Below, piece after piece: positions 1 through 64,000 of a DNA stretch of 64,000 bases; position 1 is the stretch's first letter, and every line of letters starts with the position of its first letter. A program made the translations under genes and the position numbers. The notes beneath the pieces were generated by a model. That model ran no database searches, was not told where the DNA came from, and saw only the letters and a program-made list of their open reading frames with translations. This DNA is from Humidesulfovibrio sp. (GTDB lineage Bacteria > Desulfobacterota > Desulfovibrionia > Desulfovibrionales > Desulfovibrionaceae): assembly GCF_031082295.1 (NCBI RefSeq), contig NZ_JAVHLD010000015.1, forward strand, positions 2,697-66,696. Reading direction: 5' to 3'.

Positions 1-112
1 AAACGTTTGGGAAACGAAACAAAACATGTTCAGTCCCCCCAAGGTGCTGCAACAAATGGATAGTCGCTGGTTGCATCAAACTCCATTCGCGTATTGCCCC
101 CTCAATTTGCAT
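1..112 (-). CDS. Possible 5' end of an unrecognised gene, cut by window edge
   Basis: An open frame begins at an ATG (112-110) and stays open for 37 codons to base 1. It lies downstream of the restriction operon in the same direction. No good ribosome binding site is visible and the short peptide matches no family I know, so it may be chance. I list it only because it is the one frame that continues out of the window here. Confidence 0.18.
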   Translation of the reverse strand, partial: MQIEGAIREWSLMQPATIHLLQHLGGTEHVLFRFPNV

Positions 113-151
113 CTCATGGTCGACAGAGCACCGCGTTCAAAGAACGGCAAG

Positions 152-265
152 TCAATGGTGTCGGGCAAGCTCAGCGATTTCGGCAATTGGAATCTCGCCC
201 GCCTCCCGTATGGTGCGTGCAGGCCATCCGTCAAAGGTGTCGCCTTTGCGGTTTTCAATGATCAT
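152..265 (-). CDS. Possible 37-residue microprotein downstream of hsdR
   Basis: A 37-codon frame starts with ATG at 265, 47 bases after the hsdR stop, on the same strand. The composition (mixed charged and hydrophobic residues, ending IAEIAELARHH) looks more protein-like than the GC-rich shadows nearby. There is no clear Shine-Dalgarno sequence. It could be a small gene of the restriction operon or a remnant of a longer gene. No function can be assigned. Confidence 0.2.
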   Translation of the reverse strand: MIIENRKGDTFDGWPARTIREAGEIPIAEIAELARHH

Positions 266-311
266 CTTTGCCTGACCCGCTTTAGCAATAGAGCCTCATT
301 ACCATCCCATC

Positions 312-3266
312 TCAGTAGTACTGCCGGATATATCCGAACGCCTTGTCAAACAGATCCTGGTCCTTGACTTGGTACTTCACGTAAATCACCTTGCGCAGGG
401 CCTTCTGGACCTCGCGCTCTCCGGCCTTGGTGTTTTGCCAGCCGGGGAACCGGACCAAGCGCACGATCTCGTCGATATCGGTCACGATCCGCTCGATCAT
501 CATTGGCGTCTTGCCGTTCTTCACCTCGGCGAACAACTCGGTAAGGGCAGCTTTAGCCTTGGCTTGTTCATCGACCGGGTCCACCTGCTTCTCGGCCTGG
601 ACGACCTCCTTGGCCAGGGTTAGCAGCTCTTTGAGAAAGTCGAGACTATGGAGCAGGCCCTGTTCGTGCCGTTCTTTGAGCCTTTCGAGGCGTTCGCCCA
701 GGGCGACAAACTTCGGATTGTCCTTGTGCTTGCGCAGGCGGGCGATGAGCTTTATCTCGATTTCCTTGGATTTCTTGTCCGGGTCCTTGGCATCGAGCAG
801 CCCTTCGAGTACCTCGGCGTTCATCACCAGGGTGTCCAGGTCGTCCCGTACCGTCTCCAGATGCACGTTTTCATGCACCAGTTCGATGGTCTTGGCCCCC
901 AGGGCGTGCCATAGCAACTTGCCGTTGCCGCTTGGCGGCTTAACTGACTCATACACCTGGGTCAGCCACTTGTAGTCCTTTTCATAAGGGCCAAGACAGT
1001 GATCGGGAGACAGCGCCTCCCACAGACGGGAGAGTACGGAGTATTCCGCTGCGAATTTGTCTCGGGTCTCGTTATCCGGCAGGCAGTCCTGCGCCGCGAT
1101 CAGTCCCTCGTAGCCTCCGACGGTGCGGTCCACGCCCGGGAAGAACGCCAAGCATCTCGCCACCACACCGGGCAACTCTTTTTTGAGGTCATCCAGATTG
1201 GTGATGACCTTCTGGACAGCCTTTTCATCAAAATCGAGGGCCGTGGCAACATCATCGAAGATGCCCAGGTAATCCACGATTAGTCCGTGGGTCTTGCCGG
1301 GATAGATACGGTTGGTGCGGCAGATGGCCTGCAACAGGTTGTGATCCTTCATCGGTTTGTCGAGGTACATGGCCTGCAGAATGGGTGCATCAAAGCCGGT
1401 CAGCAGCTTGGAAGTGACGATCAGGAACTTGAGCGGGTCGTTTGGATCGCGGAAACGGTCGAGGAGCTTTTCCTCCTGGTCCTTGTCCAGTTTCCATTCC
1501 GCGTACTCGTCGGACTTGCCACCCTGGGTGTGCATGACAATGGCGCTGGCCTCCGGGCCGACCAACTCGTCCATGGCCTTCTTGTAAAGCACGCAGCACT
1601 CACGGTCGAAGGTCACCACCTGGGCCTTAAATTCGTTCGGCCCCACCTTCTCCTGGAAGTGCTTGACAATGTGCTGGCAGATGGCGTTCACCCGTGCCGG
1701 GGCCTTGATCAGCACCGCCATCTTGGCGGCCCGCTTGGCCAGGTCGTCACGATCCAACTCGCTCAGCTCATCGGTCATCTGCGAGAAGGCTTCGTCGATG
1801 GCGTCCTTGTTGATGTGCAGCTTCACGTCCACCGCCTCGAAGTGCAGCGGTAGCGTGGCCTTGTCCCGGATCGAGTCCTGGAACGAGTAGCGACTCATGT
1901 AGCCCTGCTCATCCTCGTCTGCGCCGAAGGCCCAGAAGGTGTTGCGGTCCCGCTTGTTGATGGGCGTTCCGGTCAGGCCAAAGAGAAATGCATTGGGCAG
2001 CGCGTCGCGCATCTTGCGGCCCAGGTCGCCTTCCTGGGTGCGGTGCGCCTCGTCCACCATCACGATGATGTTCGACCGCTCGTTCAGGCGGCCGTCCGCC
2101 TCGCCGAACTTGTGAATGGTGGTAATGATGATCTTGCGGGTATCGGCCGCCAGCAAACCTTGCAGCTCCTGCCGGGTGGCCGCCCCTATCATGTTCGGGA
2201 TATCAGCGGCGTTGAAGGTCGCGGTGATTTGGGTGTCCAGATCGATGCGGTCCACCACGATCATCACCGTGGGGTTGCCGAGTTTGCGGTGCATCCGCAG
2301 TTTTTGGGCGGCGAACACCATGAGCAGCGATTTGCCCGAGCCCTGGAAGTGCCAGATCAGGCCCTTCTTGGGGTAGCCCTTGACCACGCGGGTCACCATT
2401 AGGTTGGCGCCTTCGTACTGCTGATAGCGGCAGATGATCTTGATACGCCGGTGTTTCTTGTCGGTGGCGAACAGGGTGAAGTTCTGTAGGATGTCCAGCA
2501 CCACATAGGGACGCAGCATGGAACGGGTGGAGCGCTGCACGTCCGCAAGCGTCCCCTCGGCCTTGTTCTCGCCCTCGTGCCACGGTCCCCATATATCGAT
2601 GGGCATGCGCACCGAGCCGTAGCGATAGCACTTGCCCTCGGTGGCAAAGGAGAGGACGTTGGGCACGAACATCTGCGGTACGCTCTGTTCGTAGCCGTTG
2701 TGGATGTCGCTGGCCGCGTCCACCCAGGTCACCGCCGGGCGCACTGGAGTCTTGGCCTCGCCGATTACCAGCGGGATGCCGTTGACGAGCATAACGATGT
2801 CGAAACGGCGGCCACCTTCCTTGACCGGGTAGACCCACTGGTTGGTGACCACGTAATCGTTGTTGCTGAGATTCTCGAAGTCGATGAGGCGTACCGGGGT
2901 ATGTTCGCCGCGCTCGCCGAAGGGCATGGACTTCTCGCCCCGCAGCCATTCGGCGAACAGCTCGTTGGCTCGCACCAGGCCTTCACTCTGCACCGACAGC
3001 GGGATGGTCCGCAGGCGGTAGAGCACCTCGTCGGCGCGGTCGGGCTGGGCCTTGATCTCCGGGTTCAGGCGGATGAGGGCGTCGCGGACCATCGACTCCA
3101 CCAGCATGTCGGAATGCTGCCGGGGCAGCTCCTCGGCGGGCACGACTCGCCAGCCCTTGATCTCGCCACCGTAGCTCGCAAGCTCTTCGGCGACCATGCT
3201 CGAAATCTCGCCGCTGCAGAGCGTGTCGAGAACCATCTGCTCGACCGTATTTTCTTCGTTAAACAT
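312..3266 (-). CDS. hsdR: Type I restriction enzyme, R subunit (HsdR)
   Basis: This is the motor and nuclease subunit of a type I restriction system. It translocates DNA using ATP and cuts unmethylated DNA in complex with HsdM and HsdS. The 984-residue length is normal. The N-terminal nuclease domain carries the PD-(D/E)xK signature (D156, then E170-x-K172). The SF2 helicase motor shows Walker A QGSGKS near residues 308-313, a DEAH box at 405-408 and the motif III sequence GLTGTP. The C-terminal part is charged and helical, as expected for the HsdM contact region. The ATG overlaps the end of hsdS by 8 bases, so the two genes are translationally coupled. The frame is intact and I see no missing motif. 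Confidence 0.96.
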   Translation of the reverse strand: MFNEENTVEQMVLDTLCSGEISSMVAEELASYGGEIKGWRVVPAEELPRQHSDMLVESMVRDALIRLNPEIKAQPDRADEVLYRLRTIPLSVQSEGLVRANELFAEWLRGEKSMPFGERGEHTPVRLIDFENLSNNDYVVTNQWVYPVKEGGRRFDIVMLVNGIPLVIGEAKTPVRPAVTWVDAASDIHNGYEQSVPQMFVPNVLSFATEGKCYRYGSVRMPIDIWGPWHEGENKAEGTLADVQRSTRSMLRPYVVLDILQNFTLFATDKKHRRIKIICRYQQYEGANLMVTRVVKGYPKKGLIWHFQGSGKSLLMVFAAQKLRMHRKLGNPTVMIVVDRIDLDTQITATFNAADIPNMIGAATRQELQGLLAADTRKIIITTIHKFGEADGRLNERSNIIVMVDEAHRTQEGDLGRKMRDALPNAFLFGLTGTPINKRDRNTFWAFGADEDEQGYMSRYSFQDSIRDKATLPLHFEAVDVKLHINKDAIDEAFSQMTDELSELDRDDLAKRAAKMAVLIKAPARVNAICQHIVKHFQEKVGPNEFKAQVVTFDRECCVLYKKAMDELVGPEASAIVMHTQGGKSDEYAEWKLDKDQEEKLLDRFRDPNDPLKFLIVTSKLLTGFDAPILQAMYLDKPMKDHNLLQAICRTNRIYPGKTHGLIVDYLGIFDDVATALDFDEKAVQKVITNLDDLKKELPGVVARCLAFFPGVDRTVGGYEGLIAAQDCLPDNETRDKFAAEYSVLSRLWEALSPDHCLGPYEKDYKWLTQVYESVKPPSGNGKLLWHALGAKTIELVHENVHLETVRDDLDTLVMNAEVLEGLLDAKDPDKKSKEIEIKLIARLRKHKDNPKFVALGERLERLKERHEQGLLHSLDFLKELLTLAKEVVQAEKQVDPVDEQAKAKAALTELFAEVKNGKTPMMIERIVTDIDEIVRLVRFPGWQNTKAGEREVQKALRKVIYVKYQVKDQDLFDKAFGYIRQYY

Positions 3267-4455
3267 GGGCGGCTCCCGTCACATAGAAATCGATCAGCCC
3301 TTTTGTTGTCGTGCTTACCATATGCCAATGGCTCTTCAGCTCTTCCTGCCGATTTCTTATCTCTGCGATATATCGCAATAGCTGTTCTTGCTTTTTGATT
3401 GGAGGCGTAGGGATCAACAAATCAAGAGCCCTCGAGCCACTAATATTTGGTTGCGCGCTTCCTTTTGCCAAAGGAAGAACATGCAACCGATGAAACTTTG
3501 ATCTGAATAGCGCCATTAGATAATCTGGCAAGAGCGATCCACGCAACCGGAACCGAATTAAAAATGCTGCTGGTATGTAGATACGTCCGTCTTCTTGTGC
3601 CCTGAATACTGCGCCTAGACCTGCATACTCACCAGACCGAGAGAGAAGAAAATCGCCGTCTTGAAGCAGATGTCTATTAACAACGCTCTCTTCAAGGTTC
3701 GCGGCGGGAACATCGGCATACTCAATTCCTCCTACTCGATCAAAGTCCGTAGTTCGAATGGTGTATGCGTTGCCTTCCGGGGAGTACAGTCCTGCGGGAA
3801 ACCGAGGGCCATACAAGCTTTCTTCCACATGATCACTAAGTTTAACTTGCGGCCACTGGCTTGTTTTCCCATCTGAACCGTAAACAAATGAATCTATTGT
3901 AGCCTGCATTAATCCAGACATAGCGCAAAGGGAATTGCTCCAGCTCATCGCGGATTCATCTATCGCCCACAGAATCTCGGCAATACGCTTCTGTTCATCA
4001 AGGGGCGGCAGCGGGAATGCAAAATCTTGCAACGCGGCCCAACTGGTTCTTGGCGACAACGAGCCGGCCGAGGTGCCAAGTGCATGATCAAAGAAGGCAT
4101 CACTCTGGCAGATAAAAGGCAGAAGTTCCGGCAGCAGAACCTTACTGTTTTTCGGCTCGAACGTCAGGATATCCCCAGAGCAAATACCTTCAAACTTGGC
4201 ATAGGCGACCTTGCGTTGATAAGCCCGGCGCTTGCCGAAAAGAGTCTGTCCTGGCACAAATTTGCGGCTAAAGGATGTGCCATCCGCGACGGAATTCCAG
4301 CGACGGATATGCAGATTCTCGGAGTCGATGTGTTCAAGGCCAACGATTCTTTCAATTCCATTGGCTTCGGGATCACGCTCCGCAAGATTGGCGTTTTTTA
4401 CCACCTCGCCGAACTTCACCATCTTCCAGCCAGGCTTCAGGGGGCGCGTGCTCAT
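3259..4455 (-). CDS. hsdS: Type I restriction system specificity subunit (HsdS)
   Basis: HsdS recognises the bipartite DNA target and holds the methyltransferase and nuclease subunits together. The 398 residues show the usual two-fold plan: a first target recognition domain, a conserved central spacer (PLPPLDEQKRIAEIL near residues 150-165), a second target recognition domain, and a matching C-terminal spacer (IPTPPIKKQEQLL). The start ATG overlaps the upstream hsdM stop by four bases (ATGA, 4452-4455). The variable domains are lower in GC than the flanking genes, which is common for exchanged HsdS domains. The target sequence cannot be read from the protein. I saw no inverted repeats or partial hsdS copies that would suggest phase-variable shuffling. 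Confidence 0.95.
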   Translation of the reverse strand: MSTRPLKPGWKMVKFGEVVKNANLAERDPEANGIERIVGLEHIDSENLHIRRWNSVADGTSFSRKFVPGQTLFGKRRAYQRKVAYAKFEGICSGDILTFEPKNSKVLLPELLPFICQSDAFFDHALGTSAGSLSPRTSWAALQDFAFPLPPLDEQKRIAEILWAIDESAMSWSNSLCAMSGLMQATIDSFVYGSDGKTSQWPQVKLSDHVEESLYGPRFPAGLYSPEGNAYTIRTTDFDRVGGIEYADVPAANLEESVVNRHLLQDGDFLLSRSGEYAGLGAVFRAQEDGRIYIPAAFLIRFRLRGSLLPDYLMALFRSKFHRLHVLPLAKGSAQPNISGSRALDLLIPTPPIKKQEQLLRYIAEIRNRQEELKSHWHMVSTTTKGLIDFYVTGAAHV

Positions 4456-5993
4456 TTGGCACCTCCCATCACCCGCGCATCCTCAAGCAATTCGAAGAGG
4501 CCATCCATCGACTCCCGCAAAGCCATCGAGCTTTCCTGCCAGTTCGCAATAGCCTGCTTAAGGCTGACCGTTTCGATCGCCCTATTGCCATTGCCGTTTC
4601 CGTTGCCCGCCCGTACGTAGAGCGGAATGCTGAGATTGCTGGCTTTCTCCTTGATCTCGTCATTGCCGACCACCCGGGCAAAGCCGTCCACGTCACTGAA
4701 CGTCTGGTAGACGGCGACAATGCGCTGGATATGGTCTTCGGTGAGGAAGCTCTGTGCCCGCTCACGGGTCACCTCATTAACCGCGTTGATGAAGAGCACC
4801 TTGTTCCTGCGCTCCTTGGGTTTGTTCATCCGACAGATGACTACGCATGCTTCCATGGGCGAGTTATAAAAGAGGTTGGGGCCGAGCCCCAGCACACACT
4901 CCACCACGTCGTGGGCGACCAGCTTCTCGCGCATGGCCGACTCTTCATTGCGGAAGAGAACACCATGCGGAAACAGGATGGCACAGCGGCCGCTCTTGGC
5001 CTTCATGCTCTTGATGATGTGTTGCCAGAAGGCATAGTCGGCGCGGCCCTGGGGTGGGGTGCCGTAGATGTTCCGGCCCCACGGGTCGGCGGACCAGGCA
5101 TCGCGGTCCCACTGCTTGATGGAGTAGGGCGGATTGGCCAGGACCACATCGAACTGCATGAGTTGGTCGCCTTCGACAAAGGCGGGATTAGCCAGGGTAT
5201 CGTCCCGGACGATGCGGAAGTCCTCGATGCCGTGCAGGAATAGGTTCATCCGGCCGATGGCCGAGGTGAGCAGGTTGCGCTCCTGGCCGAACAGCCGCAC
5301 GTTTCGCCACTCCTTGTTCTGACGCTTCAGATGGGTGACGGCGGAGAGCAACATGCCCGCTGAACCGCAGGTGGGGTCATAGATCGACTCCCCCGGTTTG
5401 GGTTCGAGCATCTCTGTCATCAGATGGACCACGGTGCGGTTGGTATAGAACTCAGCAGCCGTGTGGCCGGAATCGTCGGCAAACTTTTTGATCAGGAACT
5501 CGTAGCCCACACCCAGCTCATCCTCCGGGCAGTTGGCGAGTGAAAGCGTCTGCGAGCTGAAGTGCTCGATGAGCTCGCGCAGCATACGGTCCGGCAGGCG
5601 GTCTTTGTTGGTCCACTGGGCGTCACCGAAGACTCCGTACAGGGTGTCGGGGTTGGCTGTTTCAATAGCCCGCAGCGAGTCCTGGATAGCCTTTCCCACG
5701 TTCTCAACCTTAGTGCGGGTCGCCTTCCAGTGAGCGTCTTCCGGGATCTGGAAGCGATGCTGTTCGGGGAGTGCGGCGTATTCCTGATCGCCGCCGGATT
5801 CCTCCAGCGCATCGGCCAGCTCCTCGCCGTACACGTCACACAGGCGCTTGTAGAACAGCAGAGGGAAGATGAACTGCTTGTAATCCCCGGCATCGATGTA
5901 GCCACGCAGCAAGGTGGCCGCGCCCCAGAGGTAGGATTCCAACTCCGATTGAGAAATGTGCTTATTCTTTTTCACCGTGCTACCACTTCCCAT
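4452..5993 (-). CDS. hsdM: Type I N6-adenine DNA methyltransferase, second HsdM copy
   Basis: This protein transfers a methyl group from SAM to adenine in the HsdS target. The N-terminal helical domain resembles that of the other copy. Motif I is YDPTCGSAG at 205-213 and the catalytic motif is NPPY at 287-290, so it should be active. The conserved EFYTPR loop reads EFYTNR (181-186), a difference from the first copy. The ATG at 5993 lies inside the preceding small gene. A GTG at 5975 gives a four-base GTGA overlap like the other junctions in this operon and may be the true start, making the protein six residues shorter. It is coupled to hsdS by an ATGA overlap. Confidence 0.94.
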   Translation of the reverse strand: MGSGSTVKKNKHISQSELESYLWGAATLLRGYIDAGDYKQFIFPLLFYKRLCDVYGEELADALEESGGDQEYAALPEQHRFQIPEDAHWKATRTKVENVGKAIQDSLRAIETANPDTLYGVFGDAQWTNKDRLPDRMLRELIEHFSSQTLSLANCPEDELGVGYEFLIKKFADDSGHTAAEFYTNRTVVHLMTEMLEPKPGESIYDPTCGSAGMLLSAVTHLKRQNKEWRNVRLFGQERNLLTSAIGRMNLFLHGIEDFRIVRDDTLANPAFVEGDQLMQFDVVLANPPYSIKQWDRDAWSADPWGRNIYGTPPQGRADYAFWQHIIKSMKAKSGRCAILFPHGVLFRNEESAMREKLVAHDVVECVLGLGPNLFYNSPMEACVVICRMNKPKERRNKVLFINAVNEVTRERAQSFLTEDHIQRIVAVYQTFSDVDGFARVVGNDEIKEKASNLSIPLYVRAGNGNGNGNRAIETVSLKQAIANWQESSMALRESMDGLFELLEDARVMGGAK

Positions 5994-6199
5994 TCAGATA
6001 TATCCGTTGGAATATCGGCGTCATCCAGAGAATCCCAGTCGTAATCGCCGGTCGCCTGCATGTAGACGTCATCGGCGGCCGCCATGGCAGCGTGATAGGA
6101 GCCGAGCAGGTCGTCTTTGAACCAAAGTCCCCAGCGACCGTTGGCTTGCGGTTTGATAAGGAACCGACCGATGGGTGATCTGTACTGGTATATCTTCAC
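5972..6199 (-). CDS. 75-residue protein embedded between two hsdM genes
   Basis: I do not recognise this family. The protein is short, acidic at the C terminus and rich in aromatic residues (pattern GRWGLWF near residue 22, then a run of Asp and Trp residues). It has no membrane segment or signal peptide. Its ATG overlaps the stop of the first hsdM (6196-6199), and its end overlaps the start of the second hsdM. Such tight coupling on both sides argues that it is a real gene translated with the restriction system. It could be a structural accessory or a regulator of the modification enzyme, but that is only inferred from position. Confidence 0.7.
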   Translation of the reverse strand: MKIYQYRSPIGRFLIKPQANGRWGLWFKDDLLGSYHAAMAAADDVYMQATGDYDWDSLDDADIPTDISEWEVVAR

Positions 6200-7713
6200 A
6201 GGAGCCCCTCCCGGAGCAGCAGCACCTTCAGGCGATCCTCTGCCGTGTACGCCGCCTGCAACGATTCCTTGAGATTGGCGACGGCCTGATCGATGGTCAT
6301 GGATTCTTCCTCGATCACCGGCTCCACATAGCGTGGAATGTTCAGGTTGAAATCATTCTCGCGGATCTCGTCGAGCGTGACCACCCGGCAGATCCTTTCC
6401 ACGTCCTGATAGCCCTCGTACCAGCGATGGATGTTGTCCACGTGTTCCGGCAACAGCTCGTTTTGGGCGCGGCCGGTCTTGAACTCTTTCGAGGCGTTGA
6501 TGAACAGCACCTTCTGGCGGTGTGCCTTGGGTTTGCTGTCGCGGAAGACCAGGACGCACGGCGCGAGACCAGTGCCGTAGAAAATATTCTGGCCGAGACC
6601 GATCACCGCTTCGAGGATGTCCATCTCCAGCAGCTTGCGCCGGATCTCGCCCTCCTTGGACATGCGGAACAGCACGCCATGGGGAAGCACCACGGCCATG
6701 CGTCCGGTCTTGCGAGCCATGGACTTGATCATGTGCTGGACCCAGGCGAAGTCAGCAGAGGTCGCAGGCGGCAGCCCGGCAAAGTTGCGGCCGTAAGGGT
6801 CGTTGACCCAGACGTCGTCACCCCACTTTTCCAGTGAGAACGGAGGATTGGCGATGACACAGTCAAAGGTGGCGAGGCTGTCGCCTGAATAAAAGGCGGG
6901 CAAGCGCAGTGTGTCGCCGCGTTCGATATGAAAATCTTCTGCGCCGTGAAGAAAGAGGTTCATTCGGGCGATGGAGGATGTGGTCAGGTTCATTTCCTGG
7001 CCGTAGAGCTTGCCCAGCATGAGGTTCTCATCGCCGCCATGCTCTTTGACATGATGCAGGGCCTCGAGGAGCATGCCGCCAGTCCCGCAGGCCGGGTCAT
7101 AGATGGATTCCCCGGCCTTGGGCGCTAGAATGCGAACCATCAGCGCGACCACAGAGCGCGGGGTATAGAATTCACCGGCCTTCTTATTGGTCAGGTCGGC
7201 AAATTTCTTGATCAGGTATTCATAGGCCTGGCCGAGAATGTCCGCCTTGCAGTGCTTATTGCCCAGGTTGAGCGACGAGAAGTGTTCGATCAGGTCCTTG
7301 AGTAATGCGTCAGATAGACGATCCTTGTTGGTCCACTGGGCATCGCCGAAAATGCCATGCAGGGTGTCCGGGTTGGCCTGCTCGAGGCAGCGCATGGCCT
7401 TCTGGAGCGCATGGCCGATATTGACGCTCTTGGCCCGGACATCCTTCCAATGGCAGCCCTCCGGAACCTGAAACCGGTGGTTCTCGGGGAATTGGGCAAA
7501 TTCCATGTCGCCGTCGGAGTCTTTCAGGGCCACGGCATACTCTTCGTCGTAGACATCGGAGAGCCGCTTGAAGAACAGCAGAGGGAAGATGTAGGTTTTG
7601 AAGTCAGCCGCGTCGACAGGACCGCGCAGGATATTGGCCGCCTCCCAGAGATGCCCGGAGAGGGTCCCGATATCCAGATCGACTGAATTATTATTCCCGT
7701 TCTTCTTGCTCAT
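6196..7713 (-). CDS. hsdM: Type I N6-adenine DNA methyltransferase, first HsdM copy
   Basis: This is a 505-residue HsdM, clearly paralogous to the second copy: both share the N-terminal pattern around YIFPLLF and the block FGDAQWTNKDRL. SAM-binding motif I is YDPACGTGG at 205-213 and the catalytic motif is NPPF at 289-292. The typical EFYTPR loop is present at 181-186. I chose the ATG at 7713 because it overlaps the stop of the upstream helix-turn-helix gene as ATGA; a longer frame to 7794 would run deep into that gene. The stop overlaps the start of the 75-residue gene. Two complete HsdM subunits with one HsdS is unusual. Confidence 0.94.
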   Translation of the reverse strand: MSKKNGNNNSVDLDIGTLSGHLWEAANILRGPVDAADFKTYIFPLLFFKRLSDVYDEEYAVALKDSDGDMEFAQFPENHRFQVPEGCHWKDVRAKSVNIGHALQKAMRCLEQANPDTLHGIFGDAQWTNKDRLSDALLKDLIEHFSSLNLGNKHCKADILGQAYEYLIKKFADLTNKKAGEFYTPRSVVALMVRILAPKAGESIYDPACGTGGMLLEALHHVKEHGGDENLMLGKLYGQEMNLTTSSIARMNLFLHGAEDFHIERGDTLRLPAFYSGDSLATFDCVIANPPFSLEKWGDDVWVNDPYGRNFAGLPPATSADFAWVQHMIKSMARKTGRMAVVLPHGVLFRMSKEGEIRRKLLEMDILEAVIGLGQNIFYGTGLAPCVLVFRDSKPKAHRQKVLFINASKEFKTGRAQNELLPEHVDNIHRWYEGYQDVERICRVVTLDEIRENDFNLNIPRYVEPVIEEESMTIDQAVANLKESLQAAYTAEDRLKVLLLREGLL

Positions 7714-7919
7714 TCTGCTTGATCCTGTCTGCTCTTGTCCGCCGCACCGCCAGCCTTCACCCACTCGTCGATCTCGTCTTTCTTGAACTTCCAAAGGCGG
7801 CCCATTCGATGGGCGGGCATCGCATGCTTGTCTATCCAGCGGTAAACGGTGTCACTACTGACACCGAGGAACTTACCTATCTCATCTACCGATAACCAGC
7901 GGTCTTCTATCTCGGCCAT
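7710..7919 (-). CDS. Excisionase-family helix-turn-helix DNA-binding protein
   Basis: This is a 69-residue protein of the MerR-like/excisionase (HTH_17) family. The pattern LSVDEIGKFLGVSSDTVYRWI near residues 9-29, followed by a wing with MGRLWKFKKDEIDEW, is typical of these domains. Such proteins bind DNA as small architectural or regulatory factors. It is the first gene of the restriction operon and overlaps hsdM by four bases. A 16-bp perfect palindrome lies 84 bp upstream, so a role in controlling the operon is plausible. It could instead be a leftover excisionase from a mobile element. Confidence 0.85.
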   Translation of the reverse strand: MAEIEDRWLSVDEIGKFLGVSSDTVYRWIDKHAMPAHRMGRLWKFKKDEIDEWVKAGGAADKSRQDQAE

Positions 7920-8625
7920 TATTATGTGTCCTCATGGGCGATTTGTGTTTGCCACGCCAGAGGCGGTAACGTGGATGTTGGGTGCAGCTTCTCCAGCTTA
8001 AGGCATTCTATAGAATGCTTTTGCTAGGGGCCGGTTGTCAAACGCTTTCGTCCGGATAAGGCCGCAAACATCGGCTCAGGGGCGCATGGCCTGCCCCCAT
8101 GAGTTGTACCACTCGTAAGTCTGGGATGCCTATCTTGAGTCCAGAGGTGGTTCCCTGGGGGCGGCTGGCGCCGGTGGGGCATGCTGCATGTTCTCCTCGT
8201 GCGGTTCCGATGGCTATAAGCCTAAGGAAATAGGAATTGCTTACAACCGTGCGCGATGTCCTGCAAGTGACTTTGGGGTAGGGAGTGCATGTAGGGAGAG
8301 GGGGCGCTTATGCGTTCTGTGTTTTTTGATACGACTAGTCGGAGGCAATGGTAACGGCCGAATGCCTGCAGCAATCTCCCAGCATATTTGGCAATCATCT
8401 GGATATATTTTGCGTATGCCCCCAAGTATGCCCCGCAGGACGTGCCCGTCAGGCTCTTTGGGGGTCAATTGAGGCTTGGGTGAGGGCCGAAGGCCAATGC
8501 GGAGAAAGCTGGAGGTGCTTTCCGGGGGAGTGGGTTTCCGTTGATGCTAACTGAGCTAGTGCGTTACGCAAATGCCTGATAGCCGAGTTCGCCCGGCTGT
8601 CATTCCAAAGCATCCTGTCACGCGC
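7920..8625. other. Intergenic region upstream of the restriction operon
   Basis: About 700 bp without a supportable gene. It should contain the promoter of the restriction operon on the minus strand. Visible structure: the 16-bp palindrome at 8003-8018 and a tandem pair of GTATGCCCC (8414-8422 and 8426-8434, period 12), which could be protein-binding sites. Open frames on both strands here lack start signals and family resemblance. Confidence 0.5.
8003..8018. promoter_or_regulatory. 16-bp perfect palindrome, candidate operator
   Basis: The sequence GCATTCTATAGAATGC is its own reverse complement. It lies 84 bp upstream of the helix-turn-helix gene that heads the restriction operon. Size and position fit a dimeric repressor or controller site. 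A-T pairs two bases further out extend the symmetry across one G-T mismatch. There is no following T-run in the operon direction, so it is not an obvious terminator. Confidence 0.45.
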
Positions 8626-9157
8626 CTACCTGGCAGGCAATTCTAGCCCTTCATTCATGATGTCCAACACACCGCCATAGCTGAAAACCCTGCCGCGCTT
8701 CCTGCCGGTGGTCTCCCGCACGATCCCAAGCCGCTCCAGAAGAACAAGGCTTTTGTTGACCGTGGCCGGGCTGATCCCGGTCCTGGCCCCCAGGGACTTG
8801 GCCGTGGCCACAGGATGAGCCAGGAACGCCTTGTGAATCTGGATGGTGGATTCTGCAGCGCGCCCTAGTGTGGTCAACTTCTCTCTGTCTGCTGCGGCGA
8901 GCTCATGCAGGCGTCTTGAGGTATCGACCGCTTGTGAGGAAGTTAAGACAACAGCCTCGGCAAAGAATTCAAGCCAAGCCTCCCAGTCGCCATCGGTCCT
9001 GACTTGGCCCAACAGTTCGTAGTACCGTTGCCGATGAGTCTTGAAATACAGGCTCAGGTACAGCAGGGGCTCTCGCAGGATCTTCTGTTCACAGAGCAGC
9101 AAGGTGATGAGGAGTCGGCCCAGGCGACCGTTGCCGTCCAGGAACGGATGGATCGTT
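8626..9157 (-). pseudogene. Fic family protein, 5'-truncated
   Basis: Fic proteins transfer AMP or related groups to target proteins. The surviving frame begins with T-I followed by the Fic active-site motif HPFLDGNGRLGR (read from 9147 to about 9112), then a helical domain and a C-terminal winged-helix region (GARTGISPATVNKSLVLLERLGI). Immediately before the motif the frame hits a TAA, and the upstream sequence is the leader of the serine recombinase gene, not Fic sequence. About half of a normal Fic protein, including any inhibitory N-terminal helix, is missing. An ATG at 9102 would give a 158-residue protein without the catalytic motif. The gene was probably cut by the insertion or deletion that brought the recombinase. 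Confidence 0.85.
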
Positions 9158-9191
9158 TAGAAATGCTGTCAGCACGGAGGAGGTGCCCAGC

Positions 9192-9854
9192 ATGGGTAAG
9201 GTCTACGCCTACTTGAGGGTCAGCACGGACAGGCAGGACTTGGAGAACCAGCGGATGGAGATCACGGCCTACGCCGCACGGCTGGGGCTGGAGGTGTCCG
9301 AGTGGCTGGAGGTGGAGATCAGCTCCCGGAAGGACATCAGCAAGCGCCGGATCGTCGAGCTGGTGGACAGGCTCAAGCGTGGGGACGTACTGGTGGTGTC
9401 CGAAGTCTCACGGCTGGCCCGGTCCATGCGTGAGGTGCACAACATCATGGGCGACTTGGCCGCCAAGAAGGTGGAGGTGCACATCATCAAGCAGAACGTG
9501 GTGGCCCGTGGCGAGGGTGACATGACCACGGACATCCTGATCAACGCCTTTGCCATGGCTGCCCAGATGGAGCGGACCCTCATCAGCCAGCGGACCAAGA
9601 ACGGCCTTGCCAGGGTGAAGGCCCAGGGCAAGAAGCTGGGCAACCCCAACCTGGAGCGGATCAACACGGCCCGCCAGGAGAAGGCGGACCAGGGCGTGGA
9701 GCGCCTGCGGGGCACCTTGGCCGCGTTCAAGGGGCAGGGCATGACCCAGCGCCGCATGGTGGAGGAGCTGAACACCTTGGGGATCAGGACGGCCCAGGGC
9801 TGCACCTGGAGCCTGTGCGCTGTGCAGAGGGCCTTGAAGCGCCTGGGGCTGTGA
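9192..9854 (+). CDS. Serine recombinase, resolvase/invertase family
   Basis: The protein belongs to the Pin/Hin/Tn3-resolvase family, which cuts and rejoins DNA through a serine nucleophile. From the ATG at 9192 the N terminus reads MGKVYAYLRVSTDRQ with catalytic Ser11. Conserved arginines follow (SRLARS near residues 70-75 and the MERTLISQRTKNGL block of the E helix). The C-terminal region (GMTQRRMVEELNTLGI) is a helix-turn-helix. At 220 residues it is a full small recombinase. The start at 9192 has the sequence GGAGG about ten bases upstream; a second ATG at 9183 is possible. It lies head to head with the broken Fic gene. I see no clear invertible segment beside it. Confidence 0.93.
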   Translation: MGKVYAYLRVSTDRQDLENQRMEITAYAARLGLEVSEWLEVEISSRKDISKRRIVELVDRLKRGDVLVVSEVSRLARSMREVHNIMGDLAAKKVEVHIIKQNVVARGEGDMTTDILINAFAMAAQMERTLISQRTKNGLARVKAQGKKLGNPNLERINTARQEKADQGVERLRGTLAAFKGQGMTQRRMVEELNTLGIRTAQGCTWSLCAVQRALKRLGL

Positions 9855-10260
9855 GGTGGGGGCTGAAATACCGCGTTGGCCTTACTCCCCCAACGCTTCT
9901 TTGCAAACAGGGCCGAATTACCAGCCACTTCCTTGGAAACAAGGCGCACCTTTTGGGGCACCTTCGGTGGCCTCGCTCCCTGGTGCTGATCCTGGCCCTG
10001 GGGGTGCCCCTCGCAAAAAGCGCCTGGGTGGCCCTGCGGGGCGTTCTGGCGGCCTTGCGGTGCCGTTGTGGCCGAGAGGCGGGGGGGCGCGTCTGCGGGC
10101 CTCCTGGGTGGCAAATATGACGCATCTCCATGCGTCCGTCGATCTGGTCGATGCAGTGTGCCCAGGCCGTGTAATTACCCGACATGTTTTAGGAGACAGG
10201 GTGTGGATTCCTGCACTTTCCTCTTGCAAGACTGGTCCAGTTGTGCTATTTTAAGATATA

Positions 10261-10281
10261 CTACAAGTAATCTACTTGTAG
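10261..10281. repeat. Perfect inverted repeat, 9-bp arms
   Basis: CTACAAGTA, a 3-base spacer ATC, then TACTTGTAG. The surrounding 150 bp is AT-richer than its flanks and repeats partial copies of the words CTTGTAG and AGTCTTCCT. It could be a recombinase or regulator binding site, or a weak terminator. Function is not known. Confidence 0.5.
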
Positions 10282-10715
10282 ACCACCAGTAAGACCACCC
10301 ATAGTCTTCCTTGTAGGGTTATGAGTAGTCTTCCTCCTAGAGATAGCTTCAAGATACTGCGAGTCCTCCCGTAGCCCCTCCCAGCTCTCAAGTAGCTGCC
10401 CTGTTCATCCTGATCCACCACCACCCACCCAGGCCTACCTGGGCAGCCTATCGCCCTGGACCAGCGCCAGGACCTCCCAGGTGCCCAGCGGTGGGGCCGC
10501 TGCTGTGCCTGGGGCATCCTGGCGAGGGCAGGGCGTGGTGTGGGCTAGGGCCGGGCATGGGTGAGGCCGCAGATCGTGATCCCCACTTTCTGGCTGTGGG
10601 CGGCAGGCAACGTGGGCGCTCCTGGTGATCCAGGCCCTGCGTTGCCTGCCGCCCTGGTCATTCTGCACCTGTGGGCTTGAGCATCTGTTACGTTTGGTGG
10701 GGTGGTGCGGCTGTG

Positions 10716-10740
10716 AGGGTATCAGCATCGGTGATACCCT
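10716..10740. repeat. Perfect inverted repeat, 9-bp arms, 7-base loop
   Basis: AGGGTATCA, seven bases, then TGATACCCT. It sits about 60 bp before the AntA/AntB fragment. It may be a phage operator or a hairpin in an old transcript. Confidence 0.45.
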
Positions 10741-10798
10741 TGGGCTTGGTTGCATTACCTTCAGTAAGGGTTTCGTCCCCATCGGCACCTGCCCCGCC

Positions 10799-11040
10799 TT
10801 CGGTGATGGCCTCATCGACACCGTCAACGCCCGTGAGCTGCACAAGGCGCTCGGCTCGAAGCGCGAGTACGCCACCTGGGTGAAGCAGCGCATCGACGCC
10901 TGCAACTTCAAGGAAAACGAGGACTTCGTGGTTTTTGACGGAACGGTCAAAAACCCCCTCGGTGGCCGTCCGACCAAGGAGTACTTCCTGACCCTCGACG
11001 CCGCCAAGCACTTCGCCATGCTGGAGAAGACCGAGACCGT
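10799..11040 (+). pseudogene. AntA/AntB phage antirepressor, fragment
   Basis: About 80 codons match the AntA/AntB antirepressor domain: GDGLIDTVNARELHKALGS, then TWVKQRID, the hydrophobic FKENEDFVVF, and KEYFLTLDAAKHFAMLEKTE. In intact proteins this is followed by a conserved R-x-Y-F-I-E-C-E segment. Here homology stops at about 11040 and unrelated sequence follows. No convincing start codon with a ribosome binding site is present before the domain. Such proteins relieve phage repression during induction, so this is a prophage remnant. Confidence 0.75.
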
Positions 11041-11125
11041 GACCCTATGCTGGGAGTTTCCCATGTTAGGCGTGCGGGCGGCGCATACCCCTTGTCGAAC
11101 AGGGGGTAACCTCGTCCTCGGACAT

Positions 11126-11337
11126 CTACCCCGTCTTCACCTTCTCCTCGCCCATGACGTACATGCCGTCCTTGCGGAGGGCGGGGAGTACTTCACGGGT
11201 CACCCAGTTCTGGAAGCGTTTGGCGGCGGGCTTGTCCGAGCGCATGATGAGCTTGTAGAGGCCCGACTCGGAGATGACGGCGACCTTCTGGGGGGCCACC
11301 AGGGGTGTTCATCTGATGAAGTCCCTTCTCGTCCTGG
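11126..11337 (-). pseudogene. Bro-N antirepressor C-terminal piece with frameshift
   Basis: Read on the minus strand, the sequence encodes DEKG..NTPGG and then KVAVISESGLYKLIMRS, followed by KPAAKRFQNWVTREVLPALRKDG, all hallmarks of the phage Bro-N antirepressor domain, and ends at a TAG (11126-11128). The two halves are in different frames. The break falls in a run of six G (11290-11295 on the plus strand), where removing one base restores the protein. It has no start codon. It therefore cannot make a full protein. Confidence 0.75.
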
Positions 11338-11392
11338 GGAACAGGGAGAGTGTGGTAAAATTACATTCTCTTTTCACCAGGGAGACGATCCT

Positions 11393-11413
11393 GCCACTCA
11401 TCGGATGAGTGGC
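11393..11413. repeat. Inverted repeat, 10-bp arms with 1-base centre
   Basis: GCCACTCATC, one G, then GATGAGTGGC. It lies between the two Bro-N fragments, next to the point where the upstream copy loses homology. It could be a hairpin end left by a small element or a recombination product. Confidence 0.45.
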
Positions 11414-11595
11414 GGGCATGCCTGACGACCACCAGGGGTGTCAAAAGTTTTGACTCCCTTCTGATCCGAGGCCAACGGGGCCAAGGCCATGGTGATGTTC
11501 TTCAGCCCGAGGCAGACCACGACATCACGGGCCGTGAACCACGGCTTGTTGTCGATGTTGGTCACACGCAGGGACCGGCCCTCGAAGTTGAACAT
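11398..11595 (-). pseudogene. Bro-N antirepressor N-terminal piece
   Basis: From an ATG at 11595 the frame reads MFNFEGRSLRVTNIDNKPWF, then ARDVVVCLGLKN, MALAPL and DQKGVKTFDTPGG. This is the first half of a Bro-N domain. After TPGG the frame leaves the family and stops at 11398. The next fragment downstream repeats the DEKG..TPGG part, so this is not one interrupted gene but the remains of two related copies. The shared word CCACCAGGGGTGT (plus strand) near 11297 and 11430 marks the duplicated segment. Confidence 0.75.
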
Positions 11596-11794
11596 GGGGT
11601 TGCTGCCGGGGTTGGCGGGGATGTTGCGGCGAAGGGCGGGCCTACTGGCTGGCGATGCCCACCGGACGGGGATCGAGAGGAGCGTGGCACCTGGATGTAG
11701 ATTGTATAACATGTGAGAATCATTAACTTTATGTTGACGTGACGTGTTGGTGCGGGCATAGGGTCGGGCAAAACCCTTGAGGAGGAACCGACCC

Positions 11795-12121
11795 ATGGAC
11801 CTGTTTACCTACGACACCGAGACCCCGCCCCCTGCTTTGTTCGCCCTGGACCTCTGCGGCCTCCTGGCCGTGCGCCTCCAGTCCCGTGGCTTCACCCTGG
11901 CGATCCTTCCCCGCTGGCTCCTGGCCCTGGACGTGACGTTCACCCGGCGCGGCCTGGGGCTGGCTGGGGTGATCCTTGGCCGTGGCATCTTCAGCACGCG
12001 GACGGAGCGCCCGGCCTTGGATTGGTGGGCGGAGGACAGCGCCCGGCATCTGCGGGTGGGTCGCCTGTGGCTCACGCTGGAGCGGAAGGCGCGGCAGGCG
12101 GAGGCCCCGCAGATCGGGTAG
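11795..12121 (+). CDS. Hypothetical 108-residue protein
   Basis: I do not recognise this protein. The ATG at 11795 is preceded by GAGGAGGAA at 11780-11788, a strong ribosome binding site, which is the main reason to believe the gene. The protein starts acidic (MDLFTYDTET), has a hydrophobic middle (about residues 13-45, possibly one membrane-associated segment) and a basic C terminus. It lies among phage remnants, so it may be a phage or island gene. Chance remains possible. Confidence 0.5.
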   Translation: MDLFTYDTETPPPALFALDLCGLLAVRLQSRGFTLAILPRWLLALDVTFTRRGLGLAGVILGRGIFSTRTERPALDWWAEDSARHLRVGRLWLTLERKARQAEAPQIG

Positions 12122-12463
12122 CGGCGCAACCGGCTAGGCCAGGAAGCGGGCGGTGGGCGTGTGCTTGCCGCCCGCCTTGAGTCTGGGGGGGGATTTGGTG
12201 GACGTGCAGTGGACTTGATCCAGTGCGTGGACAGGGGGTGGTGTGCGCTGCCTGCCCAGTTGTCTGGACAGCGGAGGCGTCCGCAAGCGCTACAGCCTCA
12301 AAGGTTGCCGCAAGCTCGTAGAGCGCGTTTCGAGGGCCGGGATGAAGTCTAGGTCATCCGAGGTCGCTTCGAGGCCGCAGAAGCCAAATGGTGAAGCCAG
12401 TTTCAGCGTGGGACCAGATGCTCCAGGTCCAGGCCTGGCATGGTGTTGCCTGGCGCCTGCGGC
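12122..12463. other. Intergenic region with an integrase remnant
   Basis: About 340 bp without an intact gene. Apart from the 36-bp integrase tail remnant (12403-12438) I see only short open frames of uncertain meaning. This is the downstream side of the PEP-synthase-like gene. Confidence 0.5.
12403..12438 (-). pseudogene. Last 11 codons of a lost tyrosine integrase
   Basis: The minus strand reads PGLDLEHLVPR and then a stop. The intact integrase at 15769-17439 ends PGLDLEHLVPQ and stop. Twenty bases are identical (12416-12435 and 15782-15801), while codons around them differ silently, so this is a diverged copy of the same gene end rather than a recent duplication. The rest of that integrase is gone: the bases just upstream belong to the trailer of the PEP-synthase-like gene. 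It marks an older element boundary. Confidence 0.75.
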
Positions 12464-15400
12464 CTATTCGGGTGCAAGGAGTCGCTTGGAGATGCCACTA
12501 GCAGTCAATACGAGGTCTCGGAACTGCGTCACCGAATCCGCCTTGGTCCACAGCCCCACGTATCCGGCCACTGGCTTGGCGGCCTCGTACTCAAGAACAG
12601 GCTGTCCATCCACGAGGCCGGTGATCCTGTTCCCGCGCACCTGCACTTCCAGGCGTGTCCAGCGGCCCGCCACCACGGGCAGATCGACCTTGGCCCGCTC
12701 CAGCCTTCGGTTGTCCACGAACTCGAAAAGCACGGCGTTGTCCTCCAGGGCGTTGACGCGGAAGGCGAAGTAGTTGCCGGAGTTCTTCAGACCGAAGGCG
12801 AGGCCGCCCGCCCTGTCTATGCTCCCGGCCTGGGGCAGTACCTCCACCTGGAGGTCGGCGTCGCGGGCCTGAACATCGCGGGCAACGGCCAGCGGGAAGT
12901 AGGCGTAGGCCTCGATGCCGTCCAGGAACTCCTGGTAGCGCTTGCCCATGAACTTCCCGGCCAGGCTGGCCACCCCGGCGGACAGGCCGTCCACCCACTT
13001 GGAGCCGTCCTGGCGCAGCACCGGGGACTCGCCGCCGGTCTCCAGGCTCCAGTCGCCTTGCAGGGAATAGAAGCCCGGCACCCGGTTGCGGTCGGTCTGG
13101 CCGAGGAAGTCGTAATTCCCCTGGAAGAAGCGCTCCACCATTGCGTCCACCTGGCCGGGGTTGCCAATGGCCACGTCCAGCAGGCGGCTGGAGGCCAGCA
13201 GGCGGCCCGTCTGGTCCAGCACGTCCGTCAGGGCGGCGCAGTCTGACCCCTTCAGGCTGGCTTCCAACAAGTCGCCGGTGACGTTGACCACGTAGCCCAG
13301 CCGCCCCAGCACCGTGGCCAGGAAATTGATGCGCAGGGACCGCCCCGAGAAGCTGCCAACGCCGCCGGAGAAGCGCAGGGACACATGGCTCTGGCCCGGT
13401 TCCTTCCCGCACAGGGCGTCGATGTTGGCGTAGTGGTAGCCGAACTTGGCGCTCAGGTTCACGTAGTCGTGCGAGATGACGGCGTAGCTGTCCCCTCCCG
13501 GAGCCTCGGCCGTGGTCGTGGTGGATGCCATGAGCGAGAGGAGGTTGCCCGCGTTCAGGGCCACGCCGCCCGCCCAGGACACGCCGGGGTGGGTCAACCC
13601 GCTCCAGAGCGCCAGCATGGGGATGGACTCCACATGGCTGATGGCAACCTCGTCGCAGGTGGTCAGGTTCGGCTTGAGGCCGCCGCCCAGGTCCACGCAG
13701 TAGAGCACCAGGGGGATGCCTGCCTTGAGCCGGACCACGTTGGCCTCGTTTCCGGCCTCGTCGCACAGGGCGAACATGGACTTCATGGACTTCTCATGGG
13801 CGAAGCGCACGATGTCGTGGATGGTGCGGCAGCCTTCCGGGGTGAAGTCCGGGGCTTCGGGGTCGGTGAGGTGCAGCGGAGCGATGAGGTCCAGGGCGGC
13901 GCGCAGGCGCTTGTGCATGGGGCTGTCAAAGACGTGGCTCCTGCGGCCCGAGCGGGTGCGGGCCAGCTCGGCCACCTCGCCGTCATAGACCGTGGCGGCG
14001 TCGGCCCAGAGGGTGACGGTCTGGCCGTGGGGGATGCGCGTGGTGGCGTCGCTGGCATCAAACAGCGCGGGCAGCCCCAGTTCGCGGGCCACGGAGGCCA
14101 GGTGGCTGGCCACGCCGCCCACATCGGTGACGATGCCAGCGGCCTTGTCCAGCAGCGCCGCGTACTCGGGCGCAGCCGTGCGCACCACCAGCACCGCGCC
14201 TTCGGGCATGGACTCACGTCCTGCGGAGTTGAGCACGAAGGCCGGACCCGAGGCAGCGCCAGGTGCCGCCGCCTTGCCGCCCTGGAGCAGCACGGGGTTG
14301 GAAATGTCCTCCTGCCTGACCGCTGGCCCCTCCACCGTGACCGCCGCCTCCAGGGGGCGCGATTGCAGCAGGAGCAGACGCCCGGACGGATCAACGGCCC
14401 ACTCCACGTCTTGCGGGGTGCGGAAGTGCGTCTCCAGGGCCAGGGCGCGGACAGCCAGGTCCAGAACCGTGGCCTCGGACACGCAGGAGCGTTCGCCCTC
14501 TGCCCCGGTGACAGCCTGAAGGGCCGTGCCACCCTCGGCCAGGGCCACCAGGCGCTCGGCCTTGGGGCTGATCTCCTGGTGCAGGATACGCAGGGGCGAC
14601 CGGCCCAGCACGAAGATGTCCGGCGTGGCGCGACCGCTCACAAGCTGTTCGCCCAGGCCCAGCACGGCGTTGATGCGCAGGGCCGGAGCGCCCTCGGGGT
14701 CCAGCTGGCCGCCGGGGTCGGCGGTGTAGAGCACGCCGCTGGCCTGGCTGGGGACCATGACCAGGCCCAGCACACACATGGGCGTGTCGGCCTCGTCCAG
14801 CCCGTAGCGCAGGCGGTAGAGGATGGCGGCCGGGGTGTACTTGCTGGCCAGCACGGTCTTGTAGGCGTCCAGCACGCCGCCCTTGCCCACGTTCAGCACG
14901 GTGGAGTACTGCCCGGCAAAGGAGGCCTGGGAGTCCTCGCCCACGGCGCTGCTGCGCATGGCCAGGAGCACCGGGGCACCGGCCTCGCGCTCCAGCCGGT
15001 CCACTTCCGCGTGGATGGCAGACGCAATGGCCTGGGGCACCTCCGCCGCCATGACGAGTTCGCGCAGCACTCGGCATCGGGCGTCCAGGTCTTCCAGGTC
15101 ATAGGGCGAGGCCCGGTCCAACTGCGCGGCCACGGCCTGGCGCAGGCCCCCTGCGTCCAGAAAGCTGGCGAAGGCAGCCGAGGTGACGGCGAAGCCGTCC
15201 GGCGTGGGCATTCCAAGCGTGTTGCGCACAGTCGCCAGGTTCGAGGCCTTGCCGCCCACCAGGGCCGTCTGGCCGGGGTCCACGGCGGACAGGGGCTGCA
15301 CCAGCGGGGCATCGCCGCGCAGCGCCACGGTCCTGTCCCCGAACAGCGGAGCCAGCCCGGCGTCCACGCGGGCCAGAGACCCGCGCAGCTCCTGGTGCCG

Positions 15401-15658
15401 GTTTCCGGTCAGGGCGTTGAGCATGACCACCAGTTCTCCTGTGGTTTCGGAGAGCCTGCGGCAGGCGTCGCGCACAGCGGCCATGTTGAACGTGCCGCCG
15501 CCGTAGTAGAGCTGTTCCAGCCCGGCCAGGATGTCCAGGGCCTCGTTGTTGTTCTCAAGCAGCGCCTTGAAGTTGGCATACTTCTGCGCCAAGCGGCCAT
15601 CCGGGTCCACGAGGAAACGACAGGAATTCTCTTTGCGGAAGAAGCGGAACAGGCTCAT
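12464..15658 (-). CDS. PEP-synthase-like protein with C-terminal jelly-roll domain
   Basis: This 1064-residue protein combines modules. Residues 130-435 are the ATP-grasp domain of the PEP synthase/pyruvate phosphate dikinase family (VGGKASNLATVRN; RSSAVGEDSQASFAGQY; QSRPLE). Residues 450-565 are the swivelling phosphohistidine domain; DVGGVASHLASVARE keeps the phospho-accepting His519. The TIM-barrel PEP/pyruvate domain expected next is not recognisable. Instead there is a long region (about 570-890) of unknown fold and a C-terminal domain (about 900-1060) resembling LamG/DUF1080 sugar-binding jelly rolls. No signal peptide is seen, so it is probably cytoplasmic. It may phosphorylate an unusual acceptor. 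It lies between an integrase tail and an intact integrase, as island cargo. Confidence 0.8.
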   Translation of the reverse strand: MSLFRFFRKENSCRFLVDPDGRLAQKYANFKALLENNNEALDILAGLEQLYYGGGTFNMAAVRDACRRLSETTGELVVMLNALTGNRHQELRGSLARVDAGLAPLFGDRTVALRGDAPLVQPLSAVDPGQTALVGGKASNLATVRNTLGMPTPDGFAVTSAAFASFLDAGGLRQAVAAQLDRASPYDLEDLDARCRVLRELVMAAEVPQAIASAIHAEVDRLEREAGAPVLLAMRSSAVGEDSQASFAGQYSTVLNVGKGGVLDAYKTVLASKYTPAAILYRLRYGLDEADTPMCVLGLVMVPSQASGVLYTADPGGQLDPEGAPALRINAVLGLGEQLVSGRATPDIFVLGRSPLRILHQEISPKAERLVALAEGGTALQAVTGAEGERSCVSEATVLDLAVRALALETHFRTPQDVEWAVDPSGRLLLLQSRPLEAAVTVEGPAVRQEDISNPVLLQGGKAAAPGAASGPAFVLNSAGRESMPEGAVLVVRTAAPEYAALLDKAAGIVTDVGGVASHLASVARELGLPALFDASDATTRIPHGQTVTLWADAATVYDGEVAELARTRSGRRSHVFDSPMHKRLRAALDLIAPLHLTDPEAPDFTPEGCRTIHDIVRFAHEKSMKSMFALCDEAGNEANVVRLKAGIPLVLYCVDLGGGLKPNLTTCDEVAISHVESIPMLALWSGLTHPGVSWAGGVALNAGNLLSLMASTTTTAEAPGGDSYAVISHDYVNLSAKFGYHYANIDALCGKEPGQSHVSLRFSGGVGSFSGRSLRINFLATVLGRLGYVVNVTGDLLEASLKGSDCAALTDVLDQTGRLLASSRLLDVAIGNPGQVDAMVERFFQGNYDFLGQTDRNRVPGFYSLQGDWSLETGGESPVLRQDGSKWVDGLSAGVASLAGKFMGKRYQEFLDGIEAYAYFPLAVARDVQARDADLQVEVLPQAGSIDRAGGLAFGLKNSGNYFAFRVNALEDNAVLFEFVDNRRLERAKVDLPVVAGRWTRLEVQVRGNRITGLVDGQPVLEYEAAKPVAGYVGLWTKADSVTQFRDLVLTASGISKRLLAPE

Positions 15659-15768
15659 GGAGGACTTCTCCTGTTTGTGGGGCGCGGCAGTGCCGGAAGG
15701 TTCGAGATGATCCTTTCTCTCAAATGGCTGACTTCATGGCAAGGCACCTTTGGGGCGGTGATTCCGGC

Positions 15769-17439
15769 TCACTGGGGCACTAGATGCTCCAGGTCCAGGC
15801 CGGGGTAGTGGAGCTTGTCCATCGCCTCGGCCAGGACATGCAGGGCGAACCCCTGCCCGTAGCCCTCGCCTACGCCCGGCACGGTGTGCCCCTGGAGGAT
15901 GCTGCGGATGTCGAAGGGCACCCCGGAATCCCGCAGGCCATCCTTCACCGTGTGGCGGAAGGAGTGGAACACCTTGCGGGGGTCCGTGATCCCGTTGCTC
16001 CGACAGTAGCGGCCCCACCAGGATGTCCAGCCCTCGGTGGGGCTGCTGCGCTCGGACTTGAGGGCCGGGAACAACGGGCCGCCCTTGGCCTTGCGGCGTT
16101 CCTCGACGTAGGCCAGGAAGCCGAGCCGGACCAGCTCGTTGTGGACCGGGACGCGACGCTTGGAACTGGTGGTTTTGGTGCCTGCGCTAGTGAGGTCCAG
16201 GTAGGTGATCCCCCTGTCCGTCCGCACGTCCTCCACCTGAAGCCTGCCCAGCTCCTGGAGGCGCGCCCCTGTGAATAGGGCCAGGATGGGCAGCCACTTG
16301 GCCGCCTCGCCTGCGCCGCCCCTGGGCCTCGCGCCCTCGGTGAAGATCGGGAAGCGGTAGATCAGGTTCAGGTCTTCCACGGAGTAGGGCAGGCGCTTCT
16401 TTTCCTTCACCTTGCCCACGTCCACCTTGATGCCCGTGGCCGGATTGTGCTCCAGGTAGCCGTTCTTCACGCCCCAGTTCAGCACGGCGGCCAGAGCCGC
16501 GAGGCACTTCTCGTTGATGGTACGCTCGGACAGGCGCGGGAGGCTCGTGTCCTTCTCCGCCAGCTTGATCAGGGCTGGGAGCTTCTTGCTCCGGTAGTGC
16601 TTGGGCAGCCGGTTGATGGCCGGGCACTTGAGCATGGCGTCTTTGAACTCACGGACGTGGGCCTTGGCGATGCCCGGCAAGGGCAGGTCGCCGTGCAACT
16701 CCTGGAAGTGCCGGACGTGGGTGGCGTAGTCGGTGACGGTGTTCTCCGGCAATGTGCGCTGCTTCTCGTCCTTCCACTTCTCGAAGAGGCCGGACAGCGT
16801 CAGCTCGCCCCCCACCTTGGCCGAGGTCTTGCCGTGGCTCTCCAGGGGGCCGGGATCGGGTGGCGTGTCCACCACTTCGCCCTGGTGCCGCTGGACTTGC
16901 TTGTCCGTGGCCGTCACAAGGGCCTTGAGAAAGCGGTGGGCTAAGGTCTTGAAGTCCTGGCTGGCCCGGTCCAGTTGGATGCCATGGCCCCACAGCCAGT
17001 CCTCCACCACCGGGGCCACCACGCTCATGTCGCCACGGGCCAGGGCGCGGCGGTAGGTCTCAAGGCGCTGGGCCTGCTCTTCTCCTTGGCGCTCGAAGAG
17101 CCAGTCCTCCATGCCGCTGATCCTGATCTCGTCATCGGCCTTCAACATGCTGTGCTGGAGGAGGAGGCCAAGGCGGTCCATCTCCGTCTCGGACAGGCTG
17201 GTGCGGACCTCTGCGTCCCGCCTGGCTCGGATGGCCTGGAACTCCTGGAGGACTTGCCCGCGCTTGGCGGTGCCTCTCGCACAGGCTTCCTCGCGGTTGC
17301 TGGTGCCGAGGGAGAACGTCAGCTCCTTCTTCGGGTGGTAGTGCGCCAGGAGGTCAACAGGCACCTTGACGCGCAGCCGGAAGTTCGTGCTCTTGTCCCG
17401 GCGGGTGAGGCCAGGGCACTTCATGGGCATAGTCTTCAT
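15769..17439 (-). CDS. Tyrosine-family integrase of the genomic island
   Basis: This is a site-specific recombinase of 556 residues. The N terminus (about 1-60, FRLRVKVPVDLL) resembles the DNA-binding arm domain of long phage integrases, followed by a core-binding SAM-like domain (about 215-310). The catalytic domain shows the first Arg in TGARLQELGRLQ, the box H492-S-F-R495, His518 (LQGH) and the nucleophile Tyr527 (GEGYGQG). All five key residues are present, so it should be active. The gene points away from, and lies 94 bp from, the CCA end of tRNA-Ser(CGA), a usual arrangement for elements that insert in tRNA 3' ends. Confidence 0.93.
   Translation of the reverse strand: MKTMPMKCPGLTRRDKSTNFRLRVKVPVDLLAHYHPKKELTFSLGTSNREEACARGTAKRGQVLQEFQAIRARRDAEVRTSLSETEMDRLGLLLQHSMLKADDEIRISGMEDWLFERQGEEQAQRLETYRRALARGDMSVVAPVVEDWLWGHGIQLDRASQDFKTLAHRFLKALVTATDKQVQRHQGEVVDTPPDPGPLESHGKTSAKVGGELTLSGLFEKWKDEKQRTLPENTVTDYATHVRHFQELHGDLPLPGIAKAHVREFKDAMLKCPAINRLPKHYRSKKLPALIKLAEKDTSLPRLSERTINEKCLAALAAVLNWGVKNGYLEHNPATGIKVDVGKVKEKKRLPYSVEDLNLIYRFPIFTEGARPRGGAGEAAKWLPILALFTGARLQELGRLQVEDVRTDRGITYLDLTSAGTKTTSSKRRVPVHNELVRLGFLAYVEERRKAKGGPLFPALKSERSSPTEGWTSWWGRYCRSNGITDPRKVFHSFRHTVKDGLRDSGVPFDIRSILQGHTVPGVGEGYGQGFALHVLAEAMDKLHYPGLDLEHLVPQ
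15782..15801. repeat. 20-bp direct repeat, copy inside integrase 3' end
   Basis: AGATGCTCCAGGTCCAGGCC is identical to 12416-12435 in the same orientation. The two copies bracket the PEP-synthase-like gene. Both copies are integrase coding sequence, so the repeat reflects two integrase gene ends and not necessarily an attachment site. Confidence 0.7.
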
Positions 17440-17532
17440 GCCTCCAAGTGTACCACTGAAGTGTACCAGTTGGAAGGCGAGAAGCTGTTGAATATCAGGA
17501 TTTCTTGGAGTCTCGAAGGCTTGGGAGTGTGA

Positions 17533-17626
17533 TGGCGGAGAGGGTGGGATTCGAACCCACGTACGGATTATTAGTCCGTAACCCGATTTCGAGTCGGGCG
17601 CGGTACGGCCACTTCGCTACCTCTCC
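17533..17626 (-). tRNA. tRNA-Ser (anticodon CGA)
   Basis: The minus strand folds as a class II tRNA. Acceptor stem GGAGAGG pairs with CCTCTCC, followed by discriminator G and an encoded CCA (17533-17535). The anticodon stem is CCCGA/TCGGG with loop CTCGAAA, giving anticodon CGA at 17591-17589. The long variable arm and the T arm (GTGGGTTCGAATCCCAC) fit tRNA-Ser. Its 3' end faces the integrase, so it is the likely attachment gene of the island and remains intact after insertion. Confidence 0.95.
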
Positions 17627-17697
17627 GCACTTGAGAAGGCGGGTGTGATGCCGTTGCGAGACGCGGTGTATACATTGTGGAGGGGCCGCTGGCAAGC

Positions 17698-18486
17698 CTA
17701 CCGGTCAAGGTCCTCCCAGTTCATCTGCTTGTCCCAGGCGACCTTGCCCACGCTCTTGCGGATCTTGCGCAGCAAAACATACAGCGCGCCTGTGCCGCCG
17801 TCGCGCGGCTGGGCCGTGCAGAAGGCCAGAACAATACGCCGCAGCGGCTCGCGCGTCAGCCAGCTCTGAATCTCCGCGCGCAGGATGCTCAAGCCCCCCG
17901 GCGAGTTCTTGCCGCGCCCGGGGATCACCAGCACCACGCGCTTGCCCGCCAGATAGCTCTCGCGCATGAAAAACAACAGTGCGTCGTGCGCCTGGTCCGC
18001 GTTCTGCCCGTGCAGGTCCAGGTGCCCCTCGACGGACAGGCTCCCGGCCTTGAGCTGCTGGAAGATCTTGGAGTCCAGCCCGCGCACGAACCCGCGCATG
18101 TACTCGTCCGAAAGCTCCAGGTCGAACTCGATGGCGCCCTGGGCGGCCAGGCGCATGAGCTTGGCGTCGGAGTCGTCGCCGTCCTCCGGCTCGACAGCGG
18201 CGGGCGGCGGCGGGGGCGGCTGGATCTGGCGACCGCTGCCGGCAAGGGGGGCGATGCCCTGCATGGCCCGGAAGAACATGGCGTCGTCCGCGTTGCCGGG
18301 GCCACTGTCCTGCTCGGGAGCGGGCTGCGCGGGCCGTGCGGAAGGCTTGGCCTGGGAAGCCTTCGGGGACGGCACAGCTCCGCCCTTCATGGCGATGCGG
18401 GCCAGGTCCACAGCCGTGGTCTTGGTCTTGCCGCCCGCCAGCTTCAGGTCCTTCAGGTCGTCCAGTGATGAAAGCTTCTTCGCCAT
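17698..18486 (-). CDS. Smr domain protein
   Basis: The C-terminal part (about residues 145-240) is an Smr domain, related to the nuclease tail of MutS2: it has LDLHG in the first strand and the glycine loop GRGKNSPGG. Smr proteins act as endonucleases on DNA junctions or on mRNA in stalled ribosomes. The first 100 residues are low-complexity (Ala, Pro, Lys, a polyproline run). I start at the ATG at 18486 (MAKKLSS); the longer frame would run through a GC-rich leader with no coding character. The gene is next to the tRNA and outside the island. Confidence 0.88.
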   Translation of the reverse strand: MAKKLSSLDDLKDLKLAGGKTKTTAVDLARIAMKGGAVPSPKASQAKPSARPAQPAPEQDSGPGNADDAMFFRAMQGIAPLAGSGRQIQPPPPPPAAVEPEDGDDSDAKLMRLAAQGAIEFDLELSDEYMRGFVRGLDSKIFQQLKAGSLSVEGHLDLHGQNADQAHDALLFFMRESYLAGKRVVLVIPGRGKNSPGGLSILRAEIQSWLTREPLRRIVLAFCTAQPRDGGTGALYVLLRKIRKSVGKVAWDKQMNWEDLDR

Positions 18487-18659
18487 GGTGTGCCTCGCTG
18501 TAGGCACTCTACAACAAAGCAGCCCGGGAGCAAAGCGCGCCGGGGGAGGGTGGGCCGCCGGGGGGCAACTGGACTTCGCCCGCCAAAATCGGTAGGAAAC
18601 AGCCCGCGACCGCCGGTCCGCGACCGGACCCAAACCAGGCGGCCACAGGCGAGGCTTCC

Positions 18660-19463
18660 ATGCTCAAGATCGAGGATCTGCGCGTCAGCATTGGCCAGCG
18701 AGAGGTGCTGCGCGGCATCGACCTGCACATAAAAGAAGGCGAGACCTTCATTCTTTTCGGCCCCAACGGCTCCGGCAAGACGTCCCTGCTCATGACGCTC
18801 ATGGGCTTCTCGGGCTACACCGTCACCGGCGGCAAGATCACCTTCCGCGGCCAGGACATCACCTACATGCCCATGTACGAGCGCGCCCGCTTGGGCATCG
18901 GCATGAGCTTCCAGCGTCCGCCCACCATCCACGGGCTCAAGACCCGGCACCTGGTGCAGATGTGCGCGCGCGGCCGCGAGGTCGACCCCGAGGCCCTGGC
19001 CGCCAAGGTCAATTTCGTCGATTTCCTTGAGCGCGACATCAACGCCGGGTTCTCCGGCGGCGAGATCAAGCGTTCGGAGCTGTTGCAGCTCATGGCCCAG
19101 AAGCCCAGCTTCGTGCTCTTCGACGAGCCGGAGAGCGGCGTGGACCTGGAGAACATGCAGCTCATCGGCAAGGTGGTGCGCCGCCTGCTGGACGGCGAGG
19201 TGGACCTGCCCCCGGGCGCCTGCGCCAAGCCGCTCAAGTGCAAGCTGCGCACGAGCGGGCTCATCATCACCCACACCGGTTACATCCTCGACTACATCAA
19301 CGCCGACCGCGGCCAGGTGCTCTACGAGGGACACCTCTGCTGCGAGGCGCGCCCCCGCGACATCCTGGAGCACATCCGCAGCTACGGCTACCAGGAGTGC
19401 ATCAAGTGCCTGAACGAGCCCTCGGGCTTGCAGCCGCTCGACCTCACAAGGACGGCATCATGA
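18660..19463 (+). CDS. sufC: Fe-S cluster assembly ATPase SufC
   Basis: SufC is the ATPase of the SUF iron-sulfur scaffold complex. The 267-residue protein has Walker A GPNGSGKT (about residues 39-46), an altered signature FSGGEIKRSELLQ and Walker B VLFDEPESGVDLENM. The DEPESGVD variant of the usual DEPTSGLD is seen in SufC. The region around residues 180-205 carries an extra loop with two Cys (GACAKPLKCK) and the C terminus adds a Cys pair (QECIKCL), which is not part of the core family. It overlaps sufB by four bases (ATGA). Confidence 0.9.
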   Translation: MLKIEDLRVSIGQREVLRGIDLHIKEGETFILFGPNGSGKTSLLMTLMGFSGYTVTGGKITFRGQDITYMPMYERARLGIGMSFQRPPTIHGLKTRHLVQMCARGREVDPEALAAKVNFVDFLERDINAGFSGGEIKRSELLQLMAQKPSFVLFDEPESGVDLENMQLIGKVVRRLLDGEVDLPPGACAKPLKCKLRTSGLIITHTGYILDYINADRGQVLYEGHLCCEARPRDILEHIRSYGYQECIKCLNEPSGLQPLDLTRTAS

Positions 19464-20617
19464 AAGACGTCAACCTGAACGACTTCTCCTTCACCGGCAT
19501 CGAGCGCGGCGAGATCGCCGACCTGCGCACCCTGGACGAGAGCGACAAGCACCGCATCCTGCACGCGGGCGTGGACGTTGACTCCGACGCGGCGAGCGCC
19601 GTGTTCATGCACATGGACCAGAGCACCGTCCACTGCAAGTCCCGCGATCCGGGCCTGGAACTGCTCGACTTCAACGTGGCCATGAAGCGCTACGACAATC
19701 TGCCGGAGTACGTCTGGAAGCTCGTCGACAAGGACAAGGACGAGTTCACCAGGAACGTGGCGGCCAACACCCACGGCGGCTACTTCATCCGCACCAAGCC
19801 GGGCGTGAAGATCACAAAGCCCGTGCAGTCCTGCCTGTTCCTCAAGGCCGACAACGCGGGCCAGAACGTGCACAACATCGTGGTGGTGGAAGAGGACAGC
19901 GAGGTGCATATCCTCACCGGCTGCTCCACGGCCCACGGCACGACCCACGCCGCGCACCTGGGCATCACCGAGTTTTACGTCAAGAAGGGCGGCAAGCTGA
20001 CCTTCACCATGGTCCACAACTGGGGCGAGAACGCCACCGTGCGCCCGCGCTCCGTGGGCGTGGTGGAAGAGGGCGGCGTGTTCCAGAGCAACTACGTGCT
20101 CATGAGCCCGGTGGGCAACCTGCAGATGTACCCGGCCATCCACCTGAACGGGCGCGGGGCCATCGCCCGGTTCAACTCCATCATCGTGACGCCGGCCGGC
20201 TCCTACGTGGACACCGGCAACCGCGTCATCATGAACGCGCCCGACACGAGATGCGAGATCATCGCGCGCACCATCACCACCGGCGGCACCAACATCGCGC
20301 GCGGGCACATCGCGGGCCACGCGGTGCCGTGCCGGGGCCACCTGGAGTGCAAGGGGCTCATCCTGGGCGGCGGGCAGATGCTGGCCATCCCGGAGCTGGA
20401 CGCAACGGTGGAGGGCGTGGACCTGTCGCACGAGGCGGCGGTGGGCAAGATCGCCCAGGATGAGATCGAGTACCTGATGGCGCGCGGCATGGACGAGGCC
20501 GAGGCCACCAGCACCATCGTGCGCGGCTTCCTGAACGTCGACATCATGGGCCTGGAAGGGCCGCTGGCCAAGGCTATCCAGGAGCAGGTGGAGCAGATCG
20601 ACGCCAACGCGATGTAG
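19460..20617 (+). CDS. sufB: SufB/SufD-type Fe-S scaffold protein
   Basis: This is the SufBD beta-helix scaffold on which Fe-S clusters are built with SufC. At 385 residues it is shorter than enterobacterial SufB and resembles the single SufB/D protein of archaea and anaerobes. The core has typical features (ILTGCSTAHGTTHAAHLGITEF; GGTNIARGHIAGHAV; RGHLECKGLI). The ATG overlaps the sufC stop, which fixes the start. With no second sufB/D, sufS or sufE nearby, the pair appears to be the minimal SufBC form; sulfur would come from elsewhere. Confidence 0.9.
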   Translation: MKDVNLNDFSFTGIERGEIADLRTLDESDKHRILHAGVDVDSDAASAVFMHMDQSTVHCKSRDPGLELLDFNVAMKRYDNLPEYVWKLVDKDKDEFTRNVAANTHGGYFIRTKPGVKITKPVQSCLFLKADNAGQNVHNIVVVEEDSEVHILTGCSTAHGTTHAAHLGITEFYVKKGGKLTFTMVHNWGENATVRPRSVGVVEEGGVFQSNYVLMSPVGNLQMYPAIHLNGRGAIARFNSIIVTPAGSYVDTGNRVIMNAPDTRCEIIARTITTGGTNIARGHIAGHAVPCRGHLECKGLILGGGQMLAIPELDATVEGVDLSHEAAVGKIAQDEIEYLMARGMDEAEATSTIVRGFLNVDIMGLEGPLAKAIQEQVEQIDANAM

Positions 20618-20637
20618 CTCCTTTTCCAACAACATGA

Positions 20638-20680
20638 AGCGCCCCCGCGAGTCCTGGTGACTTGCGGGGGCGCTTTCGTT
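20638..20680. terminator. Intrinsic terminator between sufB and the DegT gene
   Basis: A GC-rich stem (AGCGCCCCCGC with GCGGGGGCGCT, arms about 20638-20651 and 20661-20674) is followed by TTTCGTTT on the plus strand. It lies between convergent genes and may serve both. Confidence 0.8.
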
Positions 20681-20718
20681 TGGCGGTGTCGCAACACCCT
20701 TGAAAGCCCCGAAGGGAC

Positions 20719-21828
20719 CTAGCCCTTGAAGTCGCGCAGGGCCTCGCAGATGTAGTTCACCTCGCTGTCCGTCAGCTCCGGGTAGATGGGCAGGGACAGC
20801 AGGCGCTGCGTGGCCTTCTTGACCACGCTCATGTCGCCCACGGTCTCGTGGTTGCCCGCGAAGCAGGGCTGCTCGTTCAGCGGCAGGCTGTAGTGCACCG
20901 AGCTGCCGATGCCCCGGTTCTTCAGGTGCAGGGCCAGCGCGTCGCGCCCCTGCTTCAAGGTCATGGCGTACTTGTGGAAGATGTGGGTGTTGCCCTCGCG
21001 CACCTTGGGCGGGCGGATGTCGGCCCGGCGCTGGAGCGTCTCGGTGAAGGCGCTCGCGATGGCCAGGCGGCGCAGGCGCCACTCCTCCTCGTGCCCCAGC
21101 TTGGCCTTGATGATGGCCGCCTGGACCGTGGGCAGCTGGCTGTTGTGGCCGATCTCGGTGTACACCCGCTGCCCGGCGTGGCCGTGGTAGCGCAGGCGGC
21201 GCAGGTGCTCGGCGATGTGGTGCTCGCGCGCCAGGGCCAGGCCGCCGCTGCCTTGCGCGCCGATGACCTTTGTGGGGTCGAAGCTGACGCAGGTGACGTC
21301 GGAATGCGCGCCGGGCGCGACGCCGTGGCGGGTGGCGCCCAGGGCCTGGGCCGCGTCCTCGATGACGAACACGCCGCGCTTCTTGGCCTCGGCGTAAATC
21401 TCGGAAAGCTCGGTCATCTGGCCGTAGAGGTGCACCGCCACCACGCCGTCCACCTTGCCCGACTTCACCAAATCGAGCAGCACGTCCTCGCGGGCCATGT
21501 AATAGTCGTCCTCGATGTCCACGAACACGGGGATGCCCCCGGCGTGCACGATGGCCGAGGCCGAGGCCACGAAGGACAGGCTGGTCACGGCCACGCGTCC
21601 GCCGGGCTTGAGCCCCAGGGCCTTCATGGCCAGGATGAGCGCGTCGGTGCCGGAGCCCACGGCCACGGCGTGGGGCAGGGCGAAATAGTCGCCCACCAGG
21701 GCCTCCAGGTCGCCCACTTCCTGGGCCTGCAGCACCTTGCCGTGGGTGAAGACGGTTTCCACAGCGTCCATGAATTCCTGGCGGTGGTTGGCAAACTGGC
21801 GGTCCAGGCGCATGAAGGGAATTTGCAT
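20719..21828 (-). CDS. DegT/DnrJ/EryC1 family PLP aminotransferase
   Basis: Members of this family transfer an amino group to keto-sugars bound to nucleotides for cell-surface glycans or secondary metabolites. The 369-residue protein is full length. The PLP lysine lies in SFDPTKVIGAQGSGG, preceded by the family pattern FVIEDAAQALGA, and the N terminus has GSGTDALILAMKALG. I chose the ATG at 21828 because AAGGAG stands 8 bases upstream; a longer frame to 21888 has no such site. There are no sugar-pathway genes next to it, so the substrate is unknown. Confidence 0.88.
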   Translation of the reverse strand: MQIPFMRLDRQFANHRQEFMDAVETVFTHGKVLQAQEVGDLEALVGDYFALPHAVAVGSGTDALILAMKALGLKPGGRVAVTSLSFVASASAIVHAGGIPVFVDIEDDYYMAREDVLLDLVKSGKVDGVVAVHLYGQMTELSEIYAEAKKRGVFVIEDAAQALGATRHGVAPGAHSDVTCVSFDPTKVIGAQGSGGLALAREHHIAEHLRRLRYHGHAGQRVYTEIGHNSQLPTVQAAIIKAKLGHEEEWRLRRLAIASAFTETLQRRADIRPPKVREGNTHIFHKYAMTLKQGRDALALHLKNRGIGSSVHYSLPLNEQPCFAGNHETVGDMSVVKKATQRLLSLPIYPELTDSEVNYICEALRDFKG

Positions 21829-21938
21829 GAGGGAAGCTCCTTGGAGACGGATTCGTGCGTGTTTGCCACAGGTCCGCGCCGGGCGCAACCGCGGCCAAGA
21901 TGTGTCAAAGTCAATTTCTTCTCGCCTGGTTCAAGTCT

Positions 21939-21954
21939 CTTGACTTAAGTCAAG
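21939..21954. promoter_or_regulatory. 16-bp palindrome upstream of nrfHA
   Basis: CTTGACTTAAGTCAAG is a perfect palindrome. The core TTGAC-N4-GTCAA has the size and half-site form of CRP/FNR-family regulator sites, which often control nitrite and nitrosative-stress genes in this group. It lies 145 bp before nrfH and 110 bp before the divergent DegT gene. Binding by a particular regulator is inference. Confidence 0.5.
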
Positions 21955-22098
21955 TAATCCGCCAGAAAATAGGGTAAGCTACAAATGTGTGGGCACAGTT
22001 GCCAGGTGCAATTATTTCAGACAGTTGCATTTTGTGCCTGCGGGGAAGCCGTCCAGGGGTCCGCCTGGGCGGGACGTTTAGCCTGAAGGGGTGGGGGA

Positions 22099-22560
22099 AT
22101 GAGTGACGAGAAACGTCGCGGCTTGAGGATTGTTCTTCTGGCGGGCGCAGTGGCCTTGGCCGTGGCGCTGTTCCTGGCCGTCGGCCCGCCGCAGCTCTTG
22201 GCCAAATCGGAAACCCCGGACTTCTGCGCCTCCTGCCACGTGATGGAGGCCGAGTACGAGGCCTGGTTCCACCAGGGCGCGCACCGGCGCAAAGTCTGCG
22301 TGGATTGTCACCTGCCCAATGACAGCCTCCCGTCGCACTATGTCTGGAAGTCCATCGACGGCATGAAGGACGTGCTGGTGTTCAACTCCGGGCGCGTGCC
22401 CGACGACATCCGCATCACCGAGCATGGCCGCAGGACAGTGCAGGCCAACTGCATCCGCTGCCATGAGGACACGGTGGAGATGATCAACCAGGAGCGCAAC
22501 TGCACCGACTGCCACCGCCGCATCATGCACAAGCGCAGTGGCGCCATCGAAACGCAGTAG
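22099..22560 (+). CDS. nrfH: Cytochrome c nitrite reductase, membrane subunit NrfH
   Basis: NrfH takes electrons from the menaquinol pool and passes them to NrfA. The 153-residue protein has one N-terminal membrane anchor (about residues 11-33) and four c-type heme motifs in order: CASCH, CVDCH, CIRCH and CTDCH. This matches NapC/NirT family proteins of Desulfovibrio. It is followed by nrfA after 71 bp with a ribosome binding site (GGAGGAG), and the two form an operon. It acts at the outer face of the cytoplasmic membrane. Confidence 0.96.
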   Translation: MSDEKRRGLRIVLLAGAVALAVALFLAVGPPQLLAKSETPDFCASCHVMEAEYEAWFHQGAHRRKVCVDCHLPNDSLPSHYVWKSIDGMKDVLVFNSGRVPDDIRITEHGRRTVQANCIRCHEDTVEMINQERNCTDCHRRIMHKRSGAIETQ

Positions 22561-22631
22561 CGGGGCGGTCTCATGAGAACACAAATTTCTCCGTTGCAGG
22601 GGAACAACGCATTTACGGGAGGAGGAGCGAC

Positions 22632-24104
22632 ATGGCTTTGAGGAAAAAGGGAACCCTGTTCGTCGTTACAGTGGCTTTGGCGCTGGCGTACCTGGTCATC
22701 CCCTACGGCTGTGCGCCCAGCAAGCCGGAGATGGTCAAAACCGTCGCCATTCCCGATGGCGAGATCGATCCGGAGCTGTGGGGCAAGGCCTACCCGGAAG
22801 AATATGAGACCTGGAAGAAGACCAACGACCCCGAGCCCGCCGGAAAGAGCAAGTACAAGCGTGGCATGGACGCCGACCACCTGACCTACGACAAGCTCGC
22901 CGAGTACCCCTACATGGCGCTCTTGTTCAACGGCTGGGGCTTCGGCGTGGAGTACAACGAGCCCAAGGGCCACGCGCGCATGGTGCGCGACCAGCTTGAG
23001 ATCGACGCCAGCCGCCTGAAGTCCGGCGGCGTGTGCCTCTCCTGCAAGTCGCCCTATTCCGTGCAGCTCCAGAAGCAGCTGGGCGAGGACTACTACTCCA
23101 AGCCCTACAAGGAAGTTCTGGCCATGATCCCGGAGAAGAACCGGGAGCTCGGCGTGGCCTGCATCGACTGCCACGACAACAAGGACATGGGCCTCAAGCT
23201 CTCGCGCGGGTTCACCCTGGGCGCGGCCCTGGACGCCATGAAGGTGGACCAGAAGAACCTGACCCGCCAGGAGAAGCGTAGCGCCGTGTGCGCCCAGTGC
23301 CACGTGACCTACAACGTGCCCAAGAACAAGGAGATGAAGTCCGTCGGCCTGTTCTTCCCGTGGCAGGGCAGCAAGTGGGGCGCCATCACCATCGAGAATA
23401 TCGTCAAGGTCATCCGCTCCGACGACTCCTACCGCGAGTGGAAGCAGAACGTCACCGGCTACAAGATGGCCTTCATCCGCCACCCCGAGTTCGAGCTGTT
23501 CAGCAACAAGAGCACTCACTGGAAGGCCGGGGCCGCCTGCGCCGACTGCCACATGCCCTACACCAAGCAGGGCGTGAAGAAGTTCAGCGACCACCGCGTC
23601 ATGAGCCCGCTCAAGAACGACATGAAGGCCTGCATGCAGTGCCACACCGAGACTGCAACCTGGCTCAAGGAGCAGGTCACCACCATCCAGGACCGCACCG
23701 CGTCCATGATGCTGCGCTCCGGCTACGCCACCGCCACCGTGGCCAAGCTCATCGAGTCCGCGCACAAGGCCCAGGCCGAGGGCAAGACCATCGACCAGAC
23801 GCTGTATGACAAGGCGCGCGACTACTACGAGGAGGCGTTCTACCGCTCGCTGTTCATCGGCGCGGAGAACTCCATGGGCTTCCACAACCCGTCCGAGGCC
23901 ATGCGTGTGCTGGGCGACTCTGTGGCCTTCGCGGGCAAGGCCGAGGGTCTGCTGCGCCAGGCGCTGACCAAGGCTGGCGTGGATGTGCCGCTCAAGGTCG
24001 ACCTGGAGCTGGCCAAGTACCTGGACAACCGGGGCGAGAAGAAGATCATGTGGGACAAGAGCGTGGAGTTCAAGGACCCCTTCGGTCTGCAGGACCAGTT
24101 CTAG
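22632..24104 (+). CDS. nrfA: Cytochrome c nitrite reductase, catalytic subunit NrfA
   Basis: NrfA reduces nitrite to ammonium with six electrons in the periplasm. It is 490 residues long, with an N-terminal signal or anchor (about residues 7-27; a Cys at 27 could be lipidated). The catalytic heme site is the special CLSCK at 135-139, in which lysine replaces the usual histidine ligand. Four regular heme motifs follow: CIDCH, CAQCH, CADCH and CMQCH, giving the standard five hemes. The strong site GGGAGGAGCGAC precedes the ATG. With nrfH it supports nitrite respiration or detoxification in an organism that otherwise reduces sulfate. Confidence 0.97.
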   Translation: MALRKKGTLFVVTVALALAYLVIPYGCAPSKPEMVKTVAIPDGEIDPELWGKAYPEEYETWKKTNDPEPAGKSKYKRGMDADHLTYDKLAEYPYMALLFNGWGFGVEYNEPKGHARMVRDQLEIDASRLKSGGVCLSCKSPYSVQLQKQLGEDYYSKPYKEVLAMIPEKNRELGVACIDCHDNKDMGLKLSRGFTLGAALDAMKVDQKNLTRQEKRSAVCAQCHVTYNVPKNKEMKSVGLFFPWQGSKWGAITIENIVKVIRSDDSYREWKQNVTGYKMAFIRHPEFELFSNKSTHWKAGAACADCHMPYTKQGVKKFSDHRVMSPLKNDMKACMQCHTETATWLKEQVTTIQDRTASMMLRSGYATATVAKLIESAHKAQAEGKTIDQTLYDKARDYYEEAFYRSLFIGAENSMGFHNPSEAMRVLGDSVAFAGKAEGLLRQALTKAGVDVPLKVDLELAKYLDNRGEKKIMWDKSVEFKDPFGLQDQF

Positions 24105-24131
24105 GCTGACGGTTCAGACAACGGCAAAACC

Positions 24132-24164
24132 AAGGCCCGTCGCGCAAGCGGCGGGCCTTTTCTA
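24132..24164 (+). terminator. Intrinsic terminator after nrfA
   Basis: AAGGCCCGTCGC, a GCAA loop, and GCGGCGGGCCTT form a stable hairpin followed by TTTCT. It closes the nrfHA operon. Confidence 0.85.
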
Positions 24165-24216
24165 CAATTGACTGTTGAGCTGTGTCAGCTATACTTAATT
24201 TCAATTCGGAGGGTCC

Positions 24217-24705
24217 ATGCTAAAAGCCCGACAGGTGCTAGATGATTGCCGTTTTGCGCTAGACAGGCTGACTCACGCCGTGGGGCGGCAAGAGTATAGG
24301 GTCATGTTTTTGGCGACTATTGCTTTGTGTAGAGCGGTTGGCCATGTGCTCAGAAATGTTGATAGGGACCAGTCATCTGAAGCTGGACACAAAATTGACG
24401 TTCAATTCAAACAAATAGATGATTCAAAAAAAGACCCCCAAAGTATTTACTGGCATTTCATCAAGAAAGAACGCGACATTCTAATAAAAGAGTACCAGTG
24501 TAATTATGATGATGGGTCGCTAGATCTTTGGACATGTGACGATTGGTATTCGATCGTGGACATGAATTCCTGTGCAATGAAACATGGTCCATTCCAGGGC
24601 GTTGATTCGATAAAACTGCTTCGCCAGGCAATTGAATGGTGGGATACCCAGCTCAGTGAGATTGAAAGAAGTCTCCCAGGTGCAGCGAGTAAGGGGACAC
24701 CATAA
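24217..24705 (+). CDS. Hypothetical protein of low GC content
   Basis: I do not recognise this 162-residue family with confidence. The protein is soluble, helical and rich in Lys, Asp and Trp, with no signal or membrane segment. The gene is much richer in A and T than all its neighbours (runs such as AAAAAAAGACCCC and many AAT, GAT, ATT codons), so it was probably acquired recently. GGAGGG stands at 24208-24213 before the ATG at 24217, which supports the start. It stands alone between the nrfA terminator and a coiled-coil gene. Confidence 0.65.
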   Translation: MLKARQVLDDCRFALDRLTHAVGRQEYRVMFLATIALCRAVGHVLRNVDRDQSSEAGHKIDVQFKQIDDSKKDPQSIYWHFIKKERDILIKEYQCNYDDGSLDLWTCDDWYSIVDMNSCAMKHGPFQGVDSIKLLRQAIEWWDTQLSEIERSLPGAASKGTP

Positions 24706-24805
24706 CCTGAAGCAAGACCCCGCTCCTCCCGCAGTTGACAAACCCCGCCCCGCGGGTGACTTATCGCCATCCCAACCCCCATCACCAACAGCCCAAGGTG
24801 CCCGC

Positions 24806-25099
24806 ATGCCCACGCCCCCGAAAGACAATACCGAAGCCCTCAAGCTGCGGCGCAAGGAACTGGGCACCCGCATCCAGGACTTTGAGAAGAAGATCAAGCA
24901 CCTGACCCGGGAGCTCGCCGAGGAGAAGGCCAAGCCCGCCTTCAAGACCAGCAAGGACCCCCGCCACAGCAAGATTCAGGACCTCGCCCGGCGCAACGTG
25001 GCCAAGCTCCAGGACAAGCTCGACGAGGTCACGGAGCTGCGCGCCAAGGCCCTCAAGGAGCTGAACAAGATCAGCCTGGTCATCAAGGGGCAGGCGTAG
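24806..25099 (+). CDS. Small coiled-coil protein
   Basis: The 97-residue protein is almost entirely charged helix: repeating Lys, Glu, Leu and Arg in heptad-like order from about residue 10 to 90, with no Cys or membrane segment. I start at the ATG at 24806; frame further upstream is Pro-rich leader. The base composition is that of the host genome. Function is unknown. It may be a structural or chaperone-like protein. Confidence 0.6.
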   Translation: MPTPPKDNTEALKLRRKELGTRIQDFEKKIKHLTRELAEEKAKPAFKTSKDPRHSKIQDLARRNVAKLQDKLDEVTELRAKALKELNKISLVIKGQA

Positions 25100-25310
25100 C
25101 GGCCCCTGTCCGGCCCCTTCGCCGCATCCGCCCGCCGCTTCCCGCCTGTCGATTCTTTCCCTTCGCTTTCTGTACCCGTGTTTCCGCGCATGTCCCTGCC
25201 GACCGGCAGGGCGTCGCCTTCCGTTGGCCTCAAAACTGCATTCGCCTGTGGGGCTGCAGCAGTTGCCGGGTTATCCGGCCCCCAGAAGGTCCGCAACAGG
25301 AAGGAAGCGC

Positions 25311-26383
25311 ATGCATACCCTGCCAGAATTGAAGAGAATGAACCGCGCCCTGCTCTCGCACGAGGCCAAGCACAACATCGGCCGCGTGGAGTCGTACCCC
25401 TCGCTGGTGGCCATCACCGCGCTGGAGAAGTGCAACTTCCGCTGCATCATGTGCTCCCAGCACCACAAGTCGGACGCGCAGATCAGCCAGGCGGCCCTGG
25501 AGCGGATCGGCCGCTCGCTGCCCTACACGGACTACGTGTGCATCACCGGCGGCGAGCCCTTCCTGTACGGGCACATCGACCAGTTCTTCCAGCTTTGCCA
25601 CCAGGGCGGCTGCGAGCCCGTGGTGCAGACCAACGGCTCTCTGCTGCTGGAGCGGCAGCGCCGCATGCTGCTGAAGTGCGGGGTGGGCATCGTGAAGATC
25701 AGCTGCGACGGGGCCAGGGCCGAGACCTACAACCGCATCCGCCCGGGCGGCAACTTCAATACGCTTGTGCAGAACATCCGGCTGCTGACGGAGCTGAAAG
25801 CTGCCCGCGGGACAAAGCTGCCCGTGCTGGAGTTCAACTTCGTGGCGATGCGCTCGAACGTTTCGGAGCTTGTGCCGCTGGTCAATCTGGCCAAGGCCAT
25901 CGGCGTGGAGGTCGTCAACGTGTTCCTGCTCCTGGCCGAGACGGAAGACATGGCCCGGGAGTCCCTGTATTTCCAGCCGGATTTGGCGGACCAGGAGTTT
26001 CTGCGCGCCGCCCTGGCAGGCAAGATGCTCGGGGTGAAGGTGAACGTGCCGCCGCTGTTTGCCGACAAGCCGGTGTACGCTGAGGCGGTGTGCGAGAGCC
26101 ACCGCTGCGCCGCTCCCTGGCAGAGCATGACCGTGAACGTGGACGGCTCCGTGGCCATTTGCTGCGGCGGCGCAGGCCTGGCCGGGAACCTCAACACCGA
26201 CAGCTTCGACGAGGTCTGGAACCACCGCTCCGCCGCAAGGTGCGCGAGACCGTGAACACGGAGAACGAGCTTCCCTGCTGCCGCAACTGCCGCCAGGGGC
26301 GCCCCGTGATCGACCAGGTGGCTGCGCACATTCAGAACCCGGAGCTGGCCGCCAGGGCGAAGGAATACTTCGCCAGCCTATAG
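25311..26383 (+). pseudogene. Radical SAM/SPASM-like protein, apparent frameshift near the 3' end
   Basis: Radical SAM enzymes cleave SAM with a [4Fe-4S] cluster to start radical chemistry. The N-terminal motif is CNFRCIMC, and GGEPFLYG follows as the SAM-binding GGE. A C-terminal auxiliary-cluster region has CAAPWQ..VNVDGSVAICCG. Just after DSFDEVWNH (about 26229) the frame ends in a short non-homologous tail at 26255. In the +1 frame the expected continuation appears (PLRRKVRETV, then CCRNCRQG) and runs to 26383. One missing C in the run at 26226-26229 explains both. Either the gene is newly inactivated or the base is a sequencing error. The start at 25311 has AGGAAGGAAG upstream. Confidence 0.78.
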
Positions 26384-26514
26384 CGGGCCACCACTCCCCG
26401 CTGCCAGGTCCGCCAATGTTCGCTGGAGCACCGACAGCGCCAGGACATTTGCGTAATTCGATGGTGAGTGGCCCCGTCGTGGGGCGTGCGCATCGTAACG
26501 GGAGGGGGCTTGGC

Positions 26515-26694
26515 GTGGACAATTTTATGCAGATAAGCGTGGCCGCGACGGATGTCATCGGGAAGGCCTTGCAGGATATCGACAGGGCGAGAAAGCCGGA
26601 ATATCAAGTGTTTCTTGAGGACAACTGGGTTCTGATACTGGTCGTCCTCGCCGTTGCCGTTGCGGTTGTCATCACGAGACTGCTCAAAAAGTAA
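26515..26694 (+). CDS. Small single-span membrane protein
   Basis: A 59-residue protein with a GTG start at 26515 and the site GGAGGGGG eight bases before it. The C-terminal 20 residues (VLILVVLAVAVAVVITRLL) form one membrane helix ending in two lysines, with a polar N terminus. This is the plan of many small tail-anchored or type II membrane proteins. No family is recognised. It ends 6 bp from the convergent TrmO-like gene. Confidence 0.5.
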   Translation: MDNFMQISVAATDVIGKALQDIDRARKPEYQVFLEDNWVLILVVLAVAVAVVITRLLKK

Positions 26695-26700
26695 CTTCCC

Positions 26701-27096
26701 TCAGCCCACGTTTTTCACATCCACCACCGGAGTGCCGTCGATGGCCTCCAGCGGGAACACGCGCAGCCTCGCCGGTTCGGCGATTTCCAGAATGGTGACC
26801 TCATGCAGCCCGAGGGGATTGGGCCTGTCCGGCGAGCGCGTGGCGAAGACCCCGCGCAGGGGCCGGGCCTTGTCCGCGCGCGGGTGGCATTGCAGCACGC
26901 CGCGGTCGCCCTGGTGCAGCCAGGTGACGACGAGGATGCGGCTGCCGACCTCCAGGCCCAGGAGCGCCGGAGCATAGGCCGCGTCGAGCTCCAGCCAGGC
27001 CTCGGGTGCGCCCTCCTCGCCGGATTTCGGCGCGGCGTCGCGGTGCTTGAGGCTTGAGCGCACATGGCCCAGGATGGTCAGCGTGGCGGTTTGCAT
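26701..27096 (-). CDS. TrmO/TsaA family protein (tRNA m6t6A37 methyltransferase-like)
   Basis: The YaeB/TrmO fold methylates N6-threonylcarbamoyl-A37 in tRNA using SAM. The 131-residue protein contains the family core: GVFATRSPDRPNPLGLHEV in the middle and LEAIDGTPVVDVK near the end. It lacks the C-terminal extension of E. coli TrmO, as do many short homologues, so the exact substrate is open. It is followed after 29 bp by thiL downstream in coordinates but upstream in transcription. Confidence 0.85.
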   Translation of the reverse strand: MQTATLTILGHVRSSLKHRDAAPKSGEEGAPEAWLELDAAYAPALLGLEVGSRILVVTWLHQGDRGVLQCHPRADKARPLRGVFATRSPDRPNPLGLHEVTILEIAEPARLRVFPLEAIDGTPVVDVKNVG

Positions 27097-27125
27097 AGCC
27101 TCCCCCCCCGAAGGATTCGCAGCTC

Positions 27126-28112
27126 TCAGCCGAAGTGGTCGAAGCCCGCGCGGGTGAAGTCCGCGCCGTTGACGCGCAGGCCGGGCGCGGCCGACACAGT
27201 GCCGATGTGCCGGGCGACGGGCAGCGCCAGGAGCACGCCGGAAAGGGCCTCAGGGGTCACGCCCGCCAGCAGGGAATAATCCTCGCCGCCGAGCATGAAG
27301 GCCTCGACGGGGCCGTGGCCCTGCGCGCAGAAGAACGCCAGCGCCTCCGGGTGCAGCATGTGCTCGAAGAGCTTCAGCTCGGCGCCCAGGCCCGACTCCA
27401 GGCCGACCAGGCGCGGGAGGTCGCGGGCCAGGCCGTCGGAAACGTCCATGAGCGCGCGCACGCCCGGCAGGCCAGCCAGGAGCTGTCCGTCGTCCAGGCG
27501 CGGCTCGGGCCGCAGGTGCGCGGCGGTGGCGGCGGGCATGGCCTCGCAGGCGGCGCGGCCGGTTGCCTCCAGCGCCAGCAGGCCAGCCCTGGCCAGTCCC
27601 GCCTCGCCCACCAGCACAAGCTCGTCGCCGGGGCGCACGGTGCCGCGCCGCAGCAGCGTTCCGGACGGGCCGGGCCGCCCGAACACGCAGAGGTCGAGGA
27701 TGAGCGCCGGGCCTCGGCTCAGGTCTCCGCCCGCCAGGGGCAGGCCCAGGCGATTCGACAGCGCGGCCATGCCCGCCAGCATCTCGTCCAGAAACGCGTC
27801 GTCCACGCCTCCCGGTCCATCGGGGGGCAGGACCAGTGACAGCGCGCAGGCAATCGGGGCCGCGCCCATGGCGGCGAGGTCGCTTGCGGCCGCGGCCAGC
27901 GCCTTGTGGCCGATGTCGGCGGGGGAGAAGTACGAGCGCCGGAAGTGCGCGCCCTCAACGAACAGGTCGGTGCTCACGCACAGCGGGCCAAGGGCGCCCC
28001 CCTGCATGTCGAGGATGGCGCAGTCGTCGCCACGGCCAAGGAGGATGCCCTCGGCCTGGTTGGGGAAGTGGCGGTCGATGGCCGCGAGAAAGTCCTGTTC
28101 GGAGGTCGGCAT
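27126..28112 (-). CDS. thiL: Thiamine-monophosphate kinase
   Basis: ThiL phosphorylates thiamine monophosphate to the active cofactor thiamine pyrophosphate. The 328-residue length is normal. The N terminus shows the family signs GRGDDCAIL and STDLFVEGAHFR, then the AIR-synthase-like core with DLAAMGA and GDLSRGP. Catalytic acidic residues that bind Mg are present in the GDD and STD motifs. The ATG at 28112 has AGGAGACATG closely upstream. Its neighbours share the strand and may form one unit with the TrmO-like gene. Confidence 0.93.
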   Translation of the reverse strand: MPTSEQDFLAAIDRHFPNQAEGILLGRGDDCAILDMQGGALGPLCVSTDLFVEGAHFRRSYFSPADIGHKALAAAASDLAAMGAAPIACALSLVLPPDGPGGVDDAFLDEMLAGMAALSNRLGLPLAGGDLSRGPALILDLCVFGRPGPSGTLLRRGTVRPGDELVLVGEAGLARAGLLALEATGRAACEAMPAATAAHLRPEPRLDDGQLLAGLPGVRALMDVSDGLARDLPRLVGLESGLGAELKLFEHMLHPEALAFFCAQGHGPVEAFMLGGEDYSLLAGVTPEALSGVLLALPVARHIGTVSAAPGLRVNGADFTRAGFDHFG

Positions 28113-28191
28113 GCATGTCTCCTCTGCGCATCTCTTGCCAGATTCTGCCCGCGCCGTCGATGCCCGGAGGGCCTTGACCGCGAGGCGCGGT

Positions 28192-29166
28192 TCAGCCGCC
28201 CCGGCGGAAGTCCGGGGTGAAGGCGGCGCTGGAGCCCACCTCCTGCACGAAGCCGTCGGAAAAGCCCAGGCGCTCCATGTGGCGGCGCACGGCCGCGTAT
28301 TCGATGGGCTTGAGGCAGCGGTTGATCTCGGGAAACTCGCTGGCGCGGTGGGCCGGATAGTACTGGCCCATGAGGCTGACGGCCGTGTCTGTGCCCAGAT
28401 TCTCGGCGATCCAGTCCAGGGCCAGGTCCGCGCGCCCCGCGTTGCCCGGCAGCACCAGCAGGCGGATGAGCAGCCCGCGCCGGGCGATGCCGTCCTCGAC
28501 CACGAGCCGACCCACCTGGCGGTGCATCTCGGCGATGGCCGCGGTGGCCACCTCGGGATAGTCCGGCGCGGCGGAGTAGCGGGCGGCGGCGGTGGCGTCC
28601 ATGTAGCGCAGGTCGGGGAGAAAGATGTCCACCAGGCCTTCCAGGCTGCGCAGGGACTCCACTGTCTCGTAGGCGCTGGAGTTCCAGACCACGGGGATGG
28701 TGAGCCCGCTGTTCCTGGCGAGGGTGAGGGCCTCGCGCAGCGGCGGCGTGAAGTGCGTGGGCGTGACCAGGTTCACGTTGTGCGCGCCCGCCAGCTCCAG
28801 TTCGAGCATCAGGGCCGTCAAGTCGTCCACGCTCAGGTCATGCCCCGGGCCGCCGCCATTCGGGCCGACTCCATTTGGGCCGTCACCCTCCTTGTCGGCA
28901 CACTCGGGGCCGCCAAGGCAGATGTCGTGGTTCTGGCAGTAGACGCAGCGCAGCGAACAGCCGCAGAAGAAGATGGTGCCGCTGCCCCTGGCCTCCTGCG
29001 GCGCAAGGGAGGTCGTGCCGCTCAGCACCGGCTCCTCGCCGACGTGCAACTGCGCCAGGGCCACGCGCACGGTCGCGCCCATGCCGCACAGGCCGGGCTT
29101 TCGGGTACGGTCGACGCCGCAGGCGCGCGGACAGATGCGGCAGGCCTCGAGGCTGTTCCCGCTCAT
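28192..29166 (-). CDS. Radical SAM protein, pyruvate formate-lyase activase-like (COG1313)
   Basis: The protein starts with a Cys-rich knot (CRICPRACG, then GLCGMG) that probably binds a metal, as in many PflA-like activases. The radical SAM motif is CSLRCVYC near residue 69. After it is a Gly-Pro-Asn repeat (GPNGVGPNGGGPG), an unusual flexible insert, then the barrel (WNSSAYETVESL, DIFLPDLRYM). Substrate is not known; proteins of this group activate unknown glycyl-radical or metallo-enzymes. At 324 residues it is full length. Its start overlaps the end of the GIY-YIG gene by four bases. Confidence 0.88.
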   Translation of the reverse strand: MSGNSLEACRICPRACGVDRTRKPGLCGMGATVRVALAQLHVGEEPVLSGTTSLAPQEARGSGTIFFCGCSLRCVYCQNHDICLGGPECADKEGDGPNGVGPNGGGPGHDLSVDDLTALMLELELAGAHNVNLVTPTHFTPPLREALTLARNSGLTIPVVWNSSAYETVESLRSLEGLVDIFLPDLRYMDATAAARYSAAPDYPEVATAAIAEMHRQVGRLVVEDGIARRGLLIRLLVLPGNAGRADLALDWIAENLGTDTAVSLMGQYYPAHRASEFPEINRCLKPIEYAAVRRHMERLGFSDGFVQEVGSSAAFTPDFRRGG

Positions 29167-29429
29167 GCCGGCAGCGCCCCAGGTTGCGCCAGCAGAAAGG
29201 CCAGCTTGGCGGCGCGCGGGCGCTTCTTCACCGCCAGCTCCAGGCGCAGGGCCGCGCCCTTGTCCTCGCAGGGGGCGGAGGCCATGAGCGCCACGGGCAG
29301 GCGCGCGCGGGTGTATTTGGAGGCCGTGCCGGCGTTGTGCTCGGCCAGGCGGCGGGCGAGGTCCGTGGTCACGCCGCAGTAGAGCGTGCCGTCGGCGCAG
29401 GAGAGCAGGTACGCGGACCAGTTGGGCAT
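29163..29429 (-). CDS. GIY-YIG nuclease family protein
   Basis: An 88-residue UPF0213/YhbQ-like protein. The GIY-YIG core appears as AYLLSCADGTLYCGVTTDLARRLAEHN, with the Tyr pair, the catalytic Arg and the downstream Glu in LRLELAVKK. Such small proteins act on branched DNA or are of unknown role. The stop overlaps the start of the radical SAM gene as ATGA, so the pair is co-translated. The ATG at 29429 begins MPNWS. Confidence 0.88.
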   Translation of the reverse strand: MPNWSAYLLSCADGTLYCGVTTDLARRLAEHNAGTASKYTRARLPVALMASAPCEDKGAALRLELAVKKRPRAAKLAFLLAQPGALPA

Positions 29430-29536
29430 GTGGCGATGATAGCCCCCATCATGGCACTTGCCAAGGCCGCGTGAGGCGATATACGTCCTCCACGCCGCCC
29501 GCTTGAAAACAGGGCGGCAACCGGAGGCTGAAAGCT

Positions 29537-31582
29537 TTGTCCAAGATCACCGTCCAGAATGTCGCGAAATCCTACGGGGGCGAGGAGCTGTTCCGCAACC
29601 TCTCCTTCGAGGCCCTGCCGGGCATGCGCCTGGCCGTGGCCGGTCCAAACGGCTCCGGCAAGAGTACGCTTCTGCGCGTGCTGGCCGGGCGCACCGAGCC
29701 CGACGGCGGCAGCGTGGTCATGAGCAAGGGCGCGCGCCTGGGCTACGTGGCCCAGGAGCTGTCGCAGGCCGATCTCGTCGAGCCGCTTTTGGGTTGGGTG
29801 CTCTCCGTGCTGCCCAACTGGCGCGACTTCTGGCGCGAGTGGGAGCATGCCGCCGAGGAGCGCGACGAGGCCAGGCTGAAGAAGCTGGCCGAGCGCCAGG
29901 CCCGGTTCGAGGAGCAGTACGGCTACAACCCGGAGCACAGGGCCAGGGCCATCCTCTCCGGCCTGGGCTTCAAGGACGAGAAGCTGGCCCGCAGGCTGGA
30001 GACGCTCTCCGGCGGCTGGCGCGAGCGGGCCAAGCTGGCGCGCGTGCTGCTGCAGGGGGCGGACATCCTGCTGCTGGACGAGCCCACCAACCACCTGGAC
30101 CTGGAGGCGGTGGAGTGGCTGGAGGACTACCTCCTGAATTTCAAGGGCACGCTGATTTTCGTGGCCCACGACCGGGTGTTTTTGGAGCGCGTGGGAACCC
30201 ACGTGCTGGTGCTGGGCCTGAACCGCCCCGTGGTGCGCGCCGGTTCGTTCAGCCAGTTCGTGGCCTGGATGGAGGAGAACGCCGACCAGCGTGAGCGCGA
30301 GGCCGCCAAGCTGGCCGCCCGCATCGACCACGAGGAGACCTTCGTCAGCCGCTTCCGGGTCAAGGCGCGCAAGGCCGCCCAGGCCCAAAGCAAGCTCAAG
30401 AAGGTGGACAAGCTCAAGGAGGAGCTGACCAAGCTCAAGGACGAGCAGCTCTCGGCACGGCCTGGCCGCAGGCTGTCGTTCCGCCTGCCGGAGCCGGGGC
30501 GCGGCGACAAGGTCGTGCTGAATGTGGTGGACCTGGAGTACGCCTACCCCGACCGCCCGGAGAAAAAGGTCTTCAGCGGGCTGAACTTCCAGATCTTCCG
30601 CGGCAAGAAGATCGCCCTGGTGGCGCCCAACGGCAAGGGCAAGTCCTCGCTGCTGAAGGTCCTGGCCGGGGTGAACACGCCCACCAAGGGCTACGCCAAG
30701 CTTGGCTCCAACACCCAGATGGGCTACTTCAGCCAGCATGCGCAGGAGATCCTGCGCTCCACGGGCACGGTCATCGGCGAGATGCGCCGCCTCTCCGATC
30801 CCAGAAGCACCGAAGAGCAGCTCATGGGCGTGCTGGGCCTGTTCCTGCTGGGCGAGAAGTACTTCGAGCGCCCGGTGGCCGCGCTCTCCGGCGGCGAGAA
30901 GGGCAGGCTGGTGCTGGCCAGCCTGTTCATGGGCCGCTGCAATTTCCTCATCCTCGACGAGCCCACCAACCACCTGGACCTTGAGACCCGCGAGGGCCTT
31001 GTGGCCGCGCTCAAGGACTACGAGGGCACGCTGCTCATGGTGGCGCACGACCGCCACCTCATGGCCGAGGTGGCCGAGGAGGTCTGGACGCTTGGCCCGG
31101 ACGGGCTGACCCAGCGCCACGAAGGGTTCGAGGACTACGACGCCAAGCGCCGCGTCGCGCTGACCGAGGCCAAGCTGGAGTCGCGCCGTGACGCCCGCAA
31201 GCCGGACGGTGCGCCGGTTGCGGCGGCCTCCGGGGGCGAGGCCGACGAGGCGCAGGGTGGCAAGCGCCTGTCCAAGGAGGACAAGCGCCGTCAGGCCGAG
31301 CTGCGCAACGCCTACTCGCGCAAGCTCAAGCCCCTGCGCGAGGAGTACGCCAAGTGCGAGCAGGACCTTGAGCGCGTGCTGCTTGAGCAGGGCGAGCTGG
31401 AGGCCAAGATGAACGACCCCGCCACCTACGAGAGCGGCGGCGAGGCCATCGCGGTGAACAACCAGTACCGCGAGGTCAGCGATTGGGCCGAGAGGCTCAT
31501 GGAGCGCATGGGCGAGCTGGAGGCCGACATGGCCGCGCTCCAGGCGAAAATGGATGCCGAGATGGAGGCCTTCGGTGAGTAG
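29537..31582 (+). CDS. ABC-F family ATPase (Uup/EttA type)
   Basis: ABC-F proteins have two ATPase domains and no membrane part, and act on ribosomes or in DNA repair. The 681 residues contain two full cassettes: GPNGSGKST, LSGGWRER and DEPTNHLDLEAVE in the first; APNGKGKSS, LSGGEKGR and DEPTNHLDLETRE in the second. The linker between them is charged and helical, and the C terminus (about 560-680) is a coiled coil as in Uup. The start is a TTG at 29537, backed by GGAGG at 29523-29527. The gene overlaps the next, NUDIX, gene by 8 bases. Confidence 0.93.
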   Translation: MSKITVQNVAKSYGGEELFRNLSFEALPGMRLAVAGPNGSGKSTLLRVLAGRTEPDGGSVVMSKGARLGYVAQELSQADLVEPLLGWVLSVLPNWRDFWREWEHAAEERDEARLKKLAERQARFEEQYGYNPEHRARAILSGLGFKDEKLARRLETLSGGWRERAKLARVLLQGADILLLDEPTNHLDLEAVEWLEDYLLNFKGTLIFVAHDRVFLERVGTHVLVLGLNRPVVRAGSFSQFVAWMEENADQREREAAKLAARIDHEETFVSRFRVKARKAAQAQSKLKKVDKLKEELTKLKDEQLSARPGRRLSFRLPEPGRGDKVVLNVVDLEYAYPDRPEKKVFSGLNFQIFRGKKIALVAPNGKGKSSLLKVLAGVNTPTKGYAKLGSNTQMGYFSQHAQEILRSTGTVIGEMRRLSDPRSTEEQLMGVLGLFLLGEKYFERPVAALSGGEKGRLVLASLFMGRCNFLILDEPTNHLDLETREGLVAALKDYEGTLLMVAHDRHLMAEVAEEVWTLGPDGLTQRHEGFEDYDAKRRVALTEAKLESRRDARKPDGAPVAAASGGEADEAQGGKRLSKEDKRRQAELRNAYSRKLKPLREEYAKCEQDLERVLLEQGELEAKMNDPATYESGGEAIAVNNQYREVSDWAERLMERMGELEADMAALQAKMDAEMEAFGE

Positions 31583-32006
31583 CGCGCCCGGCCTGAAGCC
31601 AGACCCCAGGCCCGATCTTGAGGTCGTGGCGGGGGTTGTCTGGCGAGATGGGCGGTTTCTTGCCGTCGAGCGCCCGAAGGGCAAGGCCCACGCTGGTTGG
31701 TGGGAGTTCCCCGGCGGCAAGGTGGAACCCGGCGAGTCTCTGGCCGACGCCCTCATCCGCGAGCTTGAGGAAGAGTTGTCCTTCACCTCCACCGAGCTCG
31801 TGTTCTGGCGCGAGAAGCGCTTCGTGTACCCGCAGGGGCCGGTGCGCCTGCACTTTTTCCACGTCACGCGATTCACCGGCGAGGTCGTGCCGCTGGAGGG
31901 CCAGCGCTTCGCCTGGTTCACGCCGGGCCAGGCCGACGTGTCCATCTTCCTGCCCGCCAACGCGGACATCGTGCCCGCGCTCGCGTGGCCGCCACCCCTG
32001 AAGTAA
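31575..32006 (+). CDS. NUDIX hydrolase, MutT-like
   Basis: NUDIX enzymes remove damaged nucleoside triphosphates or related phosphate esters. The Nudix box is present: GGKVEPGESLADALIRELEEEL. The preceding GWWEFPGG pattern resembles MutT (8-oxo-dGTPase) and the pyrophosphatase domain of related repair proteins. I start at the GTG at 31575, which has GGAGG six bases upstream at 31564-31568 and overlaps the ABC-F stop. An ATG at 31554 would extend it by seven residues but has no such site. Confidence 0.9.
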   Translation: MSSAPGLKPDPRPDLEVVAGVVWRDGRFLAVERPKGKAHAGWWEFPGGKVEPGESLADALIRELEEELSFTSTELVFWREKRFVYPQGPVRLHFFHVTRFTGEVVPLEGQRFAWFTPGQADVSIFLPANADIVPALAWPPPLK

Positions 32007-32220
32007 TCCCGCTGAATACCCCCCCCGGCCAGCGCCGAGGCGGCCGCCACGCCCAGGGCAAGCCCCTTGGCGGGCTGCTGCGCGCATGGCCTCCTGAAGA
32101 AGAGTCCTCCAGACGCGCATCAAAAATCCTCGCGCATTGACTCTTATCCTTCTTTCGTCCAAGTATATGACAATCCTTTTCACTCGTTGCCCGCCAACGC
32201 CAACCCGAAGGCAGTCTTGC

Positions 32221-33729
32221 ATGAGCAACTATGCCGCGCACCTTTTGCTGGAAAAGGCCCCCCTTTGGTCGGAGCGCATCGCCGCGCGCTGCGAGGGCAG
32301 GAGCCTCACCTATGCCGAGCTGGTGCGGCTGTCCAAGGCCATGGGCGGCCTGCTGCGCCAGCGGGGCGTCGAGCCCGGCGGCAAGGTGCTCCTGGTCCTG
32401 CCGGACAGCTTTTCCCTCCTGGCGAGCTTTCTCGGCTGCATGCTGGGGGGCATGGTTCCCGCCCCGCTGAACAGCCGCCTGCGCCGCCAGGATTATGCCG
32501 AGTGCCTCGCGGACATCGAACCCGCGCTGGTCATCGTTTCCGCCGGGCACGAGGCCCTGGACGCCGCCGCCGAAGCCGGCGTGCCCGCCCTGGTCCTGGA
32601 TGACCACAGCCTTGAGCCGCTGCTGCAAGACGTTGCCCCCGTGGTTGCGCATCCCTCCGGGCTGGACGACGTCGGCGTGTTTTTCGTCACCTCCGGCACC
32701 ACGGGCCACCCCAAGGTCGTGCCCCACCGCCACGAGGACTTTTTCGTCGTGGGCGAGTGCATGGGGAATTTCTTCGGCATTAGGCAGGACGATGTCCTCT
32801 TGTGCTCCGCCAAGATCGGCCACGCCTACGGCATGTTCTCCTCGCTCATCATGCCGCTTCAGGTCGGCGCCACGGTGGTGCTCGACCCGGACAAGCCCAC
32901 CCCGGAGAACACCCTGCGGCTGTTCGCGGAGGAGAAGGTCACGGTCTTCCTGTCCGTGCCTGTCCTGTTCACCATGCTGCTGCTGGCCATGGATTCCCCG
33001 GAGGGCGCTTCCCCCGCGGGACTTGGGCAGGTGCGGCTGTGCTTCGCCGCGGGCGAGGCCCTGCCCGGAGCCGTGTTCGAGAGCTGGCGCGCAAAAACGG
33101 GTTTGGAAATCTGGCAGGGCTACGGCTCAACGGAGACGATGACCTTCATCATCGGCAGCCGCCCGCCGGACATCGTGCCCGGCACGGCGGGACGGGTGCT
33201 TAAGCCCTATCAGGCGTGCGTTCTGGACGAAAACCACCGCCCGGTCCCGTCCGGCGTGCCCGGACAGATCGCCGTGCGCGGGGCCTCGGTCACACGCGGC
33301 TACCACAACGCGCCGGAATGGACGCGCCGGATATTCACCGCCGACGGGCTGCTGCTCACCGGCGACATGGGCGTGGAGCGCGACGGCCTGTTCACTATCA
33401 TGGGCCGCATGGACGACATGTTCAAGGCGGGCGGGCTGTGGGTTTCGCCCATGCGGGTGGAGAACGCGCTGCTCTCGCACCCCGACGTTGCCCAGTGCGC
33501 CGTCACCGGAGGCGACGTGGGCGCCTTCACCCTGGTGCGGGCGCATGTGGTGCCGAAGCAGGGGCGGGAGGCCGGGCAGGAGCTGGTGGAGTCCCTGCGG
33601 CGCCACGCCCTGGAGTCGCTGCCCGACTACATGGTCCCCACGGACATAGTTTTTCACGCCTCCCTGCCCATGACGGCCAGCGGGAAGATCCAGCGGTTCG
33701 TCCTGCGGCGGGAGGCCTCAAACGGTTGA
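32221..33729 (+). CDS. AMP-dependent acyl-adenylate synthetase/ligase
   Basis: This ANL-superfamily enzyme activates a carboxylic acid with ATP and loads it onto CoA or a carrier protein. The 502 residues show FFVTSGTTGHPKVVPHRH (phosphate loop), GYGSTETM (adenine site), TGDMGVERDGLFTIMGR (hinge Asp and Arg) and the catalytic lysine in TASGKIQRF. The benzoate/2,3-dihydroxybenzoate-like plan suits an aryl or short acyl substrate, but none can be fixed. I chose the ATG at 32221. An acyl carrier protein follows at once, so the acyl chain is probably loaded onto it. Confidence 0.9.
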   Translation: MSNYAAHLLLEKAPLWSERIAARCEGRSLTYAELVRLSKAMGGLLRQRGVEPGGKVLLVLPDSFSLLASFLGCMLGGMVPAPLNSRLRRQDYAECLADIEPALVIVSAGHEALDAAAEAGVPALVLDDHSLEPLLQDVAPVVAHPSGLDDVGVFFVTSGTTGHPKVVPHRHEDFFVVGECMGNFFGIRQDDVLLCSAKIGHAYGMFSSLIMPLQVGATVVLDPDKPTPENTLRLFAEEKVTVFLSVPVLFTMLLLAMDSPEGASPAGLGQVRLCFAAGEALPGAVFESWRAKTGLEIWQGYGSTETMTFIIGSRPPDIVPGTAGRVLKPYQACVLDENHRPVPSGVPGQIAVRGASVTRGYHNAPEWTRRIFTADGLLLTGDMGVERDGLFTIMGRMDDMFKAGGLWVSPMRVENALLSHPDVAQCAVTGGDVGAFTLVRAHVVPKQGREAGQELVESLRRHALESLPDYMVPTDIVFHASLPMTASGKIQRFVLRREASNG

Positions 33730-33777
33730 TGCGCGCTTTCTCGATCGTGAACAAACCTGAGACGCAAGGAGCATTTC

Positions 33778-34011
33778 ATGTCGGCAACACTGGAAGACCT
33801 CAAGAAGACCTTCGCTTTCGCCATTCCCGCTGATGTCCTGGCCAAGCTCGACCCGGCCAAGCCGCTGGCCGCCCAGGGCGTTGATTCCCTCGCCATGACG
33901 GCCATGGCCGTGGCCATGCAGAACGCCTTCGGCGTGAAGGTCAGCGTCGAGGAAGGGTTGAAGCTGAAGACGCTCAACGACGTCCTGGCCTTCGTCAACA
34001 AGGCCCGCTAG
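33778..34011 (+). CDS. Acyl carrier protein
   Basis: A 77-residue carrier protein. Its phosphopantetheine attachment serine is in the motif GVDSLAMTAMAV (Ser about residue 40), which fits ACPs and PCP-like carriers. Helix lengths match an ACP. AGGAGC precedes the ATG. It lies 48 bp after the ligase and 17 bp before an acetyltransferase-like gene, so it is a dedicated carrier of this cassette and not the fatty acid ACP. Confidence 0.9.
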   Translation: MSATLEDLKKTFAFAIPADVLAKLDPAKPLAAQGVDSLAMTAMAVAMQNAFGVKVSVEEGLKLKTLNDVLAFVNKAR

Positions 34012-34028
34012 CAGGGGCTGCAGACAAC

Positions 34029-35051
34029 ATGACGACACGCGCGGAGGCCCTGGCCCGGCTCAGCCAGCAGCCGGACACCGTTCAGCCGGGGCTTGTCTAC
34101 GTGGTGGAGGCCTTCCGGCCGGAAGACGCCGAGGCCGTGTGCGACCTGTTCTACAGGGTCTATCAGGACGCCTACCCCGTCGACATGTACTACATCCCCG
34201 ACGCCGTGCGCGGCGCGGTGGCAGAGGGCGCGCTGTATCCGGTGGTGGCCCGCCTGGCGGGGGGGGAGGTCATCGGGTTCGCGGCGTTGTACCGCTCCTC
34301 CCCGCCCTTCGCCGGGTTGCTGGAGTTCGGGCTGGGCATGGTGCACCCGGCGTATCGCGGCTCGCTCATCCTGTTCCACCTGACCACCGAACTCATGGAC
34401 CTGATGAACTCGCTGCCGTCGGTCGAGGCGGTGTACGGCGAGGCCGTGTGCGACACCATCATCACCCAGCACTCCAGCGCCCTGTTCGGCTTCAGGGAGG
34501 TGGCCCTGGAACTGGAGCTCATGCCGGGGGGCGGCTCGGGCCGCATCTCCTGCCTGGCCGTATTCCGCAACATCCGCGACCGCAGGCGCACGCTGCATGC
34601 CCCGGCGTTCTGCGCCGGGGAGCTGGGCAAGCTTCTGGCCTGGGCGGAGCTTGACCGCGAGGTGGTGGCGCTGGGGGAGGAGTCCCTGGCCGCGCAGGCG
34701 ACGCGCCTGGAAGTCCAGACCTTCGCCCACGCCGGGGTCATGCGCGGCAACGTGTACAGCCTGTCCGGCGACGGCGCGGCGGCCATGCGCCAGGCCGAGG
34801 CCGCGGCGGCGGAGCAGGGCTGCCGCGTCTTCCAGTGGTTCCTGAACCTGGCCGAGCCCAGCGCGGCGGCCGGGGCCTGGCCGCTGGCCCGCAACGGCTA
34901 CCGGCTGGGGGGGCTCATGCCGCGCTGGTTCGACGACGACGCCCTGCTCATGCAGAAGCTTCTGGACCCTCCCGCGGTGGAGCGCATCAACCTCTACTCT
35001 GACCGCGCGCGCGAGATTCAGGCCATGACCTTGGCGGAGCCCGCCCTGTAG
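34029..35051 (+). CDS. GNAT-like acyltransferase
   Basis: The first 190 residues resemble the GNAT acetyltransferase fold: an acidic start (RPEDAEAVCDLFYRVY), the beta-strand IGFAALYR, and the acyl-CoA segment near GLGMVHPAYRGSLILF. The second half is less clear and may be a second, degenerate GNAT domain (GYRLGGLMPRW near the end). With the ligase and ACP just upstream, the likely job is to move the activated acyl group from ACP to an amine. The acceptor is unknown. No export or regulatory gene is attached. Confidence 0.72.
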   Translation: MTTRAEALARLSQQPDTVQPGLVYVVEAFRPEDAEAVCDLFYRVYQDAYPVDMYYIPDAVRGAVAEGALYPVVARLAGGEVIGFAALYRSSPPFAGLLEFGLGMVHPAYRGSLILFHLTTELMDLMNSLPSVEAVYGEAVCDTIITQHSSALFGFREVALELELMPGGGSGRISCLAVFRNIRDRRRTLHAPAFCAGELGKLLAWAELDREVVALGEESLAAQATRLEVQTFAHAGVMRGNVYSLSGDGAAAMRQAEAAAAEQGCRVFQWFLNLAEPSAAAGAWPLARNGYRLGGLMPRWFDDDALLMQKLLDPPAVERINLYSDRAREIQAMTLAEPAL

Positions 35052-35355
35052 CCCCTGGCCGGTTGAGCCCATCGCAACCGGCCAGAGCCCCTGTCCTGCT
35101 CCGCAACTCTCAAACAGAAATGTTCGGCCCGGGTTCCCCTCCTGTGCCGTGCATTGCCGCGCCCCGCGCTATCCCAAGGGGCTTAAGCTTCTCTGGCGGC
35201 GCAGGCTTGTGCCAAATCCTCACCCGAACATTGTGAATCCTGGCGCAACCGTTGCGGGCCGGGTCAAGAAAGGATACAGGCCTAGTTTCTGCGCCCACCC
35301 CGGAGTGAATCCTTTCGATCATCATGGCGCGGCAACAACCAAGGAGTCCTGACGC
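35052..35355. other. Intergenic region upstream of metF
   Basis: About 300 bp. It must hold the metF promoter and leader. I looked for the conserved cores of SAM, cobalamin and THF riboswitches and did not find one. The composition is that of the genome. No supportable gene. Confidence 0.5.
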
Positions 35356-36231
35356 GTGCGCATCGCGGACCTGATACCAACTCGCAAGCCATTTTTGTCG
35401 CTGGAGTTTTTCCCGCCCAAAGACCGCGACACCTGGCCCAAGTTCTTCGAAGAGGTCGAGAAGCTTAAGGCGCTCGACCCACTCTTCGTCTCCGTCACCT
35501 ATGGCGCGGGTGGCGGCACCCAGGCCAATACGCTCGACATCGTCACCCGCATGAAGAACGACCTGGGCCTTGAGCCCATGGCGCATCTGACCTGCGTGGG
35601 CGCATCAAGCGACGCGCTCAACGGCTTCCTCAAGGCCATCACCGAGGCGGGCATCCAGAACGTGCTGGCCCTGCGCGGCGACCCGCCCAAGAACGTGGAG
35701 AACTTCTCGTTCGAAGGGCAGGAGTTCAAGCACGCCTCCGACCTGGTAAAGTTCATCCGCCGGGGCTACCCGGACATGGGCATCGGCGTGGCGGGCATTC
35801 CCACCATGCACCCGGAGTCGGCCTCGCTCGCGGACGACCTCAAGTGGTTGAAGCACAAGGTGGACGCGGGCGGCCAGTTCGTGGTCACGCAGCTGTTCTT
35901 CGAGAACGAGCTGTACCTGACGTACGTTCAGCGCCTGCGCGAAATGGGCGTCAACGTGCCGATCCTGCCGGGCATCATGCCCATTTTGAGCATGAAGTCC
36001 GCCGAGTTCATCGCCGGCCTGAACGGCCGCGAAGTGTTCGGCGGATTCTATGAGAAGCTGGAGGCGGCCTTTGCCAAAGGCGGCGACGAGGCCGTGCGCG
36101 AGCTTGGGCTCGCCCATGCCACGAGCCAGGTCCAGGGGCTTCTCGACGCGGGAGTGCCGGGCGTGCATCTGTACACGCTCAACCGCGCCGAGGCGTGCTT
36201 GTCCATCATGAACAACATCATCATCCGCTAA
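35356..36231 (+). CDS. metF: Methylenetetrahydrofolate reductase
   Basis: MetF reduces 5,10-methylene-THF to 5-methyl-THF with a flavin, for methionine synthesis and, in anaerobes, for C1 pathways. The 291 residues begin with the typical LSLEFFPPK near residue 15, and have FVSVTYGAGG, HLTCVG, LALRGDPP and FVVTQLFFE, all family landmarks. The catalytic Glu lies in EFFPPK. The start is GTG at 35356 with AAGGAG at 35341-35346. Asd follows after 17 bp, so they may be co-transcribed. Confidence 0.95.
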   Translation: MRIADLIPTRKPFLSLEFFPPKDRDTWPKFFEEVEKLKALDPLFVSVTYGAGGGTQANTLDIVTRMKNDLGLEPMAHLTCVGASSDALNGFLKAITEAGIQNVLALRGDPPKNVENFSFEGQEFKHASDLVKFIRRGYPDMGIGVAGIPTMHPESASLADDLKWLKHKVDAGGQFVVTQLFFENELYLTYVQRLREMGVNVPILPGIMPILSMKSAEFIAGLNGREVFGGFYEKLEAAFAKGGDEAVRELGLAHATSQVQGLLDAGVPGVHLYTLNRAEACLSIMNNIIIR

Positions 36232-36248
36232 ACGGGGGAAGCCAAATT

Positions 36249-37280
36249 ATGAGCGCGAAGAATCCGAGAGTTGCAGTGGTGGGCGCCACGGGCGCAGTTG
36301 GCCGCGAGATGCTTGAAGTGCTGGCCCAGCGCCAGTTCCCGGCCTCCGAGGTCGTTCCCTTCGCCTCGGCCCGGTCCGCGGGCAGCAAGGTCGAGTTCGC
36401 CGACGGCGAGCTCACCGTGCGCGAGCTGAAGGAAGACTCCTTCGCCGGGTTCGATCTGGCCCTGTTCTCCGCCGGGGGCTCCACCTCCGAGAAGTACGCG
36501 CCGCTCGCCGCGAAAGCGGGCTGCGTCGTGGTCGACAACTCCAGCGCCTGGCGCATGGACCCGGGGTGCCCGCTGGTGGTGCCGGAGGTCAACCCCAAGG
36601 ACCTGGAGTGGCACAACGGCATCATCGCCAACCCCAACTGCTCCACCATCCAGATGGTGGTGGCCCTGAAGCCCCTGCACGACGAGGCCAGGATCAAGCG
36701 CATCGTCGTCAGCACGTACCAGGCCGTTTCCGGCACCGGGCAGAAGGCCATCGCCGAGCTGGAGACCCAGACCGCCAGGCTCATGAACGGCCAGGAAGTC
36801 ATCCCCCAGGTGTACCCCTACCAGATCGCGTTCAACTGCCTGCCGCAGATCGACGTGTTCATGGAGAACGGCTACACCAAGGAAGAGATGAAAATGGTCA
36901 ACGAGACCAAGAAGATAATGGGCGACGACTCCATCCGCGTCACCGCCACCACCGTGCGCGTGCCCGTGTTCTTCAGCCACTCCGAGTCCGTGAACATCGA
37001 GACGGAGCAGAAGCTCACCGTCGAGGACGTGCGCAGCATCCTGGCCCAGGCCCCGGGCGTCACCGTGGCCGACTACCCGGAGAAGAAGGTCTACCCCATG
37101 CCCATCGACGCCGCCGGGCAGGATGACGTGTTCGTGGGCCGCATCCGCGAGGACGAGTCCATCGACAACGGCATCAACATGTGGATCGTGGCCGACAACA
37201 TCCGCAAGGGCGCCGCGCTGAACGCCGTGCAGATCGGCGAGGAGCTCATCCGCCGCAACCTGCTGCGCGTGCCGAAGTAG
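36249..37280 (+). CDS. asd: Aspartate-semialdehyde dehydrogenase
   Basis: Asd makes aspartate semialdehyde, the branch point to lysine, threonine and methionine. The 343 residues have the NADP-binding GATGAVGREMLEVL at the N terminus, the catalytic cysteine in NPNCSTIQM, and the substrate loop near TYQAVSGTGQKA. The ATG at 36249 was chosen; upstream frame overlaps metF. It fits next to metF for methionine synthesis. Confidence 0.96.
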   Translation: MSAKNPRVAVVGATGAVGREMLEVLAQRQFPASEVVPFASARSAGSKVEFADGELTVRELKEDSFAGFDLALFSAGGSTSEKYAPLAAKAGCVVVDNSSAWRMDPGCPLVVPEVNPKDLEWHNGIIANPNCSTIQMVVALKPLHDEARIKRIVVSTYQAVSGTGQKAIAELETQTARLMNGQEVIPQVYPYQIAFNCLPQIDVFMENGYTKEEMKMVNETKKIMGDDSIRVTATTVRVPVFFSHSESVNIETEQKLTVEDVRSILAQAPGVTVADYPEKKVYPMPIDAAGQDDVFVGRIREDESIDNGINMWIVADNIRKGAALNAVQIGEELIRRNLLRVPK

Positions 37281-37302
37281 AAGCAACCAAAGGAGGGCGC
37301 CC

Positions 37303-38241
37303 ATGCGCGTCGCTACTTCGCAGGAATACCTGGAGGCCATGCTGGAGGCCATCCGGCCCGGCACCGAGGAGGTGCTGGCCTTCTATGACCACCGCATCGG
37401 CGTCATCGGCACGGACCCGAAGCTCATGCTCATGCCCTGGGACGACCACCTGGTGCACCGGGGCGACGGCGTGTTCGAGACCATCAAGTACGTGGGCCGC
37501 AAGCTGTACCAGCTGGATCCGCACCTGCGGCGCATGAAGCTCTCCTGCCAGGCCATCCACCTGGAGCCGCCGTGCTCCTGGACGGAACTGAAGGAGGCCA
37601 TCATCGAGCTGGCCAGCGCTGGCAACGAGCCCGACGGGCTCATCCGCGTTCTGCTCGGCCGCGGGCCGGGCGGCTTCGGGGTGGACCCCTACGAGAGCCC
37701 GGTGCAGAGCCTGTACCTGGTGGCCTACCGCATGCACAAAAAGCCGGAGTCGTACTTCGACAAGGGCGTCACGGCCTTCCGCACCAGCATCCCGGCCAAG
37801 CAGGCCTGGATGGCCACGGTGAAGACCACCAACTATCTGCCCAACGTGCTCATGAAACGCGAGGCGGTGAACGGCGGCTTTGATTTCCCCTTCTGCTACG
37901 ACGACAAGGGGTTCCTGGCCGAGGGCGCGACCGAGAACGTCTGCCTCGTCGACGAGTCGGGCAAGCTGGTGATCCCTGAGTTCACCAACTCGCTGGCCGG
38001 AACCACGCTCATGCGCGCCGTGGATCTGGTGAAGGACGAAATGGACATCATCTTCAAGGGCGTCACCGAGGACGAGGTCTTCACCGCCCGCGAGGTCATG
38101 ATGGTGGGCACCAGCTTCGACTGCGTGTCCGTGGTGCGCTACAACAACAAGCCCATTCACGATGCCCGGCCCGGCCCGGTGAGCAAGCGCATCCGCGCGC
38201 TGCTCCAGGCCGACCTGGCGCTGAGCGGCACGGCGTTCTAA
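37303..38241 (+). CDS. Class IV PLP aminotransferase (IlvE/PabC/DAAT type)
   Basis: This fold-type IV family includes branched-chain aminotransferase, aminodeoxychorismate lyase and D-amino-acid transaminase. The 312 residues show HRGDGVFETIKY near residue 50, the PLP lysine in TVKTTNYLPNV and EGATENVCLV. Exact substrate cannot be told from sequence alone. The site AAGGAGG precedes the ATG, and the gene follows asd by 22 bp, so an amino acid role is likely. Confidence 0.88.
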   Translation: MRVATSQEYLEAMLEAIRPGTEEVLAFYDHRIGVIGTDPKLMLMPWDDHLVHRGDGVFETIKYVGRKLYQLDPHLRRMKLSCQAIHLEPPCSWTELKEAIIELASAGNEPDGLIRVLLGRGPGGFGVDPYESPVQSLYLVAYRMHKKPESYFDKGVTAFRTSIPAKQAWMATVKTTNYLPNVLMKREAVNGGFDFPFCYDDKGFLAEGATENVCLVDESGKLVIPEFTNSLAGTTLMRAVDLVKDEMDIIFKGVTEDEVFTAREVMMVGTSFDCVSVVRYNNKPIHDARPGPVSKRIRALLQADLALSGTAF

Positions 38242-38261
38242 GCCGCGCCAGCCCGAGCATG

Positions 38262-38309
38262 CAACAACGCCCGGTCCCCCTGTTTTGGGAGGCCGGGCGT
38301 TTTGTTGTT
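38262..38309. terminator. Bidirectional terminator between the aminotransferase gene and nifB
   Basis: CAACAACGCCCGG pairs with CCGGGCGTTTTGTTG; a T-rich arm follows on the plus strand and an A-rich arm gives T on the minus strand. It separates two convergent units and would end the nif operon. Confidence 0.8.
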
Positions 38310-38337
38310 GATGGGCCGCAAATGGCTTGAGCCGTCG

Positions 38338-39648
38338 CTAGCAGCCGTCGCCCGTGCCGCAGCAGGCCTTGCCCACGCCGCCGCGCCTGGCGCGCAGGGC
38401 TTCCAGCCTGGCTATGCCGTCCTCGCCGTAGGCCAGCGCCAGGGCTTCCTCGATGAACCCGGAGCAGGCCGCCGCCGGGGTGCCGCTCTCGGCCAGGATC
38501 CTGCGCGGGGTGTCGCCCACGGCCGCCACCAGCACGGCCCGGCAGTCGGACAGCAGCTTGGCCAGGTCCTCCCAGCGGGAAGGGCCGCACCCGGCGGTCG
38601 GGGCCTGCCGCTCCTCGACCATGCGGAAGCCGCCGTTTTCGGCCAGCCCCCAGATCTGGAAGCGCTTGGCTTCGCCCAGGTGCAGGTTCACCAGCAGGCC
38701 TTCGCGGGTGGCCACGGCCACGTAGGGGCGGTCGGCCTTGTTCGCGGGGGGCATCTTGCTGCAGGCGGAAAGCACGCCGCCAAGCTCGGTGGAGCGGTCG
38801 TGGCACAGGAGCCCCACGGCGTCGGCGCGGCAGCGGCGGCAGTGGGTCATTTGCGGCACCAGGGGGCCTGCCTCGGCGCGCAGGGCGTTTATCTGCTCCT
38901 TGGAGGGCTCGACGAGCTCTCCGAACGGGGTTCCCTCGGTGGGGTGCATGGGCATCAGGTTCTGCAGGTCCACGCCGAGTTCTTGAGCCTTTTGGGCCAC
39001 GGCCTGGATGTGGGTGTCGTTCACGCCGGGGATGACGATGGTGTTGACCTTCACGGCCAGCCCGCGGGCCTTCAGGCCTTCGATGGCCTCCAACTGGCGG
39101 CCGAGGATGAGCTCGGCGGCGTCCTGGCCGCGATAGACCACGTTTCCGTCGCGCACCCAGGAGTAGATCTTGGCGCCGATGGCCGGGTCGATGGTGTTGA
39201 GCGTCACCGTGGCGTGGGTAACGCCCAGGTCGGCCAGGTCGTCCAGGTACTCGGGCATGGCCAAACCGTTGGAGGACAGACAGAAGAGCATGTGCGGGTA
39301 TTCCTTGCGGATGAGGCGCATTGTCTCAAGCGTCTCCGCCGGGTTGGCCATGGGGTCGCCGGGGCCGGCGATGCCGATGACCGTGATGCGCGGTTCCTTG
39401 TCCAGCACCTGCCTGGTGTATTCCAGGGCCTGGAAGGGCTTCAGGATGCCGCTGGTCACGCCGGGGCGCGACTCGTTCACGCAGTCGTACTTTCTGTTGC
39501 AATAGTTGCACTGGATGTTGCACTTGGGCGCCACCGGCAGGTGCACGCGGCCGCAGGAGCCGGACGATTCCTTGTTGAAGCAGGGGTGCTTGACGGACTT
39601 CGGGTCGACACTGGCGGATGTGTTGGGAGTAGTGATGATGGTCTGCAT
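38338..39648 (-). CDS. nifB: Nitrogenase cofactor maturase NifB
   Basis: NifB builds NifB-co, the Fe8S9C core of the FeMo cofactor, by radical SAM chemistry. From the ATG at 39648 (AAAGGAGC upstream) the protein has 436 residues. The radical SAM cysteines are C43, C47 and C50 (CNIQCNYC). The conserved N-terminal HPCFNKESSG and the later GPGDPMANP and CRRCRADA motifs are present. The last third is the NifX/NafY-like cofactor-binding domain (VNLHLGEAKRF) common in bacterial NifB. It is the last gene of the nifH operon, 31 bp after nifN. Confidence 0.97.
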   Translation of the reverse strand: MQTIITTPNTSASVDPKSVKHPCFNKESSGSCGRVHLPVAPKCNIQCNYCNRKYDCVNESRPGVTSGILKPFQALEYTRQVLDKEPRITVIGIAGPGDPMANPAETLETMRLIRKEYPHMLFCLSSNGLAMPEYLDDLADLGVTHATVTLNTIDPAIGAKIYSWVRDGNVVYRGQDAAELILGRQLEAIEGLKARGLAVKVNTIVIPGVNDTHIQAVAQKAQELGVDLQNLMPMHPTEGTPFGELVEPSKEQINALRAEAGPLVPQMTHCRRCRADAVGLLCHDRSTELGGVLSACSKMPPANKADRPYVAVATREGLLVNLHLGEAKRFQIWGLAENGGFRMVEERQAPTAGCGPSRWEDLAKLLSDCRAVLVAAVGDTPRRILAESGTPAAACSGFIEEALALAYGEDGIARLEALRARRGGVGKACCGTGDGC

Positions 39649-39679
39649 GGTCGGCTCCTTTCTCTGATATGTCGAGCTG

Positions 39680-41122
39680 CTAGAGGTATCCGTAGCCGAT
39701 GTCGGAATCGTTCTGCTTCTTTTCAAGGACGAGGTTCACCAGCCGGTCGAACAGGGCCTGCGCGCCCCGGTAGCCCAGGTGCAGCAGCCGCTGCCCGCCG
39801 AAGCGGTCGTGGATGGGAAAGCCCACGCGCAGAAGCGGGATGTTCCACTCGCGCGCGGCCCGCTGGCCCTTGCTGTGGCCCACCAGCAGGTCCGGGGCGA
39901 GGGTCTTCGCCTCTTCCACGATGTCGAAGAAGTCCGCGCCCTCGCGAATTATCGGTCTCAGATGGGGGGGCATCTCCCGCAGCACGGAGCCGCAGGCCGC
40001 CTCAATGTGCGCGGAGAGGTTGCGGTTCCTGGCGCCGGTTGCCACCAGCACGGGGTGCACGCCGATCTCGGCCAGGAAGCTCGTCAGGCCGATGCACAGG
40101 TCTTCCTCGCCGTAGACCACGGCCTTGAGGCCGGAGACGTACTTGTGGCCGTCCACCAGGGAGTCGATGTAGCGGCCGCGCTCTAGAAGCAAATCGCGCG
40201 GGGTGTCGACCCCGGTGATGGACTTGAGCGTGGCGAACAGCGCGTCCGTCTCGCGGATGCCCATGGGCAGGCCCAGGCGGAACAGCGGGGTGCCGAAGCG
40301 TTCGTTGAGGGACGTGCCGGCGGTGTCCTGGGTCGAGATTGCCCGGCCCAGCTCCACGCTGGCGCGCGCGCCACTCATGGCGCGGATGTCGGCCACGCTG
40401 GTGCCGCCGGAGGGGATGTTCTCGTATTCCAGCAGGGCCGGGGCGTCGAGGGTCTCGGAGTAGTCCGGCAGGACGATTGCCTCCACGCCGAAGCCCCGGA
40501 AGATCTCCTTCAGGTGGCGGATGTCCGCCGGGGAGACCATGCCGGAGAAGAGGTTCACGCGGGAGTTGGCCGGGGCCGCGTTTTCCCGTGAGCCGGGGCA
40601 GAGCTGGTCCACGAGGGCCTTCACCGCGCCGTGGAAGCCGTCCATGTGCGTGCCGGAGTAGCTCGGCGTGGACACGTGCACCAGTTCTGCCAGCGGCAGG
40701 TCCTTGAACTCCTCGCGGAACTCGGTCAGCAGGCGCGCCACGTCGTCGCCAATGGTCTCGGTGAGGCAGGTGGTGGCAACGCCGATGACGCCCGCGCCGT
40801 ACTTCTGCATGGCGTTCAACAGGCCCTTCTTGAGGTTGGGGCCGCCGCCGTAGATGGCGTTCTTTTCGCCGAGCGACGAGGACGCGATGTCCATGGGCTC
40901 GCGGAAGTGGCTGATGATGTAGCGGCGCATGTAGGTGGCGCAGCCCTGGGAGCCGTGCAGGAAGCTCACCGCGCCCTCCACGCCCTTGAAGGCCAGGGTG
41001 GCGCCCAGCGGAGTGCACAGCTTGCAGGCGTTGGTGGTGGCGACGTTGCTTAAGCCCTTGTAGTCGCTGGCCGACGCGGCGGGAGCGCTGACTGCGGAAT
41101 CAATGACGGCGTTCAGGTCCAT
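39680..41122 (-). CDS. nifN: FeMo-cofactor scaffold subunit NifN
   Basis: NifN pairs with NifE to form the scaffold on which NifB-co is turned into FeMo-co. At 480 residues it is full length and resembles NifK, with cluster-ligand cysteines in ACKLCTPLG, HGSQGCATYM and TTCLTETIGDD. The start is ATG 41122, three bases after nifE's stop. The C terminus has the NifD/K-fold helix (SKGQRAAREW). It acts in the cytoplasm with NifE. Confidence 0.95.
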   Translation of the reverse strand: MDLNAVIDSAVSAPAASASDYKGLSNVATTNACKLCTPLGATLAFKGVEGAVSFLHGSQGCATYMRRYIISHFREPMDIASSSLGEKNAIYGGGPNLKKGLLNAMQKYGAGVIGVATTCLTETIGDDVARLLTEFREEFKDLPLAELVHVSTPSYSGTHMDGFHGAVKALVDQLCPGSRENAAPANSRVNLFSGMVSPADIRHLKEIFRGFGVEAIVLPDYSETLDAPALLEYENIPSGGTSVADIRAMSGARASVELGRAISTQDTAGTSLNERFGTPLFRLGLPMGIRETDALFATLKSITGVDTPRDLLLERGRYIDSLVDGHKYVSGLKAVVYGEEDLCIGLTSFLAEIGVHPVLVATGARNRNLSAHIEAACGSVLREMPPHLRPIIREGADFFDIVEEAKTLAPDLLVGHSKGQRAAREWNIPLLRVGFPIHDRFGGQRLLHLGYRGAQALFDRLVNLVLEKKQNDSDIGYGYL

Positions 41123-41125
41123 GGT

Positions 41126-42583
41126 CTACGCCTCCTCGATCGGACGGTTCTGGGACTCGCGCCGGGGCACGAACTGCCAAATGGGGCTCATGACCGAGGC
41201 GTGCACTTCCTTGGCGAAGTTCAGCATGCCCACGAAGCCCTCCAGCGCGATCTTGCGCTCGTGGTTGTGGTCGCAGAAGCCGACGCCCAGCTTGAAGGCG
41301 ATGGGGCGCTCCTTCACGCCGCCCACGAAGATGTCCACGTCCTTTTCCTTGAGGAAGGCGGACAGCTCCAGCGGGTTGGCGTCGTCCACCACGATGGTGC
41401 CGGGCGCGCAGATGGCGGCCAACTCGCGGTAGTCATCCTCGGTGCCGGTCTGGGAACCCACGATGACCACTTCCATGCCCAGGTGGCGGAAGGCCTTGAC
41501 CAGGGAGAAGGCCTTGAAGCTGCCGCCCACGTACACGGCGGCCTTCTTGCCCTCCAGGTCGCGGCGGAACTCCTTGAGCTGCGGCATGAGGGTGGCCAGC
41601 TCGTCGCGGACGAGGAGCGCGGTGCGCTCGACCATGCCCGCCGCCAGCTCCGGCTGGGTCAGCTCGAAATGCTCGGCCACGGCGTACAGGCTCTCGGCCA
41701 CGTCCTCGATGCCGATCCACGACACGCGCAGGAAGGGGATGCCGAAGTCCTCTCGCATCATCTTGGCCAGGTCCTGGGTGGAGCCGGAGCACTGCACGAG
41801 GTTCAGGGCCGCGCCGTGCGCGCGCTTGAGGTCGTCCACGCGGCCGTCGCCCGTGATCCCGGCCACCACCTCGATGCCCATGCGGTTCAGGTAGTCCTTG
41901 ATGATCCAGGTCTCGCCCGCCAGGTTGAAGTCGCCCATGATGTTCACGGAGAGCTTCGAAATGTCCGCGGTCTCGCCGGTGCCCACCAGGGTGCGCATGG
42001 CCTTGCACGCGGCCAGGTAGCCCTCGCGCTTGTTGCCCTTGAAGCCCTCGCTCTGCACCGGGATGACCGGGATGCCGTGGCGGGCGCTGGCGGCCTTGCA
42101 CACGGCGGCAAGGTCGTCGCCGATGAGGCCCACGATGCAGGTGGAGTACACGAAGGCGGCCTTGGGCTCGTAGCGCGGGATGAGCTCGTCCAGGGCCTTG
42201 GCCAGCTTCTTCTCGCCGCCGAACACGACGTCGAGCTCCTGCAGGTCGGTGCTGAAGGACAGGCGGTGCAGCTCCGGGCCGGAGGACAGCGCGCCACGGA
42301 TGTCCCAGGTGTAGGCAGCGCAGCCGATGGGGCCGTGCACCAGGTGCAGGGCGTCGGCGATGGGGTAGAGCACCACGCGCGAGCCGCAGAACACGCAGGC
42401 GCGCTGGCTCACCGCTCCGGCGAGGCTGTCGCGGTTGCAGGCCATGGCGAAGTCGCCGTCGCCCACGCGGTGGATCTGGTCCTTGCGCTCCTCGAATATT
42501 GTCGCACGCTCCGCAGGGATCGCCGCGGAATCTTCGGGGCAGGCGATGTGTTCCGGCGTGAGGGCCTTGGCTGTCTCGGTCAT
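41126..42583 (-). CDS. nifE: FeMo-cofactor scaffold subunit NifE
   Basis: NifE is the NifD-like half of the NifEN scaffold. The 485 residues hold the cysteines CVFCGSRVVLYP, HGPIGCAAYTW and STCIVGLIGDD that bind the [4Fe-4S] cluster and cofactor precursor. The start is ATG 42583. It lies after the GNAT gene and is tightly spaced with nifN (3 bp), so the two are made in equal amounts. No unusual feature is seen. Confidence 0.96.
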   Translation of the reverse strand: MTETAKALTPEHIACPEDSAAIPAERATIFEERKDQIHRVGDGDFAMACNRDSLAGAVSQRACVFCGSRVVLYPIADALHLVHGPIGCAAYTWDIRGALSSGPELHRLSFSTDLQELDVVFGGEKKLAKALDELIPRYEPKAAFVYSTCIVGLIGDDLAAVCKAASARHGIPVIPVQSEGFKGNKREGYLAACKAMRTLVGTGETADISKLSVNIMGDFNLAGETWIIKDYLNRMGIEVVAGITGDGRVDDLKRAHGAALNLVQCSGSTQDLAKMMREDFGIPFLRVSWIGIEDVAESLYAVAEHFELTQPELAAGMVERTALLVRDELATLMPQLKEFRRDLEGKKAAVYVGGSFKAFSLVKAFRHLGMEVVIVGSQTGTEDDYRELAAICAPGTIVVDDANPLELSAFLKEKDVDIFVGGVKERPIAFKLGVGFCDHNHERKIALEGFVGMLNFAKEVHASVMSPIWQFVPRRESQNRPIEEA

Positions 42584-42607
42584 GATGGACTCCCTTGTCC
42601 CGCTGCC

Positions 42608-43066
42608 CTAGGGCAGGGTGCGCCGCAGGCAGACGAGGTTTGTGGGCATGAAGCCGCAGGCGCGGTAGAAGTCGTGGGACGGCGCGTTGTCGCGGTCGGC
42701 CAGCAGTTGCAGGCGGGTGGCGCCCAGGCGCGTGCCCCAGGCCTCGATCCGTGTGAGCAGCGCCCGGCCGATGCCCAGGCCGCGAGACTCCGGCCGGACC
42801 ACCACGTCTTCCACCAGCAGCGACGGGCCGCCCTCTGCGGTGGAGACGACGACCTGGGCCGTGGCCATGCCGACCACCACGCCGGCGGTATCGGCCACAA
42901 GCACCAGGCGGTTCTTGGCGCCCTCTAGCATCTGCAGGAGGCCGTCGCGCTGCCGCCGCGCGTCCACCGCAAAGTCCGCCTCCAGGGAGAAGAGCATTCC
43001 CAGGAGTTCGACCAGGGCGTCCAGGTCGCTTGTGCGGGCTTCGCGGATGGTGCAGGCGGCAGTCAT
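42608..43066 (-). CDS. GNAT acetyltransferase inside the nif operon
   Basis: A 152-residue GNAT protein. The acetyl-CoA loop is VRPESRGLGIGRALL, the classic motif A with R/Q-x-x-G-x-G/A. The C-terminal Tyr of the general acid, F-Y-R-A-C-G-F, is present. It sits between the ferredoxin and nifE with short gaps (24 bp each side), so it is part of the nif transcript. What it acetylates is not known. Related genes occur in nif clusters of some Desulfovibrio, where the function is also unclear. Confidence 0.88.
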   Translation of the reverse strand: MTAACTIREARTSDLDALVELLGMLFSLEADFAVDARRQRDGLLQMLEGAKNRLVLVADTAGVVVGMATAQVVVSTAEGGPSLLVEDVVVRPESRGLGIGRALLTRIEAWGTRLGATRLQLLADRDNAPSHDFYRACGFMPTNLVCLRRTLP

Positions 43067-43090
43067 GGGATGCTCCTCTGAATGTCTGAA

Positions 43091-43405
43091 CTAGGACAGC
43101 AGATACTCGGCCGCGGGGGTGCCCGCTTCCAGGCCGTCGGCCATGGCATCGAGAATGGCGTCGATGGCTTCCTCGCTGTTCACGCCCTTGAACCAGAGGT
43201 TGTCGGGCTGAATCACCAGGATGGGGCCTTTCTCGCACTGCTTGAGACAGCCGGTGGTGGCGACCTGCACGTCCAGGCCGCGGTCCAGAATGCCTTCCTC
43301 GATGTACTGCAGCAGGCCGTCGGTCTGCTTGTGGCAGATGCCCTTGGGCTCCTTGCCCAGGCGGAAGCTCTGACAGACCAGGATGAGTTTTTCGGGCAGC
43401 GCCAT
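43091..43405 (-). CDS. Thioredoxin-like [2Fe-2S] ferredoxin
   Basis: The 104-residue protein is of the thioredoxin-fold ferredoxin type known from nif loci (Azotobacter FdII-like and NuoE-like). Four cysteines fit the cluster: C11, C24, C53 and C57 (CQS, CHK, GCLKQC). It could supply electrons to nitrogenase assembly or act as a cluster carrier. The spacing of the last pair (C-x3-C) is typical. The ATG at 43405 has AAGGAG upstream. It follows the NifB-like gene by 60 bp. Confidence 0.85.
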   Translation of the reverse strand: MALPEKLILVCQSFRLGKEPKGICHKQTDGLLQYIEEGILDRGLDVQVATTGCLKQCEKGPILVIQPDNLWFKGVNSEEAIDAILDAMADGLEAGTPAAEYLLS

Positions 43406-43465
43406 GGTGATGCTCCTTGAGGCTTGAGGTTGTTGTTTCGTTTGTGTCAGCTGAAAATGTTGAGT

Positions 43466-44809
43466 TTAATTAGCCTTCACACGCTTCTTGCCGTTTTTTT
43501 TTCCGCCTCCGTACAGGGCGTCCACAGCGGACTGCACATCCGCCTCGGTGGTCATGACCGTGATGCCGCGCTCGGAGAGCACCTTGCGGGGGTTTGCGCC
43601 CACGCTGGAGGCCAGAATGGCGAAGCAGTCGGACAGGGTGTCGGCAAGGGCGTTCCAGCGGGCGTCGCCGTTGCCGGAGCCCGTTGCCACCGGTTCCGGC
43701 GCGTTGCGGGTGCCAAGCAGGCTCGGCAGGCCGTCGCGCTCGCGCGGGCCGTAGACCAGAAAGCGGATGGCCTGGCCCAGGTGCAGGTCGACCTCGAGCC
43801 CGCCGGAGCTGGCCACGGCGACATTGGCGCGGCCGGGCGAGGGCTTGGGCAGGGCCGGGTTCTGGAGATCGAGCACCGCCGCGGTCCCGGCATGCTCCAC
43901 CCAGGTGATGTCCTGGCCGCAGGGATCGGCCTCGGGAACCAGGGCGATGTGCTTTGCGGCGGCGGCGCGCAGCTCTGCCAGGCGCTCCGGCGCCAGGGGC
44001 GGCAGGGCCGGGGCTTCCAGCTCCTGCATGGCGTCCGGCTGGTCGGCGGGCTTGCTGCCGCAGCTGGACGACGTGGCGCAGGAGGAGCACTTCACGGGGG
44101 TGCAGGGCACGCTGTCGCAGCCGCAGCCGGTGGCGCCGACGGGCGTCGCCGGGGTGAAGGGCAGCACGGCCAGCATGTCCGCGCCAAGCGAGGCCACGAT
44201 GCTCGCCACGTCGGGCACGTGCTCCTCGTTGATGCCCGCGTACACGGTCATGTTGACCTTGACGAAGAGCCCGGCCTCGCGAAGGTAGCGGATGGCCTGG
44301 GCCTGGGCGTCCACAAGCAGCCGGGAGGCCTCGGGCAGCGGCAGGGTGCGCTTGCCGGGGCGAATCCAGGCGAAAAGCTTTTCCACGATGAGCGGGTCCA
44401 CCGCGTCCACCAGCAGCGTCACCTGCGAGACCCCGGCCTCGGCCAGCTGGGCGGTCAGCTCGGCGATGGAGGTGTCCTGCGGGCACAGGCCGATGGTGGT
44501 CAGCGAGAGCGACAGCTCCGGGTGGGCGGCGCGTACGGCGCGCAGCGTCTCAAGGGTCGTGGCCGGATCGGCCAGGGGGTCGCCGGGGCCGCTGATGCCC
44601 ACGGTGGAGAGCTTGACGCCTCCGTCCGTGGTGTCGGACAGCACGCGGTCCAGCCACTGGGTCACGTCGCGAGGGGAAAGGGCGCGGCCGGGGGTCTCGG
44701 GTTCGCCGAAACGGCGGCGCACGTTTGTCTTGGCGGCCACGGGCAGGAAGATGCTCCCGCCCTTGGCGCATGCGGACCTGGTGGGGCTGGGGTTGGCGGC
44801 GTTTGTCAT
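43466..44809 (-). CDS. NifB paralogue lacking radical-SAM cysteines, with NifX-like domain
   Basis: The 447-residue protein follows the NifB plan from end to end: GISGPGDPLADPATTLETL (71-89), barrel segments such as VKVNMTVYAGINEEHVPDV (184-201), and a C-terminal NifX-like domain (VAVASSGGLEVDLHLGQA). But where NifB has the three Cys of CxxxCxxC it reads TNVRRRF at 28-34, so the SAM cluster cannot form. It has a unique Cys-rich stretch at 229-250 (Cys 229, 231, 236, 241, 244, 250). The ATG has AGGAG upstream, and the frame is intact. It sits between nifK and the ferredoxin. It may be a cofactor carrier, metal donor or scaffold instead of a radical enzyme. Confidence 0.9.
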   Translation of the reverse strand: MTNAANPSPTRSACAKGGSIFLPVAAKTNVRRRFGEPETPGRALSPRDVTQWLDRVLSDTTDGGVKLSTVGISGPGDPLADPATTLETLRAVRAAHPELSLSLTTIGLCPQDTSIAELTAQLAEAGVSQVTLLVDAVDPLIVEKLFAWIRPGKRTLPLPEASRLLVDAQAQAIRYLREAGLFVKVNMTVYAGINEEHVPDVASIVASLGADMLAVLPFTPATPVGATGCGCDSVPCTPVKCSSCATSSSCGSKPADQPDAMQELEAPALPPLAPERLAELRAAAAKHIALVPEADPCGQDITWVEHAGTAAVLDLQNPALPKPSPGRANVAVASSGGLEVDLHLGQAIRFLVYGPRERDGLPSLLGTRNAPEPVATGSGNGDARWNALADTLSDCFAILASSVGANPRKVLSERGITVMTTEADVQSAVDALYGGGKKNGKKRVKAN

Positions 44810-44854
44810 CGGCGGCTCCTGTTCGCGGGCTTGAGAGTGGCGGCGTTTGTCCCG

Positions 44855-44898
44855 CCCCCGGTCCGGCGCCGTCTGCTGGACGGGGCGCGGACCGGGGG
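44855..44898 (-). promoter_or_regulatory. Strong hairpin between nifK and the NifB-like gene
   Basis: CCCCCGGTCCG (44855-44865) pairs with CGGACCGGGGG (44888-44898), an 11-bp perfect stem with a 22-base loop. It sits in the 99-bp gap after nifK. There is no T-run after it in the transcribed direction. It could protect the nifHDK part of the message or reduce expression of the cofactor genes. Confidence 0.6.
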
Positions 44899-44908
44899 GC
44901 AGGGGAGG

Positions 44909-46282
44909 TTAAAGGGTCAGCTCGAACTGGGTCTCGGAGTCGTCACGGTCCTTGCGGTCGAGGAGGAGGCCCAGAATCTTCTCCAGCAGGCGCAGGCCGC
45001 CCTTGTAGCCGACGGTGGGGAAGTACTGGTGCCCAACGCGGTCAAGGATGGGGAAGCCCCAGCGCAGGAACGGGAGGTCCTCGTCGCGGGAGATATACTT
45101 GCCGTAGGTGTTGCCGATGAGCAGATCCACGGGCTCGTTCTTGATCCACTGGTGCAGCAGGAACATGTCGCCGCCGGCCTTGACGTTCACCTCGTAGGGC
45201 AGGTGGGCGGTGAGCTCCTTGATGCGCTTTTCGAACTTGCTGCCCGGAGTGCCGGTGACCATGTGCGTGGGCCACATGTCGATGGACACCAGGAACTCGG
45301 TCATGGCGATGAGCTGGTCGGGATCGCCGAAGAGGGCGACCTTCTTCTGGTAGTAGTACTGGTGGGAGTCGCTGATCATGTCCACCAGCTGGCCGCGCTC
45401 GCGGGTGATCTCCTCGGGCACGGAGGTGCCCGCGATGATGCGCAGGGCGTCGACGAAGCGGTCCGTGGCCTTCAGGCCGAAGGGCATGTCCAGCACCTTG
45501 CAGGGCACCTTGCAGCGCGTGTCCAGGCTGCGCGCGGCGTCCGCGCTGCACCACTCGCCCAGAGCCAGGGTGCCGACTGCGTCGCCGGCTTCCTTCAGCT
45601 CCTTCATGGTCACGCCGCCTTCCGGGAACATGTGGTACTCTCCGGAGAGAGGACCGTTCAGCACGCCGGAGGTGTCGGGGAAGAGCGTGATGGGCACGGC
45701 CATGAGAGCCGCCAGGCGCTTGAGCTCCTCCATGTCCGCGGGCTCGACCCAGCCGGGGATGACGTTGACCTTGCCGTTCTTCTTGCCGGTGTTCTCGGCC
45801 ACCTCGGTCATGCCCTTGACCATGTTCGAGAAGCCGGTGACGTGCGAGCCGATGTAGGACGGCGTGTTGCAGTAGATGATGTGCTTGCCCTTGGGCACCA
45901 GGCCGGACTTCTCCGCCTTGTCGCGGATCTGCTTGATGTCGTCGCCGATGGTTTCCGACAGGCAGGTGGTGTGCACGGCGATGACTTCCGGCTCATAGAC
46001 CGTGAAGATGTTCTCGATGGCCTGCAGCAGGTTGGCCTGTCCGCCGAAGACGCTGGCGCCCTCGGTGAAGGAGCTGGTGGCCGCGCTGATGGGCTCCTTG
46101 TAGTGCTTGGTGAGCGCGCTTCTGTGGTAGGCGCAGCAACCCTGGGAGCCGTGGCTGTGGGGCAGGCATCCGTGGACGCCGAGCGCCGCGTACATGGCGC
46201 CGATGGGCTGGCAGGTCTTGGCCGGGTTCACGACCAGGGCGCTGCGTTCCTTGATTTCCTTGGGTGTGTGTCTGAGCAACAT
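44909..46282 (-). CDS. nifK: Nitrogenase MoFe protein beta subunit NifK
   Basis: NifK forms the alpha2beta2 MoFe protein with NifD and holds half of the P-cluster. The 457 residues are shorter than Azotobacter NifK because the long N-terminal extension is absent, as in the group with nifI genes. P-cluster cysteines are in NPAKTCQP, HGSQGCCAYHR and HTTCLSETIGDD. The start is 14 bp after nifD on the same strand. Confidence 0.97.
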   Translation of the reverse strand: MLLRHTPKEIKERSALVVNPAKTCQPIGAMYAALGVHGCLPHSHGSQGCCAYHRSALTKHYKEPISAATSSFTEGASVFGGQANLLQAIENIFTVYEPEVIAVHTTCLSETIGDDIKQIRDKAEKSGLVPKGKHIIYCNTPSYIGSHVTGFSNMVKGMTEVAENTGKKNGKVNVIPGWVEPADMEELKRLAALMAVPITLFPDTSGVLNGPLSGEYHMFPEGGVTMKELKEAGDAVGTLALGEWCSADAARSLDTRCKVPCKVLDMPFGLKATDRFVDALRIIAGTSVPEEITRERGQLVDMISDSHQYYYQKKVALFGDPDQLIAMTEFLVSIDMWPTHMVTGTPGSKFEKRIKELTAHLPYEVNVKAGGDMFLLHQWIKNEPVDLLIGNTYGKYISRDEDLPFLRWGFPILDRVGHQYFPTVGYKGGLRLLEKILGLLLDRKDRDDSETQFELTL

Positions 46283-46295
46283 AGTGTGATCCTCG

Positions 46296-47930
46296 CTATT
46301 CCCAGACGTAGGTGGCCGAGAGTTCGGGGTTCTCCTGCCAGGGGGCCTTCATGAAACCCCAGACCTTGCTGTTCACCAGGCGGTCGATTTCCTTGTAGAA
46401 ATTTACCGCGCCCTGGAATCCGGCATAGGGTCCGCCGTAGTCGTAGCTGTGCAGCTGCTTCAGGGGGATGCCGAGCTTCTGGATGGAGTACTTCTCCTTG
46501 ATGCCCGCGCAGAAGATGTCGGGCTTGATCATTTCCACAAGCTTCTCGGCCTCGTACTGATTGAGGTCGTCGATGACGAGGGTGCCCTTGTCCATGTCCG
46601 GGATCAGGCCCTTGTAGTCCTTGAACTCGAAGCCGGAGTCGGTGAGCGCCTTCATCTCCTCCTCGCTCTTGCGGGGGGCGAAGCGCTCCGGGTCGGCCTC
46701 GACCTCGATCTCCTCGATGTTGCGGGAGTCGGCGTCGACCTTGAGGCCCGGGATGACTTCGCGGCCCTCGTAGTCGTCGCGGTGGCCGAACTCGTAGCCG
46801 GTGGACACGGTCTTCATGCCGAGTTCATTGAAGAGCTCCATGTAGTGGTGCGCGCGCGAGCCGCCCACGAAGAGCATGGCCGTCTTGCCCTCGGTGCGGG
46901 GCTTGATGTCCTCAAGGGCTGCCTTCACGGCGGGCATTTCGGCGGCGATGACGGCCTCAATGCGGTCGATGAGCGTCTTGTCGCCGAAGTACTGGCCGAT
47001 CTTGCGCAGGGACTTGGCGGTGGCCTCGGCCCCGATGAAGTTCACCTTGATCCAGGGGATGCCGTACTTGGTCTCCAGCATGTCGGCCACGTAGTTGATG
47101 GAGCGGTGGCACATGACGCAGGACAGGTCGGCCGTGTGCGCGCTGGCGAACTGGTCGTAGGTGGAGTTGCCGGAGAAGGTGGCGATGTTGGTGATGCCGC
47201 ACAGCTTCAGGATGCGGTCGATCTCGAAGCCGTCGCCGCCGATGTTGTACTCGCCCAGCAGGTTGATCTTGTATTCGCCGGGCTTCTTTTCGTCGTTCTG
47301 GCCCACGAGGTGCTTGAACACCTGGTTGTTGGCGATGTGGTGGCCGGCGGACTGGCTTACTCCCTTGTAGCCCTCGCAGGAGAAGGCGAAGACGTTGCAG
47401 TCGCCGAACTTGTCCTTCATCTCCTTGGCCACGGCGTGGATGTCGTCGCCGATGAGGCCCACGGGGCAGGTGGCGAACACGGCGATGCCCTTGGGGTGGA
47501 AGAGGTCGTAGGCTTCCTGGATGGCCGCCTTGAGCTTCTTCTCGCCGCCGAAGATGACGTCGGAATCCTGCATGTCGGTGGAGAAGGCGTAGGTCATGTA
47601 GTTCTCGCCGGTCTCGCCCGCGTCGGTCTGGTTGCGGCGGGTGAGCCACGCGTAGAAGCTGCAGCCGATGGGGCCGTGCACCAGGTTCACGATGTCGCGG
47701 GTGGGGCCCATGATGACGCCCTTGCAACCTGCGTAGGTGCAGCCGCGCATGGTGATGATGCCGGGGATGGTGCGCACGTTTGCCTGGATTTCCGGCGTGG
47801 TGTTCGAGAGGGCCTCATTGATGAGGATGGACGAGGCGCGCTTGCGGGCCACCTTGGGGGGATACTTCTTGAGCATCTCCTCCTTGACCTCGGCTGGGGT
47901 CCACTGCGCGGGCTTGCTCTGTGTGGCCAT
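46296..47930 (-). CDS. nifD: Nitrogenase MoFe protein alpha subunit NifD
   Basis: NifD carries the FeMo cofactor where N2 is reduced. The 544 residues have P-cluster cysteines C64, C90 and C155 and cofactor ligands C274 (VMCHRSINY) and H494 (QLHSYDYGGPY). A stretch of about 50 residues beyond the Azotobacter protein lies near residues 385-440 (rich in Glu and Asp), the insert known in Clostridium-type NifD. That fits the class with nifI1/I2. Full-length and intact. Confidence 0.98.
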   Translation of the reverse strand: MATQSKPAQWTPAEVKEEMLKKYPPKVARKRASSILINEALSNTTPEIQANVRTIPGIITMRGCTYAGCKGVIMGPTRDIVNLVHGPIGCSFYAWLTRRNQTDAGETGENYMTYAFSTDMQDSDVIFGGEKKLKAAIQEAYDLFHPKGIAVFATCPVGLIGDDIHAVAKEMKDKFGDCNVFAFSCEGYKGVSQSAGHHIANNQVFKHLVGQNDEKKPGEYKINLLGEYNIGGDGFEIDRILKLCGITNIATFSGNSTYDQFASAHTADLSCVMCHRSINYVADMLETKYGIPWIKVNFIGAEATAKSLRKIGQYFGDKTLIDRIEAVIAAEMPAVKAALEDIKPRTEGKTAMLFVGGSRAHHYMELFNELGMKTVSTGYEFGHRDDYEGREVIPGLKVDADSRNIEEIEVEADPERFAPRKSEEEMKALTDSGFEFKDYKGLIPDMDKGTLVIDDLNQYEAEKLVEMIKPDIFCAGIKEKYSIQKLGIPLKQLHSYDYGGPYAGFQGAVNFYKEIDRLVNSKVWGFMKAPWQENPELSATYVWE

Positions 47931-47964
47931 GGTATTGGCTCCTTACCCTTGTGATGACGGGCCG

Positions 47965-48339
47965 TTAGATGATGGACTTTTCGCCGGACTCGGCGGTGCG
48001 CACGCGCACGGCGTCAGTCATGGGCATGACGAAGATCTTGCCGTCGCCAGGCTTGCCGGTCTGGTTCACCTCGATGAGGGTCTTGACCACGGACTTCACG
48101 GCCTTGTCCGGCACCACCACGGAGATCATGCGCTTGGGATACAGCTTGCCCTTTTCGCCCAGGAGCGCGGCAGCCTCTTCGTAGCCGCTGGCGGCGCCCT
48201 CCAGCACGTGGGGGTTGGCCAGGCCGACGCCGCGTCCCTGCGCCTCATGGGCGAAGAAGCCGTCGATGCCGGCATCGGTGAGAGCCTGCTTGGTGCGGTT
48301 CATCATGTTCATGCGCACCACCGCGATGACTTCCTTCAT
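47965..48339 (-). CDS. nifI2: PII-like nitrogenase regulator NifI2
   Basis: NifI2 is a PII signal protein that with NifI1 binds and blocks the MoFe protein when ammonium is available, and lets go on 2-oxoglutarate. The 124 residues have the PII fold, with the T-loop (QGRGVGLANP...GKLYPKRMIS) and B-loop TGKPGDGKIFVMP. It lacks the uridylylation Tyr at the GlnB position. It lies 4 bp after nifI1 and before nifD. Confidence 0.92.
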   Translation of the reverse strand: MKEVIAVVRMNMMNRTKQALTDAGIDGFFAHEAQGRGVGLANPHVLEGAASGYEEAAALLGEKGKLYPKRMISVVVPDKAVKSVVKTLIEVNQTGKPGDGKIFVMPMTDAVRVRTAESGEKSII

Positions 48340-48343
48340 GGGG

Positions 48344-48688
48344 CTACGCCTCCTCGGGTGTGGCCGTTTCGCAAACGCCGGAGCTGACGGTGTAGACCTC
48401 GTCCACGGGGCAGATGAAGATCTTGCCGTCGCCGAAGGCGCCCTTCTTGCCGGAGCGGGCGGCGGTCATGATGGTCTCCACCACGAAGTCGCGGTCGGCG
48501 TTCTTGACCACGCTCATGAGCATGGTCTTGGGGATCTCGTCATAGGTGACCTCGCCGATCTTGATGCCGCGCTGCTTGCCGCGCCCGGCCACGGAGAACT
48601 TGGTCACTGCGGGGAATCCGGCGTCCATGAGGGCCGCCAGGACGTCATCAGCCTTCTCGGGACGGACGATTGCTCTCACCATGATCAT
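48344..48688 (-). CDS. nifI1: PII-like nitrogenase regulator NifI1
   Basis: NifI1 is the partner of NifI2. The 114-residue protein starts MIMVRAIVRPEKADDV, typical of NifI1, with B-loop SGKKGAFGDGKIFI. I start at the ATG at 48688 because GGAGGAAATTCAT precedes it. The location between nifH and nifD is diagnostic for the archaeal/clostridial/deltaproteobacterial type of post-translational control, which replaces DraT/DraG. Confidence 0.93.
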   Translation of the reverse strand: MIMVRAIVRPEKADDVLAALMDAGFPAVTKFSVAGRGKQRGIKIGEVTYDEIPKTMLMSVVKNADRDFVVETIMTAARSGKKGAFGDGKIFICPVDEVYTVSSGVCETATPEEA

Positions 48689-48719
48689 ATGAATTTCCTC
48701 CTTGCCTTTCGCGTTGTGG

Positions 48720-49703
<984 letters not shown>

Positions 49704-49810
49704 CTACATACCAAAAGTGTATGAACTACGTTTTTGTATGCTGGTCGGCGGCGGGGATGGACTGTGAGCAACATGCTGAAATTGCAGTTCTTGCCCCCAC
49801 ATCGAGCGTT

Positions 49811-49826
49811 TGGCATCAGAGGTGCA
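49811..49826 (+). promoter_or_regulatory. Sigma-54 promoter of the nifV-mod unit
   Basis: TGGCATC-AGAG-GTGCA has the GG-N10-GC spacing of sigma-54 sites. It is 30 bases before the nifV ATG, with the start site near 49837 and the ribosome site AGGGAGGG just after. It is opposite to the nifH promoter, so one intergenic region serves both. Confidence 0.7.
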
Positions 49827-49856
49827 ACCCTCCTTGCCAAGACCAAGGGAGGGCGT

Positions 49857-50981
49857 ATGCTCATCGACAGTACGCTGAGGGAAGGGGCACAGGCCTACGG
49901 AGTCTACTTTTCAACCGCAGCACGCCGCCGCATGGCCGAGATCATGGCCGCAGCCGGGGTCGACGAGATCGAGTGCGGCTGGCTGGGCCAGGAGGGCCTG
50001 CCGGAGTTCATGGCATGGGCCAGGGAGAAGCTGCCCCGGCTGGAACAGGGGGGGCCGGCGCTTTCGCTCTGGTGTCCCTGCCGCGAGGCCGACGTGCGCG
50101 AGGCCGCAGCCCTTGGCGTGGACCGCCTGAACATCGGCGCGCCGTCCTCGTCCGCGCACCGGCAGAAGCGCCTGGGGTTGTCCCTGGCCGAGATGTGCGA
50201 GCGCGTGGACTACGTGGTGGGCGCGGCTCGCGCCGCCATGGTCCCCTACATTTCCGTCGGCCTGGAGGATGTCTCCCGGGCCGCCCCGCATGAGGCCCTG
50301 GCCCTGGCCCGCGTTGCCGTGCAGGCTGGCGCCTCGCGCATCCGCCTGTCGGACACGGTGGGTGTGCTGACGCCGCTCTCCACGGCCCGGCTGCTGGGGA
50401 GCTTCCTGCGCGAGATCGCCGTGCCGGTGGCCTTCCACGGCCATAACGACCTGGGCATGGCCACGGCCAACGCCGTCACGGCGCTGGAGTGCGGTGCGGG
50501 CTTTGTGGATGTCTCGGCCCTGGGCCTAGGCGAACGGGCGGGCATCGCGGCCCTGGAGGAGGTGGCCGCCTGGCTGGCCCTGCGCGCCTCTGCCGCCATG
50601 CAGGGGCAGGCCGTTTACGACGTCCCGGCCCTGCGCGAGCTGTGCCGGCTGGCTGCACAGGCCGCCAAGACGACAGTGCCGCGCAACAAGGCCGTGGCCG
50701 GGGAAGATGTCTTCGCCGCGGAGTCGGGCATTCATGTGCACGGCCTGTTGCGTGATCCGTCCCTGTTCGAGCCCTTCGCCCCCGAAGCCGTCGGTGCCAC
50801 CCGGCGCGTGGGGGTCGGGTCCAAGAGCGGCGGCGCGGCGGTGAGCGCCACCCTGGCGCGGCTGAGCAGGCCGTCCGACCGCGGTTGCGGTGGCGACGCA
50901 AGCCTTATGGAGCGGGTGCGCACGCTTGCCTGTCGCCTGGGCCGCCCGCTCACCGATTCGGAATTGCTGGGAGTCCTGTAG
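49857..50981 (+). CDS. nifV: Homocitrate synthase NifV
   Basis: NifV makes homocitrate, the organic ligand of FeMo-co, from acetyl-CoA and 2-oxoglutarate. The 374 residues have the DRE-TIM barrel start DSTLREGAQ, the metal-binding FHGHNDLGMA, and ESGIHVHG near residue 285. I chose the ATG at 49857 since a strong site precedes it and the longer frame lacks family similarity. First gene of the plus-strand unit. Confidence 0.93.
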   Translation: MLIDSTLREGAQAYGVYFSTAARRRMAEIMAAAGVDEIECGWLGQEGLPEFMAWAREKLPRLEQGGPALSLWCPCREADVREAAALGVDRLNIGAPSSSAHRQKRLGLSLAEMCERVDYVVGAARAAMVPYISVGLEDVSRAAPHEALALARVAVQAGASRIRLSDTVGVLTPLSTARLLGSFLREIAVPVAFHGHNDLGMATANAVTALECGAGFVDVSALGLGERAGIAALEEVAAWLALRASAAMQGQAVYDVPALRELCRLAAQAAKTTVPRNKAVAGEDVFAAESGIHVHGLLRDPSLFEPFAPEAVGATRRVGVGSKSGGAAVSATLARLSRPSDRGCGGDASLMERVRTLACRLGRPLTDSELLGVL

Positions 50982-51012
50982 CCCGCGCCCAGCGCGGCGG
51001 AAGGAGTGCGTC

Positions 51013-51201
51013 ATGAGCCTGGAGCATGTTTTCAAGAGAATTCTGGATGCCTTGTGGAAGCTTGGCGGCATCGGCGCCGCGGCGGACTTGAGCATGGAGC
51101 ACTTCTGCGATGACTGGGACGCTGGCTGTCCGGTGCTCGCCTGTGCCGAGAACGCCCCCCTGGAGTGCGAGCCCTGCCGTAGCGGCTGTCCCCGCGTATG
51201 A
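51013..51201 (+). CDS. Cys-rich 62-residue protein between nifV and modB
   Basis: I do not recognise this family. The ATG at 51013 has AAGGAG 7 bases upstream. The first 30 residues form a helix, and the rest has six cysteines (HFCDD, AGCPVLAC, LECEPCRSGC), enough for a metal cluster or zinc. The stop overlaps the start of modB (ATGA), so it is translated with molybdate uptake. It may handle Mo, Fe or homocitrate delivery. That is only inference. Confidence 0.75.
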   Translation: MSLEHVFKRILDALWKLGGIGAAADLSMEHFCDDWDAGCPVLACAENAPLECEPCRSGCPRV

Positions 51202-51878
51202 CCGAGCTGCTGCTGCAGGCGCTCGTGCCGCTGGCGCTGACCCTCAAGGTCGCGCTCACGGCCACTGCCGGGGCTTGCGCGCTCGGCGTCGGGGCGGGTT
51301 TCGCGCTGTCCAGGCGCGGCCTGCCCGGCCGGGAACTGCTCGACGCCATCTGCGCCTTGCCGCTGGTGCTGCCGCCCACGGTCATCGGCTACTACCTGCT
51401 GGTGCTCTTCGGACGGCGCGGGTGGCTGGGCCAGTGGCTGCAGGAGAGCTTCGGCGTGAGCCTTGTGTTCACCTGGCAGGGGGCGGCCCTGGCAGCCTGC
51501 GTGGTGGCCTTTCCGCTGGTGTGCAAGGCCGCGCGCACGGCCTTCGAGGGCGTGGACGAGAACCTGGAGCATGCCGCACGCAGCCTCGGGGCGACAGAGT
51601 GCGCGGTGTTCCTGCGCGTGAGCCTGCCCCTGGCCTGGCGGGGGGTGCTCTCCGGCACCATGCTGGCCCTGGCCCGGGCCATGGGCGAGTTCGGTGCCAC
51701 GCTGATGCTCGCTGGCAACCTGCCGGGCCGCACCCAGACGCTGTCGCTGGCCGTGTACGACGCGGCCCAGGCCGGGCGCGACAACGAGGCGCTGTTCCTG
51801 GTAGTGCTGACTTCCCTGGTGTGCATCAGCCTGCTGCTGGCCTCTGGCAAATTTCTCAAGGCCTTACCCGCAACCTGA
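51198..51878 (+). CDS. modB: Molybdate ABC transporter permease ModB
   Basis: ModB is the membrane part of the molybdate importer. The 226-residue protein has about five membrane helices and the permease loop EHAARSLGATECAVFLRVSL, the EAA motif that contacts the ATPase. The start overlaps the Cys-rich gene by four bases. It is placed before modA, unlike the usual A-B-C order. Confidence 0.94.
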   Translation: MTELLLQALVPLALTLKVALTATAGACALGVGAGFALSRRGLPGRELLDAICALPLVLPPTVIGYYLLVLFGRRGWLGQWLQESFGVSLVFTWQGAALAACVVAFPLVCKAARTAFEGVDENLEHAARSLGATECAVFLRVSLPLAWRGVLSGTMLALARAMGEFGATLMLAGNLPGRTQTLSLAVYDAAQAGRDNEALFLVVLTSLVCISLLLASGKFLKALPAT

Positions 51879-51893
51879 AGCAAAGGAGCCTCC

Positions 51894-52667
51894 ATGTCGC
51901 GCCTCAAGACCGTCGTTGGCTTCCTGGCCCTGTGCCTGCTGCTCCTGGCGCGCGTTGCCCCGGCCCAGGCCGCCGGGCAGAGGGCGGAGATCATCGTTTC
52001 CGCCGCCGCCAGCCTGACCAACGCCTTCGACGCAGTGAAGAAGGGCTTCGAGGCGTCGCACCAAGGGGTGGCGGTGGTGAGCAACTACGCGGCCTCCGGG
52101 GTGCTGCTCCGGCAGATGGAGAGTGGCGCGCCCGTGGACGTGTTCGCCAGCGCGGACCAGAAGACCATGGACCAGGCCGTGGCCAAGGGGCTGGTGGACA
52201 AGGGCTCGCGGCGCGATTTCGTCCGCAATGCCGTGGTGCTGGTCGTCCCGGGGGATTCCCGGTTGAACGTGAAGTCCGCCGCGGACCTGGCCCGGCCCGA
52301 GGTGGCCCGCATCTCTCTGGGGAATCCCGACATCGTGCCCGCCGGGCGCTACGCGAAGGAATATCTGGAGAGCACCGGGCAGTGGGCGGGGCTGACGCAA
52401 AAGTACATCTTCGGCAACAACGTGCGCCAGGTGCTGGACTACGTCACCCGGGGCGAGGTGGACGCGGCCTTTGTCTTCGCCACAGACGCGCAGAAGGCGG
52501 GCGCGAAGGTGCGCGTGGTCCAGACCGCCGAGGGCAAGACCCCGGCCCTGTACCCCGTCGCCGTGAGCGCCACCGGCGGGAAGCCCGCGGCCAAGGCCTT
52601 TGTGGACTATCTGCTGAGCGCCGAAGGGCAGCGAATCCTCGCGGCCTTCGGCTTCAGGAAGCCGTAG
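51894..52667 (+). CDS. modA: Molybdate-binding protein ModA
   Basis: ModA catches molybdate in the periplasm. The 257 residues begin with a signal peptide (hydrophobic 8-21, cleavage likely after AQA). The mature part has the SAAASLTNAFDAVKKGFE start and ASGVLLRQMESGAPVDVF, typical of ModA. AAGGAG stands before the ATG. It supplies Mo for nitrogenase. Confidence 0.95.
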   Translation: MSRLKTVVGFLALCLLLLARVAPAQAAGQRAEIIVSAAASLTNAFDAVKKGFEASHQGVAVVSNYAASGVLLRQMESGAPVDVFASADQKTMDQAVAKGLVDKGSRRDFVRNAVVLVVPGDSRLNVKSAADLARPEVARISLGNPDIVPAGRYAKEYLESTGQWAGLTQKYIFGNNVRQVLDYVTRGEVDAAFVFATDAQKAGAKVRVVQTAEGKTPALYPVAVSATGGKPAAKAFVDYLLSAEGQRILAAFGFRKP

Positions 52668-52679
52668 CAAGGAGTCCCC

Positions 52680-53426
52680 GTGGCGCTGCGCCTGGATATC
52701 AGGAAGACGCTCCGGGCCGGAGCCCAGGAGTTCGAGCTGGCCGCCGCCTTCGAGGCGCAGGGCCGGTCCATCGTGCTCTTCGGCCCGTCCGGCTCGGGCA
52801 AGACCCTCACCCTGCGCGCCGTGGCCGGGCTCATGGCGCCGGACGCCGGACGCATCGACCTGGACGGCCGCAGCCTGTTCGACTCGGTCAACGGGGTCGA
52901 CGTTCCGGCCAGGCAGCGCGGGGTGGGGCTCATGTTTCAGGACTATGCGCTGTTCCCGCACCTGTCCGTGGCGCAGAACGTGGGGTTCGGGCTGGGGGTC
53001 GGGCTGTTCGGGCGGCTGGATCTTGCGGCGCGCAACCGCGTTGGCGAGCTGCTGGACCTGGCCGGGTTGGCGCACCTGGCCGACGCCAGGCCGGGCAGGC
53101 TCTCCGGCGGCCAGCGCCAGCGCGTGGCCTTGCTGCGCGCCCTGGCCAGGAGCCCTCGCGCGCTGCTGCTGGACGAGCCCTTCTCGGCCCTGGATCCGCT
53201 GCTGCGCGCGCGCATGCGCCGCGAGGTGCGCGCCATGTGCCAGGCGGTGGACACGCCGACGATGCTCGTCACCCACGACCCCGAGGACTTGGCCGAGTTC
53301 GGCGGCACGGTGGTGCTGTACGACGAGGGGCGGGTGCGCCGCATGGAGACATTCGCGGACGGACCAGAGGGCGGCGTGGCGGCCTCCGGGCTGGTTCTCG
53401 GCGAGCACTTCAGCGCCTACGGGTGA
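52680..53426 (+). CDS. modC: Molybdate ABC transporter ATPase ModC
   Basis: ModC powers molybdate import. It starts with GTG at 52680, with AAGGAG ahead. The 248 residues have Walker A GPSGSGKT, signature LSGGQRQRVALLRAL and Walker B LLLDEPFSALD. It stops at the end of the ATPase domain and lacks the C-terminal MOP (molybdate-sensing) domain of E. coli ModC, so feedback by Mo at the transporter is not expected. Confidence 0.94.
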   Translation: MALRLDIRKTLRAGAQEFELAAAFEAQGRSIVLFGPSGSGKTLTLRAVAGLMAPDAGRIDLDGRSLFDSVNGVDVPARQRGVGLMFQDYALFPHLSVAQNVGFGLGVGLFGRLDLAARNRVGELLDLAGLAHLADARPGRLSGGQRQRVALLRALARSPRALLLDEPFSALDPLLRARMRREVRAMCQAVDTPTMLVTHDPEDLAEFGGTVVLYDEGRVRRMETFADGPEGGVAASGLVLGEHFSAYG

Positions 53427-53505
53427 GGCTGCCGAGATTGTTCAATTCTGTGAGACGACGAAACAGTTTTTACCGAAAATTTTCAAAAATGTAATTTCAC
53501 CTATT

Positions 53506-53535
53506 TTGAAGGTGGAACTGTTGTGCTAATATATC
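53506..53535 (+). promoter_or_regulatory. Possible sigma-70 promoter of nifA
   Basis: TTGAAG at 53506-53511 and TATATC at 53530-53535 with an 18-bp spacer lie in an AT-rich stretch between modC and nifA. This is weak evidence. Read-through from the nifV-mod unit is also possible. Confidence 0.25.
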
Positions 53536-53608
53536 AAGCAAAAACAATGCGTTGCATAATTTCCTCTCGTGGAGCTTTCCTAGGCACCGATATTGCTTTG
53601 GTTTCAGC

Positions 53609-55183
53609 ATGACTATTATGCTTGGCAATCTCAAACTTCAGGTGCTCTCGTCCATCTGCCAGATCATAGACACGGCCCTTGACCTGGAACGCGCCCTGTC
53701 CGAGATACTGCGCATCCTGTCCGAGTCGCTCAGCATGAAGCGCGCCACCATAACGCTCATGGACCAGGAGAGCGAATTGCTGGTCATCAGCGCCTCCCAC
53801 GGGCTCACCGACGAGGAGCGCGAGCGCGGCGTGTACGAGTTGGACGAGGGCGTCACCGGCCTCATCTTCCAGACCGCCAAGCCCTACGTGGTGCCGGACA
53901 TCCGCCACGAGCCCCTGTTCCTCGACAAGACCGGCTCGCGCCACTTGGAAAAGGGCCGCGTGTCCTTCATCGGCGTACCCATCACCTCGCACAAGCGCTG
54001 CCTGGGCGTGCTCAACGTGGACCGGCTGTTCGGCGACGAGGTGGCCTACGACGAGGACCTGAGCTTCCTCACCGTGGTGGCCACGCTCATCGGGCAGTTC
54101 CTGTCCCTGAACGAAAAGATCAAGGCGCGCGAGCAGGCCCTGGTGCGCGAAAACCTGAATCTGCGCTCGCAGATCACGCGGGAGCGGCGCGGGCCGTACA
54201 TTGTCGGCAAGTGCCTGGCCATGCAGGAAGTGGAGCGGCAGATTTTGAAGGTCGCGCCCACACGCGCCAGCGTCCTGCTCCTGGGCGAGTCGGGCACGGG
54301 CAAGACGCTCATCGCCAAGATCATCCACGAATTTTCCGAGCGCAAGGACCACGCCTTCATCAAGGTCAACTGCGCCTCCATCCCCGAAAACCTGCTGGAG
54401 AGCGAGCTCTTCGGGTATGAGAAGGGCGCCTTCACCGGGGCCACCGGCTCCAAGCCCGGCCGTTTCGAGGACGCCCACAACGGCACCATCTTTCTCGACG
54501 AGATCGGCGAACTGCCGCTCGGCATCCAGGCCAAGCTGTTGCGCGTGCTGCAGGAGAAGGAGTTCGAACGCCTGGGCTCGAACCTGACGCGCAAGGTCGA
54601 CGTGCGCGTGGTGGCCGCCACCAACCGCGATCTGGGCGAACTGGCCGAGCGCGGCGGCTTCCGTGCCGACCTCTACTACCGCCTCTCGGTCTTCCCCATC
54701 CAGGTTCCGCCCCTGCGCCAGCGCAAGGGCGACATCCCGGCCCTGCTTAACCACTTCATCGACAAGGTCTCCCGCGAGTACGGGCGCATCCTCTCCTTCA
54801 CGCCCAGGGCGCTGTCGGACCTCACCATGTACGATTGGCCGGGCAACGTGCGCGAGATGGAGAACCTCATCGAGCGCCTGGTCATCATGAGCGACGGCGA
54901 GCGCGTGGACGCGGTATTCCTCAAGCCCTACCTGAACCCCTCTGGCTTGCACGGCGCCACTCCGCCGGAGCGGGCGCAGGGGACCCCCGTGTCCGGCGGC
55001 ACGCCGCTGCGGACCATGGAACGCAACGAGGTCGTGGCGGCGCTCCGTCGCAACGGCTGGGTGCAGTACAAGGCCGCCGAGGAACTGGGCATCACTCCGC
55101 GCCAGATCGGCTACCGCATCAAGAAATTCGGCTTGTCCTCCATCATCGAAAAGCAGTCCGGCCACAGTTCCGGAGGCCGCTAG
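53609..55183 (+). CDS. nifA: Sigma-54 dependent activator NifA
   Basis: NifA turns on the sigma-54 promoters of nif genes. The protein has an N-terminal GAF domain (about 15-165), an AAA+ domain with GESGTGKT (near 225) and the sigma-54 contact loop YEKGAFTGA (near 270), and a C-terminal Fis-type helix-turn-helix (AAEELGITPRQIGYRIKKFGL). The Cys pair in the interdomain linker seen in oxygen-sensing NifA of rhizobia is absent. Start is uncertain: ATG 53609 or 53618, and no clear ribosome site was found. It follows modC by 182 bp. Confidence 0.9.
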   Translation: MTIMLGNLKLQVLSSICQIIDTALDLERALSEILRILSESLSMKRATITLMDQESELLVISASHGLTDEERERGVYELDEGVTGLIFQTAKPYVVPDIRHEPLFLDKTGSRHLEKGRVSFIGVPITSHKRCLGVLNVDRLFGDEVAYDEDLSFLTVVATLIGQFLSLNEKIKAREQALVRENLNLRSQITRERRGPYIVGKCLAMQEVERQILKVAPTRASVLLLGESGTGKTLIAKIIHEFSERKDHAFIKVNCASIPENLLESELFGYEKGAFTGATGSKPGRFEDAHNGTIFLDEIGELPLGIQAKLLRVLQEKEFERLGSNLTRKVDVRVVAATNRDLGELAERGGFRADLYYRLSVFPIQVPPLRQRKGDIPALLNHFIDKVSREYGRILSFTPRALSDLTMYDWPGNVREMENLIERLVIMSDGERVDAVFLKPYLNPSGLHGATPPERAQGTPVSGGTPLRTMERNEVVAALRRNGWVQYKAAEELGITPRQIGYRIKKFGLSSIIEKQSGHSSGGR

Positions 55184-55361
55184 CCCCCTGCGCGCCAGCA
55201 CTTTCGGCTCGGGCCCGGTTTGTCCCGGTGGCAGAATGTTATCCTCGCCATTGGTCTGGACAGATTCCACGACATGGGCTTATTGTGCTAATTGACGACG
55301 TACGGGCTGCGCCACAGAGGTCTGCCCGTTGCACTCTACCGTGTGTCCGGGGAGGGAAAGC

Positions 55362-55781
55362 GTGCGCATACTTGTCATCGACGACGACATCACCAGCAGG
55401 CTCCTGCTTAAGAAACTGCTCTCCGGCTATGGGGAGTGCGTGCTTGAGGACAACGGCAAGGCCGCCCTTGGGACCTTCCTCAAAGCCTTGGGCGACGATG
55501 CCCCCTTCGATCTCATCTTCCTCGACATCGTCATGCCCGAAATGGACGGGCACGAGTTCCTCCAGGCCGTTCGGCAGATGGAGCAGCAGTGGGCAGTGCC
55601 TCCCGGCCGCGAGGTCCGGGTCGTCATGACCACCTCCCTGAACAGCCCCAAGGAAGCGACCAAGGCCTTCTTCAAGGGCCAGGCCACGGCCTATCTGGTC
55701 AAGCCGGTGGACAAGAAGACCATCGACGAGAAGCTCTTGGAGCTCTTTGCTGGGAGCCTGCCCGGAGCGAATGCCGAGTAG
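55362..55781 (+). CDS. Single-domain response regulator
   Basis: A 139-residue receiver (CheY-like) protein. Acidic pocket residues are in VIDDD (5-9), the phospho-acceptor is D55 ([11 protein letters not shown]), and the conserved Lys is in YLVKPVDKK. It has no output domain, so it passes the signal by protein contact. I start at the GTG at 55362 with GGGGAGGGAAAG before it. It is just ahead of a large hybrid kinase, which is probably its partner. Confidence 0.9.
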
Positions 55782-55791
55782 GGGCGCGCAC

Positions 55792-59541
<3,750 letters not shown>

Positions 59542-59701
59542 CGCCCACATGCAGCCCTCGTGAGCTTCGGTCTGTCCGTCCGCTTTCTGCCTGAAAGCAC
59601 CTGTGCGCCCGCAGCCGCCTCGGCGCGAGCAGTTCGGGGCGTCGGCTTTCGTCACACGCGGCTGGGCCCACGGGCTTTGCAGGGCCGCCCCGGCGCGAGG
59701 C

Positions 59702-60841
59702 TCACAGGATGTCGCTGATTCTCCTGCCTGCGCAGCGCTCCACAAGCTCCTGCATGCCCAGCGCGTGCTCCAGGCGGCGGCGGATGGCCGCGCAGGCCTC
59801 CTCGTCCCCGGAAAAACGGTCCAGCTTTTCCTGAAAGCGCAGGGGGATGTCCACCCGTTGCGGCCCGCGCACCAGCTTGTCCGCCAGGTAGACCAGCTCC
59901 CGTTCGGCGGGCCGAGCCACCTTTGCCGGGTCGATGTCCCGGTGCGCAGCCACGATCTCCGCCGTGCGCGTGAACCCAAGGTCCGCCAGGAGCCGCGCGC
60001 CTGCCCGCTCGTGCTCTGGCTGTCCCTTGGCGATGTCATGCACAAGGGCGGCGGCCTCCAGAAGCTCAAGGTCCAGCGCCGGGCCGCGTTCGCCCAGCGC
60101 CCGGGCCAGGGCCAGGGCCACCTCCGCCACGCCTTGGCCGTGCGCCAGCCCGCGCGCCCCAGCGGCGTGGATGTCGAGCAGGGCCAGCGCCTCCCTCGGA
60201 GAAGCGCGGTCAAGGCGCGGCAGGCGTGCCTGGGCCTCTGCAAACGCTGCATCGTCGTCCACGTCGAACAGGATCTGCGCATCGGCCACGGGCAGGGTCG
60301 CGCAGGAGAGGGTGGCCAGGGCTCCGGTCAGTCCGCCGTCGCCGTGCCAGGCCAGCACTTTCGGGATGGCGCGGGCGTCCAGCAGCGGCGGATGCCCCGA
60401 CTCGCCGTGGAAGGTCGGCAGGATCGCCTCGGACTCGCTGGCGCGGAAGCGCTCGGCCAACAGGCGCAGGGTGGCGGGCCGGATGAGCGGGATGTCCACC
60501 GGCAGCACCAGCACCCCGGCGAGGGCGTCCGGCAGTGCGGCCAGTCCGGCGCGCACAGAGCTGAACATGCCGCGCTCGAAATCGGCGTTGAAGGCCGACC
60601 GCAGCCCCAGGGCGCGAGCCTCTGCCGTGGTTTCCCCGGCGCGGGCGCCGGTGACGGCGACGATTTCCGTTATCCCCGCCTGGCGGAACAGGCTTGCGGC
60701 CCGGGCCAGGAGGCTTTGCCCGCCGAGGGCGAGCAGGGGCTTGAAGCCCCGCATGCGCGTGGACTTTCCGGCGGCCAGGATCACCCCGGCCAGCGGGCCG
60801 TCTCGCCGCGAGAGGGAGGCGGGCAGGGGGGACTGGCTCAT
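59702..60841 (-). CDS. MocA-like NTP transferase fused to an HD phosphohydrolase domain
   Basis: The first 200 residues are a MobA/MocA nucleotidyltransferase (VILAAGKSTRMRGFKPLLALGG; GVLVLPVDIPLI), which adds CMP or GMP to molybdopterin. The rest is an HD domain (GLAHGQGVAEVA; ALVHDIAKG; AAHRDID) that keeps the H...HD...H...D metal residues. This fusion suggests that one protein both makes and breaks a nucleotide linkage, or the HD part regulates it. It overlaps xdhC by four bases, so they work on the same Mo enzyme. Confidence 0.88.
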   Translation of the reverse strand: MSQSPLPASLSRRDGPLAGVILAAGKSTRMRGFKPLLALGGQSLLARAASLFRQAGITEIVAVTGARAGETTAEARALGLRSAFNADFERGMFSSVRAGLAALPDALAGVLVLPVDIPLIRPATLRLLAERFRASESEAILPTFHGESGHPPLLDARAIPKVLAWHGDGGLTGALATLSCATLPVADAQILFDVDDDAAFAEAQARLPRLDRASPREALALLDIHAAGARGLAHGQGVAEVALALARALGERGPALDLELLEAAALVHDIAKGQPEHERAGARLLADLGFTRTAEIVAAHRDIDPAKVARPAERELVYLADKLVRGPQRVDIPLRFQEKLDRFSGDEEACAAIRRRLEHALGMQELVERCAGRRISDIL

Positions 60842-61881
60842 GCCGGACCGCCCACGCCAAGTCCGGCGCGGCAGGCGATGAGCTCGGCGGTGATGCTCAC
60901 GGCGATCTCCTCCGGCGTCTCGGCCCCGATGGCAAGGCCGATGGGGCAGCGGACCCGCGCCAGATCAGCTTCGCTGAAGCCCTGGTCGCGCAGGCGGGCG
61001 TAGACGGCGTCGCGCTTGCGGCGGCTGCCGATCATGCCGATGTACCTCGCCTTGGTGCGCAGGGCCTGGGCCAGCACTTCGGCATCGTGCTCATGCCCGC
61101 GCGTGACGATGACCACGAAGGTCTCCGGCCCGCTGGACAGGCCTGCGAAGCAGTCGGCGTAGGAGTCGAGCACCCTTGGCCGCGCCTGCGGAAAGCGCTC
61201 GGCGTTGGCGAACTCCGCCCGGTCGTCCAGCACGGTGACGTCGAAGCCGACCAGGGCCGCCATGCGGGCAGTGGGCCGGGAAACGTGCCCCGCCCCGAAA
61301 ATGAGCAGCGGGCTGGCTGCGGTCCAAGGCTCCAGCACGTAGGGGCCGCCAGCGTGCTCGAACGCGACGGGCGCGGCGATGTTCCGGCCCGCGAGCCGGG
61401 CGGCCTGGGCCAGCCCTTCCGGCAGGGGAGCCTCAAGGCTGTCGTGGCCTGGCGCAAGCAGAACCGAGGAGCCTTCGCAGAGGGGCGTCAGCCGCAGGCA
61501 GCGCTGGCCCCTGGCCAGGGACCGCTCCAGGTGGCGGAACAGGGGCAGGTCGGCGGGGGCGAGGCGCTCCAGAAAGACTTGCAGGCGACCGCCGCAGATC
61601 ATGTCCGCGCCAGCGGCCAGTTCGCCCGTGAGGTCGAAGCGCACCACCTGTCGCTCGCCTGTGGCCAGCGCCTGGGCTCCGGCGGCCACGACCCGGGCCT
61701 CAACCAGCCCGCCGCCCACGCTGCCCGCGAGAATCCGCACGCCGCCGGAAGCCCCCGCCGCGAGCAGCATGCGGCTGCCGGCCGAACGCGGGGTGCTGCC
61801 CTCGTTGGCCAGGATGGTGGCCTGGACCAGGGCTTCGCCGCGTTCCAGGCGCCCCAGCAGCGTGGAGAGATGGTCGTTCAT
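60838..61881 (-). CDS. XdhC/CoxF family molybdenum-hydroxylase chaperone
   Basis: XdhC binds Mo cofactor, assists its sulfuration and inserts it in xanthine dehydrogenase-like enzymes. The 347 residues begin with the XdhC motif ATILANEGSTPRSAGSRMLL and have the Cys motif DMICGGRLQVFL; the C-terminal half is a Rossmann domain (LLIFGAGHVSRP; GMIGSRRKRD). It is coupled with the MocA-HD gene (ATGA overlap). The client oxidoreductase is not in this window. Confidence 0.92.
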   Translation of the reverse strand: MNDHLSTLLGRLERGEALVQATILANEGSTPRSAGSRMLLAAGASGGVRILAGSVGGGLVEARVVAAGAQALATGERQVVRFDLTGELAAGADMICGGRLQVFLERLAPADLPLFRHLERSLARGQRCLRLTPLCEGSSVLLAPGHDSLEAPLPEGLAQAARLAGRNIAAPVAFEHAGGPYVLEPWTAASPLLIFGAGHVSRPTARMAALVGFDVTVLDDRAEFANAERFPQARPRVLDSYADCFAGLSSGPETFVVIVTRGHEHDAEVLAQALRTKARYIGMIGSRRKRDAVYARLRDQGFSEADLARVRCPIGLAIGAETPEEIAVSITAELIACRAGLGVGGPA

Positions 61882-62103
61882 GTCTGCCGCGTCCTTTTGT
61901 GGCGGAAGGGTCTACAGAGGGTCGGCGTTCCTGCCGTCCCCTTCCTGCAGCTGGCCGCCGGGCAGAGGATAGCCGCTGTGGCCGGAACATTCCACCCCTG
62001 TGTCGCGCCGTTCGTCGCTTGCCATCCCGGGCTGTTGCCGGAAGCAGGGGCATAGTCCTTTGTGCCGCCTTAGAAGGCCGCACCAAGAACCATTGCGGAC
62101 GAG

Positions 62104-62934
62104 CTATTTCCCGTCAACCTGACGGGCGACATGTGGAATATGGAGACGGGAGTTTGTGGGTGTGCGACCATGCTCTCTTTGCTCCCGGAGGTGCATGTGC
62201 CACTGCTCGAGGAGTTCAAGGTTGACGTAGTCACCGGTCATGGGCGGTCCAAACAGCTTGTGGCACGGGAGTTCGGGCTCTCCCAGGTGGTCGAGGATGG
62301 CCAGGGCCCCGCAGAAGTCGTCGTCAGTGGTGTACTGGCTCCGCGTGACAAGCGTGGGCACCCCGGCCAGGCGGGCCGAGCTGATGCCAAGGCCGGAATC
62401 TTCCAGCGCCAGGCAGTCCGAGGCTCGGAGCCCAAGCTGCTCCAGGGCCAACAGGTAGGCATCCGGCGCGGGCTTTTTGGAGAGCACCGATTCCCCTGTC
62501 ACTTCCACATCCCAGGACTCGAGCACGCCACTGAGCAGGCGTGCTTGCAGGGCGCGCACATTGGCCAGGCTGGTGGTGGTCACGATGGCCTGGCGGAGGC
62601 CGCAGGCCGAGGCCTCGCGCATGAGGCGGGCCACGCCGGGCCGTAGCGGGGCGGCGCCCTCGTCCAGCAGTCGGGTGTAGAAAGACGTCTTGCTCCGGTG
62701 CAGGGCGGCAATGTCCGGCATGGCCTCCGAAATTCCTGCCTTCATCCTTGCATCGGCGAAGTGCCGCATGCGCTCTTTGCCTCCGGCCACGGCCAGCAGC
62801 CGGGCGTATTCCTCCCTGCTCCAGCTCCAATCCAGTCCTGCCTCGGCGAAGGCCAGGTTGAAGGCCCGGCGGTGCAGCTCCTCGCTGTCCACCATGGTCC
62901 CGTCCACATCCCAAAGCAGTGCTCGCAGTGCCAT
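62104..62934 (-). CDS. HAD hydrolase, CbbY/beta-phosphoglucomutase-like
   Basis: A 276-residue HAD-family phosphatase with the nucleophile motif WDVDGTMVDSEELH (Asp at residues 9 and 11), a helical cap, the Ser/Thr motif IVTTTS and Lys/Asp motifs (KKPAPDAYLLAL; ALEDSGLGISSA). CbbY breaks down xylulose-1,5-bisphosphate, an inhibitor of RuBisCO. Its place 90 bp after the RuBisCO gene, on the same strand, supports that role. Confidence 0.88.
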   Translation of the reverse strand: MALRALLWDVDGTMVDSEELHRRAFNLAFAEAGLDWSWSREEYARLLAVAGGKERMRHFADARMKAGISEAMPDIAALHRSKTSFYTRLLDEGAAPLRPGVARLMREASACGLRQAIVTTTSLANVRALQARLLSGVLESWDVEVTGESVLSKKPAPDAYLLALEQLGLRASDCLALEDSGLGISSARLAGVPTLVTRSQYTTDDDFCGALAILDHLGEPELPCHKLFGPPMTGDYVNLELLEQWHMHLREQREHGRTPTNSRLHIPHVARQVDGK

Positions 62935-63024
62935 GTCGTTGCGTGTTCCCTGGTTGTGCTTGGGCGGGAGCGCGACCGGTAGGGGAAGGGCCGCGCTCCC
63001 GCCTGGCAGGTGGAAGCCCGCAGG

Positions 63025-64000
63025 CTAGAGGCCCAGGCGCTGCCGCCAGCCGGGGTAGAGCTGGTCGGCATCGTGGGCAAAGGACTCGAACGCTCGCGCC
63101 AGCTCCTTGTGGCTGCTGGCGTACTCCACCAGGTCCGTCCCGGTGCGCCAGGCGTCGTGGGCCTGGTGCAGGGAAAGCGCCCCGGCGGTGGGGCCGTCCA
63201 GGTGCCCGAAGGCGCCCCCGCCGGAGGTCTGGCAGACGTTGGCGTGCCCCAGGTTGTCGAAGAAGCCGGGCAGGCGCAGGGCGTTCATGCCGCCGGAGAT
63301 CATGGGCGTGGTGGCCTTCATGCCGTGCCATTTCTGGGTGTAGTACGGGCCTTGGGCCTCGTCGCGCTCCAGCATGTAGGCGATGTTCTTGTCGGCCTGG
63401 TCGCCCTCCATCTTGCCGAAGCCCATGGTCCCTGTGTGGATGCCCGAGGCGCCCTGCAGGCGGGACATCTTGGACAGCACGAAGGCCGTGTAGCCGCGCT
63501 TGGACTGCGGCGAGGTGACGGCGCCGTGCCCGGCCCGGTGGTAGTGCAGAAACTGGCCGGGGAAGTTGCGCCGCACCGTGGTCACGGAGGTCGGCCCGGC
63601 CACGTAGCCGTCCACCAGGAAGGCGACGTGCGAGGCGTTCTCCTTGAACGCGTCCAGTATGAAGTGCGCCCTGGCGATGATCTCGGCGGGATCGTCGGCC
63701 GTGATGTTGGCCGAGAAGATCTTGGCCTGGCCGGTCTCGTCCTGGGCGCGGCGCATGGCGTCGGCCACGGCGCGGATGGTCTCCTTGAGCGGAGCGAAGA
63801 CCTGGTTGCCCTGTGGCTCGTCGTTCTTGACGAAGTCGCCGCCGAGCCAGAAGCGGTAGCAGGCGTCGGCAAAGGGCGCGGGCCGCAGGCCCAGCTTGGG
63901 CTTGACGATGGTGCCGACGATCATGCCGCCGTCCGTCTCTGGACGGCCCAGGATGCGCCAGAAGTCGGCGATGTTCATGGCCGGGCCGTCGAAAAGCTCC
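63025..64000 (-). CDS. cbbM: Ribulose bisphosphate carboxylase, form II (3' part)
   Basis: RuBisCO fixes CO2 on ribulose-1,5-bisphosphate. The visible 325 residues match form II enzymes such as that of Rhodospirillum rubrum: [10 protein letters not shown], the carbamylated lysine in [48 protein letters not shown] and [13 protein letters not shown]. The frame is open to base 64000, upstream codons read ELFDGPA as in other form II proteins, and the N-terminal domain lies outside. Catalytic residues seen are intact. It is followed by the CbbY-like gene. Confidence 0.96.

Follow-up and report, generated by a model that had tools for sequence, protein, structure and literature searches.

Within the window (the whole stretch of 64,000 nucleotides of Humidesulfovibrio sp. 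DNA that was analysed, from a host genome of 3.45 Mb in 73 contigs), three genes follow one another on the + strand: an AMP-forming acyl/aryl-acid ligase of 502 aa (32221..33729, assigned from Pfam and solved relatives), a stand-alone acyl carrier protein of 77 aa with a G-V-D-S-L motif (33778..34011, assigned from Pfam and this motif), and a double-domain GNAT acyltransferase of 340 aa (34029..35051, assigned from Pfam and a predicted model). The first-pass annotation had described the three as adjacent, and this was confirmed, with open reading frames and gaps of 48 bases between ligase and carrier and 17 bases between carrier and GNAT; it had also claimed the absence of a polyketide or peptide synthase, and none was noticed among the neighbouring genes looked at. 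The GC content of the trio (66%) is similar to that of its flanks, which hold an ABC-F (uup-like) gene and a NUDIX (mutT-like) gene on the 5′ side and, on the 3′ side, metF-, asd- and class IV aminotransferase-like genes followed by nitrogenase-cofactor-type genes on the opposite strand. The same flanks, with an 81% identical GNAT, were found in two further genomes, namely a Humidesulfovibrio MAG (L123) and the uncultured delta proteobacterium AM4_bin-625 (L032/L122), the latter with one additional gene ahead of metF.

Upstream of the ligase lies a gap of 214 bases (32007..32220, + strand), presumed to be the promoter region, in which the sole stretch identical among the three same-locus relatives compared is ATTGACTCTT; a promoter scan of the region 5′ of the ligase returned no sigma-70-like promoter. 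Four bases past the GNAT stop, a perfect 11-base inverted repeat with a 9-base loop and no T run (35055..35085, not assigned to a strand) is a possible end-of-operon hairpin. This hairpin is absent from the output of the terminator scan, whose single match falls within the ligase gene, with 2.5 given by shuffled sequence. Scanning the window for Rfam families and tRNAs returned nothing besides one tRNA-Ser.

The encoded proteins and the likely acid

The carrier belongs to the acyl carrier proteins, with a PF00550 match of 7.6e-10 (39.3 bits against a cut-off of 20.8) and the attachment serine in GVDSL. The host genome encodes one ACPS-type phosphopantetheinyl transferase, and its five carrier-type matches include the window carrier and a paralogue of it. 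The ligase matches PF00501 (1.6e-70) and PF13193 (9.8e-16), and its best matches among solved structures, which are its nearest solved relatives across its length and share AYG with it, are the benzoate-CoA ligase 2v7b (1.3e-74), the anthranilate-CoA ligase 4wv3 and the benzoate-CoA ligase 4rlf. These relatives make CoA thioesters, whereas the window ligase is predicted to load a carrier. His201 replaces the Phe of the FFAYG motif, with AYG kept; the same His is found in the ligases of L032, L123, L033, L034, L035 and L161, against Phe in 27 other aligned trios and in 2v7b and 4rlf. Because of the likeness to benzoate and anthranilate ligases, together with this His versus Phe difference, an aromatic or heteroaromatic substrate acid is most likely, and the window-type ligase may take another acid than the second trio of the host genome. 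The same likeness would also suit a catabolic enzyme, one that makes aryl-CoA for aromatic-acid breakdown while the carrier and the GNAT serve something else. The top NCBIfam model, benzoate-CoA ligase TIGR02262, stays below its cut-off, though (311.5 versus 375.25 bits), and none of the three trio proteins reaches the cut-off of an NCBIfam model.

A hint at the kind of acid comes from two loci (L043 and L044) in which one ORF, 1322–1328 aa long, encodes a related GNAT fused to both a ligase domain and an aromatic amino acid lyase; in L043, a 4-coumarate-CoA ligase model matches at 1e-82 (below its cut-off) and the aromatic amino acid lyase at 1.1e-142 (Pfam, NCBIfam). Judged by its domains, such a protein would supply an acid, activate it and transfer it within a single polypeptide. 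Photoactive yellow protein was considered as the target of these coumarate-ligase fusions and rejected, with no match over the cut-off in G090 and G028, the genomes that hold the fusions, or in G000, where a weak match scored 24.2 bits against a cut-off of 143.05.

By sequence, the GNAT is a marginal match to its family, since it reaches 21.0 bits against the PF00583 cut-off of 20.7, and a search of its sequence against solved structures gave no match at E ≤ 10. In its predicted model (56 sequences, pLDDT 95.2, pTM 0.92), residues 22–188 adopt the GNAT fold, with 1yvo as the best match (Z 13.4, rmsd 2.9, 163 aligned), and on family and predicted fold together we place the protein in the GNAT superfamily; residues 190–340 form a second alpha/beta half, the superfamily fold matches concerning residues 22–188. 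A fold search with the latter residues returned many ordinary acetyltransferases and singled out no acceptor, and spermidine acetyltransferases, which fill much of the Foldseek list, score equal to other entries. No Pfam match to the LuxI, FeeM or OlsB-type families was obtained at E ≤ 0.1. Glu99 is invariant in all 131 GNATs compared and, judged by what other GNATs use, is a candidate base. CoA-using GNATs carry the loop motif R/Q-x-x-G-x-G/A, the glycine of which is missing in all 45 members of the tree group that contains the window protein (see below); it is also missing in 54 of the 86 GNATs outside that group, so its loss is not diagnostic of the donor type and is no proof of a carrier donor.

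Conservation and correlated divergence of the trio

GNAT relatives were found in 59 of the 149 genomes of the same family by a GNAT search, in 68 of the 395 genomes of the phylum by an alignment-based search, and at 50 loci in a scan of named genomes, and they are present in the pure cultures Solidesulfovibrio aerotolerans and Fundidesulfovibrio agrisoli. Where a MAG contig is small (e.g. L125, 4.3 kb), its taxon label may reflect a binning error. In the 130 fetched loci, annotated with a home-made gene caller that leaves some gene starts uncertain (and whose calls remained poor for L061 and L083 in the run behind the layout comparison), a close ligase lies near the GNAT at 45, and the carrier is present too at 43 of these 45 (same-record repeats included). 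Not counting known repeats or the window copy, the order ligase–carrier–GNAT recurs at 24 other loci and the order ligase–(carrier+GNAT fused) at 7; rarer layouts have the pair on the opposite strand (2, L069 and L077), carrier–GNAT–ligase (1), GNAT–ligase–carrier (1) or no carrier (2). This recurrence makes the ligase–carrier–GNAT arrangement more than chance. Free separation of the genes in relatives, named at the outset as an argument against a unit, was not seen either: a reverse search of the 149 family genomes gave 28 ligase matches at E ≤ 1e-60, and as 24 of them have a GNAT match no more than 3 kb away and 4 do not, the trio genes are neither freely separating nor inseparable. Two of the GNAT-free ligases (G016, G088) stand with a carrier beside an NMT1-type ABC importer, the fetched stretch showing no GNAT; the other two, both in G097, are about 0.55 kb away from the end of a contig, and no carrier was seen there. 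At L161, a window-type ligase and carrier accompany a GNAT from a different subgroup, the contig ending past the carrier.

The pairing of ligase and carrier with such an importer would agree with aryl-CoA formation for aromatic-acid breakdown, as would L128, a locus counted as ligase–carrier–GNAT in which 4.2 kb lie between ligase and carrier and a 2-hydroxyacyl-CoA-dehydratase-type gene (PF06050) occupies that interval on the other strand. Against this stand the 43 of 45 ligase–GNAT loci in which the carrier adjoins the ligase, and a loss of the carrier serine that occurs mostly where the ligase is absent, and we regard the catabolic explanation as very unlikely.

Evolutionarily, the members of the trio diverge together. 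Pairwise distances among 34 trios, the window included, correlate at 0.869 for ligase and carrier, 0.801 for carrier and GNAT, and 0.773 for ligase and GNAT, against a best permuted value of 0.24 in 2000 permutations, with common species history still included in these values. In a tree of 131 GNATs, the window protein falls within a 45-member group, the basal node of which is without reliable support (0.41 one node up), and 86 proteins lie outside. A ligase is found at most seven genes away from 34 of the 45 group members. Each of these 34 is accompanied by a carrier that has the G-x-D-S serine, and in 7 of them carrier and GNAT are fused. The 11 ligase-free members comprise six with a serine-less carrier-like N-terminal domain (L047, L048, L053, L054, L056, L063), three without a carrier (L046, L050 and L041, the last with an apparent remnant), and two with a normal carrier (L133 and L126, the latter with a short ligase fragment); L055 has a ligase and an intact carrier together with a GNAT bearing the serine-less domain. 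Presence of the ligase and of a serine carrier are associated at a Fisher p of 5e-6, a value that treats loci as independent, and since the six serine-less domains all fall in one subclade they may represent one event. Outside the group, any ligase within seven genes (a loose cut) was found for just 12 of the 86 GNATs, so the GNAT fold as such does not require the ligase–carrier pair.

The frequency of relatives without ligase or carrier, the CoA-loop glycine kept in 32 of the 86 proteins outside the group, and the use of CoA donors by most GNATs (PMC6331615, in the part drawn on here) would fit an ordinary acetyl-CoA-dependent enzyme standing beside the ligase–carrier pair of another pathway. 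The carrier–GNAT fusions at 7 loci, the 2 ligase–GNAT–lyase fusions, the correlated distances and the absence of the loop glycine throughout the window group all argue against such an enzyme, however, and make it distinctly unlikely.

The larger cluster and a second trio

Within eight genes of the 33 ligase-bearing group members (window excluded), we found a molybdenum-hydroxylase large subunit at 22, a HisC-like aminotransferase at 20, an MFS transporter at 20, and a protein that we call c2 at 20. As the same families also accompany GNATs without a ligase (among the 86 outside the group, hydroxylase 29, HisC-like 46, MFS 32 and c2 39), the core cluster is wider than the trio. The solved structures nearest to the hydroxylase large subunit are 4-hydroxybenzoyl-CoA reductase and nicotinate dehydrogenase, both too distant for naming its substrate. 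The c2 protein has no Pfam or NCBIfam match; its predicted model combines an anti-sigma-factor (RsbW/SpoIIAB) domain (Z 16) with a GNAT domain (Z 15), and in a profile alignment its residues 161–424 match the window GNAT with a probability of 96% (E 2.3e-9). Genes for SpoIIE, STAS, HATPase and NMT1 proteins are often found close by.

None of the core families (hydroxylase, HisC-like, MFS, c2) occurs in the window, and the window copy is therefore tied to the larger cluster by homology only. The mini-cassette of the first-pass annotation, read as a self-contained unit, is not supported, as the trio of relatives often sits within a larger cluster and the host genome has a second trio. The latter, on contig C17, has a GNAT 38% identical to that of the window, followed by three hydroxylase genes, with a SpoIIE/STAS/HATPase/NMT1 set about 10 kb further along that contig; c2, HisC and MFS genes stand together on contig C66. 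In two other genomes (G091, G140), a window-type trio lies inside the core cluster with a second GNAT alongside. Since the second trio adjoins hydroxylase genes and these window-type trios sit in the core cluster, the window trio is most simply read as a diverged, relocated copy of an accessory trio, and the larger cluster probably makes and exports the acceptor.

From the perspective of the acceptor, the trio could instead acylate a macromolecule, be it a lipid, a sugar or a protein. A host-genome cluster read as surface-glycan-like (L180) also has stand-alone ligase, carrier and GNAT genes, and the window GNAT has a trace match (E 0.071) to the model of the ornithine N-acyltransferase OlsB (NF052554). 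That match amounts to 12.9 bits against a cut-off of 350, which does not place the protein in this family, and the genes around the relatives encode oxidoreductases, aminotransferases and MFS transporters. A macromolecular acceptor is thus unlikely in our view.

Proposed route and known systems

Taken together, we posit, with a probability of roughly 0.7, that the trio is an acyl-transfer module in which the ligase charges the carrier with an acid and a small-molecule amine receives the acyl group through the GNAT. The ligase would adenylate a carboxylic acid (to judge from the enzyme family, most likely aromatic or heteroaromatic) and would then attach it to the phosphopantetheine arm of the trio's own carrier, a step suggested by the neighbourhood, the fusions and the retention of the serine. 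The GNAT would finally use the loaded carrier to acylate the amine or, less likely, a hydroxyl, as its fold and the altemicidin precedent suggest. In relatives, the trio would act as an accessory of the hydroxylase/HisC-like/MFS/anti-sigma–GNAT cluster, and the window trio, as a lone diverged copy, might be charged differently from the second trio. The activate–load–transfer path by which the first-pass annotation made the trio a unit agrees with the protein families and fusions seen, with their conservation and with the altemicidin precedent; its proposal of a signal molecule or a modified lipid as the product was not supported.

Beyond this module, a wider and rather doubtful scenario is that the trio forms the arm that loads the acid in a biosynthetic and signalling system, so far undescribed, which occurs in Desulfobacterota and sparsely elsewhere. 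In it, a carrier-tethered aromatic acid would be tailored, perhaps by the hydroxylase while bound, joined by double-domain GNATs to an aminotransferase-derived amine, and exported by the MFS transporter, with the window trio as a second, differently charged arm; gating by a partner switch is suggested because the core c2 protein is an anti-sigma/double-GNAT fusion and many clusters have SpoIIE, STAS and RsbW genes. Makers of amides that lack a synthase escape searches for polyketide or peptide synthases, and, if the proposal is true, the combination of ligase, serine carrier and this GNAT family would provide a sequence handle on a family of amides in sulfate- and metal-reducing anaerobes. The anti-sigma/GNAT fusion raises the question of whether an acyltransferase is switched by an anti-sigma-type partner, and interest would be higher if the larger cluster is a regulated amide pathway. 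Searches of open-licence PMC papers yielded no description of this GNAT family, its carrier and lyase fusions, or the link to hydroxylase, HisC, MFS and anti-sigma–GNAT genes.

The reaction logic of the trio is already known. FeeM puts fatty acyl groups onto tyrosine, whereas the ligase of the window trio resembles aryl-acid ligases. Common to both would be a GNAT fed by a carrier, this N-acyl amino acid synthase being a GNAT-superfamily enzyme supplied by an acyl carrier protein (PMC6331615, in part), and the window GNAT differs in having no FeeM-type family match in Pfam or NCBIfam. In the photoactive yellow protein route, as covered in part of PMC9664959, TAL is coupled with a p-coumarate ligase, the same two activities that appear as domains fused to a GNAT in L043 and L044; that system has an aromatic lyase, whereas the window trio has none.

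The precedent compared by gene content is the altemicidin/SB-203208 system, for which the part of PMC6331615 drawn on here describes how SbzL loads SbzG or SbzK and how the GNAT SbzI then acylates an amine with the carrier-bound group, and states that in the parallel pair SbzB/SbzC CoA is no substitute for the carrier. It differs from the trio in being a Streptomyces cluster with 2-sulfamoylacetate as the acid, and that part of the paper makes no mention of a molybdenum hydroxylase (no occurrence of 'xanthine'), whereas a hydroxylase lies near many trios. Like the trio, though, it combines a stand-alone adenylating enzyme, a stand-alone carrier and a GNAT.

Ligases with carriers or acyltransferases at other loci

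Joined into a single ORF of 1322-1328 aa in each of two relatives (L043:8698-12666 and L044:8459-12445) are a coumarate-ligase-like domain, a GNAT domain and an aromatic amino acid lyase domain, as assigned by a Pfam run on L043, with an additional GNAT encoded upstream of the fused ORF. Photoactive yellow protein (PYP), considered as a target of such fusions, was not detected above the cut-off in either of the genomes that hold them. Elsewhere, Oscillospiraceae/Eubacterium MAG contigs (L164-L169) encode a ligase of 520-541 aa and GNATs of either 418-434 or 778-791 aa, and some of the contigs also encode a separate carrier of 73-74 aa. The genome that holds the window has, on contig C33 (L180), a further ligase and carrier clustered with an unrelated GNAT, in what looks like a locus for surface-glycan synthesis.

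An ABC importer, whose substrate-binding protein was assigned to the NMT1 kind by neighbour clustering, adjoins ligase-carrier pairs in L182, L183, L069 and L077. No GNAT lies close to the pair in L182 and L183, an arrangement that suggests import of the acid.

Other features of the window

Positions 1-12000 have a GC content of 57-61%, lower than the up to 70% of the adjoining downstream stretch; this segment is possibly an island. Nitrogenase-cofactor-type genes lie on the minus strand at 38338-42583, encoding a NifB-like protein (radical SAM plus dinitrogenase-cofactor domain) and two nitrogenase-component-1-type, NifE/NifN-like proteins.

A recurrent molybdenum hydroxylase cluster and its protein c2

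A cluster of c2, a HisC-like aminotransferase, a three-subunit molybdenum hydroxylase, an MFS transporter and a GNAT recurs (L102, L107, L112, L116, L117, L120, L127, L145 and others) across several families of the Desulfobacterota, and it is also present in records that bear the labels Thiodictyon and Rhodoferax. SpoIIE, STAS and HATPase genes often adjoin it. In a Geobacter-labelled record, an insertion between hydroxylase genes (L134:14910-17135) encodes an additional GNAT along with a ketoacyl-ACP synthase III and a further carrier. In the window's own genome, a gene that clusters with a protein which we read from its sequence as ammonium-transporter-like lies close to both core-cluster parts, on C17 (L177) and C66 (L176), accompanied on C17 by a gene that we likewise read as PII-like.

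The protein c2 (L127:3278-4609 and relatives; own-genome copy on C66, L176:7973-9325) gave no match in a Pfam search; its predicted architecture joins an anti-sigma domain resembling RsbW/SpoIIAB to a double GNAT that is akin to the 340-aa GNAT of the window.

Follow-up and report, generated by a model that had tools for sequence, protein, structure and literature searches.

NifB, NafY/NifY and NifX are the closest described systems to the gene analysed here. NifB (TIGR01290), the maturase of the FeMo-co core, has a two-domain layout in which a radical-SAM barrel with a GPG loop is joined to a NifX-like domain. NifX (TIGR02663) is a NifB-co carrier that stands alone (158 aa in 9ian), and NafY combines an apo-NifDK-binding N-domain, the helical DIMCO_N, with a FeMo-co-binding NifX-like domain. 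H35 of NifX and H121 of NafY have been shown to bind NifB-co and FeMo-co (PMC13128457, PMC8496260). No description of a NifB without the radical-SAM motif was found in the literature searched, in which subscription papers are mostly not included, and the NifB survey PMC5715403 removed sequences that did not have all six motifs. Motif-filtered surveys of this kind would, by that survey's own description, have discarded such copies. In PMC11505543, a Pseudodesulfovibrio nif cluster is given as nifB_1 and nifB_2, both labelled NifB scaffold proteins, with Fd, nifE and nifN, and we found no mention there of radical-SAM motif loss. The two genes are very likely the same pair as the paralogue and NifB described below; as such copies have been named nifB, counts of nifB by annotation overstate NifB.

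The locus studied here carries such a paralogue. It shares with NifB the two-domain layout, the barrel, the GPG loop and the NifX-like domain, which indicates clear common descent, but differs in the absence of the SAM motif, the deletion of the K1 Cys and ExRP, the broken Cx2CRxDAxG, a score of 147 bits and a clade of its own (100/100). Like NafY and NifY it consists of an N-domain and a C-terminal NifX-like domain and is encoded near nifK, with the cofactor His as in NafY; its N-domain, however, is a NifB barrel and not DIMCO_N, and FeMo-co binding is known for NafY only. With NifX it shares the cofactor motif DxH[FL]G, whereas it has no match to the NifX model at E 0.1.

Operon context and gene model

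The window, that is, the whole 64,000-nucleotide stretch of DNA that was analysed, carries a nif operon on its minus strand in the order nifH-nifI1-nifI2-nifD-nifK-pseudo-NifB-[2Fe-2S] ferredoxin-GNAT-nifE-nifN-nifB (Table 1), with nifV and the mod genes lying divergently on the operon's other side. The frame of pseudo-NifB starts with ATG, preceded by AGGAG at 6 nt, and is spaced by 99 bp from nifK and by 60 bp from the ferredoxin gene. The sigma-54-like site before nifH may be the operon promoter, a weak assignment with three such matches in the window against 2.7 expected, and the minus strand showed no terminator-like site from 38000 to 50000, which is likewise weak as evidence. A GNAT acetyltransferase gene between Fd and nifE is seen here and in many Desulfobacterota loci.

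Table 1. Coordinates in the window of the operon genes and of the features of pseudo-NifB
Feature	Coordinates	Strand	Remarks
nifH	48720-49565	-	
Sigma-54-like site	49602..49617	-	TGGCACGCCCCTTGCC, upstream of nifH
nifK	44909..46282	-	upstream neighbour
pseudo-NifB	43466..44809	-	447-aa NifB paralogue next to nifK, with a NifX-like domain and a dead radical-SAM barrel
TNVRRRF	44708..44728	-	aa 28-34, in the place of the radical-SAM CxxxCxxC
Cys-rich insert core	44060..44125	-	aa 229-250
NifX-like domain	43502..43837	-	aa 325-436, better conserved half of the paralogue
H343 of DLHLG	43781..43783	-	aligned with NifX H35 and NafY H121
[2Fe-2S] ferredoxin	43091..43405	-	thioredoxin-like; constant downstream neighbour
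GNAT acetyltransferase	42608..43066	-	frequent operon member
nifE	41126..42583	-	
nifN	39680..41122	-	
True nifB	38338..39648	-	complete triad and NifB motifs; exceeds the TIGR01290 cut-off (396.6 bits)

A whole-genome search with the window protein (genome 99.99% complete) returned two NifB-family proteins only, pseudo-NifB and the true NifB. In the Pfam scan both Radical_SAM and Nitro_FeMo-Co match pseudo-NifB, and TIGR01290 matches residues 66-432 (E 6e-43, 147.1 bits) without reaching its cut-off of 343.65. Pfam, TIGR01290 and the alignment thus agree with the initial annotation, which had described a NifB homologue along its full length with TNVRRRF instead of CxxxCxxC. A frameshift or sequencing error in this stretch is ruled out by relatives: TNVRRRF is also found in the independently assembled relative L033 (90-91% identical), the pair has a dN/dS of 0.18, which equals that of their NifB, and the triad is gone in all 51 aligned paralogues.

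Spread of the family and intermediates

The family was searched for with a protein query in 348 genomes of the order and with profiles both in the order and in 395 genomes of the phylum; a contig scan with the single window protein as query, meant to reach other phyla, matched only the nearest relative. Within the order, at least 66 genomes carry the full-length paralogue, and a score gap separates paralogues (at least 399 bits) from NifB (at most 348 bits). Outside the order, paralogues occur in 14 genomes from six other families of the phylum; 12 of these genomes were recognized by score and two (L088 and L089) by position. The locus order across the family is nifH-I1-I2-D-K-paralogue-Fd-(GNAT)-E-N-B, E-N-B lying outside the stretch read at some loci. 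At these loci the triad is missing from all copies beside nifK and intact in all NifB copies downstream of nifN; nifK-adjacent copies that keep CxxxCxxC are confined to genera g34 and g35 (see below). Wherever the sequence could be read, a full NifB accompanies the paralogue, within the operon or elsewhere in the genome. Relatives without the paralogue also exist (Nitratidesulfovibrio vulgaris RCH1, G022 and most of 20 further loci), nifK being followed directly by Fd or nifE, and the NifB motifs are the same in genomes with and without it.

A tree built from 37 paralogues and 58 NifB sequences (4 from other phyla) consists of two groups split by one branch (100/100). In the genera with two NifB-like scores (g2, g14, g16, g30, g34 and g35) a copy lies between nifK and Fd, and the NifX-type His is found in 10/10 copies of these added genera. 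A single triad Cys is left in the g2 and g14 copies, while four copies in g34 and g35 keep CxxxCxxC and C63 and lack C30 and C129, those of g35 additionally lacking H43 and the K2 pair. Homologues that keep CxxxCxxC, which the initial annotation had named as evidence against its reading, therefore do occur, but only as these four copies in two genera, which are without the C30 and C129 equivalents. The triad-bearing copies (L126 11026-12426, L139 5183-6508, L127 4756-6120 and L129 6499-7860) could still bind SAM but are not expected to build NifB-co; lacking these K1 ligands, they look more like an early step in the same loss than like working NifB.

In the extended tree one branch again separates the nifK-adjacent copies from NifB (100/100), with the triad-less copies set apart (99/94) and the triad-bearing ones between them and NifB. 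Mapped onto the NifDK tree, the distribution of the paralogue takes three changes, for which one gain and two losses is the simplest account. A single duplication into the operon was probably followed by loss of the K-cluster and SAM sites, the carrier-type His being kept throughout. The triad may have been lost once or several times: the paralogue tree implies a single loss, whereas the NifDK tree groups triad-bearing with some triad-less copies (94). NifB, triad-bearing copy, partly decayed copy and triad-less copy form a graded series for the loss of radical-SAM function.

The NifB-co docking site of A. vinelandii NifE has been described as conserved in all NifE. In the phylum, an N-terminal docking pair of the A. 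vinelandii type (C15, C25) seems to be missing from NifE whether or not the paralogue is present, with only a Cys in the ACNRDSLAGAVSQRAC stretch being constant. We rejected the idea that the paralogue took over this docking role, because the NifE N-terminus is equally short with and without it and no correlation is seen.

Residues lost and kept, constraint and fold

Ligands are numbered as in M. acetivorans NifB (PMC6053413, PMC7145814), the numbers being transferred by motif and spacing. Across the NifB triad stretch the window paralogue reads AAKTNVRRRFGE----------PETPG, with TNVRRRFGE followed by a gap of about 10 aa. This deletion just after TNVRRRF takes out the NifB segment with ExRP and the YDC Cys that is a K1 ligand. 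The same loss runs through the family: the SAM cysteines C50, C54 and C57 are found in 0/51 aligned paralogues, the K1 ligand C63 is deleted in 49/51 and ExRP in at least 47/51. Part of the K1 site is kept by most members outside the window's genus (C30 in 33, H43 in 38 and C129 in 29 of the 51), whereas the window protein has none of the three equivalents, its columns for the HPC motif and the K1 His (HLPVA) holding S and F. The K2 motif Cx2CRxDAxG is broken; only its second Cys is common (39/51), and it is the one that remains in the window protein (C297). The N column of TxTxN holds D in the window protein and 44/51 relatives, and the AGPG loop reads SGPG in the window protein, the first G of GPG being present in all 51. 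At the level of aligned residues, the paralogue has demonstrably lost canonical SAM-cluster binding and most K1 and K2 ligands. Neither SAM cleavage nor NifB-co synthesis is expected of it in view of the published NifB ligand mutants, from which we infer that it makes no NifB-co.

The NifX-like domain shows the opposite pattern. All 51 paralogues have its His and its DC-motif Cys, and the equivalent of H343 is present in 61/61 copies when 10 early copies are added. In sequence alignment H343 corresponds to H35 of NifX (9ian) and to the His of the NafY core (1p90), both structures being among the fold matches of the paralogue. Two residues before it, D341 is D in 98% of paralogues, while the same column is N in 96% of NifB, so that the motif reads DxHLG in the paralogue, NxHLG in NifB and DxHFG in NifX and NafY.

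Among the 31 genomes that have both proteins, mean pairwise identity in the paralogue is 0.49 for the barrel and 0.59 for the NifX-like domain, compared to 0.70 and 0.59 in NifB, which indicates that constraint has moved to the NifX-like domain. Ten barrel positions are fixed to letters rare or absent in NifB (e.g., R31, R33, L133, P151, L158 and T188), and the AlphaFold2 model is a NifB barrel with pLDDT mostly above 90 in residues 80-220; for these two reasons the barrel is more than the product of simple decay. By fold comparison the model is closest to NifB (7jma, Z 28.6), the next family reaching 19.5.

Candidate cofactor escort and competing explanations

On this sequence evidence the paralogue is probably a non-catalytic, NifB-derived cofactor escort with the dead barrel as docking module. 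A NifB duplicate that probably came once to lie between nifK and the ferredoxin gene lost the SAM cluster and most K1/K2 ligands, and would have been kept for its C-terminal NifX-like domain. This domain would bind NifB-co and/or FeMo-co end-on through H343 and escort the cofactor on its way from NifB to NifEN or on its way from NifEN to apo-NifDK, with docking provided by the barrel. End-on binding and escort are suggested by the place in the operon, the DxHLG motif with its invariant His, and the shifted constraint. For the broader history we lean, by a little, towards a radical-SAM maturase turned cofactor escort by duplication within its own operon, leaving phylum-wide conserved NifB pseudoenzymes that would carry NifB-co or FeMo-co, with triad-bearing intermediates and a Cys-box clade. 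The initial annotation had offered a cofactor carrier as one option; with the His kept in 61/61 copies and the NifB catalytic ligands lost, it is now the best reading. The family would then be a candidate carrier in this phylum, and a natural separation of NifX-like function from NifB catalysis.

No NifX (TIGR02663) scored over the cut-off in the 41 phylum genomes checked, so no better candidate carrier is evident, and a search with PF16844 (NafY) gave no match in any genome, controls included, which makes it uninformative on NafY. Four considerations restrain the escort reading. Retention of the His is no proof of an independent carrier, since NifB itself has the same His; a separate carrier is not obligatory in the phylum's many nif-bearing genomes that lack both the paralogue and a recognized NifX; and the absence of the DIMCO_N domain of NafY from the paralogue (Pfam scan) counts against it, as do the family-specific fixed barrel residues, which a mere docking module would not need.

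These fixed residues and the retained barrel fold fit the main rival of the carrier reading, in which the paralogue is a regulatory or structural partner of the true NifB, a pseudoenzyme paired with its enzyme, and adjusts K-cluster loading, SAM turnover or the release of product. The constant company of a full NifB and the partly kept K1 site of most members outside the window's genus also fit. We nevertheless regard this as unlikely, with the barrel being the faster-evolving half, C30, H43 and C129 missing from the window protein, and the NifB motifs indifferent to the presence of the paralogue.

The escort reading competes also with that of a placeholder or antagonist sitting at the site on NifEN or NifDK where the cofactor docks, a role suggested for NifY and NafX, which have NifX-like domains of the same family. 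The position after nifK resembles that of nifTY, which follow nifK in Azotobacter. The cofactor His that is invariant in the paralogue is absent in NifY and NafX (PMC13128457), and such a role seems improbable.

The cysteine-rich insert, which the initial annotation had described as new, is not supported as part of the defining function of the protein. The six cysteines at 229-250 are present in the window protein (229, 231, 236, 241, 244 and 250), but only four of them, the box CxPxxCxSCx5C (C236, C241, C244 and C250), are conserved, and this in the seven members of one clade within the window's genus (support 100/95), where C229 and C231 vary. The box is absent from the other 44 aligned paralogues, which share gene position and all core features, and with 7/61 copies carrying it the insert is ruled out as a core feature. 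That the box binds an Fe-S cluster or zinc, making the proteins of the window's clade new metalloproteins serving as metal or sulfur donors, is in keeping with its four cysteines in 7/7 members; its restriction to one clade of a family that shares the same position and core features, and the pLDDT near 40 at which the region is modelled, make this very doubtful.

The remaining explanation, a decaying relic or annotation artefact, draws on the lost catalytic residues and on an evolution faster than that of the neighbours, but is already contradicted, and hardly credible, in the face of intact frames, a dN/dS of 0.18 in the closest pair, invariant H343 and C395, synteny conserved across families and newly fixed residues. 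Here the initial view of an intact, selected NifB-derived protein without radical-SAM chemistry is supported.

The history of the window gene also differs from that of its operon. In trees of nifI2, D, K, Fd, E and N the window and L033 fall with L067, L068, L094 and L095 (100/100), whereas in the paralogue tree, computed without the insert columns, they join the box-bearing group (95/93). The operon grouping, when tested on the paralogue, is disfavoured (AU p 0.016), and dS between the window and L067 is 0.49 for the paralogue against 0.24-0.34 for the neighbours. The simplest reading of these trees and distances is a likely exchange of the paralogue gene alone within the genus.

Two further forms of NifB-family genes were observed. 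Stand-alone small NifX-like ORFs (~100-113 aa) lie near nifB in families f69 and f27 (L080 862-1128, G488:C1:2402-2674 and G368:C1:2537799-2538074), L080 and G488 also carrying the nifK-adjacent paralogue. In genus g18 (G096, G098, G110, G118 and G138), where no nifK-adjacent paralogue was found, NifB-family open frames of ~930-960 aa are present, whose length suggests fusions such as NifB-NifN.
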